A DNA stretch of 64,000 nt, from the NCBI RefSeq assembly GCF_014873915.1, contig NZ_JADBEJ010000005.1, positions 496,001 through 560,000 of the forward strand, read 5' to 3'. The notes under the pieces are model-generated. The model saw nothing but the letters and a program-made list of their open reading frames with translations. It had not been told where the DNA came from and made no database searches. This document shows positions 1-64,000 of the stretch, piece by piece. The first letter of the stretch is position 1, and each line of letters begins with the position of its first letter. The position numbers and the translations under genes are program-made. Source of the DNA: Amycolatopsis roodepoortensis. GTDB taxonomy: Bacteria > Actinomycetota > Actinomycetes > Mycobacteriales > Pseudonocardiaceae.

Positions 1-1
1 C

Positions 2-199
2 GCGCTGTGCCCGTACTGCATGGCCGTCTGGGCGGTCACCATCGCCGTCTTCTGGTACACGACCCTGCACAACCTCCACAAAGGACCGGAGGTGAAGGCG
101 GCGATCCGGTACCACAGCGTGGTCCTCGTCGTTTGGTACGCCGCCATCACCGTCGCGGTCCTGCAGGCCTTCTGGAGTTACTGGACGACGCTCGGCTGA
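2..199 (+). CDS. Vitamin K epoxide reductase (VKOR) family protein, C-terminal part
   Basis: Only the last 65 codons are in the window. The visible part begins ALCPYCMAVW: a CPYC pair at the start of a membrane helix, the redox-active cysteine motif of VKOR homologues, followed by a second hydrophobic helix (VVLVVWYAAITVAVLQAF) and a short tail. VKOR homologues reoxidise DsbA-like oxidases with quinone in the membrane, supporting disulfide formation in exported proteins. The family assignment rests on the CPYC motif and the two helices. The gene runs 22 bp into the 3' end of the opposite-strand MFS gene. Confidence 0.75.
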   Translation, partial: ALCPYCMAVWAVTIAVFWYTTLHNLHKGPEVKAAIRYHSVVLVVWYAAITVAVLQAFWSYWTTLG

Positions 200-1410
200 A
201 GGCGGCTTCGATCGAGAGCACGTAATCCCCAGGCACAGACCGCACCGATCACCGTCAGGGCCAGCCACGGGATCTCCGGGAAGCCCGCCTGGCGTGCGAG
301 GTCGAAGACGCTGCCGGTGAAGAGGTTGCCGAGGAGGATGCCCACGCCGACGATCGTGTTGTAGAAGCCGTAGTGCGTGGCGACCAGCCGGTCGCCCGAA
401 AGCCGCACGACGGTGTCCATTTCGAACGGGAAGACGACGACCGTGCCGACGGCCAGCAACGCGGCGGACAGCAGCAGTCCGGCGACGGCCGCGGCCGGTC
501 CCGCCCGGGCGACCGCCAGCGGCGCGACGAAGGCCACGGCCATGAACACCAGCCCCGCGGCGAGGCACGTGCCAGGCGGCCACCGGTCCTTGAACCAGGC
601 CGTGATCTTGAGCTGCCCGGCGATCGCGAGACCGCCCGAGATCACGAACAGCCCGGCGATGAGCACGGTCGCCGACGTCTCCGAGCCGGTGATCCGCCGT
701 GCCTCCATCGGAAGGGCGAGATAGGTCTGGAAGGACAGCACGTACGAACCGATCATGACCAGTGCGAAGAGCAGAAAGGACCGGTTCGCCGCGACGATCC
801 GCCAGTCCGACCAGATCGACGACGTGGCCCCTTCGCTTTCGTGCGAGGGCAGCGCGCGTATCTGCACCACGGTCAGGACGCCGAAGACCGCGGCGGCGAC
901 CAGGCAGGTCAGCCGGAAGTCGACGGCCGTGAGCGCCAGCCCGACCACCGGCCCGGCGAGGATTCCGCCCTGGTAGAACACGTTGAACACGGAGAACGCC
1001 TCCAGCCGCCGCTCCCCCGCGTCCGCCGCCAGATAGGCGCGGACCGCCGGGTTGAACAACGCTCCGGCGAACCCGGTGGCCGCGGACGCGACGATCAGCG
1101 ACGGCAACGACGAAGTCACGCTCAGCAGCGCGAATCCCGCCGTCCGCAGCACACATCCGGCGACGATGAGCGGTTTGTAGCCGAACCGGTCGGCCAGCGT
1201 GCCACCGACGAGGAACATGCCCTGCTGCGAGAAGTTGCGGATCCCCAGCACCAGGCCGACCGCCCAGCCCGCCAGCCCCAGCGGCCCCGACAGGTAGCCG
1301 GCGAGATAAGGCATCAGCATGTAGAAGCCGACGTTGATGGTGAACTGGTTGACCATCAACACCTTGCTGGGCCGGTCGAAGGAGCGGAACCGCTCGGCGA
1401 ACGCGGTCAC
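178..1410 (-). CDS. MFS transporter (probable drug or metabolite exporter)
   Basis: A 410-residue major facilitator with about 12 hydrophobic segments and an MFS A-like motif between helices 2 and 3 ([11 protein letters not shown]). I chose the GTG at 1410 because it overlaps the stop of the upstream PLP-enzyme gene by 4 bp (GTGA) and the protein then starts with a normal short cytoplasmic N-terminus ([16 protein letters not shown]). The open frame upstream is only antisense-like sequence inside the PLP gene. Coupling to a cysteine-synthase-like gene suggests that it exports or imports a product of that enzyme. The substrate is unknown; the two-gene arrangement resembles those in which an amino-acid-derived metabolite is made and exported. 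Confidence 0.88.
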
Positions 1411-2456
1411 AGCGTGGGGTCCACGACCGTGCGGCACCGGGTCCAGCGTTCCACCACATGTTCGCCGGGATGCGCGATGAGATCCGGTTCGCGTGCCGGG
1501 ACGACGTCGAGGAGGCCGTGTCCCGCGCAGTACTCGTCGTTGTAGACGGTGTCGAAGTAGCGCTGGGGACCGTCCGGGAAGATCGCCGCGATCCGGACGT
1601 CCGGATCGTGTGTGCGGGCCAGCCAGGCGGCCACGAGGGCGACCGCGCCGACACTCCAGCCACCGGTCGCGTACTGGGCGGCGGCGAGACGGCGGCAGGT
1701 CCACACCGCCTCGGCGGGGGCGACCCAGTGGACCTCCTCGAACGCGTCGTAGTCGACGTTGCGTGGATGGATGCTCGACCCGAGCCCGCGCATCAGCCGC
1801 GAGGTGGCGGGCTGCCCGAAGATCGTCGACCCGACGGTGTCCACGCCCACGAGGCGCAGCCGCGGGAAGTACCGCCGCAGCGCGCGGAAGGTCCCGGCCG
1901 AATGCCCGCCGGTGCCGACCGAGCACACCAGCACGTCGATCCGGCCCAGTTGCGCGGCCAGTTCGTCGGCCAAGGTCGCGTACGCGGCCACGTTGTCCGG
2001 GTTGTGGTACTGGTCGGGGCACCAGGAGCCGGGCTGCTCCGCCAGCACCCGCTGGACCCTGTCCCGGCGCGCCTGCTGCCAGCCGCCCACCGGATGCGGC
2101 TCGGTGACGAGGTCGACGCGGGTGCCGTGCGCGGTGAGCATCCGCCGGACGATGGGCTCCATCCCGGGATCGGTGACCAGGGTGACCGGATGCCCGTGGA
2201 CGATCCCGGCCAGCGCGAGCCCGAGCCCGAGCGTCCCGCTGGTCGACTCGACGATCATCGCGCCGTCGGCCAGTTCACCGCGGGCCTTGGCCGCGCCCAC
2301 CATGTGCAAGGCGGGTCGGTCCTTCATGCCGCCGGGGTTGAAACCCTCCAGTTTGGCCCAGAAACCCTTACCGGAGCCGGTGAGTCGTTCGTCGATCCAG
2401 AGCACGGGTGTGTTGCCGACGGACGGCGCCGTGGGCCGGGGCAGGACTGCGTTCAT
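1407..2456 (-). CDS. PLP-dependent cysteine synthase-like enzyme
   Basis: 349 residues, fold-type II PLP enzyme. Visible motifs are the Schiff-base lysine context [10 protein letters not shown], the phosphate-binding asparagine-loop equivalent [10 protein letters not shown] and a glycine-rich [11 protein letters not shown] loop. Classical O-acetylserine sulfhydrylases have SGNTG where this protein has SGTLG, so the substrate may not be O-acetylserine. The start ATG at 2456 gives a protein that begins at the usual family N-terminus; the open frame extends 85 codons further upstream but that part has no family resemblance. It is translationally coupled to the MFS gene downstream (4-bp overlap). 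Its role is inferred to be amino-acid-derived metabolite synthesis or beta-replacement. Confidence 0.82.
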
Positions 2457-2509
2457 CGAGGATTCGTCTTTCTGTGCTGTGCGGACAGGACGGGACGGCG
2501 CGGGGCCGG

Positions 2510-2851
2510 TCACGTCCGCGAAACGCACAGCTCGACGAGTATCCGGGGCCCGCTCCGGATCACCGGGAGCAGCCGGGTGTTCTCTTGCGCCACAGGCGAA
2601 AAGCCGAGTTCCGAGTGAGGCGGGACAGCTGGAGCGGACGGCGTTTCCTCGCTTCGAACCACGACGGCGGCGAGCGGACGGGCGTGTACGTGGCCCTCCC
2701 GCGGCGGGCACGACGAGTCGTGAGAGGCCGACGCCACGGCAAGGGCTTCGCCGCGGCCGTCGTCCAGGCAGCCGGCAGCCCCGGAACCCGCAACGACCAG
2801 CAACACCAAGGCCATCACGAGTCGACGAAGAGTAGCCGGAAAGACACTCAC
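2510..2851 (-). CDS. Small putative lipoprotein
   Basis: About 113 residues. The N-terminus is a clear lipoprotein signal: arginines (TLRR), a hydrophobic run ([14 protein letters not shown]) and a lipobox AAGC. The remainder is a short, proline- and histidine-containing segment with no family that I recognise. The GTG at 2851 gives the most typical signal peptide; an ATG at 2878 would add nine residues and is an alternative. A sequence matching the BlaI-type half-site arrangement lies just upstream (2889-2903), so this gene may share control with the divergent NlpC/P60 gene. Function unknown. Confidence 0.55.
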
Positions 2852-2888
2852 GGTTCCCACCGTAGCAAAGACTCCCATGAGCCGTAGT

Positions 2889-2903
2889 ACTAGGCGTCTT
2901 AGT
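2889..2903. promoter_or_regulatory. Putative BlaI-type operator 1
   Basis: ACTA-N7-TAGT dyad in the divergent region between the lipoprotein and NlpC/P60 genes. An identically spaced dyad occurs at 2940-2954. The nearby blaI-like gene makes it the obvious candidate for binding; this is an inference. Confidence 0.55.
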
Positions 2904-2939
2904 AGGACTTCACCGCGCGCTCACAACCGGCCCCGTACT

Positions 2940-2954
2940 ACTAAGCGCGATAGT
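2940..2954. promoter_or_regulatory. Putative BlaI-type operator 2
   Basis: Second ACTA-N7-TAGT dyad, 51 bp from the first (start to start), about 30 bp upstream of the NlpC/P60 start codon and therefore well placed to cover its promoter. Confidence 0.55.
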
Positions 2955-2984
2955 TGACCCTGTGCGACAGGAGATTCGGCACCC

Positions 2985-4031
2985 GTGACCCCACACCGGC
3001 GCTCACCACGGCACCCCCTCGCCGCCACCGCCGCCCTCATGATCCTCGGCTTCGGAGCGCTCCCCGCGAACGCGCAGCCCGCGCCGGACGGCCAGGATCC
3101 GATGCGGCGTTACCAGGAACTCGGCGCTCAGGCGGCCAAGGCCGACGAGGATCTGCAGGAATCCCAGAACCGGTTGAAGACCCGCGAGGGCGAACGCGAC
3201 CAGGCCACCGCCGCCGTCGGCCGCGCCGACGGCGAGCTCACGCAGGCGCGGTCGGCGATCGATCGCTTCCGGCCGCAGGTCGAGGCGATCGCGCGGTCCG
3301 CGATGAGCGGCGAGCGGCTCGGCAACGCCGTCCTGCTGCTCGACAGCGGTAGCAGGCAGGAGTTCCTCGACCGCTCCTCCGCGCTGTCGGTCCTGGCCGA
3401 GGAAAAGGCCAAGGCGTTGAACGGCCTGCGCGACGCGCTCGCGAAGGCGCAGACCGCGCGCACGACGGCGGAGGACGCGCGGGAGATGGCCCAGCTCGCC
3501 GCCAACGACGCGACCTTGGCGCTGGACCAGGTCCGTACGCGCAAGAAGGACCTCGACGACCAGATCGCCAAGGTGCGGCAGGCGCTCGGACAGCTGCCCG
3601 CCGCCGACAAGGCGAAACTCGGCAAGGTCCAGGACAAGGGCTCGTACCTCGGCCCGCCCGGCGCCGCGAACGACGCGCTGCAGGCGGCGCTGTCCAAACG
3701 GGGCTCGCAGTACGAATGGGGCGCCACCGGGCCGAGCGAATTCGACTGCTCGGGCCTGACGTCGTGGGCGTACAAGCAGGCGGGGATCTCGCTTCCCCGC
3801 ACCAGTCGCCAGCAGTACACCGTGGGCAAGGCCGTCCCGTTGGACGCGCTCGTCCCCGGTGATCTCGTCTTCTACGACGACGGCACCGGGAACCCCGGGG
3901 CCATCCACCATGTCGGCATGTACGTCGGCGGCGGCAAGATGGTCGACGCGCCCACCGAAGGCCAGCCGGTCGACGTCCGTTCGGTCAAGGGCGACGGGCA
4001 TCTGATGGGCGCGCGGCGCGTCGTCGGCTGA
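2985..4031 (+). CDS. Secreted NlpC/P60 peptidoglycan endopeptidase (RipA-like)
   Basis: 348 residues from a GTG with AGGAG upstream. Signal peptide (residues 1-31, ending ALPANA), a long charged coiled-coil region (about 45-205), then a C-terminal NlpC/P60 domain (about 225-348) with catalytic Cys255 (FDCSGL) and His309 (HHVGMYVG). Such enzymes cut the stem peptide of peptidoglycan outside the membrane, and in mycobacteria RipA-type members act in cell separation; the coiled coil usually autoinhibits or mediates partner binding. It stands first in a likely operon with a BlaI repressor and an M56 metalloprotease, so its expression is probably derepressed by a cell-wall signal. Confidence 0.92.
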   Translation: MTPHRRSPRHPLAATAALMILGFGALPANAQPAPDGQDPMRRYQELGAQAAKADEDLQESQNRLKTREGERDQATAAVGRADGELTQARSAIDRFRPQVEAIARSAMSGERLGNAVLLLDSGSRQEFLDRSSALSVLAEEKAKALNGLRDALAKAQTARTTAEDAREMAQLAANDATLALDQVRTRKKDLDDQIAKVRQALGQLPAADKAKLGKVQDKGSYLGPPGAANDALQAALSKRGSQYEWGATGPSEFDCSGLTSWAYKQAGISLPRTSRQQYTVGKAVPLDALVPGDLVFYDDGTGNPGAIHHVGMYVGGGKMVDAPTEGQPVDVRSVKGDGHLMGARRVVG

Positions 4032-4068
4032 GCCGGAGCGGCACAGTATCCTTCCCGGCGGAGGTGTC

Positions 4069-4431
4069 ATGCAACGGCTGGGCGAGCTCGAAGCGTCGGT
4101 GATGGACGTGCTCTGGGACGCGGCGGAACCCCTGCGGGTGCGCCAGGTCCTCGAGGCGATCAACCGGGACCGCGACCTCGCCTACACCACGGTGATGACG
4201 GTGCTGGACAATCTGCACCGCAAGGAATGGGTCGAGCGCGAAATGGAGAATCGCGCGTACCGTTACCGCGCCGTGGCGACCCGCGAGGAGGCGACCGCGC
4301 AAAGCCTGCGGGAAATCCTCGACGCCTCCGACGACCGGGAATCGGTGCTGCTGCATTTCGCGCGCTCGGTCACCGAAGAGGAGTCGGACATCCTGCGGCG
4401 CGCCCTGCGACGGAAGCCCGGCAAGCGATGA
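4069..4431 (+). CDS. blaI: BlaI/MecI/CopY family transcriptional repressor
   Basis: 120 residues, the typical length of BlaI. The N-terminal half is a winged helix (LGELEASVMDVLW ... YTTVMTVLDNLHRKEWVERE) with the family's conserved LxxAExxVM-like start and the TTV recognition helix; the C-terminal half is the dimerisation and cleavage region. It binds DNA as a dimer and is usually inactivated by proteolysis triggered by an M56-family sensor. The M56 gene follows with a 4-bp overlap. The likely binding sites are the two dyads at 2889 and 2940 upstream of the NlpC/P60 gene; no copy is seen directly before this gene, which fits transcription from the upstream promoter. Confidence 0.92.
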   Translation: MQRLGELEASVMDVLWDAAEPLRVRQVLEAINRDRDLAYTTVMTVLDNLHRKEWVEREMENRAYRYRAVATREEATAQSLREILDASDDRESVLLHFARSVTEEESDILRRALRRKPGKR

Positions 4432-5333
4432 TCCTGGCGGCGGTGCTCCTGTTCGGCGTGGTGGTGATCGGCTGGTGCTCACCCCGGCTGCTGGGCAGAC
4501 TGACCGCCGGCGGGATCAGCCCCGGCACGGCGCTCGCGTGGTGGCTGCTGACCGCGCTCGGCGTCCTCGTCGGCACCCTCGGCGCCGTCCTTCTCCTCGT
4601 CCTGCCCGACCACGGGCCCGCCGAGGCCATCACCCGGATCCTCCACGAGTGCTGGGCGGCCGTCGACCACAGCGGTCTGCCCGGCCTCGATCCGCTCGCC
4701 GGCACTGTCGCGGGCGCCGCCGTCGCGATCGCGGCGGCCAGGCTCGCCGCGTCCACCGCGCGCCGCCGGAAACGCAGCACGCTGCTGCACCGGCGCCATC
4801 TCGACGTGCTCCGGCTGTCGGGCGCCCGGCCGGGGCCGACGCTGTGGCTGCCCGACGACCGGCCGATCGCCTACAGCCTCGGCGGCCGCGACGGCCTGAT
4901 CGTCGCGAGCCACGGCCTGGCGGGCAGGCTCTCACCCCGCGAACTCGACGCGGTGCTGGCCCACGAACGCGCGCATCTGCGCGGCAGGCATCACTTTCTG
5001 GCCGGATGTGCCGAAACACTCGGCCGCGTACTGCGGTTCGTCCCGCTGATGCGCGAACTCCCCGGCGCGGTCCGGCTGCTCGTGGAATTGGCCGCCGACC
5101 GGGCGGCCGCGGCGGGGCACGGACCGGAGACCGTGCGTTCGGCGTTGTTGTCGATCCACACGGCCGGCGGCGACACCGCCCTCCGGTTGCGCTGGCTCGC
5201 CCGGCACACGGGCGGCCCGGCGCGATTCCCGGAACGGGTGCGGGCCGTCGCGGGCGGGGCGCTGGCGCTGTTCGCCGCGCCCGTGCTCACCGTGGGCCTG
5301 ATGTTCACGGCTGGGCTCGTTTCCTGCTGGTGA
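4428..5333 (+). CDS. M56 family membrane metallopeptidase (BlaR/MecR-like, without sensor domain)
   Basis: 301 residues starting at the ATG that overlaps the blaI stop (ATGA). It has hydrophobic segments at 1-25, 35-60 and 85-105, a zinc-protease motif HERAH (residues 179-183) followed by RGRHH, and a C-terminal helix (GALALFAAPVLTVGLMFTAG). BlaR1 and MecR1 carry an additional penicillin-binding domain of about 250 residues; it is absent here, so the signal sensed is not directly a beta-lactam bound in that domain. Its probable job is to relieve BlaI repression. Confidence 0.88.
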   Translation: MILAAVLLFGVVVIGWCSPRLLGRLTAGGISPGTALAWWLLTALGVLVGTLGAVLLLVLPDHGPAEAITRILHECWAAVDHSGLPGLDPLAGTVAGAAVAIAAARLAASTARRRKRSTLLHRRHLDVLRLSGARPGPTLWLPDDRPIAYSLGGRDGLIVASHGLAGRLSPRELDAVLAHERAHLRGRHHFLAGCAETLGRVLRFVPLMRELPGAVRLLVELAADRAAAAGHGPETVRSALLSIHTAGGDTALRLRWLARHTGGPARFPERVRAVAGGALALFAAPVLTVGLMFTAGLVSCW

Positions 5334-5651
5334 AGGAAACACTTTCGTCACCGATGCGGACGAACGGGTTCAGCTCGGACACCATCAGGTGACAATCGTT
5401 TTCCGGCCCGGAAAGGCCATTTCCCGAACGGGCGTACGCACGTCGCTGACCGTCGTTCGCCGGTCGGCGAATCGGGGACGGTAAATCGCGCAGTCTCCAC
5501 TCACACGAGTGAGGAGCCGCCATTTCATTGAGCCGGAAAGGCGAATTCCCAGCGCTACTCAAATGGCGGCATTCGGCCGGTGCCGCGTGTGCGTAACGTC
5601 GATCACCGTACTCACCTCGCACCGAATTCCGTGCACCCCATGGAGGTTTTC
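5334..5651. other. Intergenic region with two inverted repeats
   Basis: 318 bp without a convincing gene. It contains a short dyad CACTC-N4-GAGTG (5498-5511) and a 9-bp inverted repeat CCGCCATTT / AAATGGCGG separated by 35 bp (5517-5525 and 5561-5569). These may be a regulator site or part of the leader of the protease gene that follows. No recognisable RNA was seen. Confidence 0.4.
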
Positions 5652-6746
5652 GTGATCCGACGTCCTCTGCGCACCCTGACCGTCCTGATCGGCGCCGCTA
5701 CAGCCGTCACCACCTTCGCGGCACCGGCTTCGGCGGCGCCATCGGTGCTGACCGAAGCGGCGGGCCCGGCCACGGTGGCCGCCGCCCAGCAGGAACTCGG
5801 CACCTCGCTCGGCGCCGCGTTCGCCGGCTCCTGGCTGGACACCACGACCGGCGAGCTGATCGTCGGCACCACCGACGCGGGCCGGTCTTCCCGGATCCGC
5901 GCCGCGGGCGCGATCCCGAAGGTACTCCGGCACAGCGCCGCCGGACTGAAGCAAATCCAGTCCACATTGGACAACAGAACCGCCGGCCTCCCCGATTCGG
6001 TCGCCGGCTGGTACGTGGACGTGCCGTCGAACGACGTCGTGGTCAGCGTGGTGGGCGGCGATCCCGCCGGACTGGCGTGGGCCGCCTCCGCCGGGGTCCC
6101 GGTCCGCGTGGAACACGTGAAGAGCGCGCCGCGTCCGTTGTGGAGCGTGGTCGGCGGGCAAGGCCTGTACTTCGACGGCGGTGCCTGTTCGGTCGGGTTC
6201 AACGCCTACGACGACGATGACCACTACGTGATCACCGCCGGCCACTGCACCGAACTCGGCGGCACCGTGCGCGGGGATGGTGGCACGATCGGCAAGGTCG
6301 CGAGGTCTTCCTTCCCCGGCAACGACTACGGCACGGTCAAGGTGACGCATTCCGACGTCTCCACCCCGCCCCGGGTCGACCGGTACGAGGACGGGTCCGA
6401 CGTACGGATCGAGGGTGCCGACGTGGTCGGCGTCGGCGGCCGGATCTGCCGGTCCGGGATCACCACCCACTGGCACTGCGGGCGGGTCGAAGCCCTGGAC
6501 CAGACGGTGAACTACGGCAACGGGAACGTCGTGCGGGGTCTCACCCAGACCGACGCGTGCGCCGAACCCGGTGACTCCGGTGGCTCGTTCGTCAGCCGTC
6601 CGTCGTCGGGCTCCGGCACGAAACTCGTGCAGGCGCAGGGCATGACCTCGGGCGGTTCCGGTGACTGCGATTCGGGCGGCACCACGTTCTTCCAGCCCGT
6701 CAAGGAGGTGCTCGACCGCTACGACCTGACGCTCGAAAAGGACTGA
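5652..6746 (+). CDS. Secreted S1-family (streptogrisin/alpha-lytic type) serine protease
   Basis: 364 residues. The GTG at 5652 is preceded by GGAGG with 5-bp spacing. Signal peptide (about 1-32, ending PASAAPS), a propeptide of about 140 residues containing the repeated-fold segments typical of alpha-lytic-type proteases, then the catalytic domain with His in TAGHC, Asp in GNDYG and Ser in EPGDSGGS. Cysteines (GHC, RSG-ITTHWHC, DAC, DCDSGG) match the disulfide pattern of streptogrisins. The enzyme is expected to be exported as a zymogen that cleaves itself and digests extracellular protein. It is preceded by a long leader and is not in an operon. Confidence 0.93.
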   Translation: MIRRPLRTLTVLIGAATAVTTFAAPASAAPSVLTEAAGPATVAAAQQELGTSLGAAFAGSWLDTTTGELIVGTTDAGRSSRIRAAGAIPKVLRHSAAGLKQIQSTLDNRTAGLPDSVAGWYVDVPSNDVVVSVVGGDPAGLAWAASAGVPVRVEHVKSAPRPLWSVVGGQGLYFDGGACSVGFNAYDDDDHYVITAGHCTELGGTVRGDGGTIGKVARSSFPGNDYGTVKVTHSDVSTPPRVDRYEDGSDVRIEGADVVGVGGRICRSGITTHWHCGRVEALDQTVNYGNGNVVRGLTQTDACAEPGDSGGSFVSRPSSGSGTKLVQAQGMTSGGSGDCDSGGTTFFQPVKEVLDRYDLTLEKD

Positions 6747-7147
6747 TCCCCCATGGCGAGGGGCGGCCGGCCCACCGGTCGCCCCTCGATCAGGCAGGCG
6801 AGCTCGACAGCCTCGGCGGCCAGCGTCTCGATCTCCGCCCAGCGGCGGCGGATCCGTTCGTGGTCGGCCACCAGCGTGCCGGAAACCATGCCCAGCAACA
6901 GGTTCGCGTCCGTGCCGACCTCCGCCAGCCGCAGGAAGGGACGGCGGTCGTCTTCGGTTCCCGCCCCGTGCTCCGCGGCCCATTCCCGGGCTCGCATCCC
7001 GGCGTCGTGGCAGGCGTCGACGAGGAGGGTCCGGATCTCCTCCGCCCGGTCCCCCGGGCTCGCGGGAGGTTTCCCCATCAGCGGGAAGATGTTCCAGGCC
7101 ACCGACAGCAGGCAGTCGGCCACTTCGTCCATCGACTCCACGTCCAC
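6719..7147 (-). CDS. Hypothetical protein, mostly alpha-helical
   Basis: About 142 residues from the GTG at 7147 (or 137 from the ATG at 7132). It contains LLSVAWNIFPLMGKPP, a helical stretch with DACHDAGMRAREWAAEHG and LLLGMVSGTLVADHERIRRRWAEIETL. It has good actinomycete codon bias. The open frame extends upstream into the repeat array at 7281-7411, but that part has no sense as protein. The 3' end overlaps the opposite-strand protease gene by 28 bp. No family recognised; likely a small cytoplasmic protein. Confidence 0.5.
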   Translation of the reverse strand: MDVESMDEVADCLLSVAWNIFPLMGKPPASPGDRAEEIRTLLVDACHDAGMRAREWAAEHGAGTEDDRRPFLRLAEVGTDANLLLGMVSGTLVADHERIRRRWAEIETLAAEAVELACLIEGRPVGRPPLAMGDQSFSSVRS

Positions 7148-7280
7148 CGGGCGAGTGTTCCGGCCCGCGCGTCCTGCCAGGCGCAATGACGCGCGGGACC
7201 CGCAGGGTCGACCCGATCGGGTGGCGCTCCCAAGCCGGGTCTCGTGAGTGGTACGGGCGAAGCGCACGTGGCCCAGGGCC

Positions 7281-7411
7281 GCACTCGCGTGATCAGGGGC
7301 GTAACTCGCGTGTTTGGAGGCGTAACTCGCGTGATCAGAGGCAGAACAACGAGTTACGTCTCTGATCACGCGAGTTACGCGTCCAGTCACGCGAGTTACG
7401 CGTCTGATCAC
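7281..7411. repeat. Array of about six 21-bp units in head-to-head orientation (family D)
   Basis: Three direct copies of a unit close to GTAACTCGCGTGATCAGAGG (7281-7342) are followed by three copies in inverted orientation (about 7350-7411), so that the whole block can fold into a long imperfect hairpin. The third inverted copy supplies the stop codon of the VanZ-RDD gene. A 33-bp stretch (7304-7336) recurs without change at 54546-54578. There are no spacers, so it is not a CRISPR. Confidence 0.85.
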
Positions 7412-8514
7412 GTGTCCTTGCCGCTCACGAGGCTCGGCTCGGCCAAGTCGTCAGGGGTCCGCGCGTCGGCAATTCGCAGGCCGGCGATCAGGCCGGACAG
7501 TCCCTGGTGACCTTCGGGCCGGAAGGCGAGGATCCCGCTGGCGAAGAACAGCAGGTTCGCCAGCGGCTCGAACCCGCCGTTCGCCACCGACGCCAAGGTG
7601 AGCAGCGTGAAATAGCCGCCGGAACCGGCGAGGAACCGTACGGTCATCCGCCACAGGGCGGGCTTCCCGCCGTCCGGCCCGGCGGGACGCAGCAATACGA
7701 CCCGCTGGCCGAAGCTGGCGCCGTTGCCCGCGACGGGAACGACGAACAACAGGAGCAGCGCAGGCAGGAAAGTACCGATGAGCGCGGTCACCACGGTGTT
7801 GGGTTCGCCGGCGACCAAGGTCGTCACGATACCGACGGTGGTACCGAGCAGCACGACCGACACGACGTCGACGGCCATCCCGAGCAGGCGGCGGCGCGCG
7901 GTGACCGGCCGCGGCGTCCCCGGCGGCGCGGACGGCTCGTTCCCCGGCAGCAGCCGCAACAGCGGGGCGAGGCCGAAACCGACCGCGGCGCCGACGGTGT
8001 TGGTCAGCAGATCGTCGACGTCGGCCAGCCGGTACGGGCACTCGAACAGGAACCAGACCCCGGTCAGCTGCGTGCATTCGATGAACAGCGAGACCGCGAA
8101 GCCGATCGCGACGGTGGCCGCGAAACCGCGCCGGAAGAGGTGCCGCAGGAACATCCCCAGCGGCACGAACAAGGCGACGTTGAACACCGCCTGCTGGACG
8201 GCGGGATTACGCAGGAACGCCCGAAGGCCCGCGCCGGTCTGTTCACGGCGGATGTCGGCGACGAACTGGAACGGGCGTAGTTGCAGATGACCGGCCGCTT
8301 GCCCGGCGCACGTCGTCGTCTCCGGAATGGGGAGCAGCGTGTACGTCCACAGCGACATGGCGTAGACCAGGAACCCGAACACCAGCAGGACCCGCCAGAG
8401 CCCGAGCTCCCCGCGGCGCCGGTAACTCGCGGCGATGTACGGGACGGCCAGGAGGCCCGCGAGCACGCAGCCCGCGAACACCGCGATGACCGCGGAGATG
8501 GTCGGATCAGTCAC
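7408..8514 (-). CDS. VanZ-RDD fusion membrane protein
   Basis: 368 residues from a GTG that overlaps the preceding gene by 8 bp. The N-terminal half (about 1-195) has the VanZ-like pattern of membrane helices, including YTLLPIPE, FVPLGMFLRHL, FIECTQL and RLADVDDLLTNTVGAAVG. The C-terminal part (about 205-350) is an RDD-type domain (RRLLGMAVDVVSVVLLGT ... NGASFGQRVVLLRP). VanZ-like proteins are associated with low-level teicoplanin resistance in vanA clusters, but most genomic copies have no known role. The VanZ-RDD fusion is found in actinomycetes. The last codons (SGKDT) are encoded by the repeat array. Confidence 0.88.
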   Translation of the reverse strand: MTDPTISAVIAVFAGCVLAGLLAVPYIAASYRRRGELGLWRVLLVFGFLVYAMSLWTYTLLPIPETTTCAGQAAGHLQLRPFQFVADIRREQTGAGLRAFLRNPAVQQAVFNVALFVPLGMFLRHLFRRGFAATVAIGFAVSLFIECTQLTGVWFLFECPYRLADVDDLLTNTVGAAVGFGLAPLLRLLPGNEPSAPPGTPRPVTARRRLLGMAVDVVSVVLLGTTVGIVTTLVAGEPNTVVTALIGTFLPALLLLFVVPVAGNGASFGQRVVLLRPAGPDGGKPALWRMTVRFLAGSGGYFTLLTLASVANGGFEPLANLLFFASGILAFRPEGHQGLSGLIAGLRIADARTPDDLAEPSLVSGKDT

Positions 8515-8800
8515 TCGCGGAAGTTAACAACGCGCGCTCCGGCGCACCTGCCACACCACCTGGGCGGGTGACGGCGAGGGCTCGCTGATGCGCGAGCGCG
8601 GCGATGGCGAAGGTCAGGTGGACGACGACCCAGTTGCGGTCCTCGCGATGGACCCGCTGCAACAGGTCGAGTGTGGCGTCGCCGGGACTGCGGCCCTGAC
8701 GGCAGGCGTCGATGAACGCCTGGGTCAGGTCGTCGACGTTTCTCCGGAACTCCTCGAAGGCGTCGGCGGGTTGAGCACTGGTGCAAAGATCCACGGTCAC
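8507..8800 (-). CDS. Small hypothetical protein
   Basis: 97 residues from a GTG at 8800 (VTVDLCTSAQPADAFEEF); a GTG at 8857 would add 19 residues without family support. It is helical, with DDLTQAFIDACRQG and a hydrophobic stretch WVVVHLTFAIAALAHQRAL that is too polar to be a clear membrane span. The 8-bp overlap with the VanZ-RDD start suggests translational coupling. No family recognised. Confidence 0.5.
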   Translation of the reverse strand: MTVDLCTSAQPADAFEEFRRNVDDLTQAFIDACRQGRSPGDATLDLLQRVHREDRNWVVVHLTFAIAALAHQRALAVTRPGGVAGAPERALLTSASD

Positions 8801-8860
8801 GTCACAGAGCGTTCCATAGCGCGACACAAAGTTACGAATCGGCGGAGCCCTAATCACTCA

Positions 8861-8878
8861 CGTGAGGTAGGCCTCACG
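8861..8878. promoter_or_regulatory. Short palindrome CGTGAGG-N4-CCTCACG
   Basis: A perfect 7-bp inverted repeat with a 4-bp loop located upstream of the small gene ending at 8507. It may be a regulator site or a weak terminator for the small membrane-protein gene upstream. Only the dyad itself is evidence. Confidence 0.35.
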
Positions 8879-8895
8879 CGAATCTGTGCTCTGCG

Positions 8896-9105
8896 TCACG
8901 CCGAAGCGAGCCCGGCGGGCATCCGGCGTTCCCGTTCGGCCGCCTTCGCGCGGCGGGTGACCGGGAAGCGCTGATCGAGTTCGACCAGCAGCGGGGTCAC
9001 CGCCGTCAGCGCCAGCAGAGCGAGCCCGGCGTATGCGCCCACGGTCTCGATGATCGTAATTTCGGCCTCCTCGGTCCCCTGCCGCCTCCTCCGGCGGCCT
9101 GACAC
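8896..9105 (-). CDS. Small single-helix membrane protein
   Basis: 69 residues with a basic N-terminus (SGRRRRRQ), one membrane helix (VGAYAGLALLALTAVTPLLV) and a charged C-terminus (RFPVTRRAKAAERERR). It lies 35 bp downstream of the RpiR regulator on the same strand. The composition fits a real small membrane protein, but the length and the lack of a family make the call tentative. Confidence 0.42.
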   Translation of the reverse strand: MSGRRRRRQGTEEAEITIIETVGAYAGLALLALTAVTPLLVELDQRFPVTRRAKAAERERRMPAGLASA

Positions 9106-9139
9106 CAGGATCGCCTCCCGGCCGGGTGCGGCGGATCGG

Positions 9140-10066
9140 TCATCCGGCGGAGACGCCTCGACCGGTCGGCCTTTTCGGCACTGTCCGATCGGCCGATCCC
9201 GGCCGGCGGTGCAGCAGGTCGAACCGCGACCACATGGCCTCGGCCGCCTCGATGGACTCGCCGGTGCGGACGGGATCGACGGCGGCGAGCTGCGCGACGA
9301 TCGCCTGCACCAGGCTCATTCCCGCGGTCAGCGACGGGAAGAAGGTCACGCCCTCGGCGGGCACCATCAGCACCTGTTCGACCGCGGCCGCCAGCGCGGG
9401 ACTGGCCGCGTCCGTGATGGCGAAGGCCCGCGCTCCCCTGGCCTTGGCCTCGTTCGCGGCGAGCACCGTACTTTCGTACAGCCGCCAGAAGCTGATCGCG
9501 ATGAGCACGTCTTCGGCGGTCAGCTTCGCCGTGGCGTTGGCGAGTTCGGCGTCGCCGGCCGTGATCGCGTGGACGTCGTATCCGGCGAGCCGGGCGTTGT
9601 GCGCGAACGCGATCCCGACCGCGGCGTAGCTGCCGTCGGCGATCACGACCGTGCGGCGCGCCCCGGCGACGGCCTCCGCGACGTTGCGGATCTCGTCCTC
9701 GGCGACGCGCCGGTTGAGCAGGGCGAGGCTGTCGAGGTCGCGGCGCAGCGACGCCGACCCCGGCGAATCGACGTCCCGGTGTTCCTCGGCCACCTGCGGC
9801 GCGCTCAGCGACGACATGTACCGCGCCCGCAACTCCTGTTGCAGCGCCGGCCATCCGGCGAACCCCAGCGCCTGCGCCGTCCGGGTCACGGTGGCGACGT
9901 TGACCCCGGCGAGCTGGGCGAGCTCGGCCGTCGAACCGAACGACGCCCGCCGCGGTTGCGAGACCAGCACTTCGAGCACGGCGGCCGCCTTCGGCCGCAG
10001 GCCGCGCTCCGGCGTGCGATCCCGAAGCCACGCCTCGAAACCGTCGTCGGTTCCCGTCCTTGTCAC
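9140..10066 (-). CDS. MurR/RpiR family transcriptional regulator
   Basis: 308 residues. The N-terminal RpiR helix-turn-helix (about 15-85) includes STAELAQLAGVNVATVTRTAQALGF; the C-terminal SIS sugar-phosphate-binding domain (about 125-265) includes VVIADGSYAAVGIAFAHNA and ISFWRLYESTVLAANEAKARG. I chose the GTG at 10066 because GGAGG precedes it by 6 bp; a GTG at 10072 sits in the ribosome binding site. It is divergent from the MFS-GAF-amidohydrolase operon and probably controls it in response to a small ligand, although the SIS domain hints at a phosphorylated compound. Confidence 0.88.
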   Translation of the reverse strand: MTRTGTDDGFEAWLRDRTPERGLRPKAAAVLEVLVSQPRRASFGSTAELAQLAGVNVATVTRTAQALGFAGWPALQQELRARYMSSLSAPQVAEEHRDVDSPGSASLRRDLDSLALLNRRVAEDEIRNVAEAVAGARRTVVIADGSYAAVGIAFAHNARLAGYDVHAITAGDAELANATAKLTAEDVLIAISFWRLYESTVLAANEAKARGARAFAITDAASPALAAAVEQVLMVPAEGVTFFPSLTAGMSLVQAIVAQLAAVDPVRTGESIEAAEAMWSRFDLLHRRPGSADRTVPKRPTGRGVSAG

Positions 10067-10130
10067 GCGCACCCTCCCTCGACGGCGTCACGGTAACGCA
10101 TCGTGCCCGGTGGACCACTTGCAACAACCA

Positions 10131-10158
10131 TTGCAGTTTTGCCGAAACGCAGTATACG
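10131..10158 (+). promoter_or_regulatory. Putative sigma-70-type promoter of the MFS-GAF-amidohydrolase operon
   Basis: TTGCAG, a 16-bp spacer and TATACG, 53 bp upstream of the MFS start codon. TTGCAA, TTGCAG and TTGCCG occur in close succession (10119-10143), which could be a repeated half-site for the divergent RpiR regulator. Confidence 0.45.
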
Positions 10159-10210
10159 TTGTCCGCACTCTCGTGACTCCTCGTCGCCCGAACCACGGAA
10201 GGCGTTCCCC

Positions 10211-11602
10211 ATGACGCTTCTGGCACGACTGGACCGGCTCCCGCTGAGCCGTCCCCATTACAAACTCCTGCTGATCGGCGGGCTCGGTTACACCTTCGAC
10301 GGGATGGACTCCGCCGTCGTCGCGTTCCTGCTGCCGAGCGCGAAAGCCGCCTGGGGCCTCGACAACGGCCAGCTCGGGCTGATCGGTTCGGCGACGCCGT
10401 TCGGCTTCCTCTTCGGCGCGATCGCCGCCGGGCTGCTGGGCGACCGCATCGGCCGCAAGAAGGTCATGATGTACGCGCTGGCCTTCTACGCGGTGTTCTC
10501 GGTGGTCGCTGCCTTCTCCCCCAACTACGAGGTCTTCCTGGGCGCCCGGGTGCTGGCCGGGGCGGGCGCCGGTGCCGAAAGCGCGATCATCGCGCCGTTC
10601 CTGTCGGAGTTCGTCCCCGCCAAGCGGCGCGGCTGGTTCGTCGGTGCGCTGGCCGGATTCTTCTCGTTCGGGTTCGTCATGGCCGCGCTGATCGGAAGGT
10701 TCGTCGTCCCGACGGTGCCGGAGGGCTGGCGGGTCGCGCAGCTGATCACCGCGCTGCCGATCGTCATGCTGCTGTGGTGGCGCCGCTCGCTGCCGGAATC
10801 ACCGAGGTTCCTGGTCGCGAACGGACGTCACGCCGAGGCCGAGAAGATCGTCACGAAACTGGAGCGGGACGTCGAAAAGGCGACGGGGCAAGCACTTCCC
10901 GCCGTCGCGGCGGCCGACACCCAGCCCGCGACGGAGACCCCCAAGGTCAATCTCCTCAGCGCGCTGAGGTTCTTGTGGAGCCCGGCGATGGCGCGCCGCA
11001 CCGCGGTGATCTGGACCGTGTGGTTCGTGATCACGTTCTCCTACTACGGCTTCTTCTCCTGGATCCCGACGCTGCTCGTCGACCGCGGCATCACGGTGAC
11101 CAAGAGCTTCGAGTTCTCCATCATCATCTACCTGGCGCAGATCCCCGGATACTTCTCCGCCGCGTGGCTGTCGGAGCGGCTCGACCGCAAGCACACCATC
11201 GCGTTGTACCTCGCCGGATCCGCGGTGAGCGCGTTCTGGCTGAGCCAGATGGACGCGCCGTGGTCGATCACCCTCGCCGGGGCGGTGCTGTCGTTCTTCC
11301 TCAACGGCACCTACGCCGGTGTGTACTCCTACACCCCCGAGGTGTTCCCGACCTGGATCCGCGCCAGCGGGACCGGGCTGTCGAGCGCGTTCGGCCGGGT
11401 CGGCAGCATCCTCGCCCCGACGATCATCGGCCTGTCCGCGGCGAGCCTCGGCTTCGCCGGCGTCTTCGGCATGACCACCGCCGTCCTGGTGGCCGGGGTG
11501 GTGGTCGTGGTCGTGTTCGGCCTGTCCACCGCCGGCCGCTCACTCGAAGAACTGACCGAACACGGCGCGCCCGTGAAAACCGCGAAGGAGATGACGAAGT
11601 GA
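10211..11602 (+). CDS. MFS transporter, sugar/aromatic-acid symporter type
   Basis: 463 residues with 12 predicted helices. Motifs are DGMDSAVVAFLLPS in helix 1, GDRIGRKKVMMYAL (the loop 2-3 signature) and ESPRFLVANGR after helix 6, which together are typical of the sugar porter/aromatic acid:H+ symporter group, used mainly for import. The ATG at 10211 begins right at the family N-terminus. It opens a three-gene operon whose genes overlap by 4 bp each (GTGA, ATGA). The substrate is probably what the amidohydrolase cleaves. Confidence 0.88.
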   Translation: MTLLARLDRLPLSRPHYKLLLIGGLGYTFDGMDSAVVAFLLPSAKAAWGLDNGQLGLIGSATPFGFLFGAIAAGLLGDRIGRKKVMMYALAFYAVFSVVAAFSPNYEVFLGARVLAGAGAGAESAIIAPFLSEFVPAKRRGWFVGALAGFFSFGFVMAALIGRFVVPTVPEGWRVAQLITALPIVMLLWWRRSLPESPRFLVANGRHAEAEKIVTKLERDVEKATGQALPAVAAADTQPATETPKVNLLSALRFLWSPAMARRTAVIWTVWFVITFSYYGFFSWIPTLLVDRGITVTKSFEFSIIIYLAQIPGYFSAAWLSERLDRKHTIALYLAGSAVSAFWLSQMDAPWSITLAGAVLSFFLNGTYAGVYSYTPEVFPTWIRASGTGLSSAFGRVGSILAPTIIGLSAASLGFAGVFGMTTAVLVAGVVVVVVFGLSTAGRSLEELTEHGAPVKTAKEMTK

Positions 11603-12039
11603 CCGTGTCGCTGTCCACTGTGGAGGACAAGACCCGAGCCACGATCGGCGTACGGCTGTTCACCGTCCTGGCCTGGGTGCCCGAACGGCGGGCGCTGCGG
11701 CGCGTGTACAGCAGCCACCCTGTCGAGTACCCGGTCGGCGGCGAGAAGACCGTCGAGGTGGCCGCCGGCTGGCTGGAGCGGTGCATCACCGGCCAGGAGC
11801 CCTACTTCGGCCCGGACAGCGCGGCGGTGCGGGAGATCTTCGCCGACCACGAACTCATCGACAGCCTCGGCTGCGGCGCGGTGATCAACGTGCCGGTGGT
11901 GGACGACGGCCGCACGCTCGGCGTCCTCAACCTCCTCGACGCGGAGGGCAACTACGACGACGAGTCCGTCGCGACCGCCCGATCCCTGGCACCGTTGGCC
12001 GTCCCGGCCCTGCGCGAGCTCCTGGAGGAGACCCGATGA
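11599..12039 (+). CDS. GAF domain protein
   Basis: 146 residues, essentially a single GAF domain: RLFTVLAWVPERRALRRVYSSHP early, CGAVINVPVVDDGRTLGVLNLLDAEGNYD in the middle and a final helix (ARSLAPLAVPALRELLEE). It starts at a GTG overlapping the MFS stop (GTGA). GAF domains bind small ligands; without an effector domain this protein may be a ligand-binding partner or a small enzyme-like member of the fold. It is encoded between a transporter and an amidohydrolase, which suggests a role in the same catabolic route. Precise function unknown. Confidence 0.82.
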   Translation: MTVSLSTVEDKTRATIGVRLFTVLAWVPERRALRRVYSSHPVEYPVGGEKTVEVAAGWLERCITGQEPYFGPDSAAVREIFADHELIDSLGCGAVINVPVVDDGRTLGVLNLLDAEGNYDDESVATARSLAPLAVPALRELLEETR

Positions 12040-13250
12040 ACGGATCGCTGCTGCTGCGTAACGCCCGCCTGCTCGACCCCGTCAGCGGCGAGTACACCGA
12101 GGGAGACCTCCGGTGCGCCGACGGCCGGATCGTCGAGATCGGTGACGGGCTCACCGCGGACGACGCCCGGACCGAGGACCTGCGTGGCGCGTTCGTGCTG
12201 CCCGGACTCGTCGACGCCCACGTGCATGTCACCGCGTCGACCGCGGATCTCGGGTCGCTGCCCGCGTCGTCACCGTCCTACGTGGCCGCGCACAGCGCCC
12301 GCACCATGAGCCGGATGCTGGACCGGGGCTTCACGACGGTCCGTGACGCCTCCGGCGCCGACTACGGCCTCGCCGACGCGCAGGCCGAGGGCCTGTTCCG
12401 CGGTCCGCGCCTGTTGTTCTGCGGCCGGGCGCTGAGCCAGACCGGCGGGCACGGCGACAGCCGGACTCGCGGCACCAACGTCAGCGACGACCACCCGTGC
12501 TGCGCCGGCCTCGGCCGGGTCGCCGACGGGGTCGACGCGGTCCGTGCGGCGGCGCGCGACGAACTGCGCAAGGGCGCGCACCACATCAAGGTGATGGCCT
12601 CCGGCGGCGTCGCCTCCCCCACCGACCGGATCGACTCGACGCAGTACTCCGCCGAGGAGTTGCGCGCCATCGTCGAGGAGGCGGAGTCGGCCAACCGTTA
12701 CGTCGCCGCGCACGCTTACACCGCCCGCGCGGTGAACCGCGCGCTGGAGCTGGGGGTGCGGTCGATCGAGCACGGCAACCTGATCGACGACCTCAGTGTC
12801 GAACTGTTCCTCCGGCACGACGCGTACCTCGTGCCCACCCTGGTCACGTACTGGGCGCTGAAGGAGGAAGGACGTGAGCACGGGCTGCCGGAATCCAGCT
12901 GGCGCAAGGTCGACGAGGTGCTCGGCGCGGGCATGGCCGCCCTCGAGAAGGCCGCCAGGGGCGGCGTGAAGATCGTGTACGGCAGCGATCTGCTCGGCGG
13001 GATGCACCGGCACCAGAACCACGAGTTCCGGCTGCGCGGCGAGGTCCAGTCCGCGCTGGAAGTGGTCCGCTCCGCGACGTCGACGGCGGCGGACCTGCTG
13101 AACCTGACCGGCGAGATCGGCACGCTGGCGCCGGGCGCGCACGCGGACCTGATCGTCGTCAACCGGGATCCGTTGGAGGACATCGGTGTCCTGGCCGAGC
13201 CGGAGAAGTTCCGGTACGTCGTGCAGGGCGGGACCGTGGTCTCCCCCTGA
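12036..13250 (+). CDS. Metal-dependent amidohydrolase (imidazolonepropionase/prolidase-like)
   Basis: 404 residues. It has the amidohydrolase-superfamily elements HVHV (N-terminal metal site), HHIKVMASGG (lysine or its neighbourhood), AAHAYT, IEHG and YGSDLLGG (metal-binding Asp), followed by the C-terminal urease-like beta-sandwich (GTLAPGAHADLIVVNRDPL). GGAGGAG precedes the ATG, which overlaps the GAF gene stop by 4 bp. Relatives hydrolyse cyclic amides or Xaa-Pro dipeptides. The substrate is unknown but probably enters through the MFS protein of the same operon. Confidence 0.87.
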   Translation: MNGSLLLRNARLLDPVSGEYTEGDLRCADGRIVEIGDGLTADDARTEDLRGAFVLPGLVDAHVHVTASTADLGSLPASSPSYVAAHSARTMSRMLDRGFTTVRDASGADYGLADAQAEGLFRGPRLLFCGRALSQTGGHGDSRTRGTNVSDDHPCCAGLGRVADGVDAVRAAARDELRKGAHHIKVMASGGVASPTDRIDSTQYSAEELRAIVEEAESANRYVAAHAYTARAVNRALELGVRSIEHGNLIDDLSVELFLRHDAYLVPTLVTYWALKEEGREHGLPESSWRKVDEVLGAGMAALEKAARGGVKIVYGSDLLGGMHRHQNHEFRLRGEVQSALEVVRSATSTAADLLNLTGEIGTLAPGAHADLIVVNRDPLEDIGVLAEPEKFRYVVQGGTVVSP

Positions 13251-13315
13251 CGCGTTTCGTCCTCTGCTTGCGGTACTTGCGCGTGCAAGTACCGCATCCA
13301 GAAGGACGAAACGCG
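13251..13315. repeat. 65-bp palindrome between convergent genes (family C)
   Basis: An outer stem CGCGTTTCGTCCT / AGGACGAAACGCG and an inner stem TGCGGTACTTGC / GCAAGTACCGCA around GCG. It contains two inverted copies of a unit close to CCGCATyCAGAgGACGAA that also occurs three times near 54.4-54.7 kb. The position between two convergent genes suggests bidirectional termination, although no T-run follows. Confidence 0.85.
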
Positions 13316-13317
13316 GG

Positions 13318-14688
13318 TCAGGAGAAGTGCTGCGGGACGTCCCACGGGTTGTCGTCCCGCAGCGGCTCCGGCAGCAGGTGCGAAGGCCAGTCCTGATAGG
13401 ACACCGGCCGCAGGAAGCGTTCCACCGCCGCGGTTCCGACCGAGGTCGACGCCGGTGACGTCGTCGCCGGGAACGGTCCGCCATGCTGCATCGCGGCGGT
13501 CACCGCGACCCCGGTCGGCCAGCCGCCCCACAGGATCCGTCCGCTGCGGTCGGCCAGCACCGGACGCAGCGCCTCGACTTCGGAGGCCTCTTCGGGTAAA
13601 GCGTGCACGGTCGTCGTGAGCTGACCGGGCAGGGCCGCCAGCACCGGCAGGACGTCGGAAAGGCGCGAGTATCGCACCACGACGCCCAGCGGGCCGAAGC
13701 ACTCTTCGGCCGCTTCCGGCACGAAGTCCTCCAAGGCGACTTCGAGCAGCTGGGCGCCGGGGCCTCGGACGACCTCGCGCATCCACGGGATCGCGGCCAG
13801 CCGCGCCGCACCGGTCTGGAACCCGGACGCGATGCGGTCGTTCAGGAACGGCGCGGCCGCGACCTCGCGCAACCGTTCGGCGACGAGCTCCACGAACGGG
13901 CTGTCCGACGGCACGAACACCAGGCCGGGATTCGTGCAGAACTGTCCGTTGCCCAGCGTCAGCGAACCGGCGTACCCCGCCGCCAGCTCCTCCGCCCGCG
14001 ACCGTGCCGCGCCGGGCAGGACGACCACCGGGTTGACGCTGCCGAGCTCGCCGTGGAACGGGATCGGGACCGGCCGCTCGGCCGCGATCCGTGCCAGCGC
14101 GAGCCCGCCCGCCACCGACCCGGTGAACGCGGCGGCCGCGATCGCCGGATGACGCAGTGCCGCCACGCCCGCGGCTTCCCCTTCGACGAGGCCCAGGAGC
14201 GCGCCCCACCGGCCGAGGGCTTCCACCACGACCGAAGCCGTCCTGCGGGACAGCTCCGGATGGCCGGGGTGAGCCTTGACGACCACCGGGCATCCGGCCA
14301 CCCACGCCGACGCGGTGTCCCCGCCCGCCACGCTGAACGCGAACGGGAAGTTACTCGCGGCGAACACCAGGACCGGGCCGACGGCGGTGCGGTACCGGCG
14401 CAGCTCCGGCCGGGGTCCGGGCGGCCACGACGGATCGGCCCGGTCGATCCGGACGTCGTAGTACGAGCCGCTTTCGGCCGCGAGCAGCCGCAACTGGAAC
14501 GTCGTGCGAGCCAGCTCGCCGGTCAGCCGCTTCGTCCCCAGCCGGGTCTCGGCGTCGGCGATCTCGATCAGGGACGGCCCGGCCGCGTCCAGTGCGTCAG
14601 CGACGCCGGTGATCACCGTCGCGCGCGTCTTCGGGTCGGTCGCGGCCCATTCTGCGGCGATCTCCGCCGCCCTCTCGATCTGCTTCAT
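13318..14688 (-). CDS. Alpha-ketoglutaric semialdehyde dehydrogenase (hydroxyproline pathway)
   Basis: 456 residues, aldehyde dehydrogenase fold. It shows the NAD(P)-binding SNFPFAFSVAGGDTASAWVAGCPVVVKAHPGHP region, general base Glu214 (FHGELGSVNP) and nucleophile Cys251 (GNGQFCTNPG), matching the KGSADH clade rather than betaine-type enzymes. It converts 2,5-dioxopentanoate to 2-oxoglutarate, the last step of hydroxyproline breakdown. It is the last gene of a tightly packed seven-gene operon, 10 bp after the epimerase. The 3' end abuts the family C palindrome. Confidence 0.9.
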   Translation of the reverse strand: MKQIERAAEIAAEWAATDPKTRATVITGVADALDAAGPSLIEIADAETRLGTKRLTGELARTTFQLRLLAAESGSYYDVRIDRADPSWPPGPRPELRRYRTAVGPVLVFAASNFPFAFSVAGGDTASAWVAGCPVVVKAHPGHPELSRRTASVVVEALGRWGALLGLVEGEAAGVAALRHPAIAAAAFTGSVAGGLALARIAAERPVPIPFHGELGSVNPVVVLPGAARSRAEELAAGYAGSLTLGNGQFCTNPGLVFVPSDSPFVELVAERLREVAAAPFLNDRIASGFQTGAARLAAIPWMREVVRGPGAQLLEVALEDFVPEAAEECFGPLGVVVRYSRLSDVLPVLAALPGQLTTTVHALPEEASEVEALRPVLADRSGRILWGGWPTGVAVTAAMQHGGPFPATTSPASTSVGTAAVERFLRPVSYQDWPSHLLPEPLRDDNPWDVPQHFS

Positions 14689-14698
14689 CCTTCCTTCC

Positions 14699-15700
14699 TC
14701 AGAGCACGAAGCCCGCGGGGAACGGGTCGTCCGGGTCGAGCAGATAGGTGGCGTTGCCGGTGATCCACGCGCGTCCGGAGAACTCCGGCACCACGGCGGG
14801 AACGCCGCCGACGGTGGTCTCGGCGACGAGCTCGCCGGTGAAGGTGGTGCCGATGAACGAGCTGTTCTCGAACGGCGTGTGCAGCGGCAGTTCGCCTCGG
14901 GCGTGGAGCTGGGCCATCCGCGCCGAAGTGCCGGTGCCGCACGGCGACCGGTCGAACCAGCCGGGATGGATCGCCATCGCGTTCCGCGAGGACCGCGCGT
15001 CCGAACCCGGCGCGAGGAACTGGACGTGCTTGCAGCCGCCGATCAGCGGATCGGCGGGATGCTTCGGTGGCCGCTGGTCGTTGATCGCCGCCATGATGTC
15101 CAGCCCCGCGGCGAGGATCCGGTCCTTCTCCGCCCGGTCGAACGGGATGTCCACTTGGGACAGTTCGAGGATGGCGTAGAAGTTGCCACCGTAGGCCAGG
15201 TCGTACCGCACCTCGCCGAGGCCGGGCACCTCGACCACGGCGTCTCGCTCGGCGAGGAACGACGCGACGTTGCGGAGCTTGACGCGCACCGCGCGGCCGT
15301 CCCGGACCTCGACCTCGGCGTGCACGAGCCCGGCCGGGGTGTCCAGCCGCACGACGGTCTTCGGTTCGGTCACCTCGACCATGCCGGTCTCCACCAGCAC
15401 GGTCGCCACGCCGATCGTGCCGTGCCCGCACATCGGCAGGCAACCGGACACCTCGATGTACACCACGCCCCAGTCGGCGTCCGGCCGCGCGGGCGGCTGC
15501 AGGATCGCTCCGCTCATCGCCGAATGGCCGCGCGGCTCGTTCATCAGGAACTGCCGCAGGTGGTCCAGGTTCTCCATGAAGTACCGGCGGCGGTCGGCCA
15601 TCGTGTCGCCGGGGATGACGCCGACCCCGCCGGTCACCACCCGGGTCGGCATGCCCTCGGTATGGGAGTCGACGGCGGTGATCGACCGGATCGACCGCAC
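14699..15700 (-). CDS. 4-hydroxyproline 2-epimerase (proline racemase family)
   Basis: 333 residues, the usual family length. The two active-site cysteines are visible, Cys91 in MCGHG and Cys254 in DRSPCGTGTSARM; both being Cys, rather than one Thr, identifies a racemase/epimerase rather than a dehydratase. It interconverts trans-4-hydroxy-L-proline and cis-4-hydroxy-D-proline. The GTG start at 15700 directly abuts the deaminase stop codon. The whole catabolic gene set around it supports hydroxyproline rather than proline as substrate. Confidence 0.93.
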   Translation of the reverse strand: MRSIRSITAVDSHTEGMPTRVVTGGVGVIPGDTMADRRRYFMENLDHLRQFLMNEPRGHSAMSGAILQPPARPDADWGVVYIEVSGCLPMCGHGTIGVATVLVETGMVEVTEPKTVVRLDTPAGLVHAEVEVRDGRAVRVKLRNVASFLAERDAVVEVPGLGEVRYDLAYGGNFYAILELSQVDIPFDRAEKDRILAAGLDIMAAINDQRPPKHPADPLIGGCKHVQFLAPGSDARSSRNAMAIHPGWFDRSPCGTGTSARMAQLHARGELPLHTPFENSSFIGTTFTGELVAETTVGGVPAVVPEFSGRAWITGNATYLLDPDDPFPAGFVL

Positions 15701-16612
15701 CTACTCCACCCCCAGCGAGGCGAGCGCGCGGCGCATGTCGGCGGTGACCTGCTCGCGGTGCTCGCCGGTCAGTGGTCCCCGCGGCGGACGGCACGGCCCG
15801 CCGTAGCGGCCGACGAGGTCCATCCCGAGTTTGATCGCCTGGACGAACTCGGTGCGCGAGTCCCAGCGGAACGCCGCGACCAGCGGCTCGTAGAGTGCCC
15901 TGGCCTCTTCGAGTTTGCCGGCCCGCGCCAGGTCGAACAGGCGCACCGACTCGGCGGGGAAGACATTGGGGAATCCGGCGAACCAGCCGGTCGCGCCCAT
16001 CAGCAGGCTTTCCAGCACGACGTCGTCCGCGCCGCTGATCACGTCCAGACCCGGTGCCTGCTCGCGGATCTCCAGCACCCGCCGGACGTCGCCGGAGAAC
16101 TCCTTGACCGCGACCACGTTGTCGATCTGAGCGATCTCGGCGAGCAGGGCAGGCGTGAGATCGACCTTGGTGTCGATGGGGTTGTTGTAGACCATCACCG
16201 GCAGCCCGACCGACGCCACCGCTTCGAAATGCGCGAGCACCTCGCCGCGGTTCGCGCGGTACATGGTGGGCGGCAGGCACAGCAGGCCGCCGGCACCGTC
16301 CTCGGCCGCGACCTCGGCCCAGTACTTGGCCTGATGCGAGCCGGGGCCGTGCACGCCGACCACGACGATCCCGTCGTCGCCGACGGTTTCGATCGCGGTG
16401 CGGGCGACGCGTCGGCGTTCCTCGTCGGTCAGCGACGAGTATTCGCCGAGCGAGCCGTTCGGGCCGACGCCCCGGCAGCCGTTGTCGACCAGCCACCGGC
16501 AGTGTGCGGCGTAGGCGTCGTAGTCCACGGCCAGCCCGGCGGGAGCCGACGCGTCCACCCGGTACGGGAGTGCGGTCGCGACGACGACGCCACCGAGGTC
16601 GGGGGTGCTCAT
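15701..16612 (-). CDS. Pyrroline-4-hydroxy-2-carboxylate deaminase (DHDPS/NAL family)
   Basis: 303 residues, class I aldolase barrel. Schiff-base Lys170 (VAVKEFSGD), the tyrosine of VYNNP at 142 and the GPNGSLGEYSSL phosphate-loop equivalent are present. In the hydroxyproline pathway this enzyme removes water and ammonia from delta-1-pyrroline-4-hydroxy-2-carboxylate to give alpha-ketoglutaric semialdehyde. The ATG at 16612 overlaps the stop of the preceding dehydrogenase subunit (ATGA). Lysine-biosynthetic DapA is unlikely because of the operon context. Confidence 0.88.
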   Translation of the reverse strand: MSTPDLGGVVVATALPYRVDASAPAGLAVDYDAYAAHCRWLVDNGCRGVGPNGSLGEYSSLTDEERRRVARTAIETVGDDGIVVVGVHGPGSHQAKYWAEVAAEDGAGGLLCLPPTMYRANRGEVLAHFEAVASVGLPVMVYNNPIDTKVDLTPALLAEIAQIDNVVAVKEFSGDVRRVLEIREQAPGLDVISGADDVVLESLLMGATGWFAGFPNVFPAESVRLFDLARAGKLEEARALYEPLVAAFRWDSRTEFVQAIKLGMDLVGRYGGPCRPPRGPLTGEHREQVTADMRRALASLGVE

Positions 16613-17970
16613 CCAGGTTCTCCTTCGGTTCGGGCGGCGAGTTCGCCCAGCCGGATCGGCTGGACGATCGGGCGGTGATGCCGTTCGGTACCACCACAGA
16701 GTTCGGACACGGTCGGACCGCAGATGCGGCCCTGGCACGGGCCGAGGCCGGCCCGGGTGCCGAGTTTCAGGGCGTGCGGACCGGGACAGACCGTGTCCTC
16801 GGCCGCACGCGTCAGTTCGCCGTACGTCGTCTCCTCGCAGCGGCAGACGATCGTGTCTTCGCGCAGCCAGCCTCTCCAGGCTGCGCCGATGGGGTGGGCC
16901 GCGGCGAGGCGTTCGGCGAAGGCCAGGGCCCGGTCGCGGGCGCGGATCAACCCCGGCGACGGCTCGGCCCCGGCCGCGACGCAGCCGGCCACCGCTCCCT
17001 CGGCCGCTGCCGTGACCGCGCCGCCGATACCGGTGATCTCGCCCGCGGCGAAGACACCGTCCACTGTGGTCCGTTGCGCGGCGTCGACCCGCACGAACCC
17101 CTCGTCCAGCGCGCAGCCCGCGGCGACGGCCAATTCCGGTTGAGGGACGAAACCGTGTCCGACGCAGACCGCGTCGACCTCATAGGTCCGCTCGGTGCCA
17201 GGAACGACCGACCAGTCGGCGCGGACCTTCGCGGTCACGACCTCGTGGACGCGGCCCGCGCCGCGCGCCTCGATCACCGCCCGGCCCATCCGGTACGGGA
17301 CCCGATGCCGGGCCAGCGTCGCGGCGTACCGCGCCAGTTCACCCGCCTTCCCCGCCTGGGCGGCGAGGCGCCAGGGGCGAGACGACCATCCTTTCCGGAC
17401 GGTCGAGAGCGGGTTCGCCTCCAGTACCGCGACCACCTCGGCCCCAACACCCAGCAACGATTCCGCGACCGGCAGCAGGAACGGCCCGGCCCCGGCGACG
17501 AGGACGCGCTCGCCGATCGCGACCCGCTCCCCCTTCGCCAGCGCCTGCGCCGCGCCCGCGGTGTACACGCCGGGCAGTTCCCAGCCGGGGAACGGCAGGG
17601 TGCGGTCGTGCGCGCCGGTCGCCAGGATCAGCGCGTCCGGGACGAGGGTCACCCGCCGCCGTCCAGCGCCGTCGGACTGCCCCCGCAGCACGTGCACCGT
17701 CTTCTGCGCGCGGTCGAACGCCCAGACCGAGGAGCCGGGCCACCACCGGCATCGCGGATGCGAGAGCACCCGGCGCCTCCGGTGGAACTCCGCCCACCCG
17801 TGCTGGACCCGCTCCGGACGCCGCGCCGCGTACGCCCCGGGAAGCATCCGGTGGTACTGCCCGCCGGGGGTCTCCGCCTGGTCCAGCACCGTGACCTGGG
17901 CACCGGCCCGCAGCGCGTGCTCGGCCGCCGCGAGCCCGGCGGGCCCGGCGCCGACGATCACCACGTTCAC
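16609..17970 (-). CDS. D-hydroxyproline dehydrogenase, FAD/iron-sulfur alpha-like subunit
   Basis: 453 residues from a GTG overlapping the ferredoxin-like gene. An N-terminal Rossmann FAD site ([15 protein letters not shown]) is followed by a second nucleotide fold (GERVLVAGAGPFLLPVAE) and a C-terminal BFD-like [2Fe-2S] region (CRCEETTYGEL and LGPCQGRICG). This is the layout of the opine oxidase/heteromeric hydroxyproline dehydrogenase alpha subunit. It works with the small 2Fe-2S protein and the DadA-like subunit encoded just upstream to oxidise cis-4-hydroxy-D-proline and pass electrons to the respiratory chain. Confidence 0.87.
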   Translation of the reverse strand: MNVVIVGAGPAGLAAAEHALRAGAQVTVLDQAETPGGQYHRMLPGAYAARRPERVQHGWAEFHRRRRVLSHPRCRWWPGSSVWAFDRAQKTVHVLRGQSDGAGRRRVTLVPDALILATGAHDRTLPFPGWELPGVYTAGAAQALAKGERVAIGERVLVAGAGPFLLPVAESLLGVGAEVVAVLEANPLSTVRKGWSSRPWRLAAQAGKAGELARYAATLARHRVPYRMGRAVIEARGAGRVHEVVTAKVRADWSVVPGTERTYEVDAVCVGHGFVPQPELAVAAGCALDEGFVRVDAAQRTTVDGVFAAGEITGIGGAVTAAAEGAVAGCVAAGAEPSPGLIRARDRALAFAERLAAAHPIGAAWRGWLREDTIVCRCEETTYGELTRAAEDTVCPGPHALKLGTRAGLGPCQGRICGPTVSELCGGTERHHRPIVQPIRLGELAARTEGEPG

Positions 17971-18275
17971 GCGGTCTCCTCCCGGGACTGGGTGCGGATC
18001 TCGTCCCCGTCCGCGGCCGGGCGGCGGCACGCGCGGACGTCGGGCACGTCGTTCACCGTGAGCAGGCAGTCGAAACAGGCGCCGATACCGCAGAACACGC
18101 CGCGCGGTGCCCCCGACCGGGTGGTGCGCCAGGAGGTCCGGCCGGCGGCGAGCAACACGCCGGCCACGCTCTGCCCGGCGATCCCGGTCAGGGTCTCGCC
18201 GTCGACGGTGATCCGGATCGGCCGGTCGGTGCGGCCCACCGGATCGCGATCGCGCGGCAGCAGCCACCCGCTCAT
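17967..18275 (-). CDS. D-hydroxyproline dehydrogenase, small (2Fe-2S)-binding subunit
   Basis: 102 residues. Cysteines 62, 67, 70 and 83 (CGIGACFDC ... RAC) form a plant-type 2Fe-2S site, after a beta-rich segment (ITVDGETLTGIAGQSVAGVLLAAG). It overlaps the FAD subunit downstream and the DadA-like subunit upstream by 4 bp each. It is the third subunit expected of the heteromeric enzyme and probably carries electrons between the two flavin centres. Confidence 0.87.
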   Translation of the reverse strand: MSGWLLPRDRDPVGRTDRPIRITVDGETLTGIAGQSVAGVLLAAGRTSWRTTRSGAPRGVFCGIGACFDCLLTVNDVPDVRACRRPAADGDEIRTQSREETA

Positions 18276-19435
18276 GCCGCCACCACCGCCGGACGGTCCA
18301 CGGTGAACTCTTCGACGGGCATCGACGGCTCCGTCCCGGTGAGCAGTTCGCGCAGCAGCCGCGCGGTGCCGACGCTCAGGCCGATCCCGGCGCCCTCGTG
18401 CCCGGTGGCGTGCCAGAGATTCCCCAGCCGCGGATCCTCGCCGAGCACCGGGAGGTGATCGTCGACGTAGGGCCGGAAACCGCCGTACGCGCGCATGATC
18501 GCGACGTCGGCGAGCGCCGGAAACAGGCGCAGCGCCTTGACCGCGATGGCGCTCAGCACGTCGGGGCGGATCGCGTCGTCGAACTCCACCCGGCGCCGGG
18601 ACGAGCCGATCAGCACGGTGCCGCCCCAGGTCGACTCGACGACGGCGGAGGTCTGCAGCTCACCCGAATCGGCACCGACCGCGCCGACGTAATCGGCGTC
18701 GTACACCTTGTGCCGGACGACCCCGGGCATCGGCGTGGTCACCAGCACCTCGCCGCGGCGGGGCCGGACCGCGATCGCGGCGCCGAGACGCGCCGACACC
18801 TGGCCCGCCCACGGGCCCGCGGCGTTCAAGACGACGTCGGCCTCGATCACTTCACCGGGCACCCGGACGCCGGTGATCCGTCCGTTGTGGACGGTCGCGC
18901 CGACGACTTCGGTGTCGGAACGCAGCCGGGCGCCGTGACGCAGCGCGGAGCCCAGCAGGGCCAGCGCCGCGCCCGCGGGCTGGACCTGCGCGTCCTCCGG
19001 GTAGTGGAACGCGGCGGTCACCTCGCGGGTCAGCGCGGGCTCCGCGTCGGCGAGTTCCTTGTGGGACAACGGTTCCGCGCGAACACCGGGCTGTGACGCG
19101 GCGAAGGCGGTGAGGGCCCGGGCTCCGTCGTCCGTGGTGGCGACGACGATGCCACCCTTGGGGTCGTATTCGATCGCCGCTGCGGCGCGGGCGTCCTCGT
19201 CGGCGATCTCGGCGACGACCTGCGGCCACAACGCGGTCGACAGCTTGGCGAGTTCGAGTTCGGCGCCGGGTCCCTTGTCGGAGACGAGGATGTTGCCCTC
19301 GCCGTGCGAAGTGGTTCCCCCGGCGGGACGGCCGCGATCCACGACCACGACGTCGAAGCCCGCCAGGCTCAGCTCACGGGCGCACGCGGCGCCGACGATA
19401 CCCGCGCCCAGGACGACCACGCGCGTTCGGTTCAT
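18272..19435 (-). CDS. D-hydroxyproline dehydrogenase, DadA-like FAD catalytic (beta-like) subunit
   Basis: 387 residues, DAO family. It has the N-terminal dinucleotide site (VVVLGAGIVGAACARELSLAG), a mid-region FAD/substrate domain and a C-terminal GHEGAGIGLSVGTARLLRELL. GGAGG precedes the ATG. It is the first structural gene of the operon and is transcribed from a promoter in the 78-bp gap after the regulator, where a dyad is also present. By analogy with the heterotrimeric dehydrogenases of hydroxyproline-degrading bacteria it holds the substrate site. Confidence 0.87.
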   Translation of the reverse strand: MNRTRVVVLGAGIVGAACARELSLAGFDVVVVDRGRPAGGTTSHGEGNILVSDKGPGAELELAKLSTALWPQVVAEIADEDARAAAAIEYDPKGGIVVATTDDGARALTAFAASQPGVRAEPLSHKELADAEPALTREVTAAFHYPEDAQVQPAGAALALLGSALRHGARLRSDTEVVGATVHNGRITGVRVPGEVIEADVVLNAAGPWAGQVSARLGAAIAVRPRRGEVLVTTPMPGVVRHKVYDADYVGAVGADSGELQTSAVVESTWGGTVLIGSSRRRVEFDDAIRPDVLSAIAVKALRLFPALADVAIMRAYGGFRPYVDDHLPVLGEDPRLGNLWHATGHEGAGIGLSVGTARLLRELLTGTEPSMPVEEFTVDRPAVVAA

Positions 19436-19446
19436 CGACCCTCCAG

Positions 19447-19465
19447 CGTTCGGTAAAGCGAACGA
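19447..19465. promoter_or_regulatory. Putative repressor operator A of the hydroxyproline operon
   Basis: CGTTCGGTAAAGCGAACGA, a dyad CGTTCG-N6-CGAACG. It overlaps the expected transcription start of the promoter at 19470-19499. The 19-bp sequence recurs with 17 of 19 matches upstream of the regulator gene (20149-20167). Confidence 0.65.
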
Positions 19466-19469
19466 TCGG

Positions 19470-19499
19470 AGCGTAGGTTCCGCCCCGGAGGAGTGTCAA
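19470..19499 (-). promoter_or_regulatory. Putative promoter of the hydroxyproline operon
   Basis: TTGACA (19499-19494), an 18-bp spacer and TACGCT (19475-19470) on the minus strand, close to the consensus for the major sigma factor. Transcription would begin inside operator A. Confidence 0.6.
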
Positions 19500-19513
19500 T
19501 ACCCGGCGAGCGG

Positions 19514-20113
19514 TCAGCCCTTCAGCACCGGATGCGGCCTGCCGTCGAGCCGTTCGTCTGCGCGGTACTGCAGCAGCAGCACCGAGTGCACCGGGCCGTC
19601 CGAAGCGGTGTAGCAATGCGGCTCACGGGCGTCGAAGGCGACGTAATCCCCAGGCCCGACCTCGACGGTCTTCCCCGCCACCTCGACCAGCAACGATCCG
19701 GTCTGCACGATGGTGTGCTCGACTCCGACGTGCCCCTGCGAACGTTGCGGCGCGTCCCCGCGGACCACCTGGTCGTACACCTCGAAGACGCCGTCACCGG
19801 CCTCGATGCGCCGCAACGGCCGGAGATCCACTCCCTCGCCGCTGAGCACCTCGACGTCGGCCCCGCGCACCACGGTGAGCGCGCCGCCGGCCCGATGGTC
19901 GAGCAGGTCCGAGATCGCCACCTCCAGCACCCTGGACAGGCTGAACACGGTCTCGATGGTCGGATTGCCGCCGCCGGACTCCAGCTGCGACAGCGTCGCC
20001 TTGCCGATACCCGAGCGCCGCGAGAGCTCCGACAGCGAGATGCCCCGCGCCGCCCTGGCCGCGCGCAGGTTGACCGCCAGCATGTCCCGGATCGAGGGCG
20101 TCTCGTCCTGCAC
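19514..20113 (-). CDS. XRE-cupin transcriptional regulator of hydroxyproline catabolism
   Basis: 199 residues. An N-terminal Cro/C1-type helix-turn-helix (about 12-70; AARGISLSELSRRSGIGKATLSQLESGG) is joined to a C-terminal cupin (about 115-190; VGVEHTIVQTGSLLVEVAGKTVEVGPGDYVAFDAREPH). The family pairs DNA binding with small-molecule sensing. It lies immediately upstream of the operon on the same strand, and matching dyads occur before both this gene and the operon, so it probably represses itself and the operon until hydroxyproline or an intermediate appears. Confidence 0.85.
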   Translation of the reverse strand: MQDETPSIRDMLAVNLRAARAARGISLSELSRRSGIGKATLSQLESGGGNPTIETVFSLSRVLEVAISDLLDHRAGGALTVVRGADVEVLSGEGVDLRPLRRIEAGDGVFEVYDQVVRGDAPQRSQGHVGVEHTIVQTGSLLVEVAGKTVEVGPGDYVAFDAREPHCYTASDGPVHSVLLLQYRADERLDGRPHPVLKG

Positions 20114-20148
20114 CGCTTCTCCCCTGTCGTTCGTCGAACCGTACGACC

Positions 20149-20167
20149 TCGTTCGCTTTGCCGATCG
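20149..20167. promoter_or_regulatory. Putative repressor operator B
   Basis: On the minus strand CGATCGGCAAAGCGAACGA, 17 of 19 identical to operator A, 36 bp upstream of the regulator start codon. A related half-site (TCGTTCGTCGAACC) lies at 20128-20140. Confidence 0.6.
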
Positions 20168-20340
20168 AGTTCGCGGACATCATGACACGCCTCCCGGCGC
20201 CGGGGGGCATAGCCGAGGCCGATGGGGCGGCGCGATGGTGGACCGCGCGGACCGCGATGAAACTCCATCACCAACCGGTGTGTCACCGTCGACACAGGGT
20301 CACGGGCGCACCGTCGATTCCCTCCAGCGAGGAGATTCCC

Positions 20341-21471
20341 GTGCAGCTGATCCGCAGATCCGCGGGCCGACGACTTCGGGCGTTCGGCGCGGTGCTCATC
20401 ACGACCCTCGGACTGACCGCGGCCGCCGCCACCCCGGCGACGGCGGCCGCGAACGCCTGTCTCACCGGCACACTCGCCTTCGACCACTACGACGCCGAAG
20501 CCGGGACGAGCAAACCACTGCGCACGCAGGTGGCGCGGAACGCGAACTGGGAACTGTGGGGCCGCACCGGTTCCGGCACGGCGACCAGGCTCGCCGCCGG
20601 CATCACCGGCGCGTCCGACGGCCGGTTCACCGCCTGCCACACCGCGTCCCTCGCCGAGGCGTACGTGCGGTTCCGGTCGAGCAGCACCTCGATGTGGCGG
20701 GTCGTGAAGGCCGCGAACGACACCACCGACTACACGTTCGACTCGGCGCGCCGCACGAACGTCTCCGGCACCGTCGACCTCGGCACGGTGAAGGTGCCTT
20801 CGTCGCTGCAGCGGGCGTGGAAGGTCGTGGACACGATGAACGTCCTGTACTGGAAGCGCGCGAACCCCTCTTCGTCGTGCTGGACGGCGCGGCAGGCCGA
20901 CGGGCGCTGCGACCGCATCACATTCGTCTGGGACCCGCGGGTCGCCGACGGCGGCTACTGGGACTACCCGAACACGAACTACGTCTTCCTGGGCGCGACG
21001 ATGCCCGACTCCAAACACCTCATCCTCCACGAGGCGGGACACTGGCTCCAGTGGCAGCTCTACGGCCGCGACTTCCCCGTCGTGGACGACTGCAACCCGC
21101 ACTACGTCGAGAAGCACAGTTCGGAATCCTGCGCCTGGACAGAGGGATTCGCCGACGCCGTCGCCGCCTACGCCCTCGGCGACTACCGCTACGTCCGTGA
21201 CGACGGGACGTCGGTGAGCTTCGAGAACGATGGCCCCACACCCGGCTGGGACGACGGCGACACCGTGCAGGGCCGGGTCGGCTCGTCGCTGCTGGACCTG
21301 TGGGCGCCGGACGGCCCGGACGGCGGGAACTGGGACCGCACGATCGCGCTGATGACCCGCCACTTCAGCCAGGACTTCCGCGAATACTTCACCGAGGACC
21401 GGCCCGCCGTCGGCCTGTCCACGACCGGTGCCGCCGAGCGGATCCTCGCCGGGCACACCATCTGGTACTGA
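20341..21471 (+). CDS. Secreted zinc metalloprotease-like protein
   Basis: 376 residues from a GTG after AGGAG. Signal peptide of about 37 residues (RRLRAFGAVLITTLGLTAAAATPATAA). The zinc motif HEAGH is at residues 230-234 and is followed about 40 residues later by WTEGFADAV, where the glutamate could be the third ligand of a gluzincin. Four or more cysteines (CLTG, CHTA, CWTARQADGRC, CNPH, SCAW) suggest disulfides. The protein is probably secreted. I do not recognise the exact family and the substrate is unknown. Confidence 0.75.
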   Translation: MQLIRRSAGRRLRAFGAVLITTLGLTAAAATPATAAANACLTGTLAFDHYDAEAGTSKPLRTQVARNANWELWGRTGSGTATRLAAGITGASDGRFTACHTASLAEAYVRFRSSSTSMWRVVKAANDTTDYTFDSARRTNVSGTVDLGTVKVPSSLQRAWKVVDTMNVLYWKRANPSSSCWTARQADGRCDRITFVWDPRVADGGYWDYPNTNYVFLGATMPDSKHLILHEAGHWLQWQLYGRDFPVVDDCNPHYVEKHSSESCAWTEGFADAVAAYALGDYRYVRDDGTSVSFENDGPTPGWDDGDTVQGRVGSSLLDLWAPDGPDGGNWDRTIALMTRHFSQDFREYFTEDRPAVGLSTTGAAERILAGHTIWY

Positions 21472-21478
21472 CCGGGAC

Positions 21479-21512
21479 CCTGGAGGGCCGGGCCGCGGCC
21501 CGGCCCTCCAGG
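21479..21512 (+). terminator. GC-rich hairpin after the metalloprotease gene
   Basis: A perfect palindrome (CCTGGAGGGCCGGGCCG and its complement, 34 bp in total) starts 7 bp after the stop codon. No T-run follows, which is usual for actinomycete terminators. Confidence 0.75.
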
Positions 21513-21599
21513 AGTGTCCACAAGGGACACATTTGAGCAGTACTGATGGTTCTTCTTGGATACCTACCGGGTCCGGTCGGTGGCGGCCTGGGAAGCGGT

Positions 21600-21652
21600 G
21601 TCGCGAAAGCCACTTTCGGGACATCAGACGTCTCGAAAGTGGCTTTCGCGAC
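21600..21652. repeat. 53-bp palindrome with 23-nt arms (family E)
   Basis: GTCGCGAAAGCCACTTTCGG and its near-exact complement are separated by a short loop (21623-21629). One mismatch occurs in the arms. It lies between two convergent genes and may terminate transcription from both sides. Confidence 0.8.
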
Positions 21653-21751
21653 ATGCTCGCCAGGGCGGTACCGGGCCCGGCCACGCCGACGTTGAGCGTG
21701 CCGGACTCCTTGGCGGCCTACGCCACCTTTGCCTTACCCCTCACCCGCCCT

Positions 21752-23167
21752 TCAGCTCCCGGCCGCCCGCACCCAAGCGGTGATCTCGTCGGCGGTCGAG
21801 GGGAAACCGCCGGAGAGCAGGTCGTACCCCGCTGGAGTGACCACGACGTCGTCCTCGATCCGGACGCCGAGGCCGCGCAGCTCCGGCGGCACGGTGCGGT
21901 CGCCGGCGTGGAAGTACAGACCGGGTTCCACCGCCAGCGCCATCCCCTCGGCGAGCGTGCCCTCGCGGTACGCCGACGGATGCGCGGCGGCGCAGTCGTG
22001 GACGTCGAGCCCGAGGAAATGGCCGGTACCGCAGACGATGTACCGGCGGTGCTGCTGCCCGTCCGGCGACAGCGCTTCGTCCACCGACACCGGGAGCAGG
22101 CCCCAATCGTGCAGACCCTCCGCGAGCACGCGCAGCGCCGTCGCCTGGAACGCGCCGTAGTCCTGGCCGGGACGGACCTCGCCCAGCGCCGCGACGTGCG
22201 CCCTGTGCACGAGGTCGTAGACGTCGCGTTGCGCCTTCGTGAACTCCCCGCCGACCGGGAAGGTGCGGGTGATGTCGGCCGTGTACAGGGAATCCACCTC
22301 GACGCCGGCGTCCAGCAGCAGGAGGCTGTCCTCGGTCACCCGCCCGTCGCAGCGCGTCCAGTGCAGGATCGGCGCGTGCGGTCCGGCCGCCACGATGGAG
22401 GTGTAGCCCGGTCCGGTCCCCTCGCTGCGGGCACGGCGGTCGAAGGTGCCCTGAAGCCAGCGTTCCCCGCCACCGCGGACCGCCTCCGGAAGCGCGGCCA
22501 GCACGTCGGCGAACCCGAGGGCCGTGGCGTCGACGGCGGCGCGCAACTGGCCGATCTCCCAGTCGTCCTTGATCCGGCGGAGCTCCGCGAGGACGGTCCG
22601 GAGCCGTTCGCTGTGGCCGAAGCGGTACGCGTCGAGCGCGGGATCGACCCCGGCACCGACCAGGACGCTCGGATTCCGTCCGCGCAAACCGTGCGGGAGA
22701 TCCTCCAGCGGACGGCATTCGATGCCGAGCGCGCGCTCGTACGCGGCCGGTCCGGCGGCGGAGCCGACCCACAACGGGCTGGTGTCGGCGTCGCCGACGA
22801 AGTCGGGCTCGTGCGCCTCGGCGGGCCGCGGGACGTACAGCGTGGCGTGGTGGCCGTCCCCCGCCGGGGTCATCACGAGGATCGCGCCCTCACGCTGGCA
22901 GCCGGTGAGCCAGACGAAGTCGCTGTCGGCGCGGAAGCCGTGGAAGGTGTCGTTGGACCGCACCACGGCCCTGCCCGCCGCGAGCGCGATCCGCTGACCG
23001 GGCAGTTCCGCCGACAGCCTGCCGCGATGGGCGGCGGCCGCCTCCGCGGTACCCGCCGGCACGTCCACCGCGGTGTCGGCGGGCTCCCACCCGTCGCTGA
23101 TCCAGTTCCGGAACCCCTTGGCGGCCAGCAGCGCGCGCAGATCCGGCCGGGTTCGGTCGCCGGTCAT
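21752..23167 (-). CDS. Xaa-Pro aminopeptidase (aminopeptidase P, M24B)
   Basis: 471 residues, of normal length. The creatinase-like N-terminal domain (about 1-200) precedes a pita-bread domain with the metal ligands: Asp in LLLLDAGVEVDSLY and TADITRTF, His in CGTGHFLGLDVHD, Glu in AVEPGLY and in RIEDDV. It releases the N-terminal residue before proline in peptides. The ATG at 23167 follows AGGGGAG. It is divergent from a LysR regulator, which may control it. The preceding hydroxyproline operon makes a role in collagen-peptide use plausible, but that is inference. Confidence 0.92.
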   Translation of the reverse strand: MTGDRTRPDLRALLAAKGFRNWISDGWEPADTAVDVPAGTAEAAAAHRGRLSAELPGQRIALAAGRAVVRSNDTFHGFRADSDFVWLTGCQREGAILVMTPAGDGHHATLYVPRPAEAHEPDFVGDADTSPLWVGSAAGPAAYERALGIECRPLEDLPHGLRGRNPSVLVGAGVDPALDAYRFGHSERLRTVLAELRRIKDDWEIGQLRAAVDATALGFADVLAALPEAVRGGGERWLQGTFDRRARSEGTGPGYTSIVAAGPHAPILHWTRCDGRVTEDSLLLLDAGVEVDSLYTADITRTFPVGGEFTKAQRDVYDLVHRAHVAALGEVRPGQDYGAFQATALRVLAEGLHDWGLLPVSVDEALSPDGQQHRRYIVCGTGHFLGLDVHDCAAAHPSAYREGTLAEGMALAVEPGLYFHAGDRTVPPELRGLGVRIEDDVVVTPAGYDLLSGGFPSTADEITAWVRAAGS

Positions 23168-23257
23168 CGGCTCCCCTTTCAGGTAGTCACGGTTCTGGCC
23201 GCACCTTCGCACCGCGAACGGCCGGGCCGTAATGACCGGCGGCGATAGACTCCGCCT

Positions 23258-24238
23258 ATGGCCCTGGAGATCCGGCACCTGCGGGCGATCTGCGCCATCG
23301 CCGAAGCGGGCAGCCTCTCGCAGGCGGCCGCCGCGCTGGGCATGTCCCAGCCGTCGCTGACCTCGCTGCTCCAGCGGCTCGAACGCCAGATCGGCGCGCC
23401 GCTGTTCGTCCGCAGCCATACCGGCGTGACCCCGACCCCGGTCGGCGAGCAGACGTTGCGCCGGGCGCTGACCCTGCTCGTGGAGTTCGACCGGTTCGAA
23501 AGCGACCTCCTCGGCGCGCTCGGCGACGGACCGGTCCGGCTCGGATCGTCCCAAATGGACTGTCTGCCCACCTTCGTCGAACGGCTGGACGACGCGCTGC
23601 CGGGGCTGGACGTGACCGTCCACGTCGAACCCTCCAGCACGGTGCTGGCGCAGGCGCTGGCCCGCGCGACGCTCGACATCGCCGTCATCGCCATGTCCGA
23701 CGACCAGGAAGTGCCGCTGGCGAAGCATCTCGGGCACCGGGTGCTGTTCTCGTGGGTGCCCGTGTTCGTCGGTCTCCCCGCGAAGCACCCGCTCGCCGAC
23801 GGCTTCGAAGTCGACCTGGCCGACCTTGCCGACGAAGCATGGATCGGCCCGCCCGGCCCCGAGGACGGCTCGCTGACGTCGCTGCGCGCGGCGACGCATC
23901 GCGCCGGGTTCACGCCGCGGATCCGGTTCGAGTGCCCGAACGGCGGCGGACGGCACCTGATCGCCACCGGGCAGGCGGTGCAGCTCGTCGAGCCCACCGC
24001 GCCCGAACTGCCCGGCATGGTCGTCCGGCCGTTGAAGGGTGACCCGATGCGGATGCGGCTGGTGCTTGCCTGGCGCAAGGAACGGCTGACGTGGGATCAG
24101 GCGGAGAACGTGTACCGCGCGGTCATGACGTCATACACGCGGCACGCGATGGCGTCGACCCCGTTCCGGACCTGGTGGGAGCGGCGGCGGAGCGCACGGT
24201 CGTGGGACGGGCTGGTGGACTTCTTCCGAAGCCTGTAA
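23258..24238 (+). CDS. LysR family transcriptional regulator
   Basis: 326 residues. The N-terminal winged helix (2-62; LEIRHLRAICAIAEAGSLSQAAAALGMSQPSLTSLLQRLERQIGAPLF) is canonical, and the rest is the substrate-binding domain. Divergent from the Xaa-Pro aminopeptidase gene with a 90-bp intergenic region, the classical arrangement for LysR control of the neighbour. The inducer is unknown. Confidence 0.9.
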   Translation: MALEIRHLRAICAIAEAGSLSQAAAALGMSQPSLTSLLQRLERQIGAPLFVRSHTGVTPTPVGEQTLRRALTLLVEFDRFESDLLGALGDGPVRLGSSQMDCLPTFVERLDDALPGLDVTVHVEPSSTVLAQALARATLDIAVIAMSDDQEVPLAKHLGHRVLFSWVPVFVGLPAKHPLADGFEVDLADLADEAWIGPPGPEDGSLTSLRAATHRAGFTPRIRFECPNGGGRHLIATGQAVQLVEPTAPELPGMVVRPLKGDPMRMRLVLAWRKERLTWDQAENVYRAVMTSYTRHAMASTPFRTWWERRRSARSWDGLVDFFRSL

Positions 24239-24294
24239 CCCGATCCCGCCTCGCCGCGATGGACCCCGTACCGGGCGAACGGAGACGGGAGAAG

Positions 24295-24504
24295 ATGACG
24301 CAACGGCTGTGGCTGGGACTGGCGGTCGTCTACGCGTGCACCGCGGTGGTCCAGCTCTACCTCCTCGCCAGCACCGGCGCCGTCTGGGCCGGGACCCTCA
24401 CCGCGGTCGGCTTCGCGGCGGCGCTCCTGTGCGTTCTCGCCGCCTGGAAGTCCTCCGACCGAAAACGGGACGATACGAGGGAAATCGACTCACCCCGGTC
24501 CTAG
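24295..24504 (+). CDS. Small membrane protein with two helices
   Basis: 69 residues from an ATG with GGGAG upstream. Two hydrophobic helices (LWLGLAVVYACTAVVQLYLL and WAGTLTAVGFAAALLCVLAAW) and a charged tail (KSSDRKRDDTREIDSPRS). It follows the LysR gene by 56 bp. No function known. The stop overlaps the opposite-strand AhpD-like gene stop by 4 bp. Confidence 0.55.
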   Translation: MTQRLWLGLAVVYACTAVVQLYLLASTGAVWAGTLTAVGFAAALLCVLAAWKSSDRKRDDTREIDSPRS

Positions 24505-25058
24505 GACCCGGGATAAGGGACGGCCCACGGCTCCTCTTCGAGCGCGACCGCGTTGGCGACGTTGGCGATCGTCCGGTACCAGCCGGCCAGCACGAGGAGT
24601 TCCAAGAGCAGTGGCGCCGGGAAGTGTTCGGCGAGCGCGGCCCACGTCTCGCCGGAAACCGTTGCGGTGTCGTGGAGTTCGTCGACGGCGCGGATCAGCG
24701 AACTATGCCGCTCCGACCAGACGGGATGCCCGGAGTCGCCCGACACGGTCGCTTCGAGCTGCTCCGGCGTCAAACCGACCACCGGCGCGAAAACCGCGGC
24801 GTGGACACCCCATTCGTAGCCGCATCCGGACCGGGCGGTCACCCGCGCGATGACGATTTCCCGGTCCAGCGCGGGTAATTCGCCGTGCGCGAGCAGGCCG
24901 GCGCCCAGGACGCGCATCCGCGAAGCCAGCTCGGGATGACGCTGCAGCAAGCGGAACAACGCCAGCGGTTCCCGCGCCACCCCGGGCGGCATCCATTTAC
25001 GGAGAGCCTGTTCGACATCCGCCTCGTACGGCGGGGCGAGTGGCGCGATCCGGGCCAT
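24501..25058 (-). CDS. Carboxymuconolactone decarboxylase/AhpD-like protein
   Basis: 185 residues from an ATG with GGAGG. The AhpD-like fold is suggested by LDREIVIARVTARSGCGYEWGVHAAVFAPVVGL and a C-terminal helix pair (LLLELLVLAGWYRTIANVANA). The canonical CxxC of AhpD is not intact (SGCGYEWGVH), so peroxidase-partner activity is uncertain and the family's broader carboxymuconolactone decarboxylase annotation is safer. It is divergent from an HxlR regulator with a strong dyad between them. Confidence 0.83.
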   Translation of the reverse strand: MARIAPLAPPYEADVEQALRKWMPPGVAREPLALFRLLQRHPELASRMRVLGAGLLAHGELPALDREIVIARVTARSGCGYEWGVHAAVFAPVVGLTPEQLEATVSGDSGHPVWSERHSSLIRAVDELHDTATVSGETWAALAEHFPAPLLLELLVLAGWYRTIANVANAVALEEEPWAVPYPGS

Positions 25059-25095
25059 GACCACCTCCAGTGCTTCGATTTCAGAACCACTATGC

Positions 25096-25114
25096 TGCTT
25101 CGAAAGTCGAAGCA
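25096..25114. promoter_or_regulatory. Putative HxlR operator
   Basis: Perfect inverted repeat TGCTTCGA-AAG-TCGAAGCA in the 68-bp gap between the AhpD-like and HxlR genes. A further copy of the half-site TGCTTCGA is at 25071-25078. The location fits autoregulation and control of the divergent gene. Confidence 0.65.
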
Positions 25115-25126
25115 CAAGGGGGTGCC

Positions 25127-25465
25127 ATGCCCGGCGAACCGATCCCGCGGCCCGGGCGGCCGGTCCGCGGCTCCGAAACCGGCCGTCCGCTCATGGCCGC
25201 GCTCGACCTGCTGGGACGCCGGTGGACCCTGCGGGTGATCTGGGAACTGCGCCAGGGCGACGTCGGCTTCCGCGAACTGCGGCGCCGCTGCGAACTCATG
25301 TCTTCGAGCGTGCTCGCCACCCGCCTCGCCGAACTCACCGAAGCCCGGATCGTCGAGACCGGCGGGGAGGGTTACCGCCTGACACCATTGGGCGAACGAC
25401 TCCTCGACGCGTTGCACCCGCTCGAAAAATGGGGCCTCGCCTGGGAGAAGGCGCTACGCGAGTGA
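25127..25465 (+). CDS. HxlR family transcriptional regulator
   Basis: 112 residues. The typical HxlR signature is present: ALDLLGRRWTLRVIWELRQGDVGFRELRRRCELMSSSVLATRLAELTEARIVE, followed by YRLTPLGERL. The ATG at 25127 has AAGGGGG upstream; longer open frame to 25070 is not supported. Probably regulates the divergent AhpD-like gene. Redox sensing is known for some HxlR members, but this protein lacks a clear conserved sensory cysteine apart from RRCEL. Confidence 0.9.
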   Translation: MPGEPIPRPGRPVRGSETGRPLMAALDLLGRRWTLRVIWELRQGDVGFRELRRRCELMSSSVLATRLAELTEARIVETGGEGYRLTPLGERLLDALHPLEKWGLAWEKALRE

Positions 25466-25694
25466 CCATGCACGATGATGTATCCCGCCGTTAACCGCAT
25501 CCGGTCTTGCCAGCCGCGAGGAGCGGCGTACCGTGAGAAGTACGTGAGGTTGAGTCCACCAGCCCGCGCGAACGACCCGCATGTCCGCGGCCCAGCACCT
25601 TGTCACAGGGCGACGCGGCGGCGAGTTGACTTGCGCAGCCGTTGTGCAGGCTTTCCCGTTGTCGTCTCGTCCCGGCTATCCGGGAGACAGCATC

Positions 25695-26135
25695 ATGACC
25701 GAACGCATTCCGTACACGCGGAGCAGCCGCGACGGCCCCTCTTTCCGCGCCGGCCTCCCCCTGACCATCCCGCGCCCGCGTCCCACGGCCGAGAACCTGC
25801 TGCGGGTCCGGCGGATCCGCTGGAACGAAGACCTGCTCGTCGTCGCCGCGGCCGGCGAGATCGACCTCGCCACCGCGGGACGCCTGGAACGCGCGCTTTC
25901 GGGCCGCCTGCCCGCCACCACGGTGCTCGACCTCAGCGAAGTCGGCTTCCTCGGAGTCGCCGGGCTACGGGTCATCGAATCCGCCGCGGCCCGCGCCCGC
26001 GCCGAGAACCGCACGACCGGGGTGGTCACGGACGCCCGCCCGGTACTGCGCCTGCTACAGCTGTTCGGCGTCGACAGCCGTATCCCCGTGTACCGGCACC
26101 TCGACCACGCGATCCTCGAAGTGCCGAACCGCTGA
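25695..26135 (+). CDS. STAS domain protein lacking the phosphorylatable serine
   Basis: 146 residues. The first 40 are a basic tail; residues 45-146 form a STAS domain (EIDLATAGRLERAL ... TTVLDLSEVGFLGVAGLRVIESAAARA). In anti-anti-sigma factors the equivalent position reads DSSG or DSTG; here it is LGVAG, so the kinase-accepting serine is missing. It could be constitutively active or bind another partner. Two more partner-switching genes follow within 1 kb. GGGAG precedes the ATG. Confidence 0.82.
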   Translation: MTERIPYTRSSRDGPSFRAGLPLTIPRPRPTAENLLRVRRIRWNEDLLVVAAAGEIDLATAGRLERALSGRLPATTVLDLSEVGFLGVAGLRVIESAAARARAENRTTGVVTDARPVLRLLQLFGVDSRIPVYRHLDHAILEVPNR

Positions 26136-26147
26136 GCCGCCGCCCGG

Positions 26148-26498
26148 TCAGGATCCGGCGAGCGGCAGGAGCGTGGACAATCCCGTCTTCGAAGCCAGCC
26201 GCCGGATCGTGGGCGACGGCAGGAAACTGAGGTCGACCCCCTGTGTGCTGCACCGATCGTTGATCCTGACCAGGGTCGCCAAACCCGTGGAATCGCAGAA
26301 CTCCACGGCTTCCAGGTCGACCACGAGCTTGCCCGGCGCGGGCTCCAGCGCGTCCTCGAAGGTCTCTTTGAGATCCTCAGAGGTTGTCAGGTCAATCTCG
26401 CCCGCCACCGCGATGACGACCTCGGCGCCATCGGGCCTGGCGACGGTCACCGAGAACGGGACCTCCCGGGTTTCGCCGTCTCCGCTCGTCACCGTCAT
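26148..26498 (-). CDS. Anti-anti-sigma factor (STAS domain)
   Basis: 116 residues, a single STAS domain with the intact phosphorylation site DSTG in VVDLEAVEFCDSTGLATLV. Such proteins bind an RsbW-type kinase/anti-sigma factor when dephosphorylated and release the sigma factor. Convergent with the other STAS gene (12-bp gap) and divergent from the HATPase gene, with about 150 bp between the latter two. Confidence 0.87.
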   Translation of the reverse strand: MTVTSGDGETREVPFSVTVARPDGAEVVIAVAGEIDLTTSEDLKETFEDALEPAPGKLVVDLEAVEFCDSTGLATLVRINDRCSTQGVDLSFLPSPTIRRLASKTGLSTLLPLAGS

Positions 26499-26649
26499 CC
26501 ACCCCTCACGATCGGTACGCGACAGTCTCGAACATATCCGATGGAGCCGCCCGCTCGCGCGGCACTCGTGTCCCGATGCCCGGCGGTGCCTTAGCCTTGT
26601 CGTTGGATCCGGCGGTCGTGGACCGCGGCGGACGACGAGGAGAAGCTTC

Positions 26650-27066
26650 GTGATGCCGATCGACGAGCCGGTGCGCGACGGCACCGACGAGCTAATCCTC
26701 GAGGTCGCCGCGGTAGCCGCACAGGCGGCCGCGTTACGGGACCTCCTGGCGAAATGGGCCCTCGGCCGGGGCCTCCCCCGGGAGCTGGCCGAAGATCTCA
26801 AGCTCACCGCCTACGAAGCGATGACGAACGTCGTCAAGCACGCGTACCCCGACGGCACCGAAGACAACGTCATGAGGGTGACCGCCGCCCACGACGACGG
26901 TCACGTCAGGATCAGCGTCGCCGACGAGGGCCGCTGGCGCGACGGACGTCGCCCGGACGGCGGACGCGGCCTGCCGATCATCCGCGCCTTCGCGCCGGAG
27001 GCGACGGTGACGAGCACGCCGACCGGGACCGTCGTCCGGCTCGCCTGGCCCTGCCCTTCCGCCTGA
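26650..27066 (+). CDS. RsbW-like serine kinase/anti-sigma factor (HATPase)
   Basis: 138 residues. GHKL ATPase motifs: N box EAMTNVVKHAY, G1 box region DEGRWRD and G2 box GGRGLPII. This is the form of anti-sigma factors that phosphorylate STAS proteins. Start is the GTG at 26650 with GAGGAG seven bases upstream; the ATG at 26653 is an alternative. The nearby STAS protein with the DSTG site is the likely partner. No sigma factor gene is visible close by. Confidence 0.85.
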   Translation: MMPIDEPVRDGTDELILEVAAVAAQAAALRDLLAKWALGRGLPRELAEDLKLTAYEAMTNVVKHAYPDGTEDNVMRVTAAHDDGHVRISVADEGRWRDGRRPDGGRGLPIIRAFAPEATVTSTPTGTVVRLAWPCPSA

Positions 27067-27083
27067 CCGGGCTCGGCCCGTCT

Positions 27084-27959
27084 TCACGAACGTCGCACCG
27101 CGTGCGCGGCCCACCGCCCATTGATGCGATGGACCTCGACGTCCCGTTCGTAACAGGCGGAAAGCCCCTCCCCGGTGAGGACCTCGTCGATCGGGCCCGC
27201 GCCGGTGACCTTGCCGCGACGCACCATCAGGGCGTGCGTGGCCGTCGCCGGGATCTCCTCCAGATGATGCGTCACGGTGACCGTCGCCAGCTCCGGCTGG
27301 GCCAGCGTCAAGTTCTCCAGCGCCATCAGGAGATCCTCGCGGCCGGGCAGGTCGAGACCGGCGAACGGCTCGTCCAGCAGGAGCAGCAGCGGGTCGGCCA
27401 TGAGCGCCCTGGCGAGCCGGACCCGGGCGCGCTCGCCCTGCGAGCAGACGTGCACGGGCCGGTCGCGCAGTTCGGTGCAGCCGACCAGTTCGAGCAGTTT
27501 CGCCGCCTTGTCCCTGGCCGCGTCGTCGTAGCGGTCCCACAGCGGCAGCACGCTTCCGCTGAACCCGGTCAGCACCACCGTGTGCGCGTCGTGGTTCTCC
27601 GCGTCCGGCAGCCGCTGCTTCGCCCCGACGAAGCCGATATGCGTCCGCACGTCACGCAGGTCGACCGCGCCCATCCGGTGGCCGAGCACGACTGCCGTTC
27701 CCGCGCTGGGGAACCGCTGGGTCGAGGCCACCGAAAGGATCGTGGACTTCCCGGCCCCGTTGCGGCCCAGGACCACCCAGCGCTGGCCGTACTCCACCCG
27801 CCAGTCGACGTCCGACACGAGCGGCGTACGGCCGACGTGGACCTCGACGCCGGACAGCTCCAGCGCCGGTCCGTCGAGGTTCGGCTGCACGAAGACGGGC
27901 TTGGTCACGCGGTTCATGATCGCAGGACGCGTGCCGGGGGCCCGCCTGGGTCCGATCAT
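27084..27959 (-). CDS. ABC transporter ATP-binding protein
   Basis: 291 residues. Walker A GRNGAGKST, Q-loop region, signature CSQGERARVRLARAL (variant of LSGGQ, with C in place of L), Walker B LLLLLDEPFAGLD and a His switch (VTVTHHLEE). This pattern is the ModF/YheS-like ABC ATPase form rather than an importer. The ATG at 27959 overlaps the stop of the upstream reductase gene by 4 bp; the ATG at 27917 is an alternative start. No permease gene is adjacent, so the partner is unknown. Confidence 0.83.
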   Translation of the reverse strand: MIGPRRAPGTRPAIMNRVTKPVFVQPNLDGPALELSGVEVHVGRTPLVSDVDWRVEYGQRWVVLGRNGAGKSTILSVASTQRFPSAGTAVVLGHRMGAVDLRDVRTHIGFVGAKQRLPDAENHDAHTVVLTGFSGSVLPLWDRYDDAARDKAAKLLELVGCTELRDRPVHVCSQGERARVRLARALMADPLLLLLDEPFAGLDLPGREDLLMALENLTLAQPELATVTVTHHLEEIPATATHALMVRRGKVTGAGPIDEVLTGEGLSACYERDVEVHRINGRWAAHAVRRS

Positions 27960-28531
27960 CGGATGACGTCGTAGACCAGCTTCTGGACACCGTTGCCGTA
28001 GGCCTCGCTCTCGACCAGCTTGAGGTTCTGCTTGTCCTTGTCGGTGTCGCTGAACAGCTTCTTGCCCGCACCGAGCAGGACCGGGAACAGCAGCAGGTGG
28101 TAGCGGTCGATCAGCCCGGCGTCGGCGAGGTTCCGGTTGAGTTCCGCGCTGCCGTGGATGATGATCGGCCCGCCCTCGGTCTCCTTCAGCTTCGCGACGT
28201 CGTCGAGCGAACGCAGGATGGTGGTCTCGCCCCAGTTGCCGACTAGGTCCTCCTCCCTCAGCGTGGTCGAGACGACGTACTTCGGCATCGCGTTGTACTC
28301 GGCGAACTCCTCGGTCATACCGGGCCACACCGGCGAGAACGCCTCGTAGCTGGCCCGGCCCATCATCATCGCGGTGGCCTCGCCCTGCTCACGCCCCTTG
28401 AGCTCGTAGGCCGCTTCGTCGAACTCGATACCGTCGAAGGTCCAGCCGGAGTTGCGGTAGCCCGGCTCCCCGCCGGGGCCTTCGACGACGCCGTCGAGCG
28501 AGACGAACGCGGTGGCGATCAGGGTGCGCAT
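27956..28531 (-). CDS. Dihydrofolate reductase family protein (RibD C-terminal-like)
   Basis: 191 residues. It has the usual N-terminus (MRTLIATAFVSLDGVVEGPGG) and a DHFR-like core with MMMGRASYEAFSPVWPG, KYVVSTTLRE and GGPIIIHGSAELNRNL, as in the large group of uncharacterised RibD_C proteins. These are NADPH-dependent reductases of unknown substrate. AAGGAG precedes the ATG. Translationally coupled to the ABC ATPase. Confidence 0.87.
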   Translation of the reverse strand: MRTLIATAFVSLDGVVEGPGGEPGYRNSGWTFDGIEFDEAAYELKGREQGEATAMMMGRASYEAFSPVWPGMTEEFAEYNAMPKYVVSTTLREEDLVGNWGETTILRSLDDVAKLKETEGGPIIIHGSAELNRNLADAGLIDRYHLLLFPVLLGAGKKLFSDTDKDKQNLKLVESEAYGNGVQKLVYDVIR

Positions 28532-28617
28532 CTGGTTTCTCCTTGGTGGTTCCGAACTGCTTTCGACACTGCGTCGTCCGGGGCACGACGGATTCGACAC
28601 GGCGCCGGAAAAAAGTT

Positions 28618-29289
28618 TCAGCCTTCGGCGTCGCGGACGAGCAGGGCGATCTGCACCCGGTTCTCGACGCCGAGTTTCGCGAGCATGCTGCTCGTGTGCG
28701 CCTTCACCGTCGCGACGGTGATGTCCAGCCTCCGCGCGACGTCGGTGTTGGACAAGCCCTCCGCGATGGCGTTCGCGGTCTCGCGTTCACGGTCGGTCAG
28801 GGTGGCCAGCAGGTCGCGGGCGGTCTCCCGGGACGCCCGGCGCGCGTCGGACGAGTGCGGCCCGGTGGCCGCGGCGATCAGCCGGGACGTCGCGGCGGGC
28901 GAGAGCGCGGGTTCGCCGGTCGCGACCGTCCGGATCGCCGCGAGGATCCGGGGCGGCGGCGTGTCCTTGAGGAGGAATCCGAGCGCCCCGACGCGCAGCG
29001 CGCCCAGCACCATCTCGTCCGAGTCGAACGTCGTGAGCACCAGGATCCGGGGCGGTTCCGGCAGCCGGAGGATCTCCTCGGTCGCGCTCAGCCCGTCGCG
29101 CCCAGGCATCCGGACGTCCATCAGGACGACGTCGGGCCGCTGCTCCCCCACCACGGTCACCGCCGCGTCGCCGTCGGCGGCCTCGCCGACCACGACGAGG
29201 TCGGGCTCGCCGTCGACAATGAGCCGCAGCGCCATCCGCACCAGGTGCTCGTCGTCGACGAGGACGACCCGCACCCGCTCGTTGCCCAT
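28618..29289 (-). CDS. NarL/FixJ family response regulator
   Basis: 223 residues. Receiver domain (1-120) with phosphoacceptor Asp58 (VVLMDVRMPGRDG), Lys in FLLKDTPP, and a C-terminal LuxR-type HTH (LTDRERETANAIAEGLSNTDVARRLDITVATVKAHTSSMLAKLG). It directly follows the histidine kinase gene with no spacing. The output genes are unknown. Confidence 0.93.
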   Translation of the reverse strand: MGNERVRVVLVDDEHLVRMALRLIVDGEPDLVVVGEAADGDAAVTVVGEQRPDVVLMDVRMPGRDGLSATEEILRLPEPPRILVLTTFDSDEMVLGALRVGALGFLLKDTPPPRILAAIRTVATGEPALSPAATSRLIAAATGPHSSDARRASRETARDLLATLTDRERETANAIAEGLSNTDVARRLDITVATVKAHTSSMLAKLGVENRVQIALLVRDAEG

Positions 29290-30468
29290 TCACTCGCTCC
29301 CTTCGCGGACCGGCCACGGCAGCCGCGCGGTGAGGACGAATCCGCCGCCTGGTTCCGTGTGGTGGTCCAGTTCGCCGCCTGCCAGCCCCACCCGCTCGGA
29401 GAGGCCGAGCAGCCCGAAACCCGAGGCGGGCGGCCCCGCGACCGCCCGCGCCGCACCGGAATCCCGGATCGTCGCCCGCACGCCGTCCCCGGCCTCCCCC
29501 TCGACGGTGACGGCCACGCTCGCCCCCGGCGCGTGTTTGCCCGCGTTCGTCAGGCCCTCCTGAACGACCCGGTAGACGGTTCTCGCGATCGCGTCGGGTG
29601 GCTCAGCCGGGATCGTGGCCGTCAAGGTGACGTCCAGCCCCAGTGCCCGCGCGTCCGCGACCAGCGCCGGCAGGTCCGCGAGCGAAGGCTGCGGTGGTTC
29701 CAGCTCCTCCGGGCTCGCCCTCAGCACGCCGAGGACGTCCCGCAGTTCCTCCAGCGCCTGATGGGAGCCGTCGGCGATCCCGCGGGCCAGCTCCGCGACC
29801 TGGTCGGCGGGCAGATCCGGGCGGTGCCCCAGCACTCCCGCCTGCATCGCGACCAGCGAAACCCGGTGCGCGAGGACGTCGTGCATCTCGCGGGCGATCC
29901 GGTGCCGCTCCATGATCCGGGCCTCGGCCGCCCGTGCGGCCTGCTCGCGTTCCGCGCTTTCGACCTGGTGCCGCAGGGAACGCACCTCCTCCCGGCGTGC
30001 CCCGATCGCGGCGCCCACGGCCACCACGATGCCCACCAGCAAGGTGGGAAGGCTGATGATCAGCCACAACGGCCCCGGCGCCTCGCGCTGCGGATAGAGG
30101 CCGGCCGTCAGCACCGCCGTGACCACCGACAACACCGCCACGAACGCCGTTTCGGCCGGTCGCCGCCGGGTGGCCAGCGAACACAGGGCCAGTAACGCCG
30201 CGCCCGCCGCCAGCACCGAAGCCATCGTGGCGAGATTGACCGCGGTCGTGATCACGACCGGGAAGCGACGGCGCCACGGAAGGACGATCAGGCAGGCGAG
30301 CGCGATCAGCGGATCTCCGGTGATCAGCCAGTCGACCCTCGGTCCCGCCGCGCCCACCGGCAGCTGCGACGCCGTGACGAGCCAGAGCAGCACGCCCAGC
30401 CCGGCCGCGGCGAGCAGGCGCCAGGCCTCTCCCCACACACGAACGGGCGGCCGGGCATCGGTGATCAC
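29290..30468 (-). CDS. Sensor histidine kinase (HisKA_3 type)
   Basis: 392 residues from a GTG. Five or six membrane helices (about 15-165), coiled linker, dimerisation helix with phosphoacceptor His in RIAREMHDVLAHRVS, and an HATPase domain (VVQEGLTNAGKHAPG, GFGLLGLSERVGLAGG). Partner of the response regulator immediately downstream. The signal is unknown; the membrane part lacks an obvious extracellular domain. Confidence 0.9.
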   Translation of the reverse strand: MITDARPPVRVWGEAWRLLAAAGLGVLLWLVTASQLPVGAAGPRVDWLITGDPLIALACLIVLPWRRRFPVVITTAVNLATMASVLAAGAALLALCSLATRRRPAETAFVAVLSVVTAVLTAGLYPQREAPGPLWLIISLPTLLVGIVVAVGAAIGARREEVRSLRHQVESAEREQAARAAEARIMERHRIAREMHDVLAHRVSLVAMQAGVLGHRPDLPADQVAELARGIADGSHQALEELRDVLGVLRASPEELEPPQPSLADLPALVADARALGLDVTLTATIPAEPPDAIARTVYRVVQEGLTNAGKHAPGASVAVTVEGEAGDGVRATIRDSGAARAVAGPPASGFGLLGLSERVGLAGGELDHHTEPGGGFVLTARLPWPVREGSE

Positions 30469-30625
30469 CGGCCCATCATGGTCGACCGGCTCGCGGCGGC
30501 GCAGCCGGACACAGGACGATCCGGGGCTCGACTTTGGTCGGAGGCCACGCGCGACGCGCTGCCGATGTGCACCCCGATCACGCGGGCGAAGCTGGGACCC
30601 GACCGAAGACCAGGAGGTAGGAAGC

Positions 30626-30859
30626 ATGACCAAGGGCGGCTATCTGGGGCTGCAGATCGTCGGGATGGTGGCCATCGCCGTCTTCGCGCAGGCCGCCATC
30701 CGCAGCCTTTTCGATCATTCCGCGACCCAGTTGTGGGGCGCGTTCGACTGGGTACCCGGTGACTGGGGCGGCAGGTTGCTCGTGTTCCTGCTGCTCGTGG
30801 CCGCGGGAACGGTGCTGGCGGGCTGGGCGCATGATCGCGGCAAGCAAGCGCCCCGCTAG
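30626..30859 (+). CDS. Small membrane protein with two helices
   Basis: 77 residues from an ATG with AGGAGG. Two hydrophobic helices (GLQIVGMVAIAVFAQAAIRSLF and GGRLLVFLLLVAAGTVLAGWAH) around a WGAFDWVPGDW loop. No known function. It is divergent from the two-component system by 157 bp and followed by the LuxR gene. Confidence 0.6.
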   Translation: MTKGGYLGLQIVGMVAIAVFAQAAIRSLFDHSATQLWGAFDWVPGDWGGRLLVFLLLVAAGTVLAGWAHDRGKQAPR

Positions 30860-30947
30860 GAGGTCGGCGGTCCGCTAGTATCCGCAGCCGGGCGCTTTCC
30901 GTCTACATCGGACGGAGCGCGGGGTCCGGTCGACGGCGGGAGAATGC

Positions 30948-33260
30948 ATGGCGGACGGAGTTGGCTCGCTTGCGGGGTGGTCCGCCGATCCCACCGAAGT
31001 GACCAGCTACGTGGGCCGCGACGCCGAGACCGGTGAAGCGCGGCGCCTGCTGAACGCGTCGTCGCTGGTCACGCTGACCGGGCCGGGCGGTGTGGGCAAG
31101 ACTCGGCTGGCGTGGCGGGTCGCCGCCGCCCACCACGAGGCGACCGGCGACGAGGTCGCGTTCGTGTCGCTGGCCGAGCTGCGGGAACCGGCGTTGCTCG
31201 TGCCGACCGTGGCGAACGTCCTCGGCTTCGGTGACCGCTCGGCGAAACCGGCCATCGAGGTGGTCGTCGAGGCACTGCAGGCCAGCCGATTGCTGCTGGT
31301 GCTGGACAACTGTGAGCATCTGGTCGACAGCTGCGCCTGGTTCGCCGACACCGTCGTCAGGGCCTGCCCTCAGGTGACCGTGCTGGCCACGAGCAGGCAG
31401 TCGCTGGGGGTGGCGGGTGAACGGGTCCTGCCGGTGCCACCGCTGGCGATCCCGGAGCAGGGCGACTCCTTCGAACGCGTCACGAACGACGAGTCCGTGC
31501 GGCTGTTCGTGGACCGCGCGACCGCGGTCGCGCCGTCGTTCCGGCTCACCGAGGAGGACGCCGAACCGCTGATCCGCCTGTGCCGCAGGCTGGACGGGCT
31601 GCCGCTGGCCATCGAACTGGCGGCCGTCCGCGCGCGGGCGTTGTCCCTGCGCCAGCTGGCCGACCGCCTCGACCGGCAGTTCTCCGTGCTCACGAAGGAC
31701 CGGCGGGGACGGCCGGAGCGGCACGAGACCATGCGGGCCCTCATCGACTGGAGCCACGACCTGTGCACGGGGCCCGAACGGCTGCTGTGGGCACGCGCGT
31801 CGGTGTTCTCCGGCAGCTTCGACCTCGACGCCGCCGAACAGGTCTGTTCCGGCGGCGAACTGCCGCGCGAACGGGTCCTCGAAGTCGTCGACGGGCTGCT
31901 CGACAAGTCCATCCTGCTGCGCGAGGAGTACCCCGGCGGCGTGCGGTACCGCATGCTGGAATCGGTGCGCGAGTACGGCGTCGACCGGCTCACCGAGACG
32001 GGCGGGACGGCGGAGTTCCGGAAACGGCACCGGGACTGGTTCGCCGAGCTCGCCGGCCGGTACGCCGCCGAATGGCTGGAGACCGATCAGCTCGGCTGGA
32101 TCGGACGGCTGCGCCGCGAACACGCGAACCTCCGGGTCGCCCTCGACTACTGCACCGGCGCTCCCGAAGACGCGGTCATCGGGTTGCGGATGCTGCGTGA
32201 CGTCAAGGAGTTCTGGATCGTCCGCGGGCTGAACACCGAAGGCCGGATGTGGGTCCGCCGTCTCGACGAGGCCGCCGCGCCGGGTGTGCCCGGGCGGGCA
32301 CACGTGCTGTGGCTCTCCGGTTTCCTCGCCCTGGTGCAAGGAGACCTTCCCGCCCACCGGTGCATGCTGGAGCGGGCGGCCGCCGAAGCCGAGACCAGTG
32401 GTGACGAACTCGCCGCCGCGTACGTGCTCCACGTCCGGGCCTACGCCGCGCTGATCGGCAACGACATGGCCGAGGCGGCACGCCTGTTCGGCACGGCCAT
32501 CGACCTGTTCCGCGCACACGGCGACGAAGGCGGGGACCTCTGGGCGAGTTACAACCATGGGCTGGCCATCTGGCTGAACGGCGACATCGACCGCGGCCGG
32601 GCGGTGCTCGCGGAAGCCGTCGAACGCTGCGAGCGGCAGGGCGAGGTCTTCTGGCGGGGCTGGGCGCTGTGGTCGCGCGCCGCCGCCGAGTACCTCCAAG
32701 GTGATCTCGCGGTGGCGAGCCGCTGCTGTGAACAGGTCCTGCGCCTGCACGCCCGCGTGGACGACCGCGTCGTCGTCGGGTTCACGCTCACCGTGCTGGC
32801 GGGCTGCGCGGCCCGTACCGGACGACCCAACCGGGCCGCGATCCTGCAGGGCGCGTCGATGAACGTCTGGCGCACGGTGGGCGCGTGGCCGACGCGCTAC
32901 GAGGCGTTCACCGAACCACTGCTCGCCGACACCGAGGTCGTGACGACAGCCCTGGGCTGGGAAGTCGCGGTCAAGGAGTTCGCCGACGGCGCCGCGATGC
33001 CCACCCGGGACGCCATCGCGTACGCCCTCGAAGAACGGTCCCCCGAGCCGCGGAACCAGGCCGCGCAGGTGCTCACCAAACGCGAGACCGAGATCGCGCA
33101 CGTGGTCGCCGAGGGGCTGACGAACCAGGAGATCGCCGACCGGCTGGGCATCGCCCGGCGGACGGTGGACACCCATATCGACCACATCCTCACCAAACTC
33201 GGCTACTCCAACCGCGTCCAGGTCGCCACGTGGGTGACCCGGGCCGCGGAATCCGCCTGA
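30948..33260 (+). CDS. Large LuxR-family regulator with NB-ARC-type ATPase (AfsR/SARP-like LAL)
   Basis: 770 residues. Walker A GPGGVGKTRL at 45-54, Walker B LLLVLDNCEH, a long TPR-like helical middle (about 330-680), and a C-terminal LuxR HTH (LTKRETEIAHVVAEGLTNQEIADRLGIARRTVDTHIDHILTKLG). Such proteins are ATP-dependent regulators of antibiotic or catabolic genes. Target genes are not evident; the nearest is the small membrane protein upstream. Confidence 0.9.
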   Translation: MADGVGSLAGWSADPTEVTSYVGRDAETGEARRLLNASSLVTLTGPGGVGKTRLAWRVAAAHHEATGDEVAFVSLAELREPALLVPTVANVLGFGDRSAKPAIEVVVEALQASRLLLVLDNCEHLVDSCAWFADTVVRACPQVTVLATSRQSLGVAGERVLPVPPLAIPEQGDSFERVTNDESVRLFVDRATAVAPSFRLTEEDAEPLIRLCRRLDGLPLAIELAAVRARALSLRQLADRLDRQFSVLTKDRRGRPERHETMRALIDWSHDLCTGPERLLWARASVFSGSFDLDAAEQVCSGGELPRERVLEVVDGLLDKSILLREEYPGGVRYRMLESVREYGVDRLTETGGTAEFRKRHRDWFAELAGRYAAEWLETDQLGWIGRLRREHANLRVALDYCTGAPEDAVIGLRMLRDVKEFWIVRGLNTEGRMWVRRLDEAAAPGVPGRAHVLWLSGFLALVQGDLPAHRCMLERAAAEAETSGDELAAAYVLHVRAYAALIGNDMAEAARLFGTAIDLFRAHGDEGGDLWASYNHGLAIWLNGDIDRGRAVLAEAVERCERQGEVFWRGWALWSRAAAEYLQGDLAVASRCCEQVLRLHARVDDRVVVGFTLTVLAGCAARTGRPNRAAILQGASMNVWRTVGAWPTRYEAFTEPLLADTEVVTTALGWEVAVKEFADGAAMPTRDAIAYALEERSPEPRNQAAQVLTKRETEIAHVVAEGLTNQEIADRLGIARRTVDTHIDHILTKLGYSNRVQVATWVTRAAESA

Positions 33261-33263
33261 CGC

Positions 33264-34373
33264 TCACGCCACCTTCATCGAGGTCGCCGGTTCGGGGGTG
33301 AGCAGCTCCGCGCGCAAGGCGATCCTCAGGTCCAGCCGCGCCTGCGGATCGTCGAGCCGGGAACCGAACAGGACCCGGAGACGGCGCAGGCGGTTGCGCA
33401 CCGTCTGCGGGTGGACGCCGAGGTTGTCCGCGATCTCCGGTGCGCCGCCGCGGGCGGAGAGCATGGCGTCGAGGGTTTCGGCGAGTTTGGCGCGCTCGTT
33501 CGCGGGCAGGCCGTCGATCGGGGCGAGGCTGCGCTCGACGAGCGCGGTCGTCAGCACCTCGTCGGCGAAAAGCCAGTGCGTGGTCAGGTGGTCCGCCCAG
33601 CGCACGAGCGGGCCGTCCTCGATCACCTCGCGCCGGACCAGCTCCAGGGTCCGGCGTGCCCACCGCAGCGACACGGCGGCCTCGGCGGGCGCCACCGCCG
33701 GCCCGACCGCGGCCCGCGTCCCCGCCAGGACGCCGCCGATCTCGATGTCGTCCGGCACGAGCAGATGCGGGTACTCGCCGGTGAGGTCGGCCAGCACCTC
33801 CGGGCCGAACGAGGCGCGGACCGCGCCGGGCTCCGCGGCGACGGCCACCACCCGGGCGGGCGGCACCCAGCCCGCCTCCGCCGCGAGGCCCGCCCACTTC
33901 GACGGCGGCCGGCCGCTCAAGATCTCCCTCAGCAGGTCTTGCCGCACTTCGGCGACCGACGGCGTGTGCGCCGCGCGGTAGGCGGCGGTGGACAGCCGGA
34001 TCAGGACGTCCGCGCAGCGGAGCAGGGCCTCCACCCCGGTGTCCATCAGGGCCGGGCCCGCCCCGGGCTGCCGGGACAGCGAAGCCAGCGCGGGCAGGGC
34101 TGCCCGGCCCGCCGAATGGTAGGCGCGAGTGAGCCGTTCGAGTTCCTTTCCCGCCGCGTATTCGGCGACGCCGACCTGGCGGAAGGCGTCCGCGCCCGCC
34201 GCGATGCCCAGGTTGATCCCGTCGTGCTCCAGTACCGAGGCGACGAACTCCGTGGCTCGCGCGTCGAACAGTGACGCGTGCTCCGGCAACGAGTGCCGGA
34301 TCCCGTCGACGACCACGCGGGCGATCACGAGCGCGGCGGTACGGGCTGGGGCGTGGGACGCGGTCAGGGTCAT
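33264..34373 (-). CDS. PucR family transcriptional regulator
   Basis: 369 residues. The C-terminal PucR HTH is clear (AKLAETLDAMLSARGGAPEIADNLGVHPQTVRNRLRRLRVLFG), with a GGDEF-like/central region before it. I chose the second of two adjacent ATGs because GGAGG lies 6 bp before it. PucR-type proteins sense purines or other metabolites; this one's target may be itself, since two related palindromic sites lie upstream. Its end is only 3 bp from the convergent LuxR gene. Confidence 0.87.
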   Translation of the reverse strand: MTLTASHAPARTAALVIARVVVDGIRHSLPEHASLFDARATEFVASVLEHDGINLGIAAGADAFRQVGVAEYAAGKELERLTRAYHSAGRAALPALASLSRQPGAGPALMDTGVEALLRCADVLIRLSTAAYRAAHTPSVAEVRQDLLREILSGRPPSKWAGLAAEAGWVPPARVVAVAAEPGAVRASFGPEVLADLTGEYPHLLVPDDIEIGGVLAGTRAAVGPAVAPAEAAVSLRWARRTLELVRREVIEDGPLVRWADHLTTHWLFADEVLTTALVERSLAPIDGLPANERAKLAETLDAMLSARGGAPEIADNLGVHPQTVRNRLRRLRVLFGSRLDDPQARLDLRIALRAELLTPEPATSMKVA

Positions 34374-34380
34374 CATCGAC

Positions 34381-34435
34381 CTCCGGAGCAGCGGGAATCG
34401 TCGGGCCGCCGAGTCTGCTACTCCGGAGTAGCGGG
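34381..34435. promoter_or_regulatory. Two related sites upstream of the PucR gene
   Basis: CTCCGGAGCAGCGGG at 34381-34395 and CTCCGGAGTAGCGGG at 34421-34435 differ at one position. The second is part of a perfect palindrome GCTACTCCGGAGTAGC (34417-34432). They may be PucR operators. Confidence 0.45.
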
Positions 34436-34500
34436 GCACATCGGGTGAATTACGTACTCGCGCCTCTCCGCCCTACGCATCACCCGTTCGTGGCGCCCTA

Positions 34501-34565
34501 CCGAAGTACATGAAGGCCCCCTTCCCGTACCTAGGCGCAAGGAAGGGGGCCTTCATGTACTTCGG
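34501..34565. repeat. 65-bp palindrome with 25-nt arms (family B)
   Basis: Perfect arms beginning CCGAAGTACATGAAGGCCCC separated by 15 bp. It lies between the divergent PucR and convergent ilvD 3' ends. It shares the core TGAAGGCCCCCTTCCC with the palindrome at 47781-47835. Confidence 0.85.
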
Positions 34566-34570
34566 CCGCT

Positions 34571-36250
34571 CTACTCGCAAACGGCTCCGTGCGCGGCGCT
34601 GCGGACGACCTTGGCGTACTTGCCGAGCACTCCGCGCGTGTACGCCGGGGGCTTGGGGGTCCAGCCCTCCTTGCGTGCCTCGATGTCGTCGATCTCGACC
34701 TCCAGTGTCCGGTTCGCGACGTCGAGGGTGATCGGGTCGCCGTCCCGAACGAACGCGATCGGCCCGGCGTCGACGGCCTCCGGGGCGATGTGGCCCACGC
34801 AGAGCCCGGTCGTGCCGCCGCTGAACCGGCCGTCGGTGATGAGCAGGACGTCCTTCCCGAGCCCGGCGCCCTTGATCGCGCCCGTGATGGCGAGCATCTC
34901 CCGCATCCCCGGCCCGCCCTTGGGGCCTTCGTAGCGGATGACGACGACGTCCCCGGCGACGATCCGGCCCTCGGCGAGCGCGTCGAGAGCGGCCCGCTCG
35001 CCGTCGAACACCCGCGCGGTGCCGGTGAACGTCGATTCGTCGAAGCCCGCCGACTTCACTACCGCGCCTTCGGGCGCCAGCGATCCCTTGAGGATGGTCA
35101 GCCCGCCGGTCTTGTGGATCGGGCGGTCGAGCGGGCGGATGATCTCGCCGTCGACGCCGGCGGGGGCGATGCCTTCGAGGTTCTCCGCCATGGTCTTGCC
35201 GGTCACGGTGAGCACGTCGCCGTGCATGAGCCCGGCGTCGAGCAGCGCCTTCATCACCACGGGGATGCCGCCGACCTTGTCGACGTCGTTCATCACGTAC
35301 TTCCCGAACGGCTTCAGGTCGCCGAGGTGCGGGACCTTGTCCCCGATCCGGTTGAAGTCGTCGATGCGCAGATCGACCTCCGCCTCGCGCGCGATCGCGA
35401 GCAGGTGGAGGACGGCGTTGGTCGAGCCGCCCAGCGCCATCACGACGGCGATGGCGTTCTCGAACGCCTCCATGGTCATGATCTGCCGCGCGGTGATGCC
35501 CTGGCGGAGCATCCCGACGACGGCCTCCCCCGACCGGTGGGCGAACCCGTCACGGCGCCTGTCGACGGCCGGCGGAGCGGCCGACCCGGGCAGCGACATG
35601 CCGAGCGCCTCGGCGACCGACGCCATCGTGTTGGCGGTGTACATCCCGCCGCAGGCGCCTTCGCCGGGACAGATCGCGCGTTCGATCCTGTCCACTTCGG
35701 CGCGGGTGATCTTCCCCGCCAGGCAGGCGCCGACGGCTTCGAAGGCGTCGATGATCGTGACGTCCTGGCCGTCCACTTGACCGGGCATGATCGAGCCCGC
35801 GTAAAGGAAGACCGAAGCGAGATCGAGCCGCGCGGCCGCCATCAGCATGCCCGGCAGGGATTTGTCGCAGCCCGCCAGCAGCACGGAGCCGTCCAGCCGC
35901 TCGGCCATCATCACCGTCTCGACCGAATCGGCGATCACCTCACGGGAGACCAGCGAGAAGTGCATTCCCTCATGGCCCATGGAAATGCCGTCGGACACCG
36001 AGATCGTGCCGAACTCCAGCGGGTAGCCGCCGCCCGCGTGCACGCCGTTCTTGACCGCCTTGGCCAGCCGGTCGAGGGACAGGTTGCACGGCGTGATCTC
36101 GTTCCACGAGGACGCCACCCCGATCTGCGGTTTGGCGAAATCGTCGTCGCCCATCCCGACCGCGCGGAGCATGCCGCGGGCCGCCGCACGCTCCAGGCCG
36201 TCGGTCACGTCGCGTGAACGAGGTTTCAAATCCGGCTGGTCTTGCGGCAT
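34571..36250 (-). CDS. ilvD: Dihydroxy-acid dehydratase
   Basis: 559 residues, full length. IlvD converts dihydroxy-isovalerate and dihydroxy-methylvalerate to the oxoacid precursors of valine and isoleucine. Signatures are GCDKSLPGM and [19 protein letters not shown], and [19 protein letters not shown] near the end. The start is the ATG at 36250. It stands alone; the other ilv genes are outside the window. Confidence 0.95.
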
Positions 36251-36399
36251 CGGAACACCTTTCTTCGTGGCGGGACACCGGGCACGCTGCCAACCCGGCG
36301 GGCCCAGCGCAACTCACCGCTCCGCGGCGATCGGGGCCGCTGGCTACTGACACGTCGTTCCGATACCTTCGACGGGGAACCCGCACGGACGGAGTCCTG

Positions 36400-37725
36400 A
36401 TGTTCGCACTCAAGACCGCTCCCTTCCGGCACAAGGCGGAGGCGATCGCCAAACCGGTCACCCGCTGGAGCATCGGCCACGCCATTCCCCGCGTCGCCCT
36501 GCGGGTCGCGGCGCGCCGGGGCGACCTCCAGGGCAGGCTGTCCGTCGAGGCGAGCGGCGGAGCGGATCTGAGCGGACTGTTCGACGAGATCCGCTCGCAC
36601 GGCGCCATCGCCACCACCCGGGTCGGGCATGTCAGCACCCGGCATTCGGCGTGCAAAGAGGTGCTGACCAGCGACGCGTTCAAAACCGTGCGGTTCGTCC
36701 CGGACAACCCGCTGCTCAACCGGCTGGTCGCGTGGTCGTCGTCCGGGCTGATCCACCCGATCGAGCCGCCGTCGCTGCTCGCCAGCGAACCGCCCGACCA
36801 CACGCGCTACCGGAAGCTGGTCACCCGCGTCTTCACCGCCCGCGCCGTCGAGCAACTGCGGGAGCGCACGCAGGCGATCACCGACGAACTGCTCGACGGC
36901 CTCGACCCGGCGGACCCCGTCGACCTCATCGAGCGGTACTGCGGGCTCCTGCCGGTCACCGTGATCAGCCAGATCCTCGGCGTACCGCCGGAAGAACGCG
37001 ACAAGGTGCTCGCGCTGGGCGGCGCCGCGGCCCCGAGCCTCGACCTCGGCCTGCCGTGGCGGACCTTCCGGACGGTGGAGGCGACGCTCGCCGAGTTCGA
37101 CTCGTGGCTCACGCTGCATCTGGAGAAACTGCGGAAGAACCCGGGCGACAACCTGCTCAGCAAGCTGATCGCCGCCCGCGAGGACGGCGTCGGCCTGACC
37201 GAGCGAGAACTCAAGGCCACGGCCGGACTCGTGCTGGCGGCCGGCTTCGAGACGACCGTCAACCTCCTCGGCAACGGCATCGCCCTGCTCACCCGGCACC
37301 CGGGCGAACTCGCGAAACTGCGGGCGAATCCGGACCTGTGGAGCAACGCCGTCGACGAGATCCTCCGCTACGACCCGCCGGTGCTGCTCACCGGCAGGCT
37401 TTCCGCGCGGGACACCGAGATCGGCGGGACCCGGATCGAACGCGGCGCGATCGTCACCACCGTGCTCGCGGGCGCCAACCGGGACCCGGAGATCTTCGAC
37501 GACCCCGCCACTTTCGACGTCGAACGCGCGAACGCGCGGGATCACGTGTCGTTCGGCGCGGGGCGGCACTATTGTCTCGGAGCTTCGCTGGCGAGGATGG
37601 AGGGCGAGATCGGGCTGCGGTCGATCTTCGAGCGCTTCCCCGGCCTCCGGCTGCTCGACGGGGCGCGCCGGCGGGAGACCCGGATCCTGCGCGGCTTCGA
37701 GACCCTTCCCGCCGCACTCGCCTGA
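36400..37725 (+). CDS. Cytochrome P450
   Basis: 441 residues from an ATG after ACGGAG. Heme-binding motif FGAGRHYCLG with thiolate Cys392, I-helix AGFETTVN and K-helix EILR are present. Bacterial class I P450, of about the usual length or a little longer, so it needs a separate ferredoxin and reductase, which are not nearby. Substrate unknown; the long N-terminal extension (residues 1-35) is of uncertain importance. Confidence 0.92.
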   Translation: MFALKTAPFRHKAEAIAKPVTRWSIGHAIPRVALRVAARRGDLQGRLSVEASGGADLSGLFDEIRSHGAIATTRVGHVSTRHSACKEVLTSDAFKTVRFVPDNPLLNRLVAWSSSGLIHPIEPPSLLASEPPDHTRYRKLVTRVFTARAVEQLRERTQAITDELLDGLDPADPVDLIERYCGLLPVTVISQILGVPPEERDKVLALGGAAAPSLDLGLPWRTFRTVEATLAEFDSWLTLHLEKLRKNPGDNLLSKLIAAREDGVGLTERELKATAGLVLAAGFETTVNLLGNGIALLTRHPGELAKLRANPDLWSNAVDEILRYDPPVLLTGRLSARDTEIGGTRIERGAIVTTVLAGANRDPEIFDDPATFDVERANARDHVSFGAGRHYCLGASLARMEGEIGLRSIFERFPGLRLLDGARRRETRILRGFETLPAALA

Positions 37726-37730
37726 CCGCC

Positions 37731-37774
37731 TCGTGAGTGGTAAAGACGGTTCCAACCGTCCTTACCACTCACGA
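37731..37774. repeat. 44-bp palindrome, 21-nt arms (family A, copy 1)
   Basis: TCGTGAGTGGTAAAGACGG and its complement around CC, with one mismatch. It sits 12 bp before the start codon of the next gene, directly in front of its ribosome binding site (AAGGG). Nearly the same sequence occurs at 44468 and 62716. Confidence 0.85.
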
Positions 37775-37785
37775 GAAGGGACCGT

Positions 37786-38751
37786 ATGCCTCCCGCTCTC
37801 TCGGTGCTGGACACCTCCCCCATCGTCGAGGGCTCGACACCGCGTGAGGCATTGCTCAACACGGTCGATCTCGCACGGCTCGCCGAAGACCTCGGCTACC
37901 ACCGTTACTGGGTTCCCGAGCATCACGGCATGCGTGGTGTCGCCAGTTCCGCGCCCGCGGTCCTCATCTCCCACCTCGCGAACGCCACGAAGCGCCTGCG
38001 GGTCGGCGCGGGCGGTGTCCTGCTGCCGAACCATCCGCCGCTCGTCGTGGCGGAACAGTTCGGGACGCTGGCCGCCTTGCATCCGGGACGGATCGACCTC
38101 GGGATCGGCCGCGCGCCGGGCGGTTCGAAGGCGGCCTCCGCGGCGGTTCGTCCACAAAGGACGAAAGCCTTCGGCGAGCAGCTGACCGAACTCCAGTACC
38201 ACCTGGACCCGCCCGAGGACGCCGAGGTGAAGGCGATCCCCGTCCTCGGCGGCAACGTCCCGGCGCTCTGGTTGCTCGGCCGCTCTCCCGAAAGCGCCGC
38301 GCTGGCGGCGGAACACGGGCTCAAATACGCCTTCGCCCACCATCTGGCGCCGGCCGCGCCGGTGGAGGCCGACTTGGTCAGCGTCTCCGTCATCGCGGCC
38401 GAGGACGACGAACGCGCCGAGTGGCTCGCGGGTTCGACCCGGCTGAAGGTGCTCAGCCGGATCCGCGGCCACCGCATCCGCCTGCCCAGCCCCGAGGACG
38501 CGGCCGCTTTCCCTTACACCGCGGACGATCGCGCGGAGATCGCGAAACGCTCCGGCGCCGTGCTCACCGGCAGCCCGGACACACTCGTCCCGAAACTGCG
38601 GCGGATCCTCGAAGAGACGAGGTCCGGTGAACTCATGGTGACCACGCCGCTCTACCACCACGCCGACCGCCGCCGCTCCTACGAACTGGTCGCCTCGCTG
38701 GCCGGACGCCTCATGGCGTGTTCGAACAGGTCCGCCAGCTCGCGCGCGTAG
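37786..38751 (+). CDS. Luciferase-like (LLM) flavin-dependent monooxygenase
   Basis: 321 residues, LLM class, MsnO8-like (VPEHHGMRGVASSAPAVLISHLANATKRLRVGAGGVLLPNHPPLVVAEQFGTLAALHPGRIDLGIGRAPGG, which I cite only for its pattern VPEHH...GGVLLPNH...DLGIGRAPGG). Flavin- and F420-dependent members occur in this clade. It follows the P450 gene across a family A palindrome. The 3' end overlaps the TetR gene by 73 bp on the opposite strand. Confidence 0.88.
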   Translation: MPPALSVLDTSPIVEGSTPREALLNTVDLARLAEDLGYHRYWVPEHHGMRGVASSAPAVLISHLANATKRLRVGAGGVLLPNHPPLVVAEQFGTLAALHPGRIDLGIGRAPGGSKAASAAVRPQRTKAFGEQLTELQYHLDPPEDAEVKAIPVLGGNVPALWLLGRSPESAALAAEHGLKYAFAHHLAPAAPVEADLVSVSVIAAEDDERAEWLAGSTRLKVLSRIRGHRIRLPSPEDAAAFPYTADDRAEIAKRSGAVLTGSPDTLVPKLRRILEETRSGELMVTTPLYHHADRRRSYELVASLAGRLMACSNRSASSRA

Positions 38752-39323
38752 ACCGCCACCCCGGTGTCCGGCCGGGCCATCAGCTCGGCGGGCGCGGCCT
38801 CCATCGCGGCGAGCACCGACACGGCCATGACCCGCGGCGAGAACTCCCGCAACTCCCCCTCCCGCTGCCCTTCCCGGAACATGTCCTCCAGTTCGGCCAG
38901 CGTCTTCGCGTTCTGCTCTTCGAACCAGCTCCGCGCGGCCTCGGCATCCCTTGACGCCGCGGCGATCTGGCCGATCGCGATCATCTCCTTGGGCCGCTCG
39001 GCGGCATAGAACACGAATCCCTCGATCAGGGCGCGCAGCGCGGCGGCATAGCTTTCAGCGCCTTCCGCCCGCGCGCCGAGTGCCTGGTCGATCGAGGTGT
39101 GCACGGTCAGCATGACCTGCTTCATCAGCTCTTCGCGCTTGACGAAGTGATACGTGATCAGCCCCGGGCTGATCCCCGCCCGCCGCGCGATCTGCACGAA
39201 CGACGCCTTCGCGTAACCGATCTCGGCGATGGTCTCGATGGTCGCCGAGACGATCTGCGCGCGCCGCGCCTCCTCGATGAACGAGCGCCGCTCCTGGCCG
39301 CCCGGCTCATTTTCTGGTTGCAT
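38679..39323 (-). CDS. TetR family transcriptional regulator
   Basis: 214 residues. The N-terminal HTH (about 12-60; IVSATIETIAEIGYAKASFVQIARRAGISPGLITYHF) and a ligand-binding domain of all-helical type. A perfect dyad CTAGTTG-AG-CAACTAG lies 11 bp upstream in the gap to the divergent gene at 39363. The last 73 bp run antisense to the end of the LLM gene. Confidence 0.9.
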   Translation of the reverse strand: MQPENEPGGQERRSFIEEARRAQIVSATIETIAEIGYAKASFVQIARRAGISPGLITYHFVKREELMKQVMLTVHTSIDQALGARAEGAESYAAALRALIEGFVFYAAERPKEMIAIGQIAAASRDAEAARSWFEEQNAKTLAELEDMFREGQREGELREFSPRVMAVSVLAAMEAAPAELMARPDTGVAVYARELADLFEHAMRRPASEATSS

Positions 39324-39333
39324 GAACAGTAGC

Positions 39334-39349
39334 CTAGTTGAGCAACTAG
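39334..39349. promoter_or_regulatory. Putative TetR operator
   Basis: CTAGTTG-AG-CAACTAG, a perfect inverted repeat in the 39-bp gap between TetR and the divergent TIM-barrel-like gene. It would cover both promoters. Confidence 0.7.
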
Positions 39350-39362
39350 CGAGGGGACAGTC

Positions 39363-40469
39363 ATGATCAGTCGCAAGACGTTCTTGAAATCCGTCGCGGG
39401 AGCGGTGGCGGTCACGAGTCTCGGCGGGGGCATGGCCGAGGCGGCGGGCAAACCTCGACGGCTGCGAGGCGGGGTCGCCTACGACGCCGGCGTCCTGCAT
39501 GCCGCGGGCGAACCGTTGAGCCGGGTGCGCTGGAGCAGAGGCCAGCTGGAGCGAGAGATCAGGGTGATCGCCGACGAGCTGCGCTGCCCGTCGATCACCG
39601 CGTTCGGCACCGACGTCGGCAGGCTCGCCGAGACGACGTCCACCGCGCTACGCCGCGGGTTGGAGGTCTACGTCCAGCCCCGCCTCTACGACCACCCCCA
39701 GGATCAGGTCCTCGACCATCTGGCCGAAACCGCCAGGCAGGCGGAGCGGCTTCGCCACGGTGACGACGTCAAGTTCGTGACCGGATGCGAACACCTCCTC
39801 TTCACCCCCGGCATCGTGCCCGGGGAGACCTACCTGGAGCGGATCGCGAACATGGCCACGATCCCGCCGGAGGAATGGCCGAAGATCATGGACCGGCTCG
39901 CCGATTTCCTCGCGCGGGCGGCCGACGTCGCACGCCGGAACTTCCGCGGCCGGATCACCTACGCCTCGATCGGCGGCGCGGAGCCGGTCGACTGGACCCT
40001 CTTCGACATCGTCGGGATCGACTACTACCCGTACTTCGCCACGGATGCCGAGTACACAAAGGACCTCGCCCAGTACCGGAAGTGGGGCAAACCGGTGATG
40101 GTGCTGGAGTTCGGCTCGTGCACCTTCACCGGCGCCGCCCAGGCCGGCGGGATGGGCTGGGACATCGTCGACTACGAGCAGGTCCCGCCCCGGATCAAAC
40201 CCGGCCATGTGCGGGACGAACGCGAACAGGCCGACCACCTCGCCCGCCTGCTGCGCGTGTTCACCGAGGCGGGCCTGCGGGGCGCGCACGTGTACACCTT
40301 CATCGCGCCGGACCTGCCACATCGCCCGGACCGGCCGGAGTTCGATCTCGACATGGCCTCGTACAGCCTGGTGAAAACCTTGCGGGCGCGGCAGGACGAC
40401 GACAATTCGCCGTACCGGTTCGAGCGCAAGCTGTCCTTCGGCGCGCTCGCCCGGCACAACCGCGGGTAA
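39363..40469 (+). CDS. Secreted TIM-barrel-like protein, possibly a glycosidase
   Basis: 368 residues. A Tat-like or Sec signal (MISRKTFLKSVAGAVAVTSLGGGMAEAA; only one Arg of the twin-Arg pair, followed by Lys) precedes a protein with patterns of a beta/alpha barrel: SITAFGTDVGRLAETT, GLEVYVQPRLYDH, GRITYASIGGAEPVDWTLFDIVGIDYYPYF and KPVMVLEFGSCTF, where E/D residues at strand ends resemble clan GH-A sites. Close relatives are often labelled 'abortive infection protein', a label that I do not trust here. Divergent from TetR and probably repressed by it. Confidence 0.6.
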   Translation: MISRKTFLKSVAGAVAVTSLGGGMAEAAGKPRRLRGGVAYDAGVLHAAGEPLSRVRWSRGQLEREIRVIADELRCPSITAFGTDVGRLAETTSTALRRGLEVYVQPRLYDHPQDQVLDHLAETARQAERLRHGDDVKFVTGCEHLLFTPGIVPGETYLERIANMATIPPEEWPKIMDRLADFLARAADVARRNFRGRITYASIGGAEPVDWTLFDIVGIDYYPYFATDAEYTKDLAQYRKWGKPVMVLEFGSCTFTGAAQAGGMGWDIVDYEQVPPRIKPGHVRDEREQADHLARLLRVFTEAGLRGAHVYTFIAPDLPHRPDRPEFDLDMASYSLVKTLRARQDDDNSPYRFERKLSFGALARHNRG

Positions 40470-40521
40470 GCGGGCATTTTTACCGGACCAGCGACGGAAA
40501 CCGGTCAGTAACCTCACGGCC

Positions 40522-41004
40522 GTGACGACGGACCGTGAAGGCAAGGAAGCCCCGGAGCTGCCCGCCTTCACCGTCATCGGCGGTCTTCTGGGCTTCTTCA
40601 TGACCGTCCTGGTCCTGATCGGCCCGGCCCTGCTCTGGATCAGCACCCGCTTCGCGCCCGGCGATGACGACCGCCTGGTCGTCATCGCCATGGGCGTCGT
40701 GTTCACGCTCGGCGGGCTGGGCACCGTCGGATCGCATCTCCGGCAGAACGCCAAGGCCCGTGAGGCCCACCGCGGGCTCGACCGGTCGGGGGTCCGGGCG
40801 AACGCCGAAGTCGTGTCCAGCAAACGGATCTGGGTCGGCGAAGTGAGCACTCCCGCGGACGACGTCGACCTCGTCGTCACCGGCCCGGGGGTGACGCCGT
40901 TCAGCGCGCGCGTGCTCACCGAAGACGTCGGCCGCTACGAAACGGGCACGGTGGTACCCGTCGACGTGGACCCGAGGACCCTCCTGTTCCGCCTCGCCGA
41001 CTGA
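40522..41004 (+). CDS. Hypothetical membrane protein with a DUF3592-like C-terminal domain
   Basis: 160 residues from a GTG. Two hydrophobic helices (AFTVIGGLLGFFMTVLVLIGPALLW and VVIAMGVVFTLGGLGTVG) and a beta-rich C-terminus (RANAEVVSSKRIWVG ... TVVPVDVDPRTLLFRL) resembling the short DUF3592 pattern. Function unknown. It follows the TIM-barrel-like gene by 52 bp and may be co-transcribed with it. Confidence 0.6.
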   Translation: MTTDREGKEAPELPAFTVIGGLLGFFMTVLVLIGPALLWISTRFAPGDDDRLVVIAMGVVFTLGGLGTVGSHLRQNAKAREAHRGLDRSGVRANAEVVSSKRIWVGEVSTPADDVDLVVTGPGVTPFSARVLTEDVGRYETGTVVPVDVDPRTLLFRLAD

Positions 41005-41025
41005 CCTCGGCACGATCATTGCCCG

Positions 41026-41073
41026 GCAGCATCGTATCGCTTATCGTATATGAAATTCACCCCCCGATGCTGC
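41026..41073. promoter_or_regulatory. Long-range inverted repeat before the AraC-type gene
   Basis: GCAGCATCG (41026-41034) and CGATGCTGC (41065-41073) with 30 bp between them; the loop contains ATCGTAT twice, 12 bp apart (41031, 41043). It may fold in the leader of the AraC gene or be an autoregulatory site. Confidence 0.45.
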
Positions 41074-41085
41074 GAGGTGACCCCC

Positions 41086-42066
41086 GTGACCACCGCCACC
41101 GCCGACCCGACCACCACCACGGTCGCGCGAGATTTCACCGATTTCCGCACGGTGGTGTCGCAATCCTTCGTGCCGCTGCACGTGACGAGCGAGCACCGGG
41201 ACCACTTCCGCGGCCGTATCCGCTCGTGCGGCGCGGACGACGTCCAGCTGACCGAGGTGACCGCGTCGGCGCACGTGGTCGAACGGACGCCCGAGCTCAT
41301 CGCCAGGGCGGACCGGCACTACTACAAGCTGAGCCTGATCCTGTCCGGGACCGGGCTCTTGGTGCAGGACAACCGCGAGGCGATGCTGCGCCCCGGAGAC
41401 GTGGCGTTGTACGACACGCACCGGCCGTACACCTTGGCGTTCGAAGAGGATTTCCGCACGCTCGTGGTGATGTTCCCGCAGCGGCTCATCGATCTCCCCC
41501 GCGACCTGGTCGGCCAGCTGACCGCGGTGCCCATGTCGGGCAAGCGGGGCATGGGCAACGTGGTGGTGCCCTTCCTCGCGCAACTCGGCAGCAACCTCGA
41601 CCAGCTCGGCGGGCCGGCGGGCGTCCGGCTCGCGCATACGGCGGTCGATCTGCTCGCCACGCTCTTCGCCAGCGAACTGGACCTCGCCCGCGCGACCGCC
41701 GGACCGCACCACGAGCTGATGCGCCGCGTGCTCGCCTACATCGACGCGAACCTCTCCTCCACCGATCTCGGCCCGGCGCAGATCGCCGCCGAGCACTACA
41801 TCTCCACCCGGCATCTGCACGGTCTCTTCCACGAGCAGGGCACGACCGTCTCGGGCTGGATCCGCACCCGGCGGCTCGAACACTGCCGCCGCGAACTGCT
41901 CGACCCGGTGCACAGTTCCCGGCCCGTCGCGGCCATCGCGGCGAAGTGGGGTTTCGTCGACGCGCCGCACTTCAGCCGGGTGTTCAAGACGGAATTCGGC
42001 TGCTCGCCGAGCGAACTGCGCCGCGGCTTGACCGTGAGCGACCGGTTGTTGCCGCCCAGCGCGTGA
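41086..42066 (+). CDS. AraC family transcriptional regulator, FeaR-like
   Basis: 326 residues. An N-terminal AraC-binding-like domain (about 20-190) and a C-terminal double HTH (VLAYIDANLSSTDLGPAQIAAEHYISTRHLHGLFHEQGTTVSGWIRTRRLEHCRREL). This domain pairing is that of FeaR, the activator of the E. coli amine oxidase gene tynA. Start is the GTG at 41086, which follows GAGGTGA at a good distance; an ATG at 41050 lacks a ribosome binding site. It opens the amine-utilisation island and is the likely activator of it. Confidence 0.85.
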   Translation: MTTATADPTTTTVARDFTDFRTVVSQSFVPLHVTSEHRDHFRGRIRSCGADDVQLTEVTASAHVVERTPELIARADRHYYKLSLILSGTGLLVQDNREAMLRPGDVALYDTHRPYTLAFEEDFRTLVVMFPQRLIDLPRDLVGQLTAVPMSGKRGMGNVVVPFLAQLGSNLDQLGGPAGVRLAHTAVDLLATLFASELDLARATAGPHHELMRRVLAYIDANLSSTDLGPAQIAAEHYISTRHLHGLFHEQGTTVSGWIRTRRLEHCRRELLDPVHSSRPVAAIAAKWGFVDAPHFSRVFKTEFGCSPSELRRGLTVSDRLLPPSA

Positions 42067-42106
42067 CGGCTTCCCCTTCGCGGGCGGTCGCCCCGACGAT
42101 GACCGC

Positions 42107-42874
42107 ATGCCCGAAGCACCCGAGGAACAGTGGCGCACCTATGACGAGTTCGCCGCCGGAATAGCCACCTACCGCCTGCCGAACGCGGACCTGTCGGGAC
42201 GCGAGCTCACCGTCACCCTCGACGACGGGAAGACGCTCGCGCTGCGGTTCGAAGACGCTGAAACCGTCACCTGCAACGGCATCAAGGATCCCTACGACGC
42301 GGTCGCCGTCCGGGAAGACGTCTTCTTCGTCAATCTCCCACACACCAGCGTCGAAGGGGAAGCCCTCACCGTCGTCTTCTCCACGACGACACATCGCGCG
42401 CTCGCCGTGCGTTCGGTGATCGGCGCCGAAGACGTCGAAGGCGTTCCCCGTGTCTCCCAGACGTTCTGGTCCGGCACGACCGACGCGGGGACGCCGACCG
42501 GCGAGGTGCCGGGTCCGTCGCGCGACCTGATCGGGAAGCGCAACATCTACCGCTACAGCCCCGAACATCTCTACGAGCACGTGTACGTGTCCTCACAACG
42601 TTATGCCTGGCAATGCCTCGAAGGCGTGCAGCGCGGTCACGGGGACATGGACCTGTCGACGGTGTGGAAGTTCCAGGACGGGCTCTACCTGTTCTGTTTC
42701 CGCGAATTCCGCATCGCCGTCGCCAGCGTGTGGCTGCACGACCTCGGTTACGCGCTGAAGACCACCGGCGTCTTCCTCGGCCTGACCGGCGACGGCCGGT
42801 CGGAACATTCCCGCGCGGGCGGGCACATCTACCCACTCGGCGCCGTCGCCTATCCCGACGCGCAACCGGTCTAA
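42107..42874 (+). CDS. moaF: MoaF family protein (paralogue 1)
   Basis: 255 residues. MoaF-type proteins are named after the Klebsiella monoamine regulon and have no established molybdenum role. Both MoaF proteins of this window share the pattern YEHVYxSxxxYxWQCL (here residues about 160-175) and a preceding beta-rich half with an acidic DDGKTLALRF-like strand. They may bind an amine or small ligand. It follows the FeaR-like gene by 40 bp and precedes an NTF2-like gene and the importer genes on the same strand. Confidence 0.82.
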   Translation: MPEAPEEQWRTYDEFAAGIATYRLPNADLSGRELTVTLDDGKTLALRFEDAETVTCNGIKDPYDAVAVREDVFFVNLPHTSVEGEALTVVFSTTTHRALAVRSVIGAEDVEGVPRVSQTFWSGTTDAGTPTGEVPGPSRDLIGKRNIYRYSPEHLYEHVYVSSQRYAWQCLEGVQRGHGDMDLSTVWKFQDGLYLFCFREFRIAVASVWLHDLGYALKTTGVFLGLTGDGRSEHSRAGGHIYPLGAVAYPDAQPV

Positions 42875-42883
42875 GGAGCCCCA

Positions 42884-43276
42884 GTGTCCAATCTAGACAT
42901 CATCGCCGCGCACTACGCCGCGAGCGACCGGGGAGATCTGGCGGGCATGCTGGCCCCGCTCGGTCCCGCGACGACGTGGACGGAGGCGGCCGGTTTCCCT
43001 TACGCCGGAACGTACACCGGCCCGGAAGAGGTACGCGACAACGTCTTCGGCGCGATCGCGAAGGACTGGGACGGCTACACCTTCACCCTCGGCGACCTTC
43101 ACGACGCCGGTGACACGGTGATCGGCATCGGGACCTATCAGGGCAAGCACCGCGAGACCGGCCGCTCGTTCACCGCCCGCGTCGCGCATGTGTGGAAGTT
43201 CGACGGCGGCAAGGTCTCCTCGTTCGAGCAGATCGTCGACTCCGTACCCGTCGCCGAAGCCATGGGGAACCGGTGA
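42884..43276 (+). CDS. SnoaL/NTF2-like protein
   Basis: 130 residues from a GTG, 9 bp after the MoaF gene. NTF2-like cone fold: a helical start (LDIIAAHYAASDRGDLAGMLAPLG), a beta-sheet region (TYQGKHRETGRSFTARVAHVWKFDGGKVSSFEQIVD). Such proteins are small enzymes or ligand binders, for example SnoaL cyclases and limonene-epoxide hydrolases. Role in the island unknown; the stop overlaps the binding-protein gene by 4 bp. Confidence 0.82.
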   Translation: MSNLDIIAAHYAASDRGDLAGMLAPLGPATTWTEAAGFPYAGTYTGPEEVRDNVFGAIAKDWDGYTFTLGDLHDAGDTVIGIGTYQGKHRETGRSFTARVAHVWKFDGGKVSSFEQIVDSVPVAEAMGNR

Positions 43277-44451
43277 AACCCGCGCGGCGCCTCGTCGCCC
43301 TCGCCTCGGCCGTCCTGCTCGCCACGGCGGGCTGTGCCGGCTCCGAAAGCGGTTCGAGCGGGCCGATCGTGGTCGGTTCGGTCAACGCGCTGAGCGGCGC
43401 GGCGACGTTCCCCGAGGCCTCCCAGGCGGCCAAAGCCGTCTTCGACGCGGCCAACGCGAGCGGCGGCGTGAACGGCAGGCAGATCCAGTACAAGGCCCTC
43501 GACGACAAGGGTGACCCGGCGGCCGCGGCCGCGGCGGCCCGCGAGGTCGTCGGCCGTGACGAGGCGGTGGCGCTCGTCGGCTCGTCCAGCCTCATCGAGT
43601 GCGAGATCAACAACAAGTACTACGAGCAGCAGAAGATCCTGTCCATGCAGGGTATCGGCGTCGACCCGGCCTGTTTCTCCAGCCCGAACATCGCCCCGGT
43701 CAACGTCGGGCCGTACCACGACATGACGCTGACTCTGCTCTACGGCTCGGAAACGTTGAAGCTGAACGACATCTGCGCGCTGCTGGAGATCGCGGGCAAC
43801 ACGCTGCCGTCGTATCAGGCGGCGATCGACGAATGGTCGGCCATCACCGGCAAGAAGCTCAAGTACCTCGACGCGACCGTGCCCTACGGCGGTTCCGACT
43901 ACACCTCCTACATCGTCAAGGCGCGCAACGCGGGCTGCAAGGCGATCACGGTCAACCCGGTCGAGCCGGATTCCATCGGACAGCTCAAGGCCGCCGCGGC
44001 GCAGGGCTGGAACGACGTCACGTGGCTGCTGCTCACCAGCGTCTACAGCGAGAACTACGCCAAGGCCATCACGAACGCCGGCGCCGGGGTGTACGTGCCC
44101 GCCGAGTTCTACCCGTTCACCGACGCGACCAGCCCGCAGAACAAGGACTGGCGCGAGCTGATGACCAAGAACAACATCCCGCTGACCTCGTTCAGCCAGG
44201 GCGGTTACCTGGCGGCGAAGTACTTCCTCGACGTCATCCGCGGGATCCAGGGTGACATCACCCGCGAGTCGGTGACCAAGGCACTGCGCGAGATGAAGCC
44301 GATCACCGATCCGATGGTCGGGACGCCGTACGTCTTCGGTCCCGGTCAGACGCACCACGACAACACCGCGGGCTGGCCGATCAAGCTCGCCTCCGGCACC
44401 AACAAATGGGAGCTCGTCGCGAACGACTGGCTGCGGATTCCCAAGAAGTAG
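43273..44451 (+). CDS. Substrate-binding lipoprotein of a branched-chain-type ABC importer
   Basis: 392 residues from a GTG overlapping the previous stop. Lipoprotein signal with cysteine at 21 (LLATAGC). Peripla_BP_6 (type I) fold with PIVVGSVNALSGAATFPEASQAAKAVFDAANASGGVNGRQIQ at the start. It captures an extracellular ligand and delivers it to the permeases encoded downstream. A family A palindrome separates it from the permease gene. In this context the ligand may be an amine rather than leucine. Confidence 0.87.
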   Translation: MKPARRLVALASAVLLATAGCAGSESGSSGPIVVGSVNALSGAATFPEASQAAKAVFDAANASGGVNGRQIQYKALDDKGDPAAAAAAAREVVGRDEAVALVGSSSLIECEINNKYYEQQKILSMQGIGVDPACFSSPNIAPVNVGPYHDMTLTLLYGSETLKLNDICALLEIAGNTLPSYQAAIDEWSAITGKKLKYLDATVPYGGSDYTSYIVKARNAGCKAITVNPVEPDSIGQLKAAAAQGWNDVTWLLLTSVYSENYAKAITNAGAGVYVPAEFYPFTDATSPQNKDWRELMTKNNIPLTSFSQGGYLAAKYFLDVIRGIQGDITRESVTKALREMKPITDPMVGTPYVFGPGQTHHDNTAGWPIKLASGTNKWELVANDWLRIPKK

Positions 44452-44467
44452 GTCGTACTGGCCGGGT

Positions 44468-44513
44468 CTCGTGAGTGGTAAGGGCGGTTAGAACCGTCCT
44501 TACCACTCACGAG
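44468..44513. repeat. 46-bp palindrome, 22-nt arms (family A, copy 2)
   Basis: CTCGTGAGTGGTAAGGGCGG and its complement around AG, with one mismatch. It lies inside the transporter operon, between the binding protein and permease genes, where it could cap the 3' end of an abundant binding-protein transcript or attenuate downstream transcription. Confidence 0.85.
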
Positions 44514-44536
44514 CTCCCCTCATACAGGAGGATTCG

Positions 44537-45397
44537 ATGCTGCAGGGAGCGCTGGCAGGCCTGGCCGCCGGCGGACTGTACGCGGTGTTGGCGGTGTGCC
44601 TGACGCTGATGTCGCGCCTGGTGCGGGTGGTGAACTTCGCCCAGTCGGCCACCGGGATGTTCGGCTGCTACGTGGCGGTGTTCTTGTCCGTCCACGCGGG
44701 ACTGCCGACGTGGCTGGCCACGGTGGCGGGAATCCTGCTCGGCGGGCTGCTGAGCGCGCTGCTCGGCTGGATCGTGTCCACCTGGCTCGCCGAGGCGGAC
44801 ACCGGCACCCGCTCGGCGGTGACCGTGGCGGTGCTGCTCCTGCTGATCTCGTTGTCGTTCATCCTGTTCGGCAACAAGCCGCAGCCGTTCCACCCGATCC
44901 TGGACGGTCCGGCGGTCACCGTCGGCGGCGTGGTGATCAGCCAGGTCACCGTGGTCACGGTCGCGCTGGCCGTCCTCGTCGCGGTGGCCAGCCGGATCGT
45001 GCTGAGCCGGACCCCGGCGGGCGTCCAGCTCCGGGCGCTGTCGGAACGCCCGACGACGGCGGAACTGCTGGGCATCCCGGCGAAACGGCTCAGCGTCGCG
45101 GTCTGGGCGGTCACCGGGGTGGTCAGCACACTGGTGATCTCGATCGTGGCGCCGTCGCAGTCCAACGACGCGACGTCGCTGGCGATGCTGGTGGTCCCCG
45201 CGGCCGCGGCCGCCCTGCTCGGCGGATTCCGCCGTCTCGACCTCGCGGTCGCGGGCGGGCTGGGCCTCGGCCTGATCCAGGGCGCGGCCGCACAGGTCGA
45301 CGGCCTTTCGGTGGTGCGGTACTTCCTGCCGTTCGCAGTGATCGTCGCGCTGCTGCTCTGGTCGCAGCGCAAGGAGGTGTGGGATGCGGCTCGCTGA
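44537..45397 (+). CDS. Branched-chain-type ABC permease (LivH-like)
   Basis: 286 residues with about eight membrane helices and the typical N-terminal pattern (LAGLAAGGLYAVLAVCLTLMSRLVRVVNFAQSATGMFGCYVAV) and EAA-like loop (ALSERPTTAELLGIPAKRLSVAVWAVTG). AGGAG precedes the ATG. Overlaps the next gene by 14 bp. One half of the membrane channel. Confidence 0.9.
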   Translation: MLQGALAGLAAGGLYAVLAVCLTLMSRLVRVVNFAQSATGMFGCYVAVFLSVHAGLPTWLATVAGILLGGLLSALLGWIVSTWLAEADTGTRSAVTVAVLLLLISLSFILFGNKPQPFHPILDGPAVTVGGVVISQVTVVTVALAVLVAVASRIVLSRTPAGVQLRALSERPTTAELLGIPAKRLSVAVWAVTGVVSTLVISIVAPSQSNDATSLAMLVVPAAAAALLGGFRRLDLAVAGGLGLGLIQGAAAQVDGLSVVRYFLPFAVIVALLLWSQRKEVWDAAR

Positions 45398-47087
45398 ACG
45401 CGGGATCCCGTTCGCGGTCGCCATCGTGGCGATCGCCGCGGGTTACGGCCTGAGCGTCGGGCTCGACGGGTACTTCGTCTACCTCGGCATGAGCGCCGTC
45501 GTCGCCGGGATCTCCCTGCTCGGGCTCGGCGTGGTGACCGGCAGCGCCGGCATGATCTCCCTGTGCCAGCTGACTTTCGGTGCCGTCGGCGCCTGGACCG
45601 TGTCGGCGCTGAACGAGGCACAGGCTCCCGGCGGATTCCTCACCTGGCTGGTGCTCGGCGGTCTCGCCGCCGGGGTGGTCGGGGTGCTCGTCGGGCTGCC
45701 GGCGCTGCGGCTGCGCGGGATCAACCTCGCCGTCGTCACGCTGGGGCTAGCCGCGGCCGCCGACCTTGCGCTGGTCCAGCTCCAGTTCCCCGGGGTCTCG
45801 AGCGGGATCTCGGTCGAACGGCCGGACGCCTTCTCCGACGACCGGTCCTATTTCCAGCTCGCCGTCGTGGTGCTGGTGCTGTGCTGCCTCGCCGTGTACT
45901 TCCTGCGCCGCGGCCGCTGGGGCAGCGCCTGGCAGGCGGTGGCGTTCTCCGAACGCGGCACGGCGGCCGCGGGCACGAGCGTGCGGATGTCGAAGCTGAC
46001 CGCGTTCGCGGTGAGCGCCACCCTCGGCGGGATCAGCGGCGGCCTGCTCACCGGGCAGGTCGGGCTCGCCTTCCCGGCGAGTTTCACCGCGATCCAGTCG
46101 CTGGCGCTGTACGTGCTGGCGATCATGTCGGGCGCGCACCTGATCGACATGGCCGTGTTCGGCGCGGTGCTGTGGGTCGGCGTTCCGGAACTGCTCAAAC
46201 GCTGGGGAATCCCGCAGGACTGGGGTTTCGTGGTGTTCGGTGTGCTCGGCGTCCAGGCGCTGGCCAGTGGCGGGAACCTGGGCACCACGGTGCGCCAGGT
46301 GTGGTACCGGCGGGCCAAGAAGGAACCGGCGAGACTCGATCTCGCGGCCGGTACCTCGGTCATCGAAGCCAAGACGCCCGGTCCGCCGGTGCTCACCGTC
46401 CGCGGGCTGAGCGTGAACTTCGGCCACGTGGCGGCACTGTCCTCAGTGGACATATCGGTCCCGGAGCACGGGGTGCTCGGCGTCATCGGGCCGAACGGCG
46501 CGGGCAAGTCGACGCTGGTCGACGCGATCAGCGGCTTCCTGCCGAACGCCGAGGGCTCCGTCGAACTCGGGGGCGTCCCGCTCACCGGGTCACCGTCGAA
46601 CCGGGCCCGCGCCGGGTTGCGCCGGACGTTCCAGCAGGACCGCGTCCCGCCGGGGCTGACGGTCGGGGCGTATCTCAAGTTCCTCGCCAGGCGGCGGCTC
46701 ACCGCCGACGAGATCGGCGACGCCCTGGACTTCTTCGGCTGCCCCGCCGCCCGCACCCCACTGTCGCAAGTGGACGTCGGCGCGCGCAGGCTGGTCGAGG
46801 TCGTCGGGCATCTGCTGGCGCGGCCGCGGGTCCTGCTGCTCGACGAGCCCGCCGCGGGTCTTCCGCACGAAGAACACGTCGCGTTCGGGGAACGACTGCG
46901 CCAGGTTCCCGCCCGGTTCGGGGTGTCGGTGCTGCTCATCGAGCACGATCTCGACCTGGTGCGCTCGGTCTGCGACACGATCACCGTCCTCGACTTCGGC
47001 CGTGTGCTGGCCTCCGGCCCCCAGGCCGAGGTGCTCGCCGACCCCGCCGTGCTCAAGGCGTACATGGGTGAAACGGAGATGCTGTGA
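45384..47087 (+). CDS. Fused LivM-LivG: ABC permease joined to ATPase
   Basis: 567 residues. Residues about 1-300 are a LivM-like permease (GLGVVTGSAGMISLCQLTFGAVGAW, and the loop WQAVAFSERGTAAAGTSVRMSKLTAFAVSATLGGISGG); residues about 330-567 are a LivG-like ATPase with Walker A GPNGAGKST near 368 and Walker B VLLLDEPAAGL. Separate genes are usual; the fusion links permease and ATPase in one chain. It overlaps livH-like and livF-like genes. Confidence 0.9.
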   Translation: MRLAERGIPFAVAIVAIAAGYGLSVGLDGYFVYLGMSAVVAGISLLGLGVVTGSAGMISLCQLTFGAVGAWTVSALNEAQAPGGFLTWLVLGGLAAGVVGVLVGLPALRLRGINLAVVTLGLAAAADLALVQLQFPGVSSGISVERPDAFSDDRSYFQLAVVVLVLCCLAVYFLRRGRWGSAWQAVAFSERGTAAAGTSVRMSKLTAFAVSATLGGISGGLLTGQVGLAFPASFTAIQSLALYVLAIMSGAHLIDMAVFGAVLWVGVPELLKRWGIPQDWGFVVFGVLGVQALASGGNLGTTVRQVWYRRAKKEPARLDLAAGTSVIEAKTPGPPVLTVRGLSVNFGHVAALSSVDISVPEHGVLGVIGPNGAGKSTLVDAISGFLPNAEGSVELGGVPLTGSPSNRARAGLRRTFQQDRVPPGLTVGAYLKFLARRRLTADEIGDALDFFGCPAARTPLSQVDVGARRLVEVVGHLLARPRVLLLDEPAAGLPHEEHVAFGERLRQVPARFGVSVLLIEHDLDLVRSVCDTITVLDFGRVLASGPQAEVLADPAVLKAYMGETEML

Positions 47088-47779
47088 ACGCGTTGCGGAT
47101 AGCGGGGCTGACGGTCACCCGCGGTGCCGGGCCGGTGATCTCCGGGGTCGACCTGACCCTGGAACCGGGCCGGATCACCGCGCTCGTCGGCCCGAACGGC
47201 GCCGGGAAGACCAGTCTGCTGGAGGCCGTCTCGGGCGTGGTGCCCGCGTCGGCAGGCACCGTCCACATCGGATCCGACGAGATCACGAAGCACTCGCGGG
47301 TCGCCCGCGCGCGGCGGGGTCTGGCGCATATCGAGCAGGGTCGTGCGGTGTTCGGCGGCCTGACCGTGCTGGAGAACCTGATGCTGACCGCGCGCACCCG
47401 CGCGCGGGCCGACGAACTGTTCGAGCTGTTCCCGGAACTGGAGAAGCGCCGCGATTCGCCGGCGGCGCTGCTCAGCGGAGGTGAACAGCAGATGGTGGTG
47501 CTGGCCCGCGCGTTCGCCGCGCGGCCGTCGTTCCTGCTGATCGACGAGATGTCGCTCGGCCTCGCGCCCGTGGTGTTCACGCGACTGCTGCCGATGGTGA
47601 CGCGGTTCGCCGAGGAGGGCACGGCGATCCTGCTGGTCGAGCAGTTCACGCAGCTCGCGCTCGGCGTGGCGAGCGACGCGCTGGTGGTGTCTTCGGGGCG
47701 GGTGACCTATGCGGGTTCCACGCAGGGCTTGCTGGACTCCCCCGGCACCCTGCACGCGGCCTACCTCGGCGAATCCTGA
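47084..47779 (+). CDS. Branched-chain-type ABC ATPase (LivF-like)
   Basis: 231 residues from a GTG (4-bp overlap). Walker A GPNGAGKTS, signature LLSGGEQQMVVLARAF, Walker B FLLIDEMSLGLAP and His switch VEQFTQL. It completes the importer as the second ATPase. The gene is followed directly by a family B palindrome. Confidence 0.92.
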   Translation: MNALRIAGLTVTRGAGPVISGVDLTLEPGRITALVGPNGAGKTSLLEAVSGVVPASAGTVHIGSDEITKHSRVARARRGLAHIEQGRAVFGGLTVLENLMLTARTRARADELFELFPELEKRRDSPAALLSGGEQQMVVLARAFAARPSFLLIDEMSLGLAPVVFTRLLPMVTRFAEEGTAILLVEQFTQLALGVASDALVVSSGRVTYAGSTQGLLDSPGTLHAAYLGES

Positions 47780-47780
47780 A

Positions 47781-47835
47781 GCGCGTGAAGGCCCCCTTCC
47801 CTCGGCTGAGCCGAGGGAAGGGGGCCTTCACGCGC
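47781..47835. repeat. 55-bp perfect palindrome, 26-nt arms (family B)
   Basis: GCGCGTGAAGGCCCCCTTCC continuing into CTCGGC, a TGA loop, and the exact complement. It starts 2 bp after the LivF-like stop and ends 5 bp before the stop of the convergent SDR gene, so it is well placed as a bidirectional terminator. Confidence 0.88.
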
Positions 47836-47840
47836 ACCTA

Positions 47841-48638
47841 CTAAGAACCCATCCCCGCCCGTTCGAACGCCAGCGTCGGCAGATCGACCGCATGCGCGCC
47901 GCCGTCCGCCACGATCACCGCACCGGTGATGTACGAAGACTCCGAAGAGCCCAGGAACCGCACGATCGACGCGATCTCCTCCGGTTCGGCGGGACGGCGC
48001 AGCGGGACCTCGGCGGTCACGCGCCGGTAGCCCTCGTCGTGTCCGCCGTCGAAGCCCGCCGCCTCGGCGAACTGGTCCATCTCACCGTCCGCCATCGGCG
48101 TGCGCACCCAGCCGGGGCAGACCGCGTTCGCACGAACACCCTTCGGCCCGTAGTCGCGGGCGATCGAGCGCGTCAACCCGATCAGCGCGTGCTTCGCGAC
48201 GGTGTAGCCGGCGACGTTCGGCCCGGCGAACAGCCCGGCCAGCGACGACACGATGACCACCTGGCCGCCGGTCTCGACCAGCGAGGGCAGCGTGGCCCGG
48301 CAGAACACGAAGGCGCTGGACAGGTTCGAGCGCAGCGCCAGTTCCCATTCCTCGTCACCGGTGTCGACCACCGACGACAGGCCGTGGCCGCCGGCGTTGG
48401 CCACCACGACGTCCAGCCTGCCGAACTTGCCGACGATCTCCGCCGTGGCGTTCTCGGCGGCTTCGCGGTCGCTGGCGTCGCAGGCGACGACGTGCGCGCC
48501 GGTTTCGGCGGCCACCTTCTCCAGCGGTTCGAGCCGCCGTCCGAGCACCACCACCTGGGCGCCTTCGTCGGCGTACCGGCGGGCGACCGCGGCCCCGATA
48601 CCGGTACCGCCTCCCGTGATCGCGACAACCTTCTTCAC
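47841..48638 (-). CDS. Short-chain dehydrogenase/reductase
   Basis: 265 residues from a GTG after AAGGA. Classical SDR: cofactor site TGGGTGIGAAVAR, NAGG after strand 4, catalytic Ser in VSSLAG, Tyr/Lys in YTVAKHA. The protein is probably NAD(P)-dependent. It lies with a second SDR gene, transcribed toward the importer genes and divergent from the amine oxidase. It could handle an alcohol or aldehyde arising in this route; that is an inference. Confidence 0.9.
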   Translation of the reverse strand: MKKVVAITGGGTGIGAAVARRYADEGAQVVVLGRRLEPLEKVAAETGAHVVACDASDREAAENATAEIVGKFGRLDVVVANAGGHGLSSVVDTGDEEWELALRSNLSSAFVFCRATLPSLVETGGQVVIVSSLAGLFAGPNVAGYTVAKHALIGLTRSIARDYGPKGVRANAVCPGWVRTPMADGEMDQFAEAAGFDGGHDEGYRRVTAEVPLRRPAEPEEIASIVRFLGSSESSYITGAVIVADGGAHAVDLPTLAFERAGMGS

Positions 48639-48652
48639 TTGCGGAGTCCTTT

Positions 48653-49372
48653 CTAAGCGGGAAAACCGGAGCGGGCCGAGACGCCGAAGTCGGCGAGCAC
48701 GGCCTGGCCGTTGACCGCCCGCGAACGCGCGGACGCGAGGTGGAGCACCTGCCAGGCGACCTCTTCGGGAGCCTGCACCGGGAAGGCGGGATCGTCGAGC
48801 ACGTCGCCGAGATCGCCGCGCGCCATCGGGGTGTCGACCACCGACGGGCAGACGCAGTTCACCCGGACGCCGGGAAGATCGACGGCGAGAGCCCTGGTCA
48901 TCGCGACCACGGCGCCCTTCGAAGCGCAGTACGGGACCATGCCGGGCGCACTGGTGAACGCCGAGTCGCTGGCCAGCAGCACGACCGAGCCACCCGACGC
49001 GGTAAGCCACGGAGCGGCGTGTTTGACCAGCAGGAACTGGCCGGTGACGTTGACGGCCATGAGCGCGGCGAAATCCGCCGCCGAGGTCTCGGTGACCGGT
49101 GTGCCCACCGGGCCGGAGATCCCCGCGCAGCCGACCACCACGTCGAGTCCGCCGAACCGGCTCGCCACGGCGTCGACCGCGGCAGCGATCGACGGCTCGT
49201 CGGTCACGTCGGCCTCGAGCGCCAGGAGACCGTCGGCCAGCGTGGGCACGGGTGCCCGGTCGAGGGCGCCGACCCGCGCGCCCTCGGCGAGGAAGGCCTG
49301 GACGCAGGCAAGGCCGATACCGGACGCCGCGCCGGTCACCAGCACGGCCTTGCCCGCGAAATCCAGTCCCAT
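48653..49372 (-). CDS. Short-chain dehydrogenase/reductase
   Basis: 239 residues from an ATG after GGAGGA. SDR motifs: TGAASGIGLACVQ, CAG (in place of NAG) after strand 4, Ser in LLASDSAF and Tyr/Lys in YCASKGA. It precedes the other SDR by 14 bp in the same transcription unit. The 114-bp gap to the amine oxidase gene is the divergent promoter region. Confidence 0.9.
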   Translation of the reverse strand: MGLDFAGKAVLVTGAASGIGLACVQAFLAEGARVGALDRAPVPTLADGLLALEADVTDEPSIAAAVDAVASRFGGLDVVVGCAGISGPVGTPVTETSAADFAALMAVNVTGQFLLVKHAAPWLTASGGSVVLLASDSAFTSAPGMVPYCASKGAVVAMTRALAVDLPGVRVNCVCPSVVDTPMARGDLGDVLDDPAFPVQAPEEVAWQVLHLASARSRAVNGQAVLADFGVSARSGFPA

Positions 49373-49486
49373 GGCGTCATCCTCCGGTCCGGACCTTTCA
49401 CGGAGGTTGGCCGTCAGTGCACCCTTCTTGTCGGCAGCCGCACGACGGCCTTTCCAGTCCCGGCCGGACCGGCAAGACTGCGAACC

Positions 49487-51352
49487 ATGACCAGGCCGCA
49501 TCCACTCGACCCGCTGACCGCCGACGAACTCACCGCAGGCCGCGAGATCCTGGCCGCCGAAGGCCTGCTCGCCGCGTCCACGCGGTTCCCCGCCGTGCTG
49601 CCGGTGGAGCCCGAGAAAGGTGACGCCGCGCCCGACCGCCGTGTCCAGTACACGTTGCTCGACACCGCGACCGGCCGCGCGCGTGACGTGGTCGTCTCGC
49701 TCGCGAAACGCGAAGTGGTCTCCAGCGAGGACTGTGGCCCAGGTCAGCCCGCGTACCTGTTCGAGGAGTACGACCTCGCCGCGTCGATCACCAAGGCGTC
49801 ACCCGAATGGCAGGCCGCGATGGAGCGGCGCGGGCTCGGCGACCGGATCGGGCACGCCTTCTGCGCTCCCCTGGCCCCCGGTTTCTTCGGCAGGGCCGAC
49901 GAGACCGGCCGGGTCATCCGCTCGCTGACGTTCCTGCGCGACGACGCGTCCGACAGCCCGTGGGCGCATCCGGTCGAGGGCCTGATCGTCCACATCGACC
50001 TGACCGGCCAACGCGTCATCCGAGTGGAGGACGAGGGCGACGTCCCGGTGCCGCCGGAGCACGGCCGCTACGACGGTGTCCCGGCCCGCACCACCCTCAA
50101 GCCGATCGAGATCACCCAGCCGGAGGGCCCGAGCTTCACCGTCGACGGCAACGAGGTCACCTGGGAGGGCTGGAAACTCCGCGTCGGCTTCAACGCCCGC
50201 GAGGGTCTGACGCTGCACCAGGTCTCGTTCCAGGACCGTTCGGTGCTCCACCGGGCCTCGGTACCGGAGATGGTGGTGCCCTACGGCGACACCGCGCCCG
50301 GCCGGTTCTGGATCAGCTACTTCGACGCGGGCGAGTACCTGCTCGGCAAGAACGGCAACGACCTGCGCCTGGGTTGCGACTGCCTCGGCGTCATCCACTA
50401 CTTCCCCGCGTTCGTCGCCGACGACCACGGCCACCCGGTCGAGATCCCGCGTGCGATCTGCATGCACGAGGAGGACTACGGGATCCTCTGGAAGCACACG
50501 GATCTCGACGGCCGCGCCGAGGTCCGCCGCTCCCGTCGGCTGGTGATCTCGTCGATCTCCACCATCGGCAACTACGACTACGGCTTCTTCTGGTACCTCT
50601 ACCTCGACGGCACCGTGGAACTGGAGGCGAAGGCCACCGGAGTCGTGTTCGCCGGCGCCGCGCACCCCGGCACGGAGCACCCGCACGCCAACGAGATCGC
50701 CCCCGGCCTGTTCGCGCCGGTGCACCAGCACCTGTTCTGCGCGCGGCTGGACGTCGCGATCGACGGCGAACGCAACTCACTCGTCGAGGTCGACGTCGAA
50801 CGGATCCCCGTCGGCGAGCAGAACCCGTACGGGAACGCGTTCACCTGGAAGGAAACCCCATTGCGGACCGAACAGGAGGCGCGGCGGTTCGCGGATCCGG
50901 CCAAGGCGCGTGTCTGGGAGATCCGCAGCGCGGACCGGACCAACCGGCTCGGCAAACCCACGGCGTACCAGCTCGTGCCGCGGCCGTCCGCGACCCTGAT
51001 GGCGCAGCCGGAATCGACCGTCCATCAGCGGGCGACGTTCGCCACCCGGCACCTGTGGGCGACGCCGTACCGCGCCGGCGAACGGTTCCCGGCGGGCGAC
51101 CGCCCGAACGCGCATCCGGGTGGTGCGGGCCTACCCGCCTGGACCGCCGCCGACCGCGACCTCACCGACACCGATCTCGTGCTGTGGCACGTGTTCGGGC
51201 CGACCCATATCCCGCGTCCGGAGGACTGGCCGGTCATGCCGGTCGACTACTCCGGTTTCTCCTTGCGCCCCTACGGCTTCCTGGACCGAAACCCGGCCCT
51301 CGACCTGCCTTCCGGCGCTGCCGACGACCACTGTTCCGCCCACGAGCACTAG
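49487..51352 (+). CDS. Copper amine oxidase (topaquinone enzyme)
   Basis: 621 residues, the usual length of bacterial/yeast-type amine oxidases. The TPQ precursor is Tyr363 in TIGNYDYGF, copper ligands are His413 and His415 (HQHLF) and His574 (THIPRPEDW), and the probable base is Asp280 (YFDAGE). The enzyme converts a primary amine with O2 to aldehyde, ammonia and H2O2. No signal peptide is visible, so it is cytoplasmic. No catalase is in the island. It is followed by MoaF paralogue 2, 10 bp away. Confidence 0.95.
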   Translation: MTRPHPLDPLTADELTAGREILAAEGLLAASTRFPAVLPVEPEKGDAAPDRRVQYTLLDTATGRARDVVVSLAKREVVSSEDCGPGQPAYLFEEYDLAASITKASPEWQAAMERRGLGDRIGHAFCAPLAPGFFGRADETGRVIRSLTFLRDDASDSPWAHPVEGLIVHIDLTGQRVIRVEDEGDVPVPPEHGRYDGVPARTTLKPIEITQPEGPSFTVDGNEVTWEGWKLRVGFNAREGLTLHQVSFQDRSVLHRASVPEMVVPYGDTAPGRFWISYFDAGEYLLGKNGNDLRLGCDCLGVIHYFPAFVADDHGHPVEIPRAICMHEEDYGILWKHTDLDGRAEVRRSRRLVISSISTIGNYDYGFFWYLYLDGTVELEAKATGVVFAGAAHPGTEHPHANEIAPGLFAPVHQHLFCARLDVAIDGERNSLVEVDVERIPVGEQNPYGNAFTWKETPLRTEQEARRFADPAKARVWEIRSADRTNRLGKPTAYQLVPRPSATLMAQPESTVHQRATFATRHLWATPYRAGERFPAGDRPNAHPGGAGLPAWTAADRDLTDTDLVLWHVFGPTHIPRPEDWPVMPVDYSGFSLRPYGFLDRNPALDLPSGAADDHCSAHEH

Positions 51353-51362
51353 GAATTCTTCG

Positions 51363-52154
51363 ATGCCCGAACTGACCCTGTCCGACACGTCCACCTGGCT
51401 GCCGCTGGACGGTCTGGCCCCCGGTTTCGACGCGAACAAGGCGCCCACGGTCGGCGACCTGCACGGCCGCACCTTCGAACTCGCCTGTGAAGACGGCACC
51501 ACGTTCACCGCGGCCTTCTCCGGCACCCGGATCGAGTGGACCTACCACGGCACGGGCACCGACCGCTGCGAAACGTTCCTGGTAGACGACGACCTCTACT
51601 ACGTCCAGTTCCATCCGCAGGCCCGCCAGGACGAGGCGTTCACCCTGCTGCTGGACCTGCGCCGCGGCCGCGCACTCCTGGTGCTGAGCAAGATCGGTGA
51701 CACCTCGCCCCGCGTCACGCAGTCCTTCGTGGCCGCCACGATCGGCGGTATCGAGCCGACCGGGGAATCGCTCGCCCCGACCACGTCGCTGGTCGGCCGC
51801 CGGGTGCTATGGGTGTACAGCACCGAGCACGCCTACGAGCACGTTTACCTCAGCCCGCACTGGTACACGTGGCAGTGCCTGGCGGGCCCGGAGCGAGGAC
51901 TCGCGGACACCGACGAGAACTCGGTCTACGAGCTGCGGCCGGGAATCTACGTCTTCGCCTGGCGGGAGAAGGTGATCCCGTGCGCCTCGGTGACCGTCGC
52001 CGACCATCGGGACGCGAAACGGCTGCGCTCGCACGGTGTCCTTTTCGGACTGGACGCCACCGGGAGCACACCGACCCACTTCACCTTCGGCGCGCACGGC
52101 AAGCTGCTGAGCACCACCGTGCACCCCGAGGCCTACGACCCGGCAGGGAGCTGA
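51363..52154 (+). CDS. moaF: MoaF family protein (paralogue 2)
   Basis: 263 residues, full MoaF length, directly after the copper amine oxidase gene. Shares the pattern YEHVYxSxxxYxWQCL with paralogue 1 (here THE/TEHAYEHVY...). The two have diverged strongly elsewhere. The position next to an amine oxidase matches the Klebsiella monoamine regulon in which moaF was first described. Function not established. Confidence 0.82.
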   Translation: MPELTLSDTSTWLPLDGLAPGFDANKAPTVGDLHGRTFELACEDGTTFTAAFSGTRIEWTYHGTGTDRCETFLVDDDLYYVQFHPQARQDEAFTLLLDLRRGRALLVLSKIGDTSPRVTQSFVAATIGGIEPTGESLAPTTSLVGRRVLWVYSTEHAYEHVYLSPHWYTWQCLAGPERGLADTDENSVYELRPGIYVFAWREKVIPCASVTVADHRDAKRLRSHGVLFGLDATGSTPTHFTFGAHGKLLSTTVHPEAYDPAGS

Positions 52155-52157
52155 GCC

Positions 52158-53792
52158 TTGACCGCCGACATCGTCCTCACCAACGCCACGGTATACACAG
52201 TGGACGGTCACCGGCCCTGGGCGTCGTCGCTGGCGATCAAGGACGGGAAGGTGCTGTCGCTGGAGGACATCGAACGCGGCCCGAGCACCGAGGTCGTCGA
52301 CCTCGACGGCGCGTTCGTGATGCCCGGCCTGGTCGACGTGCACAACCATCACGCCCTGGCCGGACGCGCGGCCCTGTTCGAGCTGAACTTCGGCGCCGAC
52401 GCCGGGCTGGACGACATCCTGGCGGCCGTCCGCTCGAGGGCCGCGGGGCTCGGACCGGACGAATGGGTCGTGGGCGGCGCCTGGGCGTCCACTTTGGTCG
52501 CCACTCTTTCGCGAGCCTCAGCCCGGCACGCGCTCGACGAGGCCGCCGGCGGACGCCCCGTCATGCTGTCCGACGACAGCAGGCACAACCGCTGGGTGAG
52601 CAGCCGGGCGTTGGAACTGGCGGGAGTCACCGCCTCGACGTCCGATCCAGTGGGCGGGGAGATCGTCCGCGACCCCTCGACCGGGGAGCCGGTCGGAGTC
52701 CTGCTCGAAGCGGCGGGCGTCGCCGTCGAGCGGGCCCTCAGCGAGACACGGACGCTCACCGCGGAGCAGCACGTCGCGGCGTCGCGGCACGGGATCGGCA
52801 CGCTGCACTCGTACGGCGTCACCGCGTTCCAGGACGCCGGGGTCTCCGCGGACATCCTGGGCGCGCTCAAGGCGCTCGACGACGCGGGCGAACTGCACGC
52901 CTGGGTGGTTTCGTCACTGCTGATCAACGACCCGATCTTCGGTTTCGACCCGATCGGGGCACCGTTGCTGGAAGTCGCCGGGCAGTACCGGAGCGAGCAT
53001 CACCGGCCGGACTTCGTGAAGATCTTCCTCGACGGGGTGCCGCCGACGCGGACAGCCGCCTTCCTGGAGCCGTACCTGCCGGACGCCGCGCACGGAGCCT
53101 GCCATCACGGCGCCACCACCATGCCGGGTGAGGAACTCGTCGGCTGGTTGCGCACGGCGGCCGCGGCGGGGCTCTCGGCCAAGGTCCACTGCACCGGGGA
53201 CGCTTCGGTGCGCGCGACGCTCGACGCCGTCGAGAAGGTGCGCGCCGAGGGCTTCACGGAGGCGCGGTTCCAGGTCGCGCACGGCCAGTTCGTCCATCCC
53301 GACGACCTCCCGCGGTTCGCCGCGCTGGGCGTCGCCGCGGACATCTCGCCGTTCCTGTGGGTCCCGGGTGTCATCCCGGCGGCCATCGCCGAGGTCCTGC
53401 CCGGCGAGCGGGCCGGGCGGATGCAGCCGAACCGGTCGCTGCTCGACGAGGGCGCGCTGGTCGCGGGTGGTTCGGACTGGCCGGTCAGCGAGTCGCCGAA
53501 CGCTTGGGAAGGCATCCACGGCCTCGTCACGCGTCAAGATCCGACCGGCACGTTCCCCGGCGCGCTGTGGCCGGAGCAGGCGATCACCTTGGACGAGGCG
53601 ATCGAGGTCTTCACCCTCGCCGCCGCCCGCGCGATGGGGCTGGGCGACGTCACCGGCTCGCTGGCGCCCGGCAAGTCGGCGGATTTCGTCGTCCTGGACC
53701 GTGATCCGTTCCGAACCGATCCGTCCGCGCTCGTCAAGACAAAGGTGACGGAAACGTGGTTCGCCGGGCACCGCGTGTATCACCAGGCCTGA
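52158..53792 (+). CDS. YtcJ-like metal-dependent amidohydrolase
   Basis: 544 residues, usual for the YtcJ/AtzC-like amidohydrolase group. Features are the metal-binding HNHHA (in LVDVHNHHALAG), KVHCTGD, VAHGQF and SDWPVS with the C-terminal beta-domain (GSLAPGKSADFVVLDRDPF). Starts at TTG, 3 bp after MoaF. Could cleave an amide (for example N-formyl or N-acetyl amine) so that the amine can be oxidised; that is an inference. Confidence 0.87.
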   Translation: MTADIVLTNATVYTVDGHRPWASSLAIKDGKVLSLEDIERGPSTEVVDLDGAFVMPGLVDVHNHHALAGRAALFELNFGADAGLDDILAAVRSRAAGLGPDEWVVGGAWASTLVATLSRASARHALDEAAGGRPVMLSDDSRHNRWVSSRALELAGVTASTSDPVGGEIVRDPSTGEPVGVLLEAAGVAVERALSETRTLTAEQHVAASRHGIGTLHSYGVTAFQDAGVSADILGALKALDDAGELHAWVVSSLLINDPIFGFDPIGAPLLEVAGQYRSEHHRPDFVKIFLDGVPPTRTAAFLEPYLPDAAHGACHHGATTMPGEELVGWLRTAAAAGLSAKVHCTGDASVRATLDAVEKVRAEGFTEARFQVAHGQFVHPDDLPRFAALGVAADISPFLWVPGVIPAAIAEVLPGERAGRMQPNRSLLDEGALVAGGSDWPVSESPNAWEGIHGLVTRQDPTGTFPGALWPEQAITLDEAIEVFTLAAARAMGLGDVTGSLAPGKSADFVVLDRDPFRTDPSALVKTKVTETWFAGHRVYHQA

Positions 53793-53799
53793 TCTCCTA

Positions 53800-53819
53800 C
53801 ACTGGTAGAAGAACCAGTG
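53800..53819. promoter_or_regulatory. Putative operator before the TetR gene
   Basis: CACTGGT-N6-ACCAGTG, an inverted repeat between the amidohydrolase stop and the TetR start. Likely autoregulatory site. Confidence 0.55.
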
Positions 53820-53833
53820 CGGGAGGTCTGCCG

Positions 53834-54421
53834 ATGCCGAAGATCATCGACCACGACGAGCGGCGCAGCCATATCGTCGACGTCACCTGGGATTTGATCA
53901 CCCAGGGCGGGATCGAGGCCGCCACCATGCGCGAGATCGCGGCGGCCGCCGGCTTCGCCAACGGCGCGCTCAAGCTGTACTTCCCGAGCAAGGAAGACAT
54001 CATCCAGGCGACCTACGAACGCGCGCTCGGCATGATGCGGGAGTACGTGGAGCTGGACGAGCTACGCGGGCTGACCGCGCTCCGCGAGCTGTGCGTCTCG
54101 TCGATGCCGATCGACGAGGACCGCATCGCCGCGGGGCGTGTCCTGCTCACCTTCTGGCAGCTTTCGCTGACCAACCCGAAACTGCAGGACAAGTACCTCG
54201 AGCACATCCGCTCGTGGCGGGGCCTGCTGCACCGGTACCTCACCGAGGGCCGGGAAGACGGCGACATCGTCACCGAGACCCCCGACGAGCAGCTGGTCGA
54301 CGAGGTCGTGCTGATCAACGCCGGGGCGAACGTGATGAGCCTGGTCGCCGGGGAGTTCTCGACGGTCGCCCTGCAGCGGCAGCACCTCGAATCCTTCTTC
54401 GAGCGCCTCACCCGCCCCTGA
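53834..54421 (+). CDS. TetR family transcriptional regulator
   Basis: 195 residues from an ATG after GGGAGG. HTH (IVDVTWDLITQGGIEAATMREIAAAAGFANGALKLYFPSKEDII) followed by a helical ligand domain. A dyad (53800-53819) lies just upstream. It ends the amine-oxidase transcription unit and may act together with the FeaR-like activator in regulating the island. Confidence 0.9.
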   Translation: MPKIIDHDERRSHIVDVTWDLITQGGIEAATMREIAAAAGFANGALKLYFPSKEDIIQATYERALGMMREYVELDELRGLTALRELCVSSMPIDEDRIAAGRVLLTFWQLSLTNPKLQDKYLEHIRSWRGLLHRYLTEGREDGDIVTETPDEQLVDEVVLINAGANVMSLVAGEFSTVALQRQHLESFFERLTRP

Positions 54422-54425
54422 CACC

Positions 54426-54500
54426 ACGTACTACCGCACTTCGTCCTCTGAATGCGGTAGTACGTAGTGCGAACAGCCGCATCCAGAGGACGAAAAGCGG
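54426..54500. repeat. Palindrome plus two copies of a 24-bp unit (family C)
   Basis: An outer hairpin (ACGTACTACCGCA / TGCGGTAGTACGT, 54426-54465) encloses the unit CCGCATyCAGAgGACGAA in reverse (54435-54458); a second copy in direct orientation is at 54477-54500. Same unit as at 13251-13316. Confidence 0.8.
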
Positions 54501-54521
54501 TGGGTCGCCGACCTCGCGGGC

Positions 54522-54620
54522 GTGACTCGCGTGATCAAAGACGACACTCGCGTGTTTGGAGGCGTAACTCGCGTGATCGGAGGCGTAACTCGCGAGTTGC
54601 GGCTCCAATCACGCGAGATC
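54522..54620. repeat. Array of 21-bp units (family D, second locus)
   Basis: Four units close to GTAACTCGCGTGATCAGAGG plus inverted ends (54522-54620). Bases 54546-54578 are identical to 7304-7336. It lies in the gap between the convergent TetR and esterase genes. Confidence 0.8.
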
Positions 54621-54639
54621 GGCATCTGGGCATCGCTGA

Positions 54640-54663
54640 CCGCATTCAGAGGACGAAATGCGG
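54640..54663. repeat. Third family C unit at this locus, overlapping the esterase 3' end
   Basis: A 24-bp copy of CCGCATyCAGAgGACGAA. The esterase stop codon (54646-54648) and last codons lie inside it. Confidence 0.75.
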
Positions 54664-55590
54664 CGGGTCGAAGGTCCGGGTGAGGAAGCTCGCCACGTGC
54701 CGGTGCGAGCGCGGCGAGGCCGGGAGATCCGTGTACAGGCCGTAGAAGCCGTGGATCTGCCCCGAGTAGCGCGTCAGCTCCACCTGGGTGCCCGCGTCGG
54801 TCAGCCGCCGCGCGAACTCCTCCCCTTCGTCGCGCAGCACGTCGTACTCGGCCGTGAGCACCAGCGCCGGCGGGAGCCCGGTCAGGTCGGTCGCCCGCAG
54901 CGGCAGCAGGTACGGATCGTTCAGGTGCGCCGGATCCGACACGTACTGCTCGAAGAAGAACCGCATCGCCCCGGCGGTCATGCCGAAACCCTCCGCGAAG
55001 TCCACATAGGACCGGAATCCGTCGTCCGGATGACCGAAGACCGGGCAGATCAGCACCTGCGCGGCGATCGGCGGGCCACCACGGTCACGGGACATCATCG
55101 AGACCACCGTCGACAGATTGCCGCCCGCGCTTTCGCCCCCGATCGCGATCCGCGTCCCGTCCACCGAAGGCCCCGCGCCCCCCGCGGCGAGCCAGTTGAC
55201 GACGGCGTAGCAGTCGTCCGGGGCCGCCGGGTACGGATGCTCGGGCGCGAGCCGGTAGTCGACCGCGACGACGGCGACCCCGGCCGCGTTGCACACCGCC
55301 CGCGACGCGACCTCGTTCTCGTCGATCGAGCCGATCGTCCACCCGCCGCCGTGGATCCAGACGAAGACGGGTACCGGCTCCGCGGCCTCGGGCAGATAGA
55401 TCCGCACCCGCACCCCGGAGGGCAGGACGTGGTCGGTCACCGAGGCGACCTCCTCGACCGACTCGGGGCGTCGCCACGAAGCGGCGAAAGCGGCTCGTAG
55501 CCCGGGAGCGGTCAGAGGTCCGGCCGGTGCCTCGGAGGGAGCGCTGCGGGCCAGGAGTTCCTTGACCGCGGGATCGAGGGTCATGGTCAC
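54646..55590 (-). CDS. Alpha/beta hydrolase, hormone-sensitive-lipase (HSL) type esterase
   Basis: 314 residues from a GTG overlapping the O-methyltransferase stop (GTGA). Oxyanion-hole motif HGGGW, nucleophile in GESAGGN, Asp in LVLTAEYDVLRDEG and His in GQIHGFYG. The C-terminal PPHFVL is encoded by the family C repeat. Member of the HSL family that hydrolyses short acyl esters. It is co-transcribed with the O-methyltransferase. Confidence 0.92.
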   Translation of the reverse strand: MTMTLDPAVKELLARSAPSEAPAGPLTAPGLRAAFAASWRRPESVEEVASVTDHVLPSGVRVRIYLPEAAEPVPVFVWIHGGGWTIGSIDENEVASRAVCNAAGVAVVAVDYRLAPEHPYPAAPDDCYAVVNWLAAGGAGPSVDGTRIAIGGESAGGNLSTVVSMMSRDRGGPPIAAQVLICPVFGHPDDGFRSYVDFAEGFGMTAGAMRFFFEQYVSDPAHLNDPYLLPLRATDLTGLPPALVLTAEYDVLRDEGEEFARRLTDAGTQVELTRYSGQIHGFYGLYTDLPASPRSHRHVASFLTRTFDPPHFVL

Positions 55591-56573
55591 ACCGCTTCCG
55601 CGACCAGCACCCGCGGGCTGCCCGGCAGCGCGAGCCGGTCGGTGACCCGCCAGCCCGCCCCGCTCAGCCACTCGCGAACCTCGGCCTCCGGGTAGACGAT
55701 CGTCCCGTCGATCACCAGGTACTCCCCCGCGTGCAGCGCGTCGATCGGCCGCTGCACCGCGTCGTCGTCGAGGAAGAAGTCGAGCAGCAGCAGTGTCGCT
55801 CCCGGCGCGGCGGCGGCACGGGCGTTACGCAGGATCTCCGCGTTCTGCTTCGCGTCGAAACGGTGGACGACGTGGTTGACCATCACCAGGTCGAACTCGC
55901 CGTCGGGCCGCGCGGTGGGCGTCTCCGCCCCGACGACGGTCGTGCGCTCCGCCAGGCCCGCGTCGGCCGCCGCGGTGGTGACCGACTCGGCGAAGCCAGG
56001 GTCGAAGACGAACGTGGTGCGCAGTCCGTCGTTGGCCTTCATGGCTTCGACCGCGAACGCGCTCGAAAGACCGCCCAGGTCCAGCAGTTTTCGATAGGAG
56101 CCGAAGTCGAACGCGCCGGCCAGCATCTTGGCGTGCAGGGCGTTGTACGTCATGACTCCCGACATGAACGTGCCCCAGCGCGCGTCGTCCATCTCCAGCT
56201 TGCCCGGCTCGCCGCTGTCGGCCGTGTGGCCGAACTGAAGCCAGTGCGGGTAGCTGATCGAGTCGAGGAACGTCAGGAACGGCGCCAGATCGAGGTCTCC
56301 GCCGCCGAGGTACTCCGCGGCGTCCGCGGCCAGCTCATACCGTCCGTCCACACGGGACAGAAGACCGAGTGATGACATGGCGTCACCGAGAATGCGGGTG
56401 ATCTTCTCCGGTTTGCCGGTCTTTCCCGCCAGTTCCGCCGCTGTCAGCGGTCCGCCTGCCAGCGCGGCGAACAGGCCGATCCGGCTCGCCGCGAAAAGTT
56501 GTTTGGCCGCCATGTAGCCCACGGCGATGTCCACGATCCGCTCGGGACCTGCGGTCTTGGTCGACCCGCTCAC
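55587..56573 (-). CDS. SAM-dependent O-methyltransferase with dimerisation domain
   Basis: 328 residues from a GTG after GGAGG. An N-terminal dimerisation helix region (VDIAVGYMAAKQLFAASRIGLFAALAGGPLTAAELAGKTG) and a C-terminal Rossmann domain. SAM motif I reads LLDLGGLSSAF where most family members have DVGGGxG, so cofactor binding is a little unusual. Its GTG lies 31 bp from the first CTAC-N4-GTAG site, on the other strand. It is followed by the esterase. Confidence 0.85.
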   Translation of the reverse strand: MSGSTKTAGPERIVDIAVGYMAAKQLFAASRIGLFAALAGGPLTAAELAGKTGKPEKITRILGDAMSSLGLLSRVDGRYELAADAAEYLGGGDLDLAPFLTFLDSISYPHWLQFGHTADSGEPGKLEMDDARWGTFMSGVMTYNALHAKMLAGAFDFGSYRKLLDLGGLSSAFAVEAMKANDGLRTTFVFDPGFAESVTTAAADAGLAERTTVVGAETPTARPDGEFDLVMVNHVVHRFDAKQNAEILRNARAAAAPGATLLLLDFFLDDDAVQRPIDALHAGEYLVIDGTIVYPEAEVREWLSGAGWRVTDRLALPGSPRVLVAEAV

Positions 56574-56603
56574 GGGTGCCTCCTCAGCTCGTTTCGGTCG
56601 AGA

Positions 56604-56619
56604 GTCTACAGACGTAGAC
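56604..56619. promoter_or_regulatory. CTAC-N4-GTAG operator, site 1
   Basis: GTCTAC-AGAC-GTAGAC, a perfect dyad upstream of the O-methyltransferase gene. The same dyad core occurs at three more positions in this island. Confidence 0.6.
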
Positions 56620-56679
56620 AAAAGAATCCAGTGCGAATTTTCGCCCACTGCCAGGGAAAACCCGCCGGATATCAACTTC

Positions 56680-56691
56680 CTACATTCGTAG
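56680..56691. promoter_or_regulatory. CTAC-N4-GTAG operator, site 2
   Basis: CTAC-ATTC-GTAG in the middle of the divergent region between the O-methyltransferase and ABC importer genes. Confidence 0.55.
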
Positions 56692-56701
56692 AATATACCC
56701 A

Positions 56702-56736
56702 TTGACAGCGCACTCCCCCAGTGTCAACATGCGTAG
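56702..56736 (+). promoter_or_regulatory. Promoter of the peptide-type ABC operon with operator site 3
   Basis: TTGACA, 17-bp spacer and CAACAT. The imperfect operator CAAC-ATGC-GTAG (56725-56736) covers the -10 and start point, consistent with repression. Confidence 0.5.
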
Positions 56737-56806
56737 AACTACCCCCGCCGGAGGTCCGTTCCCCGGCAGTGCGGCCCGCTCCGGGCGGGCTCGGGAAAGG
56801 GGATTC

Positions 56807-58549
56807 ATGACCCTGCTCGAATTACGAGAACTCACCGTCGGCGTCATCGCCGACGAGACCGAACGCGAGCTGGTGCGCGAACTTTCGTTCGATCTCGATC
56901 AAGGCCGGACACTCTGCGTGGTCGGCGAATCCGGCAGTGGTAAAACGGTGACGGCCTTGTCGATCATCCGGTTGCTGGAGTTCGTCGCGCCCGTGTTCAC
57001 GCGCGGTGAGATCACCGTCGACGGCGTGGACGTCACGAGGCTTTCCGCCGACGAGATGCGGGCGTACCGCGGCCCGCGGATCGGCATGATCTTCCAGGAG
57101 GCCTTGGATTCACTGAACCCGAGCCGGCGGGTCGGCAAGCAGCTGATCGAGGCCTACCGGAAGCCCGGCTCCCTGCCGCGCCAGGCCGTGCGCAAGGGCA
57201 CGCCGTTGCACCGCGAAGCCGAGACGAAGGCGCGCGGCCTGCTGAAGGAGGTCGGCCTCACCGACACCGACCGCGTGCTTTCCCTTTATCCGCACCAGAT
57301 GTCGGGCGGGATGCAGCAGCGCGTGATGATCGCGCTGGCGTTGATGGCCGACCCGAGCCTGCTGATCGCCGACGAGCCGACCACGGCACTGGACGTGACC
57401 ACGCAGGCGGAGATCCTCACCCTGTTCGACCGCGTCCGCCGCGACCACGGCACCGCGTGCGTCTTCATCACGCACGACATGGGCGTGGCCGCACAGGTGG
57501 CGGACCGGATCGCGGTGATGTACCGCGGCGAACTCGTCGAGCTCGGGTCCACAGAGGACATTCTGTACACGCCGAAGCATCCCTACACCAAGGCTTTGCT
57601 CGACTGCGTCCCTCAGCTCGGGGTCAGCAGGCGCGACGGTTTCCCCACCATCTCCGAGGCACTGCTGGAAGCCGCGATGAACGGTCAATCGGCCGTCGCC
57701 ACCGAGACCAGGTCGTTGAGCCGCGCGAAGACCGGGGACACCGGTGAGGGCACCGCACTCGTCATCGATTCCGTGTCCAAAGTGTACGGACGTCGCGGCC
57801 GGTTCTCCCTGAGCCGTGAGCCCGAGGTGCACGCGGTCAAGGACGTCTCGTTGGAGATCGCTCCCGGCGAGTTCTTCGGCCTGGTCGGGGAATCCGGTTC
57901 GGGCAAGACCACGCTCGGCAGGCTGGTGAGCGCGCTGGAGCCGCCCACCTCGGGCACCATCTCCTTCGGGGAGCACCGGTGCACCCCGTCCGGGCTCGAC
58001 GGCGACGAGCGCGCGTTCCGCCGCCGCACGCAGCTCATCTTCCAGGACCCGCAGAGCTCGCTCGATCCACGCCACACAGCCGCCCGGATCATCGCCGAAC
58101 CACTGCGGGAGCTCACCGGCCTCCGCGGCGCCGAACTCGACCGCCGCGTCACCGAGCTCATCGACGAGGTCGGGCTTCCGTCCGACACCGCGAAGAAGCT
58201 GCCCTCACAGCTCTCCGGCGGGCAACGACAGCGCGTCTCGATCGCCCGCGCGATCGCGGCGGAACCCGACCTCATCGTCGCCGACGAGCCCACCTCCGCG
58301 CTCGACGTCTCGGTGCAGGGCCAGGTGATGAACCTGCTGCTGGACCTGCGGCGCACCCGCGCGCTCAGCTTCCTGTTCATCACGCACAACCTCAGCCTGG
58401 TGCTCTCGGTCGCCGACCGCGTCGGCGTCATGTACCGGGGGGAACTGATCGAGATCGGCGAGCCGGACGAGATCCGGCTCCGCGCCCGGCACGAGTACAC
58501 CCGCCGTCTCCTCGCGGCGAACCCCGAAATTGGAGTGCGGAACCCATGA
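56807..58549 (+). CDS. Fused DppD-DppF: double ATPase of a peptide/opine/nickel-type ABC importer
   Basis: 580 residues. Two ABC modules: Walker A GESGSGKTV at 40-48 with signature MSGGMQQRVMIALAL, and Walker A GESGSGKTT at about 360-368 with signature LSGGQRQRVSIARAI. Both have the oligopeptide-type C-terminal tails (ELGSTEDILYTPKHPYTKALL and ELIEIGEPDEIRLRARHEYTRRLL). GGGGA precedes the ATG. Overlaps the binding-protein gene by 4 bp. The fusion is common in actinobacteria and provides both ATPases. Confidence 0.93.
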   Translation: MTLLELRELTVGVIADETERELVRELSFDLDQGRTLCVVGESGSGKTVTALSIIRLLEFVAPVFTRGEITVDGVDVTRLSADEMRAYRGPRIGMIFQEALDSLNPSRRVGKQLIEAYRKPGSLPRQAVRKGTPLHREAETKARGLLKEVGLTDTDRVLSLYPHQMSGGMQQRVMIALALMADPSLLIADEPTTALDVTTQAEILTLFDRVRRDHGTACVFITHDMGVAAQVADRIAVMYRGELVELGSTEDILYTPKHPYTKALLDCVPQLGVSRRDGFPTISEALLEAAMNGQSAVATETRSLSRAKTGDTGEGTALVIDSVSKVYGRRGRFSLSREPEVHAVKDVSLEIAPGEFFGLVGESGSGKTTLGRLVSALEPPTSGTISFGEHRCTPSGLDGDERAFRRRTQLIFQDPQSSLDPRHTAARIIAEPLRELTGLRGAELDRRVTELIDEVGLPSDTAKKLPSQLSGGQRQRVSIARAIAAEPDLIVADEPTSALDVSVQGQVMNLLLDLRRTRALSFLFITHNLSLVLSVADRVGVMYRGELIEIGEPDEIRLRARHEYTRRLLAANPEIGVRNP

Positions 58550-60126
58550 GACGAACCCTGACCAAGGCCGCGCTCGGCCTGGCGACCGTCCTGCTGCTCA
58601 CCTCGTGCATGGGAGGGCAGGCCGGCGGTGGGGCCGCTGACGGGCCGCCGGTCCGGGGCGGCAACCTGAAGGTCGCCGTGCCCACCGATCCGCAGTCGCT
58701 CGACATGGTCGCCAACCCCGGCCAGGTGACCGCGCATATCGGCAACATGATGTACGAGAAGCTGTTCGAGGTGGACAAGGGCTTCACCGCCCGCCCCATG
58801 CTGGTCGAGGACTACACCACCAGCCCGGACCGGCTCACCTACACCTTCAAGCTCCGCCAGGGCGTCACCTTCCACGACGGCAATCCGCTGACGTCCGAGG
58901 ACGTCGTGGCGAGCCTGAAGCGGTGGCAGCAGGTGCACCGCACCGGGCAGCTGGTCACCCCGGACATCGAGTCGATCACGCCTGCCGATCCGGCGACGGT
59001 GACCATCAAGCTCAAGAAGCCGCGCTACCCGCTGATCAACGAACTCGCCGGCGCGGGCACGGAGATCTACGAGGCGAAGAACCTCACCGGTGTCGCGCCG
59101 ACCGGGTTCGCCCAGGAGAAGGCGATCGGGACCGGGCCGTACAAGCTCAAGAGCTGGGACATCGGCCGTGAACTGGTGCTGGAGCGGTACGACGGCTACA
59201 AGTCCCGGTCCGAAGAGGACTGGGGCGGGCAGGCGGGCGCCAAGCACGCGTACCTGGACACCGTGACCTACAAGGTGGTCTCCGACCAGGACGCGCTGAT
59301 CAACGGCCTTCAGACCGGCCAGTGGGACCACATCATGCCCACGAACGACCAGTACGAGCCGCTGCGCAACAACCCGGCCGTGGTCGTGCACAACCTCCCC
59401 GGAGGCAACGACAACGTGGTGATCCCGAACTTCAACACCGGGTCGAAGTTCGCCGATCCTCGCGCCCGCGAGGCGCTGAACCTGCTGCTCGACAAGCCCG
59501 CGATCAACGCGGCGACCGGCGGCAGCAAGGACCTCACCCTCGAGACCGGCGCCTTCGCGTCGCCGGACAACAAGCAGTTCTACTCCACCGCGGGCGAAGA
59601 GGTCTACAAGGCGCACGACCCCGAGAAGGCCAAGCGGCTGCTGGCCGAGGCCGGGATCACCGCCGGTGCCACGATCCGCATCGTCACCACGAACTCGTAC
59701 CCGGAGTTCGGCAAGTGGGCGGTGCTGATCCAGGACAGCCTGTCGAAGATCGGCATCAACACGAAGATCGACACCTTCGACTTCGCCACGATGCTCGGGA
59801 CACTGACCAAGGAACCAGGCGGCTGGGACATCACCACGCTGTTTTTCGACTCGGCGCTGACCTCGCCCGCGCAGATGCCCGCGCTCACCCTGGGCACGCT
59901 GAACGGTTCGTCCTCGCCCGAACTCGACGCGCTCATGGCCGAGTTCAACGCTTCGACCACGCCGGAGCAGGCGAAGGCGGTGGTGGACAAGCTGCAGGCG
60001 TTCACCTGGAAGCAGTTGTCGGTGATCACCCTGAGCCAGTCGAAGCTCTACGCGGCCTACTCCCCCAAGCTCAAGGGTTACGGCGACTTCTACCGCGTCT
60101 TCTGGAACACCTGGCTGGCGTCATGA
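58546..60126 (+). CDS. Substrate-binding lipoprotein, extracellular solute-binding family 5
   Basis: 526 residues. Lipobox LLLTSC with Cys21, then the family 5 (OppA/DppA) pattern: LKVAVPTDPQSLDMVANPG, RLTYTFKLRQGVTFHDGNPLTSEDVVASL, and KAIGTGPYKLKSWD. Binds peptides or similar large ligands. Overlap with both neighbours. In this island the ligand could be an opine, peptide or siderophore-like compound; not identified. Confidence 0.93.
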   Translation: MRRTLTKAALGLATVLLLTSCMGGQAGGGAADGPPVRGGNLKVAVPTDPQSLDMVANPGQVTAHIGNMMYEKLFEVDKGFTARPMLVEDYTTSPDRLTYTFKLRQGVTFHDGNPLTSEDVVASLKRWQQVHRTGQLVTPDIESITPADPATVTIKLKKPRYPLINELAGAGTEIYEAKNLTGVAPTGFAQEKAIGTGPYKLKSWDIGRELVLERYDGYKSRSEEDWGGQAGAKHAYLDTVTYKVVSDQDALINGLQTGQWDHIMPTNDQYEPLRNNPAVVVHNLPGGNDNVVIPNFNTGSKFADPRAREALNLLLDKPAINAATGGSKDLTLETGAFASPDNKQFYSTAGEEVYKAHDPEKAKRLLAEAGITAGATIRIVTTNSYPEFGKWAVLIQDSLSKIGINTKIDTFDFATMLGTLTKEPGGWDITTLFFDSALTSPAQMPALTLGTLNGSSSPELDALMAEFNASTTPEQAKAVVDKLQAFTWKQLSVITLSQSKLYAAYSPKLKGYGDFYRVFWNTWLAS

Positions 60127-61067
60127 CCGGTCTGCTGTTGCGCAGGCTGCGCGACCTGGTGATCATCCTGGTGATCGTCGGGACGATGATGTTCTTCGTC
60201 ATCCGGCTGATCCCCGGCGACCCGGCGCAGGCGATCCTCGGCCCGACCGCGCGACCATCCGATGTGGACGCGCTGCGGGAGAGCATGGGACTGAACGGGA
60301 CCCTCTGGGAGCAGTACGTCAGCTGGGCCGGGAACGTGCTGCAGGGCGACTTCGGTACGTCGATCACCTATCACGCGCCGGTGCTCGGCGTGGTCGCCGA
60401 CCACATCCTGCCAACGCTGACCCTCGCCGTGCTCTCGACGGTGATCAGCTTCTTCCTCTCGGTCGCGATCACCTCATGGCAGGCGGTGTCGCCGCGCAAC
60501 CCGGTGGCGCGGGCGCTGGACCGGCTCTCCGCGCTCGGCATGGCGATGCCGGACTTCTGGATCTCGCTGATGCTCGTACTGGTGTTCTCGGTGACGCTGC
60601 GCTGGTTCCCCTCCAGCGGTTACGAGAACCTGTTCACCGACCCGGCGACGGCGGTGCCCGCGCTGGTGCTGCCGCTGACCGTGCTGGTCATCGGGCAGAC
60701 CGCGTTGTTCGTGCTCACCCTGCGGGAAAGCCTGCTCGGGGAGCTACCCCTGGCGTATCTGCGCACCGCGCGGGTCAAGGGGCTGTCGGAGCGGCAGGTC
60801 ATGACCAAGCATGTCCTGCCGAACGCGCTGATGCCGCTGATCACCCAGCTGGGCAGCAACTTCGCCATGCTGGTCGGCGGGATCGTGATCATCGAGTCCA
60901 TCTTCGTCGTGCCGGGGCTCGGCCATCTGCTGATGGGCGCGGTGTCCACTCGCGACTTCCCGCTGATCCAGGGTGTGACGCTGTTCGTCGCGGTGCTGTT
61001 CGTGCTGGTCAACCTGCTGGTGGACCTCTCGTACGCGCTGCTCGACCCGAAGGTGCGTGTCTCGTGA
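60123..61067 (+). CDS. ABC permease, DppB-like
   Basis: 314 residues; six membrane helices. The typical DppB start (LLRRLRDLVIILVIVGTMMFFVIRLIPGDPAQAILG) and the inner-membrane loop (YLRTARVKGLSERQVMTKHVLPNALMP) are present. Overlaps both neighbours by 4 bp. Confidence 0.93.
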   Translation: MTGLLLRRLRDLVIILVIVGTMMFFVIRLIPGDPAQAILGPTARPSDVDALRESMGLNGTLWEQYVSWAGNVLQGDFGTSITYHAPVLGVVADHILPTLTLAVLSTVISFFLSVAITSWQAVSPRNPVARALDRLSALGMAMPDFWISLMLVLVFSVTLRWFPSSGYENLFTDPATAVPALVLPLTVLVIGQTALFVLTLRESLLGELPLAYLRTARVKGLSERQVMTKHVLPNALMPLITQLGSNFAMLVGGIVIIESIFVVPGLGHLLMGAVSTRDFPLIQGVTLFVAVLFVLVNLLVDLSYALLDPKVRVS

Positions 61068-61984
61068 GCATGGCTCTCGTGGAAAAGACGTCGCCGGTGC
61101 GCGAACCGCGTCCCGCCGGCCGCGCGGCCCGGGTGTTCCGGCGGAACCGGATGCTGGTGATCACCACGGCGGTGCTGGCGGTGATCGTGCTGACCGTGAT
61201 CGTGTTGCCGTTCTTCCTGCCGAGCGTCAGCGCGACCGACCCGGTGAACCGGTTGCTGCCGCCGTCGGCCGCGCATCCGCTCGGCACGGACTCGTTCGGC
61301 CGGGACGTGCTCGCCCGGCTCGTCTCCGGCGGCCGCGCGTCGCTCGGGCTGTCCGCCTTGATCACGCTGTGCGCGGCCTTCACCGGCCTGGTGATCGGGC
61401 TGATCAGCGGGTTCTTCCGCGCCGCCGACGCGGTGCTGATGCGGGTGATGGACGCCTGGATGTCCTTCCCGGCGATCATCCTCGCGATGGCGCTGGCGAT
61501 CTCGCTCGGCGCGAGCATCTGGACCGAGCTGATCGCGCTGACCGTGATCTTCACGCCGTTCACCGCCCGCGTCGTCCGCAGCCGGGTGCTCGGCATCGCC
61601 GGCCGCGCCTACATCGGCGCCGCCCGGGTTTCGGGGATGAGCCGGTGGAAGATCCTCGTCGTGCACGTGTTCCCGAACGTGCTGCCGCTCGCGCTGGTGC
61701 AGGTGGTGATCCTGTCCGCGGCGGCGATGCTCGTGGACGGGGCGATGAGCTTCCTCGGTCTCGGCATCGCTCCCCCGACCCCGACCTGGGGCAACATGAT
61801 CGCCGAAGGCCGGTCGTACCTGGTGCAGGCGCCCTGGCTGGTGATCGCGCCCGGCGTGATGATCATGGTCTGCGTGTTCCTGCTGAACCTCATCGGATCG
61901 TCGCTGCGGATCGCCGTCGACGCCCGCGCGCGGACGCTGAGCGAGATGCAGCGCCTGCGCACCCGCCGCCCCTCCGGCAGCTGA
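61064..61984 (+). CDS. ABC permease, DppC-like
   Basis: 306 residues from a GTG (GTGA overlap). N-terminal DppC pattern (FRRNRMLVITTAVLAVIVLTVI, HPLGTDSFGRDVLARLVSGGRASL) and the EAA loop (YIGAARVSGMSRWKILVVHVFPNVLPL). It completes the transporter. Confidence 0.93.
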   Translation: MSMALVEKTSPVREPRPAGRAARVFRRNRMLVITTAVLAVIVLTVIVLPFFLPSVSATDPVNRLLPPSAAHPLGTDSFGRDVLARLVSGGRASLGLSALITLCAAFTGLVIGLISGFFRAADAVLMRVMDAWMSFPAIILAMALAISLGASIWTELIALTVIFTPFTARVVRSRVLGIAGRAYIGAARVSGMSRWKILVVHVFPNVLPLALVQVVILSAAAMLVDGAMSFLGLGIAPPTPTWGNMIAEGRSYLVQAPWLVIAPGVMIMVCVFLLNLIGSSLRIAVDARARTLSEMQRLRTRRPSGS

Positions 61985-61996
61985 GAAAGGATCCCG

Positions 61997-62713
61997 TTGT
62001 CTGCCACTACTTCCCTGGCCGTGCGCCGGTTCGCTCCCGAAACCGTCGTGGGGCCGCCTGTGCTGCTGGTGCACGGATTCGCTTCCGACGGACACACCGA
62101 CTGGATCACCACGGGGTGGCCTGCCGCGCTCACCGCCGCGGGCCGCGAGGTGCTCATACCGGACCTTCCCGCCCACGGCTCCAGCCCGGCCCCCTCGGGA
62201 TCGCTGGGTGCCGTCGCGATCACTTCCGAGCTGAGCCGGCTGGTCTCGGATCTGTCCGAAGTGGACGTCGTCGGCTATTCGCTGGGAGCACGGCTGGCTT
62301 GGGAGCTGCCCGCGCAGGCGCCGGTCCGGCGGCTGGTGCTCGCCGGTGTGAGTCCCTTCGAACCGTTCGGCGCTGTCGACGTCACGGCCGCGCTGGCCTT
62401 CGCCAGTGGTGGCAAGGCTCCGTCGGATCCGCTGACGGGGATGATCGCGCAGATGATCACCGCGCCGGGGCGGAACCCGGCCGCGCTCGCGCGATGCATC
62501 GAAGACCTGCGGGCGGAACCTTTCGCGCCGGTCTCCGGTGCCGTCTCCGTGCCGACCCGCTTCGTGGCGGGTGTGGACGACCCGGTGAGCCAGGGCATCG
62601 AGACGTTGGTGGAGCTGGTGCCGGGATCCTCGCTGGTGCGGGTGCCCGGGGACCACGGCGGGGCGCTGCGGAGCCCGGAGTTCAAGGCGGCCGTGCTCGA
62701 TTTCCTCCAGTAG
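61997..62713 (+). CDS. Alpha/beta hydrolase
   Basis: 238 residues from a TTG after AAAGG. Oxyanion pattern LLVHGFASDGHTDW, nucleophile in GYSLGARLAWELP and His in PGDHGGAL. The last gene of the ABC operon, 12 bp after DppC. It may hydrolyse the imported compound. An ordinary serine hydrolase; substrate unknown. Confidence 0.85.
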   Translation: MSATTSLAVRRFAPETVVGPPVLLVHGFASDGHTDWITTGWPAALTAAGREVLIPDLPAHGSSPAPSGSLGAVAITSELSRLVSDLSEVDVVGYSLGARLAWELPAQAPVRRLVLAGVSPFEPFGAVDVTAALAFASGGKAPSDPLTGMIAQMITAPGRNPAALARCIEDLRAEPFAPVSGAVSVPTRFVAGVDDPVSQGIETLVELVPGSSLVRVPGDHGGALRSPEFKAAVLDFLQ

Positions 62714-62715
62714 GC

Positions 62716-62761
62716 CTCGTGAGTGGTAAGGACGGTTAGAACCGTCCTTACCACTCACGAG
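62716..62761. repeat. 46-bp perfect palindrome, 22-nt arms (family A, copy 3)
   Basis: CTCGTGAGTGGTAAGGACGG continuing to the loop AG and the exact complement. Starts 2 bp after the hydrolase stop and ends 7 bp before the stop of the convergent aldo-keto reductase gene. Confidence 0.88.
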
Positions 62762-62768
62762 CCCGACG

Positions 62769-63710
62769 TCAGAAGGTTCCGTCCGCGGCCACTTCCCGGT
62801 CCAGCCACAGATCCTGCAGCGCCGCCCGCACCTCCGAACCCCGTGAAGCGGCGAGCGCGACGGCACCCAGGTTGTCCTCCAGCTGAGCCATCCGGCTCAC
62901 GCCGAACAGCACGTTCGCCACCGGCTCGTAGGCGAGGCAGAACGCGAGCGCCAACTGCGACGGGCTCACCCCGAAGTCCCCGGCGACAGCGGCCACGCGT
63001 GTGGCGGCGGCACGGATCGACTCCCGGATACCACCCGGATCCGCACCGATCTTCCGCGAAGGGGTCTTGCCCAGCAACACACCACCCTCGAACACGTCCG
63101 AGGCTTGCAAGGTCAACCGTCCGGCCTCGAAATGCCTGCCGTAGAAGGAACCCTCGGCCATCGAACGGCGGACGACGCTGTACTTCAGCTGAGCGAAACG
63201 TGGAGCCGGAAGACCTTCCCGCGCGGCGAAGTCCAGGGCAAGGTCGAGGTCCGCGGCCTGCCAGTTGTTCACCCCCCAGACACCGAAGCGGCCGAGCCGG
63301 ATCTGTTCCGCCACCTCGGTGACGATGCGCGGGATATCCGGGCGCTCGAAGTAGTCACCGACCACGACGGCTTCCGCACGGTCGACGCCGACTCGGTCGA
63401 ACGAGGTCGCGAGCTGCTCGGCGAACCCGGTGTTCGGGTAGTCCCAAAGCCAGAGCTTCCCGCACAACTGGTACTCGTCGCGTTCGATTCCGGCGGCGCG
63501 CACGGCTTCCCCGAAGAGGAGGTCCGTCCGCGACTGCTCGGAATGCGGCCCCATGTCGTAGTGGGCCACGTCGAAAAGCGTGATACCGGAATCGATTGCG
63601 GACCGGAGCAGCCGCACCGCGTCCTCGAAGTCCATGCGGTCCCAGGTGTTCCAGGATCCCAGGCTCAGCGCCGAAGTGGCGAAGCCCAGGCCGTTCTGCT
63701 TCTCGTCCAC
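62769..63710 (-). CDS. Aldo-keto reductase (potassium-channel beta-like)
   Basis: 313 residues. Conserved elements are TLFDVAHYDMGPHSEQ (with the catalytic Tyr equivalent in AHYDMG), LCGKLW (with Lys), GRFGVWGVNNW and VLFGVSRMAQLEDNL. NADPH-dependent reductase. The GTG at 63710 follows AAAGGA; the open frame upstream adds only seven residues. It shares its divergent promoter region with an SDR gene, around a perfect CTAC-N4-GTAG dyad. Confidence 0.87.
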   Translation of the reverse strand: MDEKQNGLGFATSALSLGSWNTWDRMDFEDAVRLLRSAIDSGITLFDVAHYDMGPHSEQSRTDLLFGEAVRAAGIERDEYQLCGKLWLWDYPNTGFAEQLATSFDRVGVDRAEAVVVGDYFERPDIPRIVTEVAEQIRLGRFGVWGVNNWQAADLDLALDFAAREGLPAPRFAQLKYSVVRRSMAEGSFYGRHFEAGRLTLQASDVFEGGVLLGKTPSRKIGADPGGIRESIRAAATRVAAVAGDFGVSPSQLALAFCLAYEPVANVLFGVSRMAQLEDNLGAVALAASRGSEVRAALQDLWLDREVAADGTF

Positions 63711-63725
63711 GAGATTTCCTTTCGC

Positions 63726-63761
63726 TGGCAACGGAAACCAGTTTTAGTCTACGATCGTAGA
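63726..63761 (+). promoter_or_regulatory. Promoter and CTAC-N4-GTAG operator (site 4) of the SDR gene, probably leaderless
   Basis: TGGCAA, an 18-bp spacer and TACGAT (63750-63755), with the start codon at 63762 seven bases downstream, so the mRNA may begin at the ATG. The perfect operator TCTAC-GATC-GTAGA (63748-63761) overlaps the -10 and abuts the ATG. No ribosome binding site is visible. Confidence 0.55.
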
Positions 63762-64000
63762 ATGAACAAGAGACTTGTCGTGGTGACCGGCGGTGCCAGT
63801 GGCATCGGCCGCGGAGTCGCCGAAGCCTTCCAATCCGCGGGTGACCGCGTCGTCATCGCCGACGTCGACGTCCGCGCGGCGCACGACCTGGCCGGAGAAC
63901 TCGGCGCGGAGCACGTCGAACTCGACATCTCCGACCCCGGCTCCGTGGACGCGGCACTGGGGCTGGTCACCGATCGGTTCGGCCCGGTGGAGGTCCTGGT
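63762..64000 (+). CDS. Short-chain dehydrogenase/reductase, N-terminal part
   Basis: Runs off the window end; 79 codons seen. SDR cofactor motif TGGASGIGRGVAEAF and the second-strand Asp region IADVDVRAAH, typical of an NAD-preferring enzyme. ATG with the operator and a -10 box immediately upstream but no ribosome binding site. Divergent from the aldo-keto reductase, together probably a regulated redox pair. Confidence 0.85.
   Translation, partial: MNKRLVVVTGGASGIGRGVAEAFQSAGDRVVIADVDVRAAHDLAGELGAEHVELDISDPGSVDAALGLVTDRFGPVEVL

Follow-up and report, generated by a model that had tools for sequence, protein, structure and literature searches.

A widely shared bacterial gene island with two MoaF proteins and a copper amine oxidase, most likely for the uptake and breakdown of tyramine-like aromatic amines

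The question raised by this locus of Amycolatopsis roodepoortensis is what purpose is served by an island encoding two MoaF proteins together with a copper amine oxidase and two importers, and what part MoaF plays in it. Several public records label MoaF a molybdenum-cofactor biosynthesis protein; no paper was found in a literature search combining MoaF with "amine oxidase", and no reaction is given for MoaF in the open literature that was found, the 1995 moaEF paper lying outside that scope. In the accessible parts of the printed reports, MoaF figures as a promoter construct in a study of a LuxR solo, in the naming of the moaEF operon, and as Serratia MoaF-domain proteins in a vaccine screen. 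An earlier note on this DNA had placed a FeaR-like activator, an amine oxidase, two MoaF proteins, an importer, an NTF2-like protein, SDRs and an amidohydrolase at positions 41086-54421 of the window (viz. the whole stretch of 64,000 nucleotides that was analysed), and every one of these elements is found there. The features of the island within the window are as follows.

41050..42066, plus strand: AraC-family activator, FeaR-like (AraC_binding_2 and HTH_18; alternative start GTG at 41086)
42107..42874, plus strand: MoaF1 (PF10703, MoaF, 72.9 bits; PF17409, MoaF_C, 122.5 bits)
42884..43276, plus strand: SnoaL/NTF2-like protein (SnoaL_2), directly 3' of moaF1
43273..44451, plus strand: Liv-type substrate-binding protein (Peripla_BP_6; start inferred, 4-base overlap with snoaL)
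44537..45397, plus strand: Liv-type permease, LivH (BPD_transp_2)
45384..47087, plus strand: Liv-type permease-ATPase fusion, LivM-LivG (BPD_transp_2 and ABC_tran)
47084..47779, plus strand: Liv-type ATPase, LivF (ABC_tran)
47841..48638, minus strand: SDR1 (SDR family)
48653..49372, minus strand: SDR2 (SDR family)
49373..49486, no strand: intergenic region between the divergent sdr2-sdr1 and amine oxidase genes, bounded by their start codons; putative promoter region
49487..51352, plus strand: TPQ copper amine oxidase, AGAO/phenylethylamine-oxidase type (NF008559)
51363..52154, plus strand: MoaF2 (PF10703, 128.6 bits; PF17409, MoaF_C, 158.2 bits)
52158..53792, plus strand: amidohydrolase of the Amidohydro_3 family, directly 3' of moaF2
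53756..54421, plus strand: TetR-family regulator (Pfam profile match)
54646..55671, minus strand: alpha/beta hydrolase (Abhydrolase_3, Pfam profile match), island extension
55587..56702, minus strand: O-methyltransferase (Methyltransf_2, Pfam profile match), island extension
56702..58549, plus strand: Opp-type double ATPase (Pfam-typed)
58546..60126, plus strand: Opp-type substrate-binding protein (SBP_bac_5)
60123..61067, plus strand: Opp-type permease B (BPD_transp_1)
61064..61984, plus strand: Opp-type permease C (BPD_transp_1)
62021..62713, plus strand: alpha/beta hydrolase (Abhydrolase_1), with relatives in 12 loci
62769..63731, minus strand: aldo/keto reductase, with relatives in 11 loci
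63762..64000, plus strand: third SDR, running off the window end (similarity to Pfam-typed relatives)

The reading frames of SDR1 and SDR2 are masked by longer ORFs in a plain ORF list. The island is larger than 41086-54421 and extends past the end of the window: the run of conserved genes continues at 54646, fills the rest of the window and reaches about 8.7 kb farther, where similarity to Pfam-typed relatives places, after the third SDR, a second amidohydrolase, a Zn-ADH, an AKR, an esterase, a GMC protein, an ALDH and a GntR regulator. The ALDH lies in the same run at the window-equivalent positions 70573-72006, 6.6 kb past the window end. The earlier statement that no aldehyde dehydrogenase is visible is thus correct for the window and incorrect for the island, and the suggestion built upon it, that the SDRs handle the aldehyde in place of a missing dehydrogenase, is not supported.

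The assignment of the two MoaF proteins requires both Pfam domains to score above their curated cut-offs (23.3 for PF10703 and 22.1 for PF17409), and in MoaF1 as well as in MoaF2 both domains do so. The oxidase scores 821.4 bits against NF008559 (cut-off 651), and in sequence comparison it matches the Arthrobacter phenylethylamine oxidase (PDB 1rjo and relatives) with 615 bits over query residues 8-619. In its 624-residue frame the motifs YFDAGEY, NYD, HQH and WHVFGPTH are found at 281, 365, 416 and 570, respectively; we take NYD to hold the TPQ tyrosine and the others to represent the catalytic Asp, the HxH and the third His. Profile and motifs together identify it as a predicted AGAO-type enzyme. 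For the AraC-family activator the best NCBIfam match is FeaR (NF007243), with a score of 160.7 bits that is below the cut-off of 199, and on this score it is FeaR-like only and not a FeaR equivalog. The PDB contains only distant relatives of the amidohydrolase, for which N-formamide deformylase may be a candidate role.

The module recurs across actinobacteria, and since its gene order is kept in other genera, the island is real beyond chance; it represents a widely shared bacterial gene island. Among 80 loci, the partner most steadily linked to MoaF is an SDR (72 loci), and 58 have the amidohydrolase gene directly 3' of moaF2. An O-methyltransferase gene lies no more than 10 kb from moaF2 in 30 of these 80 loci, an Opp-type double ATPase gene in 18 and an Abhydrolase_3 gene in 17. 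For moaF1, the SnoaL gene follows on the 3' side in 34 out of 35 instances. The core extends to proteobacterial replicons: the Rhizobium etli MoaF, NTF2 and SDR genes are 45-53% identical to MoaF1, SnoaL and SDR1 (53% for SDR1 and the SDR that adjoins MoaF), SDR1 shows 57% identity to an SDR of a Pseudomonas aeruginosa plasmid, and in a tree MoaF1 clusters with the rhizobial MoaF. That tree leaves out eight near-identical Amycolatopsis loci, locus L045, and MoaF rows outside 225-330 residues.

An association with the oxidase is seen at the genome level, where, within the order, a copper amine oxidase is encoded in 14 of 14 MoaF-bearing genomes as compared to 69 of 200 genomes overall (per genus, 6 of 6 MoaF genera against 25 of 60, p 0.0035). 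The oxidase is near MoaF in at least 37 of 80 loci, a lower bound because the loci hold at most 10 kb on each side; thus locus L098 appears oxidase-free, and a longer stretch, apparently from the same genome, has the oxidase about 10 kb from moaF2. Due to the same limit, the 13 oxidase gain/loss changes over 77 rows of the MoaF2 tree were discarded as evidence. A tie of MoaF to a neighbouring copper amine oxidase, as implied in the earlier note, is not supported. Of the 14 MoaF genomes of the order, which are drafts of undefined contig order, 5 carry the two genes on separate contigs or more than 100 kb apart, and no copper amine oxidase is seen in 11 annotated plasmid stretches around MoaF, for which the gene table is incomplete. 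In a phylum-level survey, the MoaF genome G380 is without a copper amine oxidase. Elsewhere, a flavin amine oxidase, class III aminotransferases or amino-acid permeases are found near MoaF.

The likely substrates are indicated by the genes for homoprotocatechuate (hpa) degradation. In rhizobial plasmids the SDR-MoaF-NTF2 genes adjoin hpa genes, and in a relative from the same genus (G076) a block comprising hpaB/C-like genes (30 and 35% identity), a FAH-RraA fusion, a GntR gene and hpaE/D/H/I (43-52%), with an HpaD above the cut-off, directly precedes sdr1-sdr2-oxidase. These two occurrences, beside the rhizobial MoaF and beside the oxidase half of the island, point to p-hydroxyphenyl-ethylamines as substrates. 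In the present genome, HpaD, HpaE and an HpaB_N protein, all above cut-off, are encoded within 8.3 kb on a contig other than that of the island. HpaD above the cut-off occurs in 9 of 14 MoaF genomes of the order against 7 of the other 186; counted per genus, the figures are 3 of 6 MoaF genera and 6 of 60 overall (p 0.010). It is missing in the remaining 5 of the 14, and a further relative from the same genus (G118) has HpaD without MoaF or the oxidase. Additional neighbours of MoaF, viz. a 2,4'-dihydroxyacetophenone dioxygenase on a P. aeruginosa plasmid (locus L096 has a 71% relative), and an APH-type kinase and a PRK06148/06149-type class III aminotransferase in R. etli and P. aurescens, are hints from sequence that the substrates may be beta-oxygenated C2 compounds.

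Based on these observations, the most likely role of the island is the import and degradation of tyramine-like aromatic amines. The amine-degradation pathway is well supported and the reaction of MoaF is a testable inference. Amine utilisation, as claimed in the earlier note, is borne out by the AGAO-type oxidase with its motifs, the FeaR-like regulator, the importer, the conserved linkage, the ALDH in the run, and the hpa genes in the genome and beside the oxidase half in G076. The more specific proposal, that this is a catabolic island for p-hydroxyphenyl-ethylamines of the tyramine family, among them probably beta-hydroxylated amines such as octopamine, with MoaF as an acid-base enzyme, we regard as evenly balanced between right and wrong. 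What is observed are the gene content and its conservation, the fold and conserved residues, and the hpa genes beside the island of a relative, and from these we infer the steps. The two ABC importers would bring the amine into the cell, either free or in a bound form such as an N-acylated one, and the amidohydrolase and esterases would release it from the bound form. The copper amine oxidase would convert it to an arylacetaldehyde, ammonia and H2O2, the ALDH outside the window would oxidise the arylacetaldehyde to 4-hydroxyphenylacetate, and this would be consumed by the HpaB/D/E route of the genome. The MoaF-SDR(-SnoaL) core would handle those side chains that oxidase and ALDH alone cannot clear.

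Other interpretations of the same genes need to be considered. The island may, as the earlier note has it, be one for plain tyramine or phenylethylamine, in which the oxidase is followed by the ALDH or an SDR, MoaF is an accessory and no beta-hydroxylated substrate is involved. This is unlikely, though of some weight, as the AGAO-type oxidase, the FeaR-like activator and two PaaA_PaaC proteins above the cut-off for phenylacetate in the genome agree with it, but it leaves unexplained why two MoaF types, SnoaL and two SDRs are found together in Actinokineospora loci (G132 and G192) where no oxidase is within reach. Alternatively, the MoaF-SDR-SnoaL-Liv core could degrade a non-amine phenolic (an aryl glycol, hydroxytyrosol or a lignin-type C2/C3 unit), the oxidase being a frequent neighbour. 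The rhizobial loci join the core to GMC, ALDH and hpa, GMC and ALDH are also part of the present island, and the R. acidisoli and Agrobacterium stretches, with incomplete gene tables, have no annotated deaminase; however, every MoaF genome of the order has the oxidase, and elsewhere MoaF is accompanied by amino-acid permeases, a flavin amine oxidase or aminotransferases, which makes this reading quite improbable. The P450 (36214-37725), the luciferase-like monooxygenase (37786-38751) and the O-methyltransferase (55587-56702) could suggest a biosynthetic cluster rather than catabolism, but with two importers in the island and hpa genes adjoining the module in G076 and rhizobia, it would most probably be incorrect to interpret them in this manner.

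The proposal that MoaF is an acid-base enzyme derives from its fold. In the structure model of MoaF2 (pLDDT 94.7), the C-domain matches 17 rows for phenolic acid decarboxylase (PAD) with Z 10.3-13.1 over 108-118 residues (rmsd 2.0-2.7; the row for 2w2a is 3.7), and by this model it shares the PAD fold, which by itself is no proof of a shared reaction. The model of MoaF1 (pLDDT 64.3, built from 21 close sequences) was set aside. Similarity of MoaF and PAD in sequence is weak: PF05870 (PAD) is not among the matches of MoaF1 or MoaF2 at E 0.01, phmmer gives E 0.48, and for the C-domain hhalign gives E 0.0036 at a probability of 9%. When a broader MoaF set is used, the best alignment to PAD runs through the N-domain (E 1.6e-5, probability 79%), 5 of 6 PADs match the MoaF profile best there, and both MoaF domains thus align with PAD. 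The equivalents of PAD Tyr13, Tyr19 and Glu64 are present in 133 of 133 MoaF rows, whereas the position of Arg41 is Arg in none of them and that of Tyr11 is variable (Trp 77, Tyr 48, Phe 8; Trp in the MoaF2 clade), and hence the full PAD catalytic set (Tyr11/Tyr13, Arg41, Glu64) is absent from these rows. Of six residues that are invariant in all 133 rows (Arg, Tyr, Tyr, His, Tyr and Glu), two coincide with catalytic positions of PAD; the invariant His and Arg are particular to MoaF. The two MoaF proteins thus look like enzymes that have the PAD fold and a portion of its catalytic apparatus. In the accessible text of PMC5488193 and PMC10116590, the Glu and Tyr pair of PAD carries out benzylic hydration via a quinone methide, changing either member of the Tyr11/Tyr13 pair to Phe abolishes the activity of the Enterobacter PAD, and its Y27 (Tyr19-equivalent by offset) is non-essential.

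The avidin-type barrels, which match the MoaF2 model with Z up to 10.0, could instead mean that MoaF is a non-catalytic, lipocalin-like binding protein that sequesters a reactive aldehyde or carries the amine; as PAD rows score higher than avidins and six residues are invariant, we consider this unlikely. Under the acid-base proposal, MoaF would act on p-hydroxyphenyl C2 intermediates, possibly by taking the beta-hydroxyl group off octopamine-type amines or aryl glycols. Its Tyr would activate the phenol and its invariant Glu would shuttle protons to and from the side chain. A p-quinone methide would result, with water (or amine) lost or added at the benzylic carbon, whose oxidation state or stereochemistry would be determined by the SDRs. 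In MoaF2 this Glu corresponds to E198 and this Tyr to Y148 in the 259-residue frame, or to E202 and Y152 when counted from the ATG. That MoaF is a new enzyme class with a duplicated PAD-like fold, acting as a benzylic hydro-lyase via a p-quinone methide on octopamine/synephrine/norepinephrine-type amines or aryl glycols, is a stronger claim, and rather unlikely to hold in full.

The island resembles, and differs from, several known systems. With the Klebsiella monoamine regulon (atsBA, maoCA, moaEF, tyn; MoaR) it shares the combination of MoaF and amine oxidase. In Klebsiella-type regulons MoaF and an SDR are in one operon (moaEF) under a LuxR-type regulator, MoaR, whereas here the SDRs are divergent from the moaF2 operon, the regulators are a FeaR-like AraC protein and a TetR protein, and no LuxR domain is found among the island genes of the window scanned with Pfam. 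Further, the two MoaF proteins belong to other clades, and the island adds Liv and Opp ABC importers, a SnoaL partner, an amidohydrolase, esterases and an O-methyltransferase. A K. variicola plasmid locus has the order HTH regulator, APC permease, DUF3156, MoaF, SDR. The inducers of the Klebsiella tyramine oxidase include, in the available part of PMC6813237, tyramine, dopamine, octopamine and norepinephrine. The E. coli FeaR-TynA-FeaB pathway, as far as described in the accessible part of PMC4640556, has an AraC-type activator, a copper amine oxidase and an ALDH, all of which have counterparts here; however, about 19 kb separate the ALDH from the oxidase here, hpa seems to be the outlet in a genome that has paa as well, and MoaF_C is found in none of 14 control genomes, E. 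coli included. The Burkholderia cenocepacia MoaF (PDB 4q51) is of the same family as MoaF2 (Z 34.1, 32% identity), and we know of no function for it; its PDB title reads putative molybdenum cofactor biosynthesis protein F.

The dehydration of p-hydroxyphenyl beta-hydroxyamines to arylacetaldehydes is the reaction of octopamine hydro-lyase and synephrine dehydratase, and to our knowledge no gene has been assigned to these activities (EC 4.2.1.87/88). Among the literature matches listed, no title was on point for octopamine or synephrine degradation genes, and the ephedrine/pseudoephedrine dehydrogenase clusters were dropped as a parallel, with no comparable gene cluster among those matches; hydroxylation of octopamine by HpaBC variants is described in the accessible part of PMC10816480. 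The evidence from sequence and modelling places MoaF in aromatic-amine catabolism and leaves p-hydroxyphenyl C2 compounds as its likely substrates, and the chemistry proposed for it is concrete and falsifiable, with the residues named. If true, the label "molybdenum cofactor protein F" would gain a real role, and MoaF would provide genes for both of the dehydration activities named above; it would also explain how beta-hydroxylated biogenic amines are cleared by soil bacteria, and would provide a new lyase scaffold for biocatalysis.

All parts of the amine-utilisation gene set named in the earlier note were recovered by domain scans of the ORFs, viz. AraC-type and TetR regulators, MoaF1 and MoaF2, a SnoaL/NTF2-like protein, a copper amine oxidase, an Amidohydro_3 protein and a Liv-type ABC importer made up of a binding protein, a permease, a permease-ATPase fusion and an ATPase; both SDRs are on the minus strand. 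Due to the gaps of 40, 9, -4, 85, -14 and -4 bases between araC, moaF1, snoaL and the importer genes, these likely form a single operon; the oxidase, moaF2, amidohydrolase and tetR make up a second operon, divergent from sdr2-sdr1. Just upstream of the island lie a cytochrome P450 and then a luciferase-like monooxygenase (window 36214-38751), and this P450 is found again upstream of the island in genomes of the same genus. An ARAGORN call of tRNA-Gly (31100-31182) falls within a well-scored 770-aa ORF (30948-33260) and is probably a false positive. The 9.1 Mb genome contains a single copper amine oxidase and three MoaF_C matches, the third being partial and located elsewhere (G000:C1:823694-823888, loci L003 and L047; a 211-aa frame, matched at 24.8 bits). 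In 17 kb of its surroundings, a weak ABC ATPase match is the sole match to an island protein, and similar partial matches occur in other same-genus genomes.

The island is larger than first described, conserved genes continuing from 54646 up to the end of the window and past it. Those inside encode a hydrolase of the esterase type, an O-methyltransferase, a full Opp-type importer, another hydrolase and an aldo/keto reductase. The genes past the window were assigned by similarity as a third SDR, a second amidohydrolase, a Zn-alcohol dehydrogenase and another aldo/keto reductase, and further on as an esterase, a GMC oxidoreductase, an aldehyde dehydrogenase (ALDH) and a GntR regulator. The ALDH is placed as follows:

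70573-72006 (window-equivalent, outside the window): aldehyde dehydrogenase, by similarity

The idea of the SDRs as a stand-in for a missing enzyme of this kind is thus not supported, and the aldehyde step need not depend on them. The HpaE model also matches this ALDH (446 bits, under the cut-off), the match extending two codons beyond the stop.

Of 200 genomes examined from the order, 16 have an HpaD over the cut-off, and these include 9 of the 14 MoaF genomes; same-genus G118 has HpaD but neither MoaF nor the oxidase. In the window's genome, HpaD, HpaE and an HpaB_N protein, all over the cut-off, lie within 8.3 kb on another contig, and the genome also has two PaaA_PaaC proteins over cut-off. 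In the same-genus genome G076, sdr1-sdr2-oxidase is directly preceded by hpaB-like and hpaC-like genes (30/35% identity to Agrobacterium HpaB/HpaC), a FAH-RraA fusion, GntR, hpaE, hpaD, hpaH and hpaI. The annotated order on three rhizobial plasmids is 5-carboxymethyl-2-hydroxymuconate isomerase, hpaE, hpaD, gabD, a fumarylacetoacetate-hydrolase family gene, hpaH and hpaI, followed by SDR, MoaF and NTF2, and then, on the opposite strand, AraC, a Liv importer, GMC, ALDH, a regulator and HpaR; the R. etli MoaF, NTF2 and SDR are 45, 51 and 53% identical to the window's MoaF1, SnoaL and SDR1. A FAA hydrolase-RraA-like fusion is also found near a MoaF island at L069:15466-16896, with the same cluster in L074, L085, L092, L112 and L132 and a 60% match in L168; several of these loci carry GntR and DHDPS-family genes, and they look like a variant of a lower hpa-type pathway.

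Of the 200 order genomes, 14 have MoaF and 69 a copper amine oxidase, and all 14 are within the 69; by genus, the oxidase occurs in 6/6 with MoaF versus 25/60 (p 0.0035), genera not being fully independent either. However, five of the 14 (G004, G039, G099, G132 and G192) have their oxidase away from MoaF, and in G057 the distance between the two is ~14 kb. A phylum draw of 346 genomes gave three further MoaF genomes, with the oxidase at ~6 kb in G207 and <2 kb in G505, and none found in G380. MoaF matches occur in 42 plasmid records; 12 of these were examined, of which 11 were annotated there (a Burkholderia record being without annotation); in these stretches, whose gene tables are incomplete, an SDR is annotated in 10/11 (the exception being Arthrobacter YC-RL1), an amino-acid permease in 5/11 and a copper amine oxidase in 0/11.

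A MoaF-profile scan of genome contigs confirmed 352 relatives, and the best 80 were kept (20 genus labels, one being 'unknown'), a set biased to close kin since the best-scoring were retained. Gene calls came from a simple GC-frame script and their labels from BLAST, and the counts within 10 kb of MoaF2 are lower bounds because locus flanks were cut: any SDR in at least 72 of the 80 loci, amidohydrolase in at least 60, Liv genes 53, oxidase and TetR 37 each, MoaF1 and SnoaL 35 each, AraC 33, O-methyltransferase and amino-acid permease 30 each, ALDH 25, GMC 22 and Opp ATPase 18. SnoaL comes directly after MoaF1 in 34/35 cases, as does the amidohydrolase after MoaF2 in 58/80 loci. The two halves, araC-moaF1-snoaL-Liv and sdr-sdr-oxidase-moaF2-amidohydrolase-tetR, are ~0.9 Mb apart in G076, and hence are separable modules. 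In Actinokineospora, an iron-type alcohol dehydrogenase-catechol dioxygenase fusion in one gene adjoins moaF2 (L066:10779-12689; same cluster in L068 and L070), and in G057 a flavin amine oxidase-cupin domain fusion (L046:13216-14931) is close to MoaF and two SDRs. In L098, L100, L103, L116, L123 and L131, MoaF has beside it a member of a single gene cluster; the member tested, from L098, is a sulfatase (PF00884). An NMT1/BPD-type transporter cluster is also present in most. The Klebsiella monoamine regulon likewise includes an arylsulfatase, and use of tyramine sulfate is a possibility.

In a quick tree of 114 MoaF rows, the MoaF1 clade (28 rows, 96*) joins the MoaF of R. etli, Agrobacterium, Roseateles and, via a long branch, P. 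aurescens (99*), and MoaF2 of actinobacterial islands forms a separate clade (74 rows, 99*). The rest comprises Klebsiella, Pseudomonas, Azoarcus, Arthrobacter YC-RL1 and three divergent actinobacterial MoaF (L032, L044, L046), where several long branches meet, making the deep joins unsure. Judged from these sequences, the window's MoaF1 and MoaF2 are types separated long ago, and each has its usual partners (SnoaL and the Liv importer for MoaF1; the amidohydrolase, often with the oxidase, for MoaF2). Due to this old split and the separate partners, two related substrates or two steps fit better than a recent duplicate.

The MoaF2 structure model is confident (pLDDT 94.7, pTM 0.91). Its structure list is headed by 4q51 (a MoaF; Z 34.1) and 5hal (Z 14.7), after which come 17 rows, each a phenolic or ferulic acid decarboxylase matched over the C-domain (Z 10.3-13.1), with avidins below (Z 10.0 and under); by Foldseek alone, phenolic acid decarboxylases (PADs) are likewise next in rank (E 0.001 and above). 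The phmmer and hhalign alignments give the same register, in which MoaF2 W146, Y148, Y154 and E198 (259-residue frame; full protein +4) align with PAD Tyr11, Tyr13, Tyr19 and Glu64. In 133 MoaF rows (114 of the tree set and 19 of alignment A6, which overlap), Y148, Y154, H156 and E198 never vary, position 146 has Trp in 77 rows, Tyr in 48 and Phe in 8, and position 176, opposite PAD Arg41, is Arg in none. As described in two papers (PMC5488193, PMC10116590), PADs hydrate 4-hydroxystyrene at the benzylic carbon via a quinone methide, the phenol being deprotonated by a Tyr pair and protons moved by Glu; in the Enterobacter enzyme, Glu72 to Ala, Tyr19 to Phe or Tyr21 to Phe abolished activity, and Tyr27 to Phe kept activity with one nucleophile with lower conversion with another. 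By offset, Glu72, Tyr19, Tyr21 and Tyr27 correspond to Glu64, Tyr11, Tyr13 and Tyr19 of the Bacillus enzyme. As MoaF, like PAD, keeps the Glu64 and Tyr13 equivalents and an aromatic residue at the Tyr11 position, but lacks the Arg41 equivalent, we propose from model and alignment that it would be a putative hydro-lyase or isomerase acting on p-hydroxyphenyl C2 compounds, and not a decarboxylase. Against this proposal, MoaF and PAD are weakly alike in sequence, in part through the N-domain, and the MoaF2 clade has Trp at the Tyr11 position.

The hpa outlet together with the AGAO-type oxidase points to p-hydroxyphenyl-ethylamines as substrates. There are three hints of a beta-oxygenated side chain, though none is proof. 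A 2,4'-dihydroxyacetophenone dioxygenase is near MoaF in a P. aeruginosa plasmid, with a 71% relative in L096. In R. etli and P. aurescens, an APH-family kinase and a class III aminotransferase of the PRK06148/06149 type lie within ~5-10 kb of MoaF, and L091 and L094 contain relatives; the C-terminal part of these models matches the aminotransferase, at scores below cut-off. Kinase-lyase pairs are known to act on amino alcohols. Lastly, inducers of the Klebsiella regulon include octopamine and norepinephrine (PMC6813237).

The island is ordinary in kind, viz. an aromatic-amine catabolic island with known relatives, and is informative as a variant, with its ALDH and larger extent now visible. 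The view of MoaF as a neighbour of the oxidase is weakened, the system is tied to homoprotocatechuate, and MoaF gains a structural, residue-level hypothesis that is testable by simple enzyme assays.
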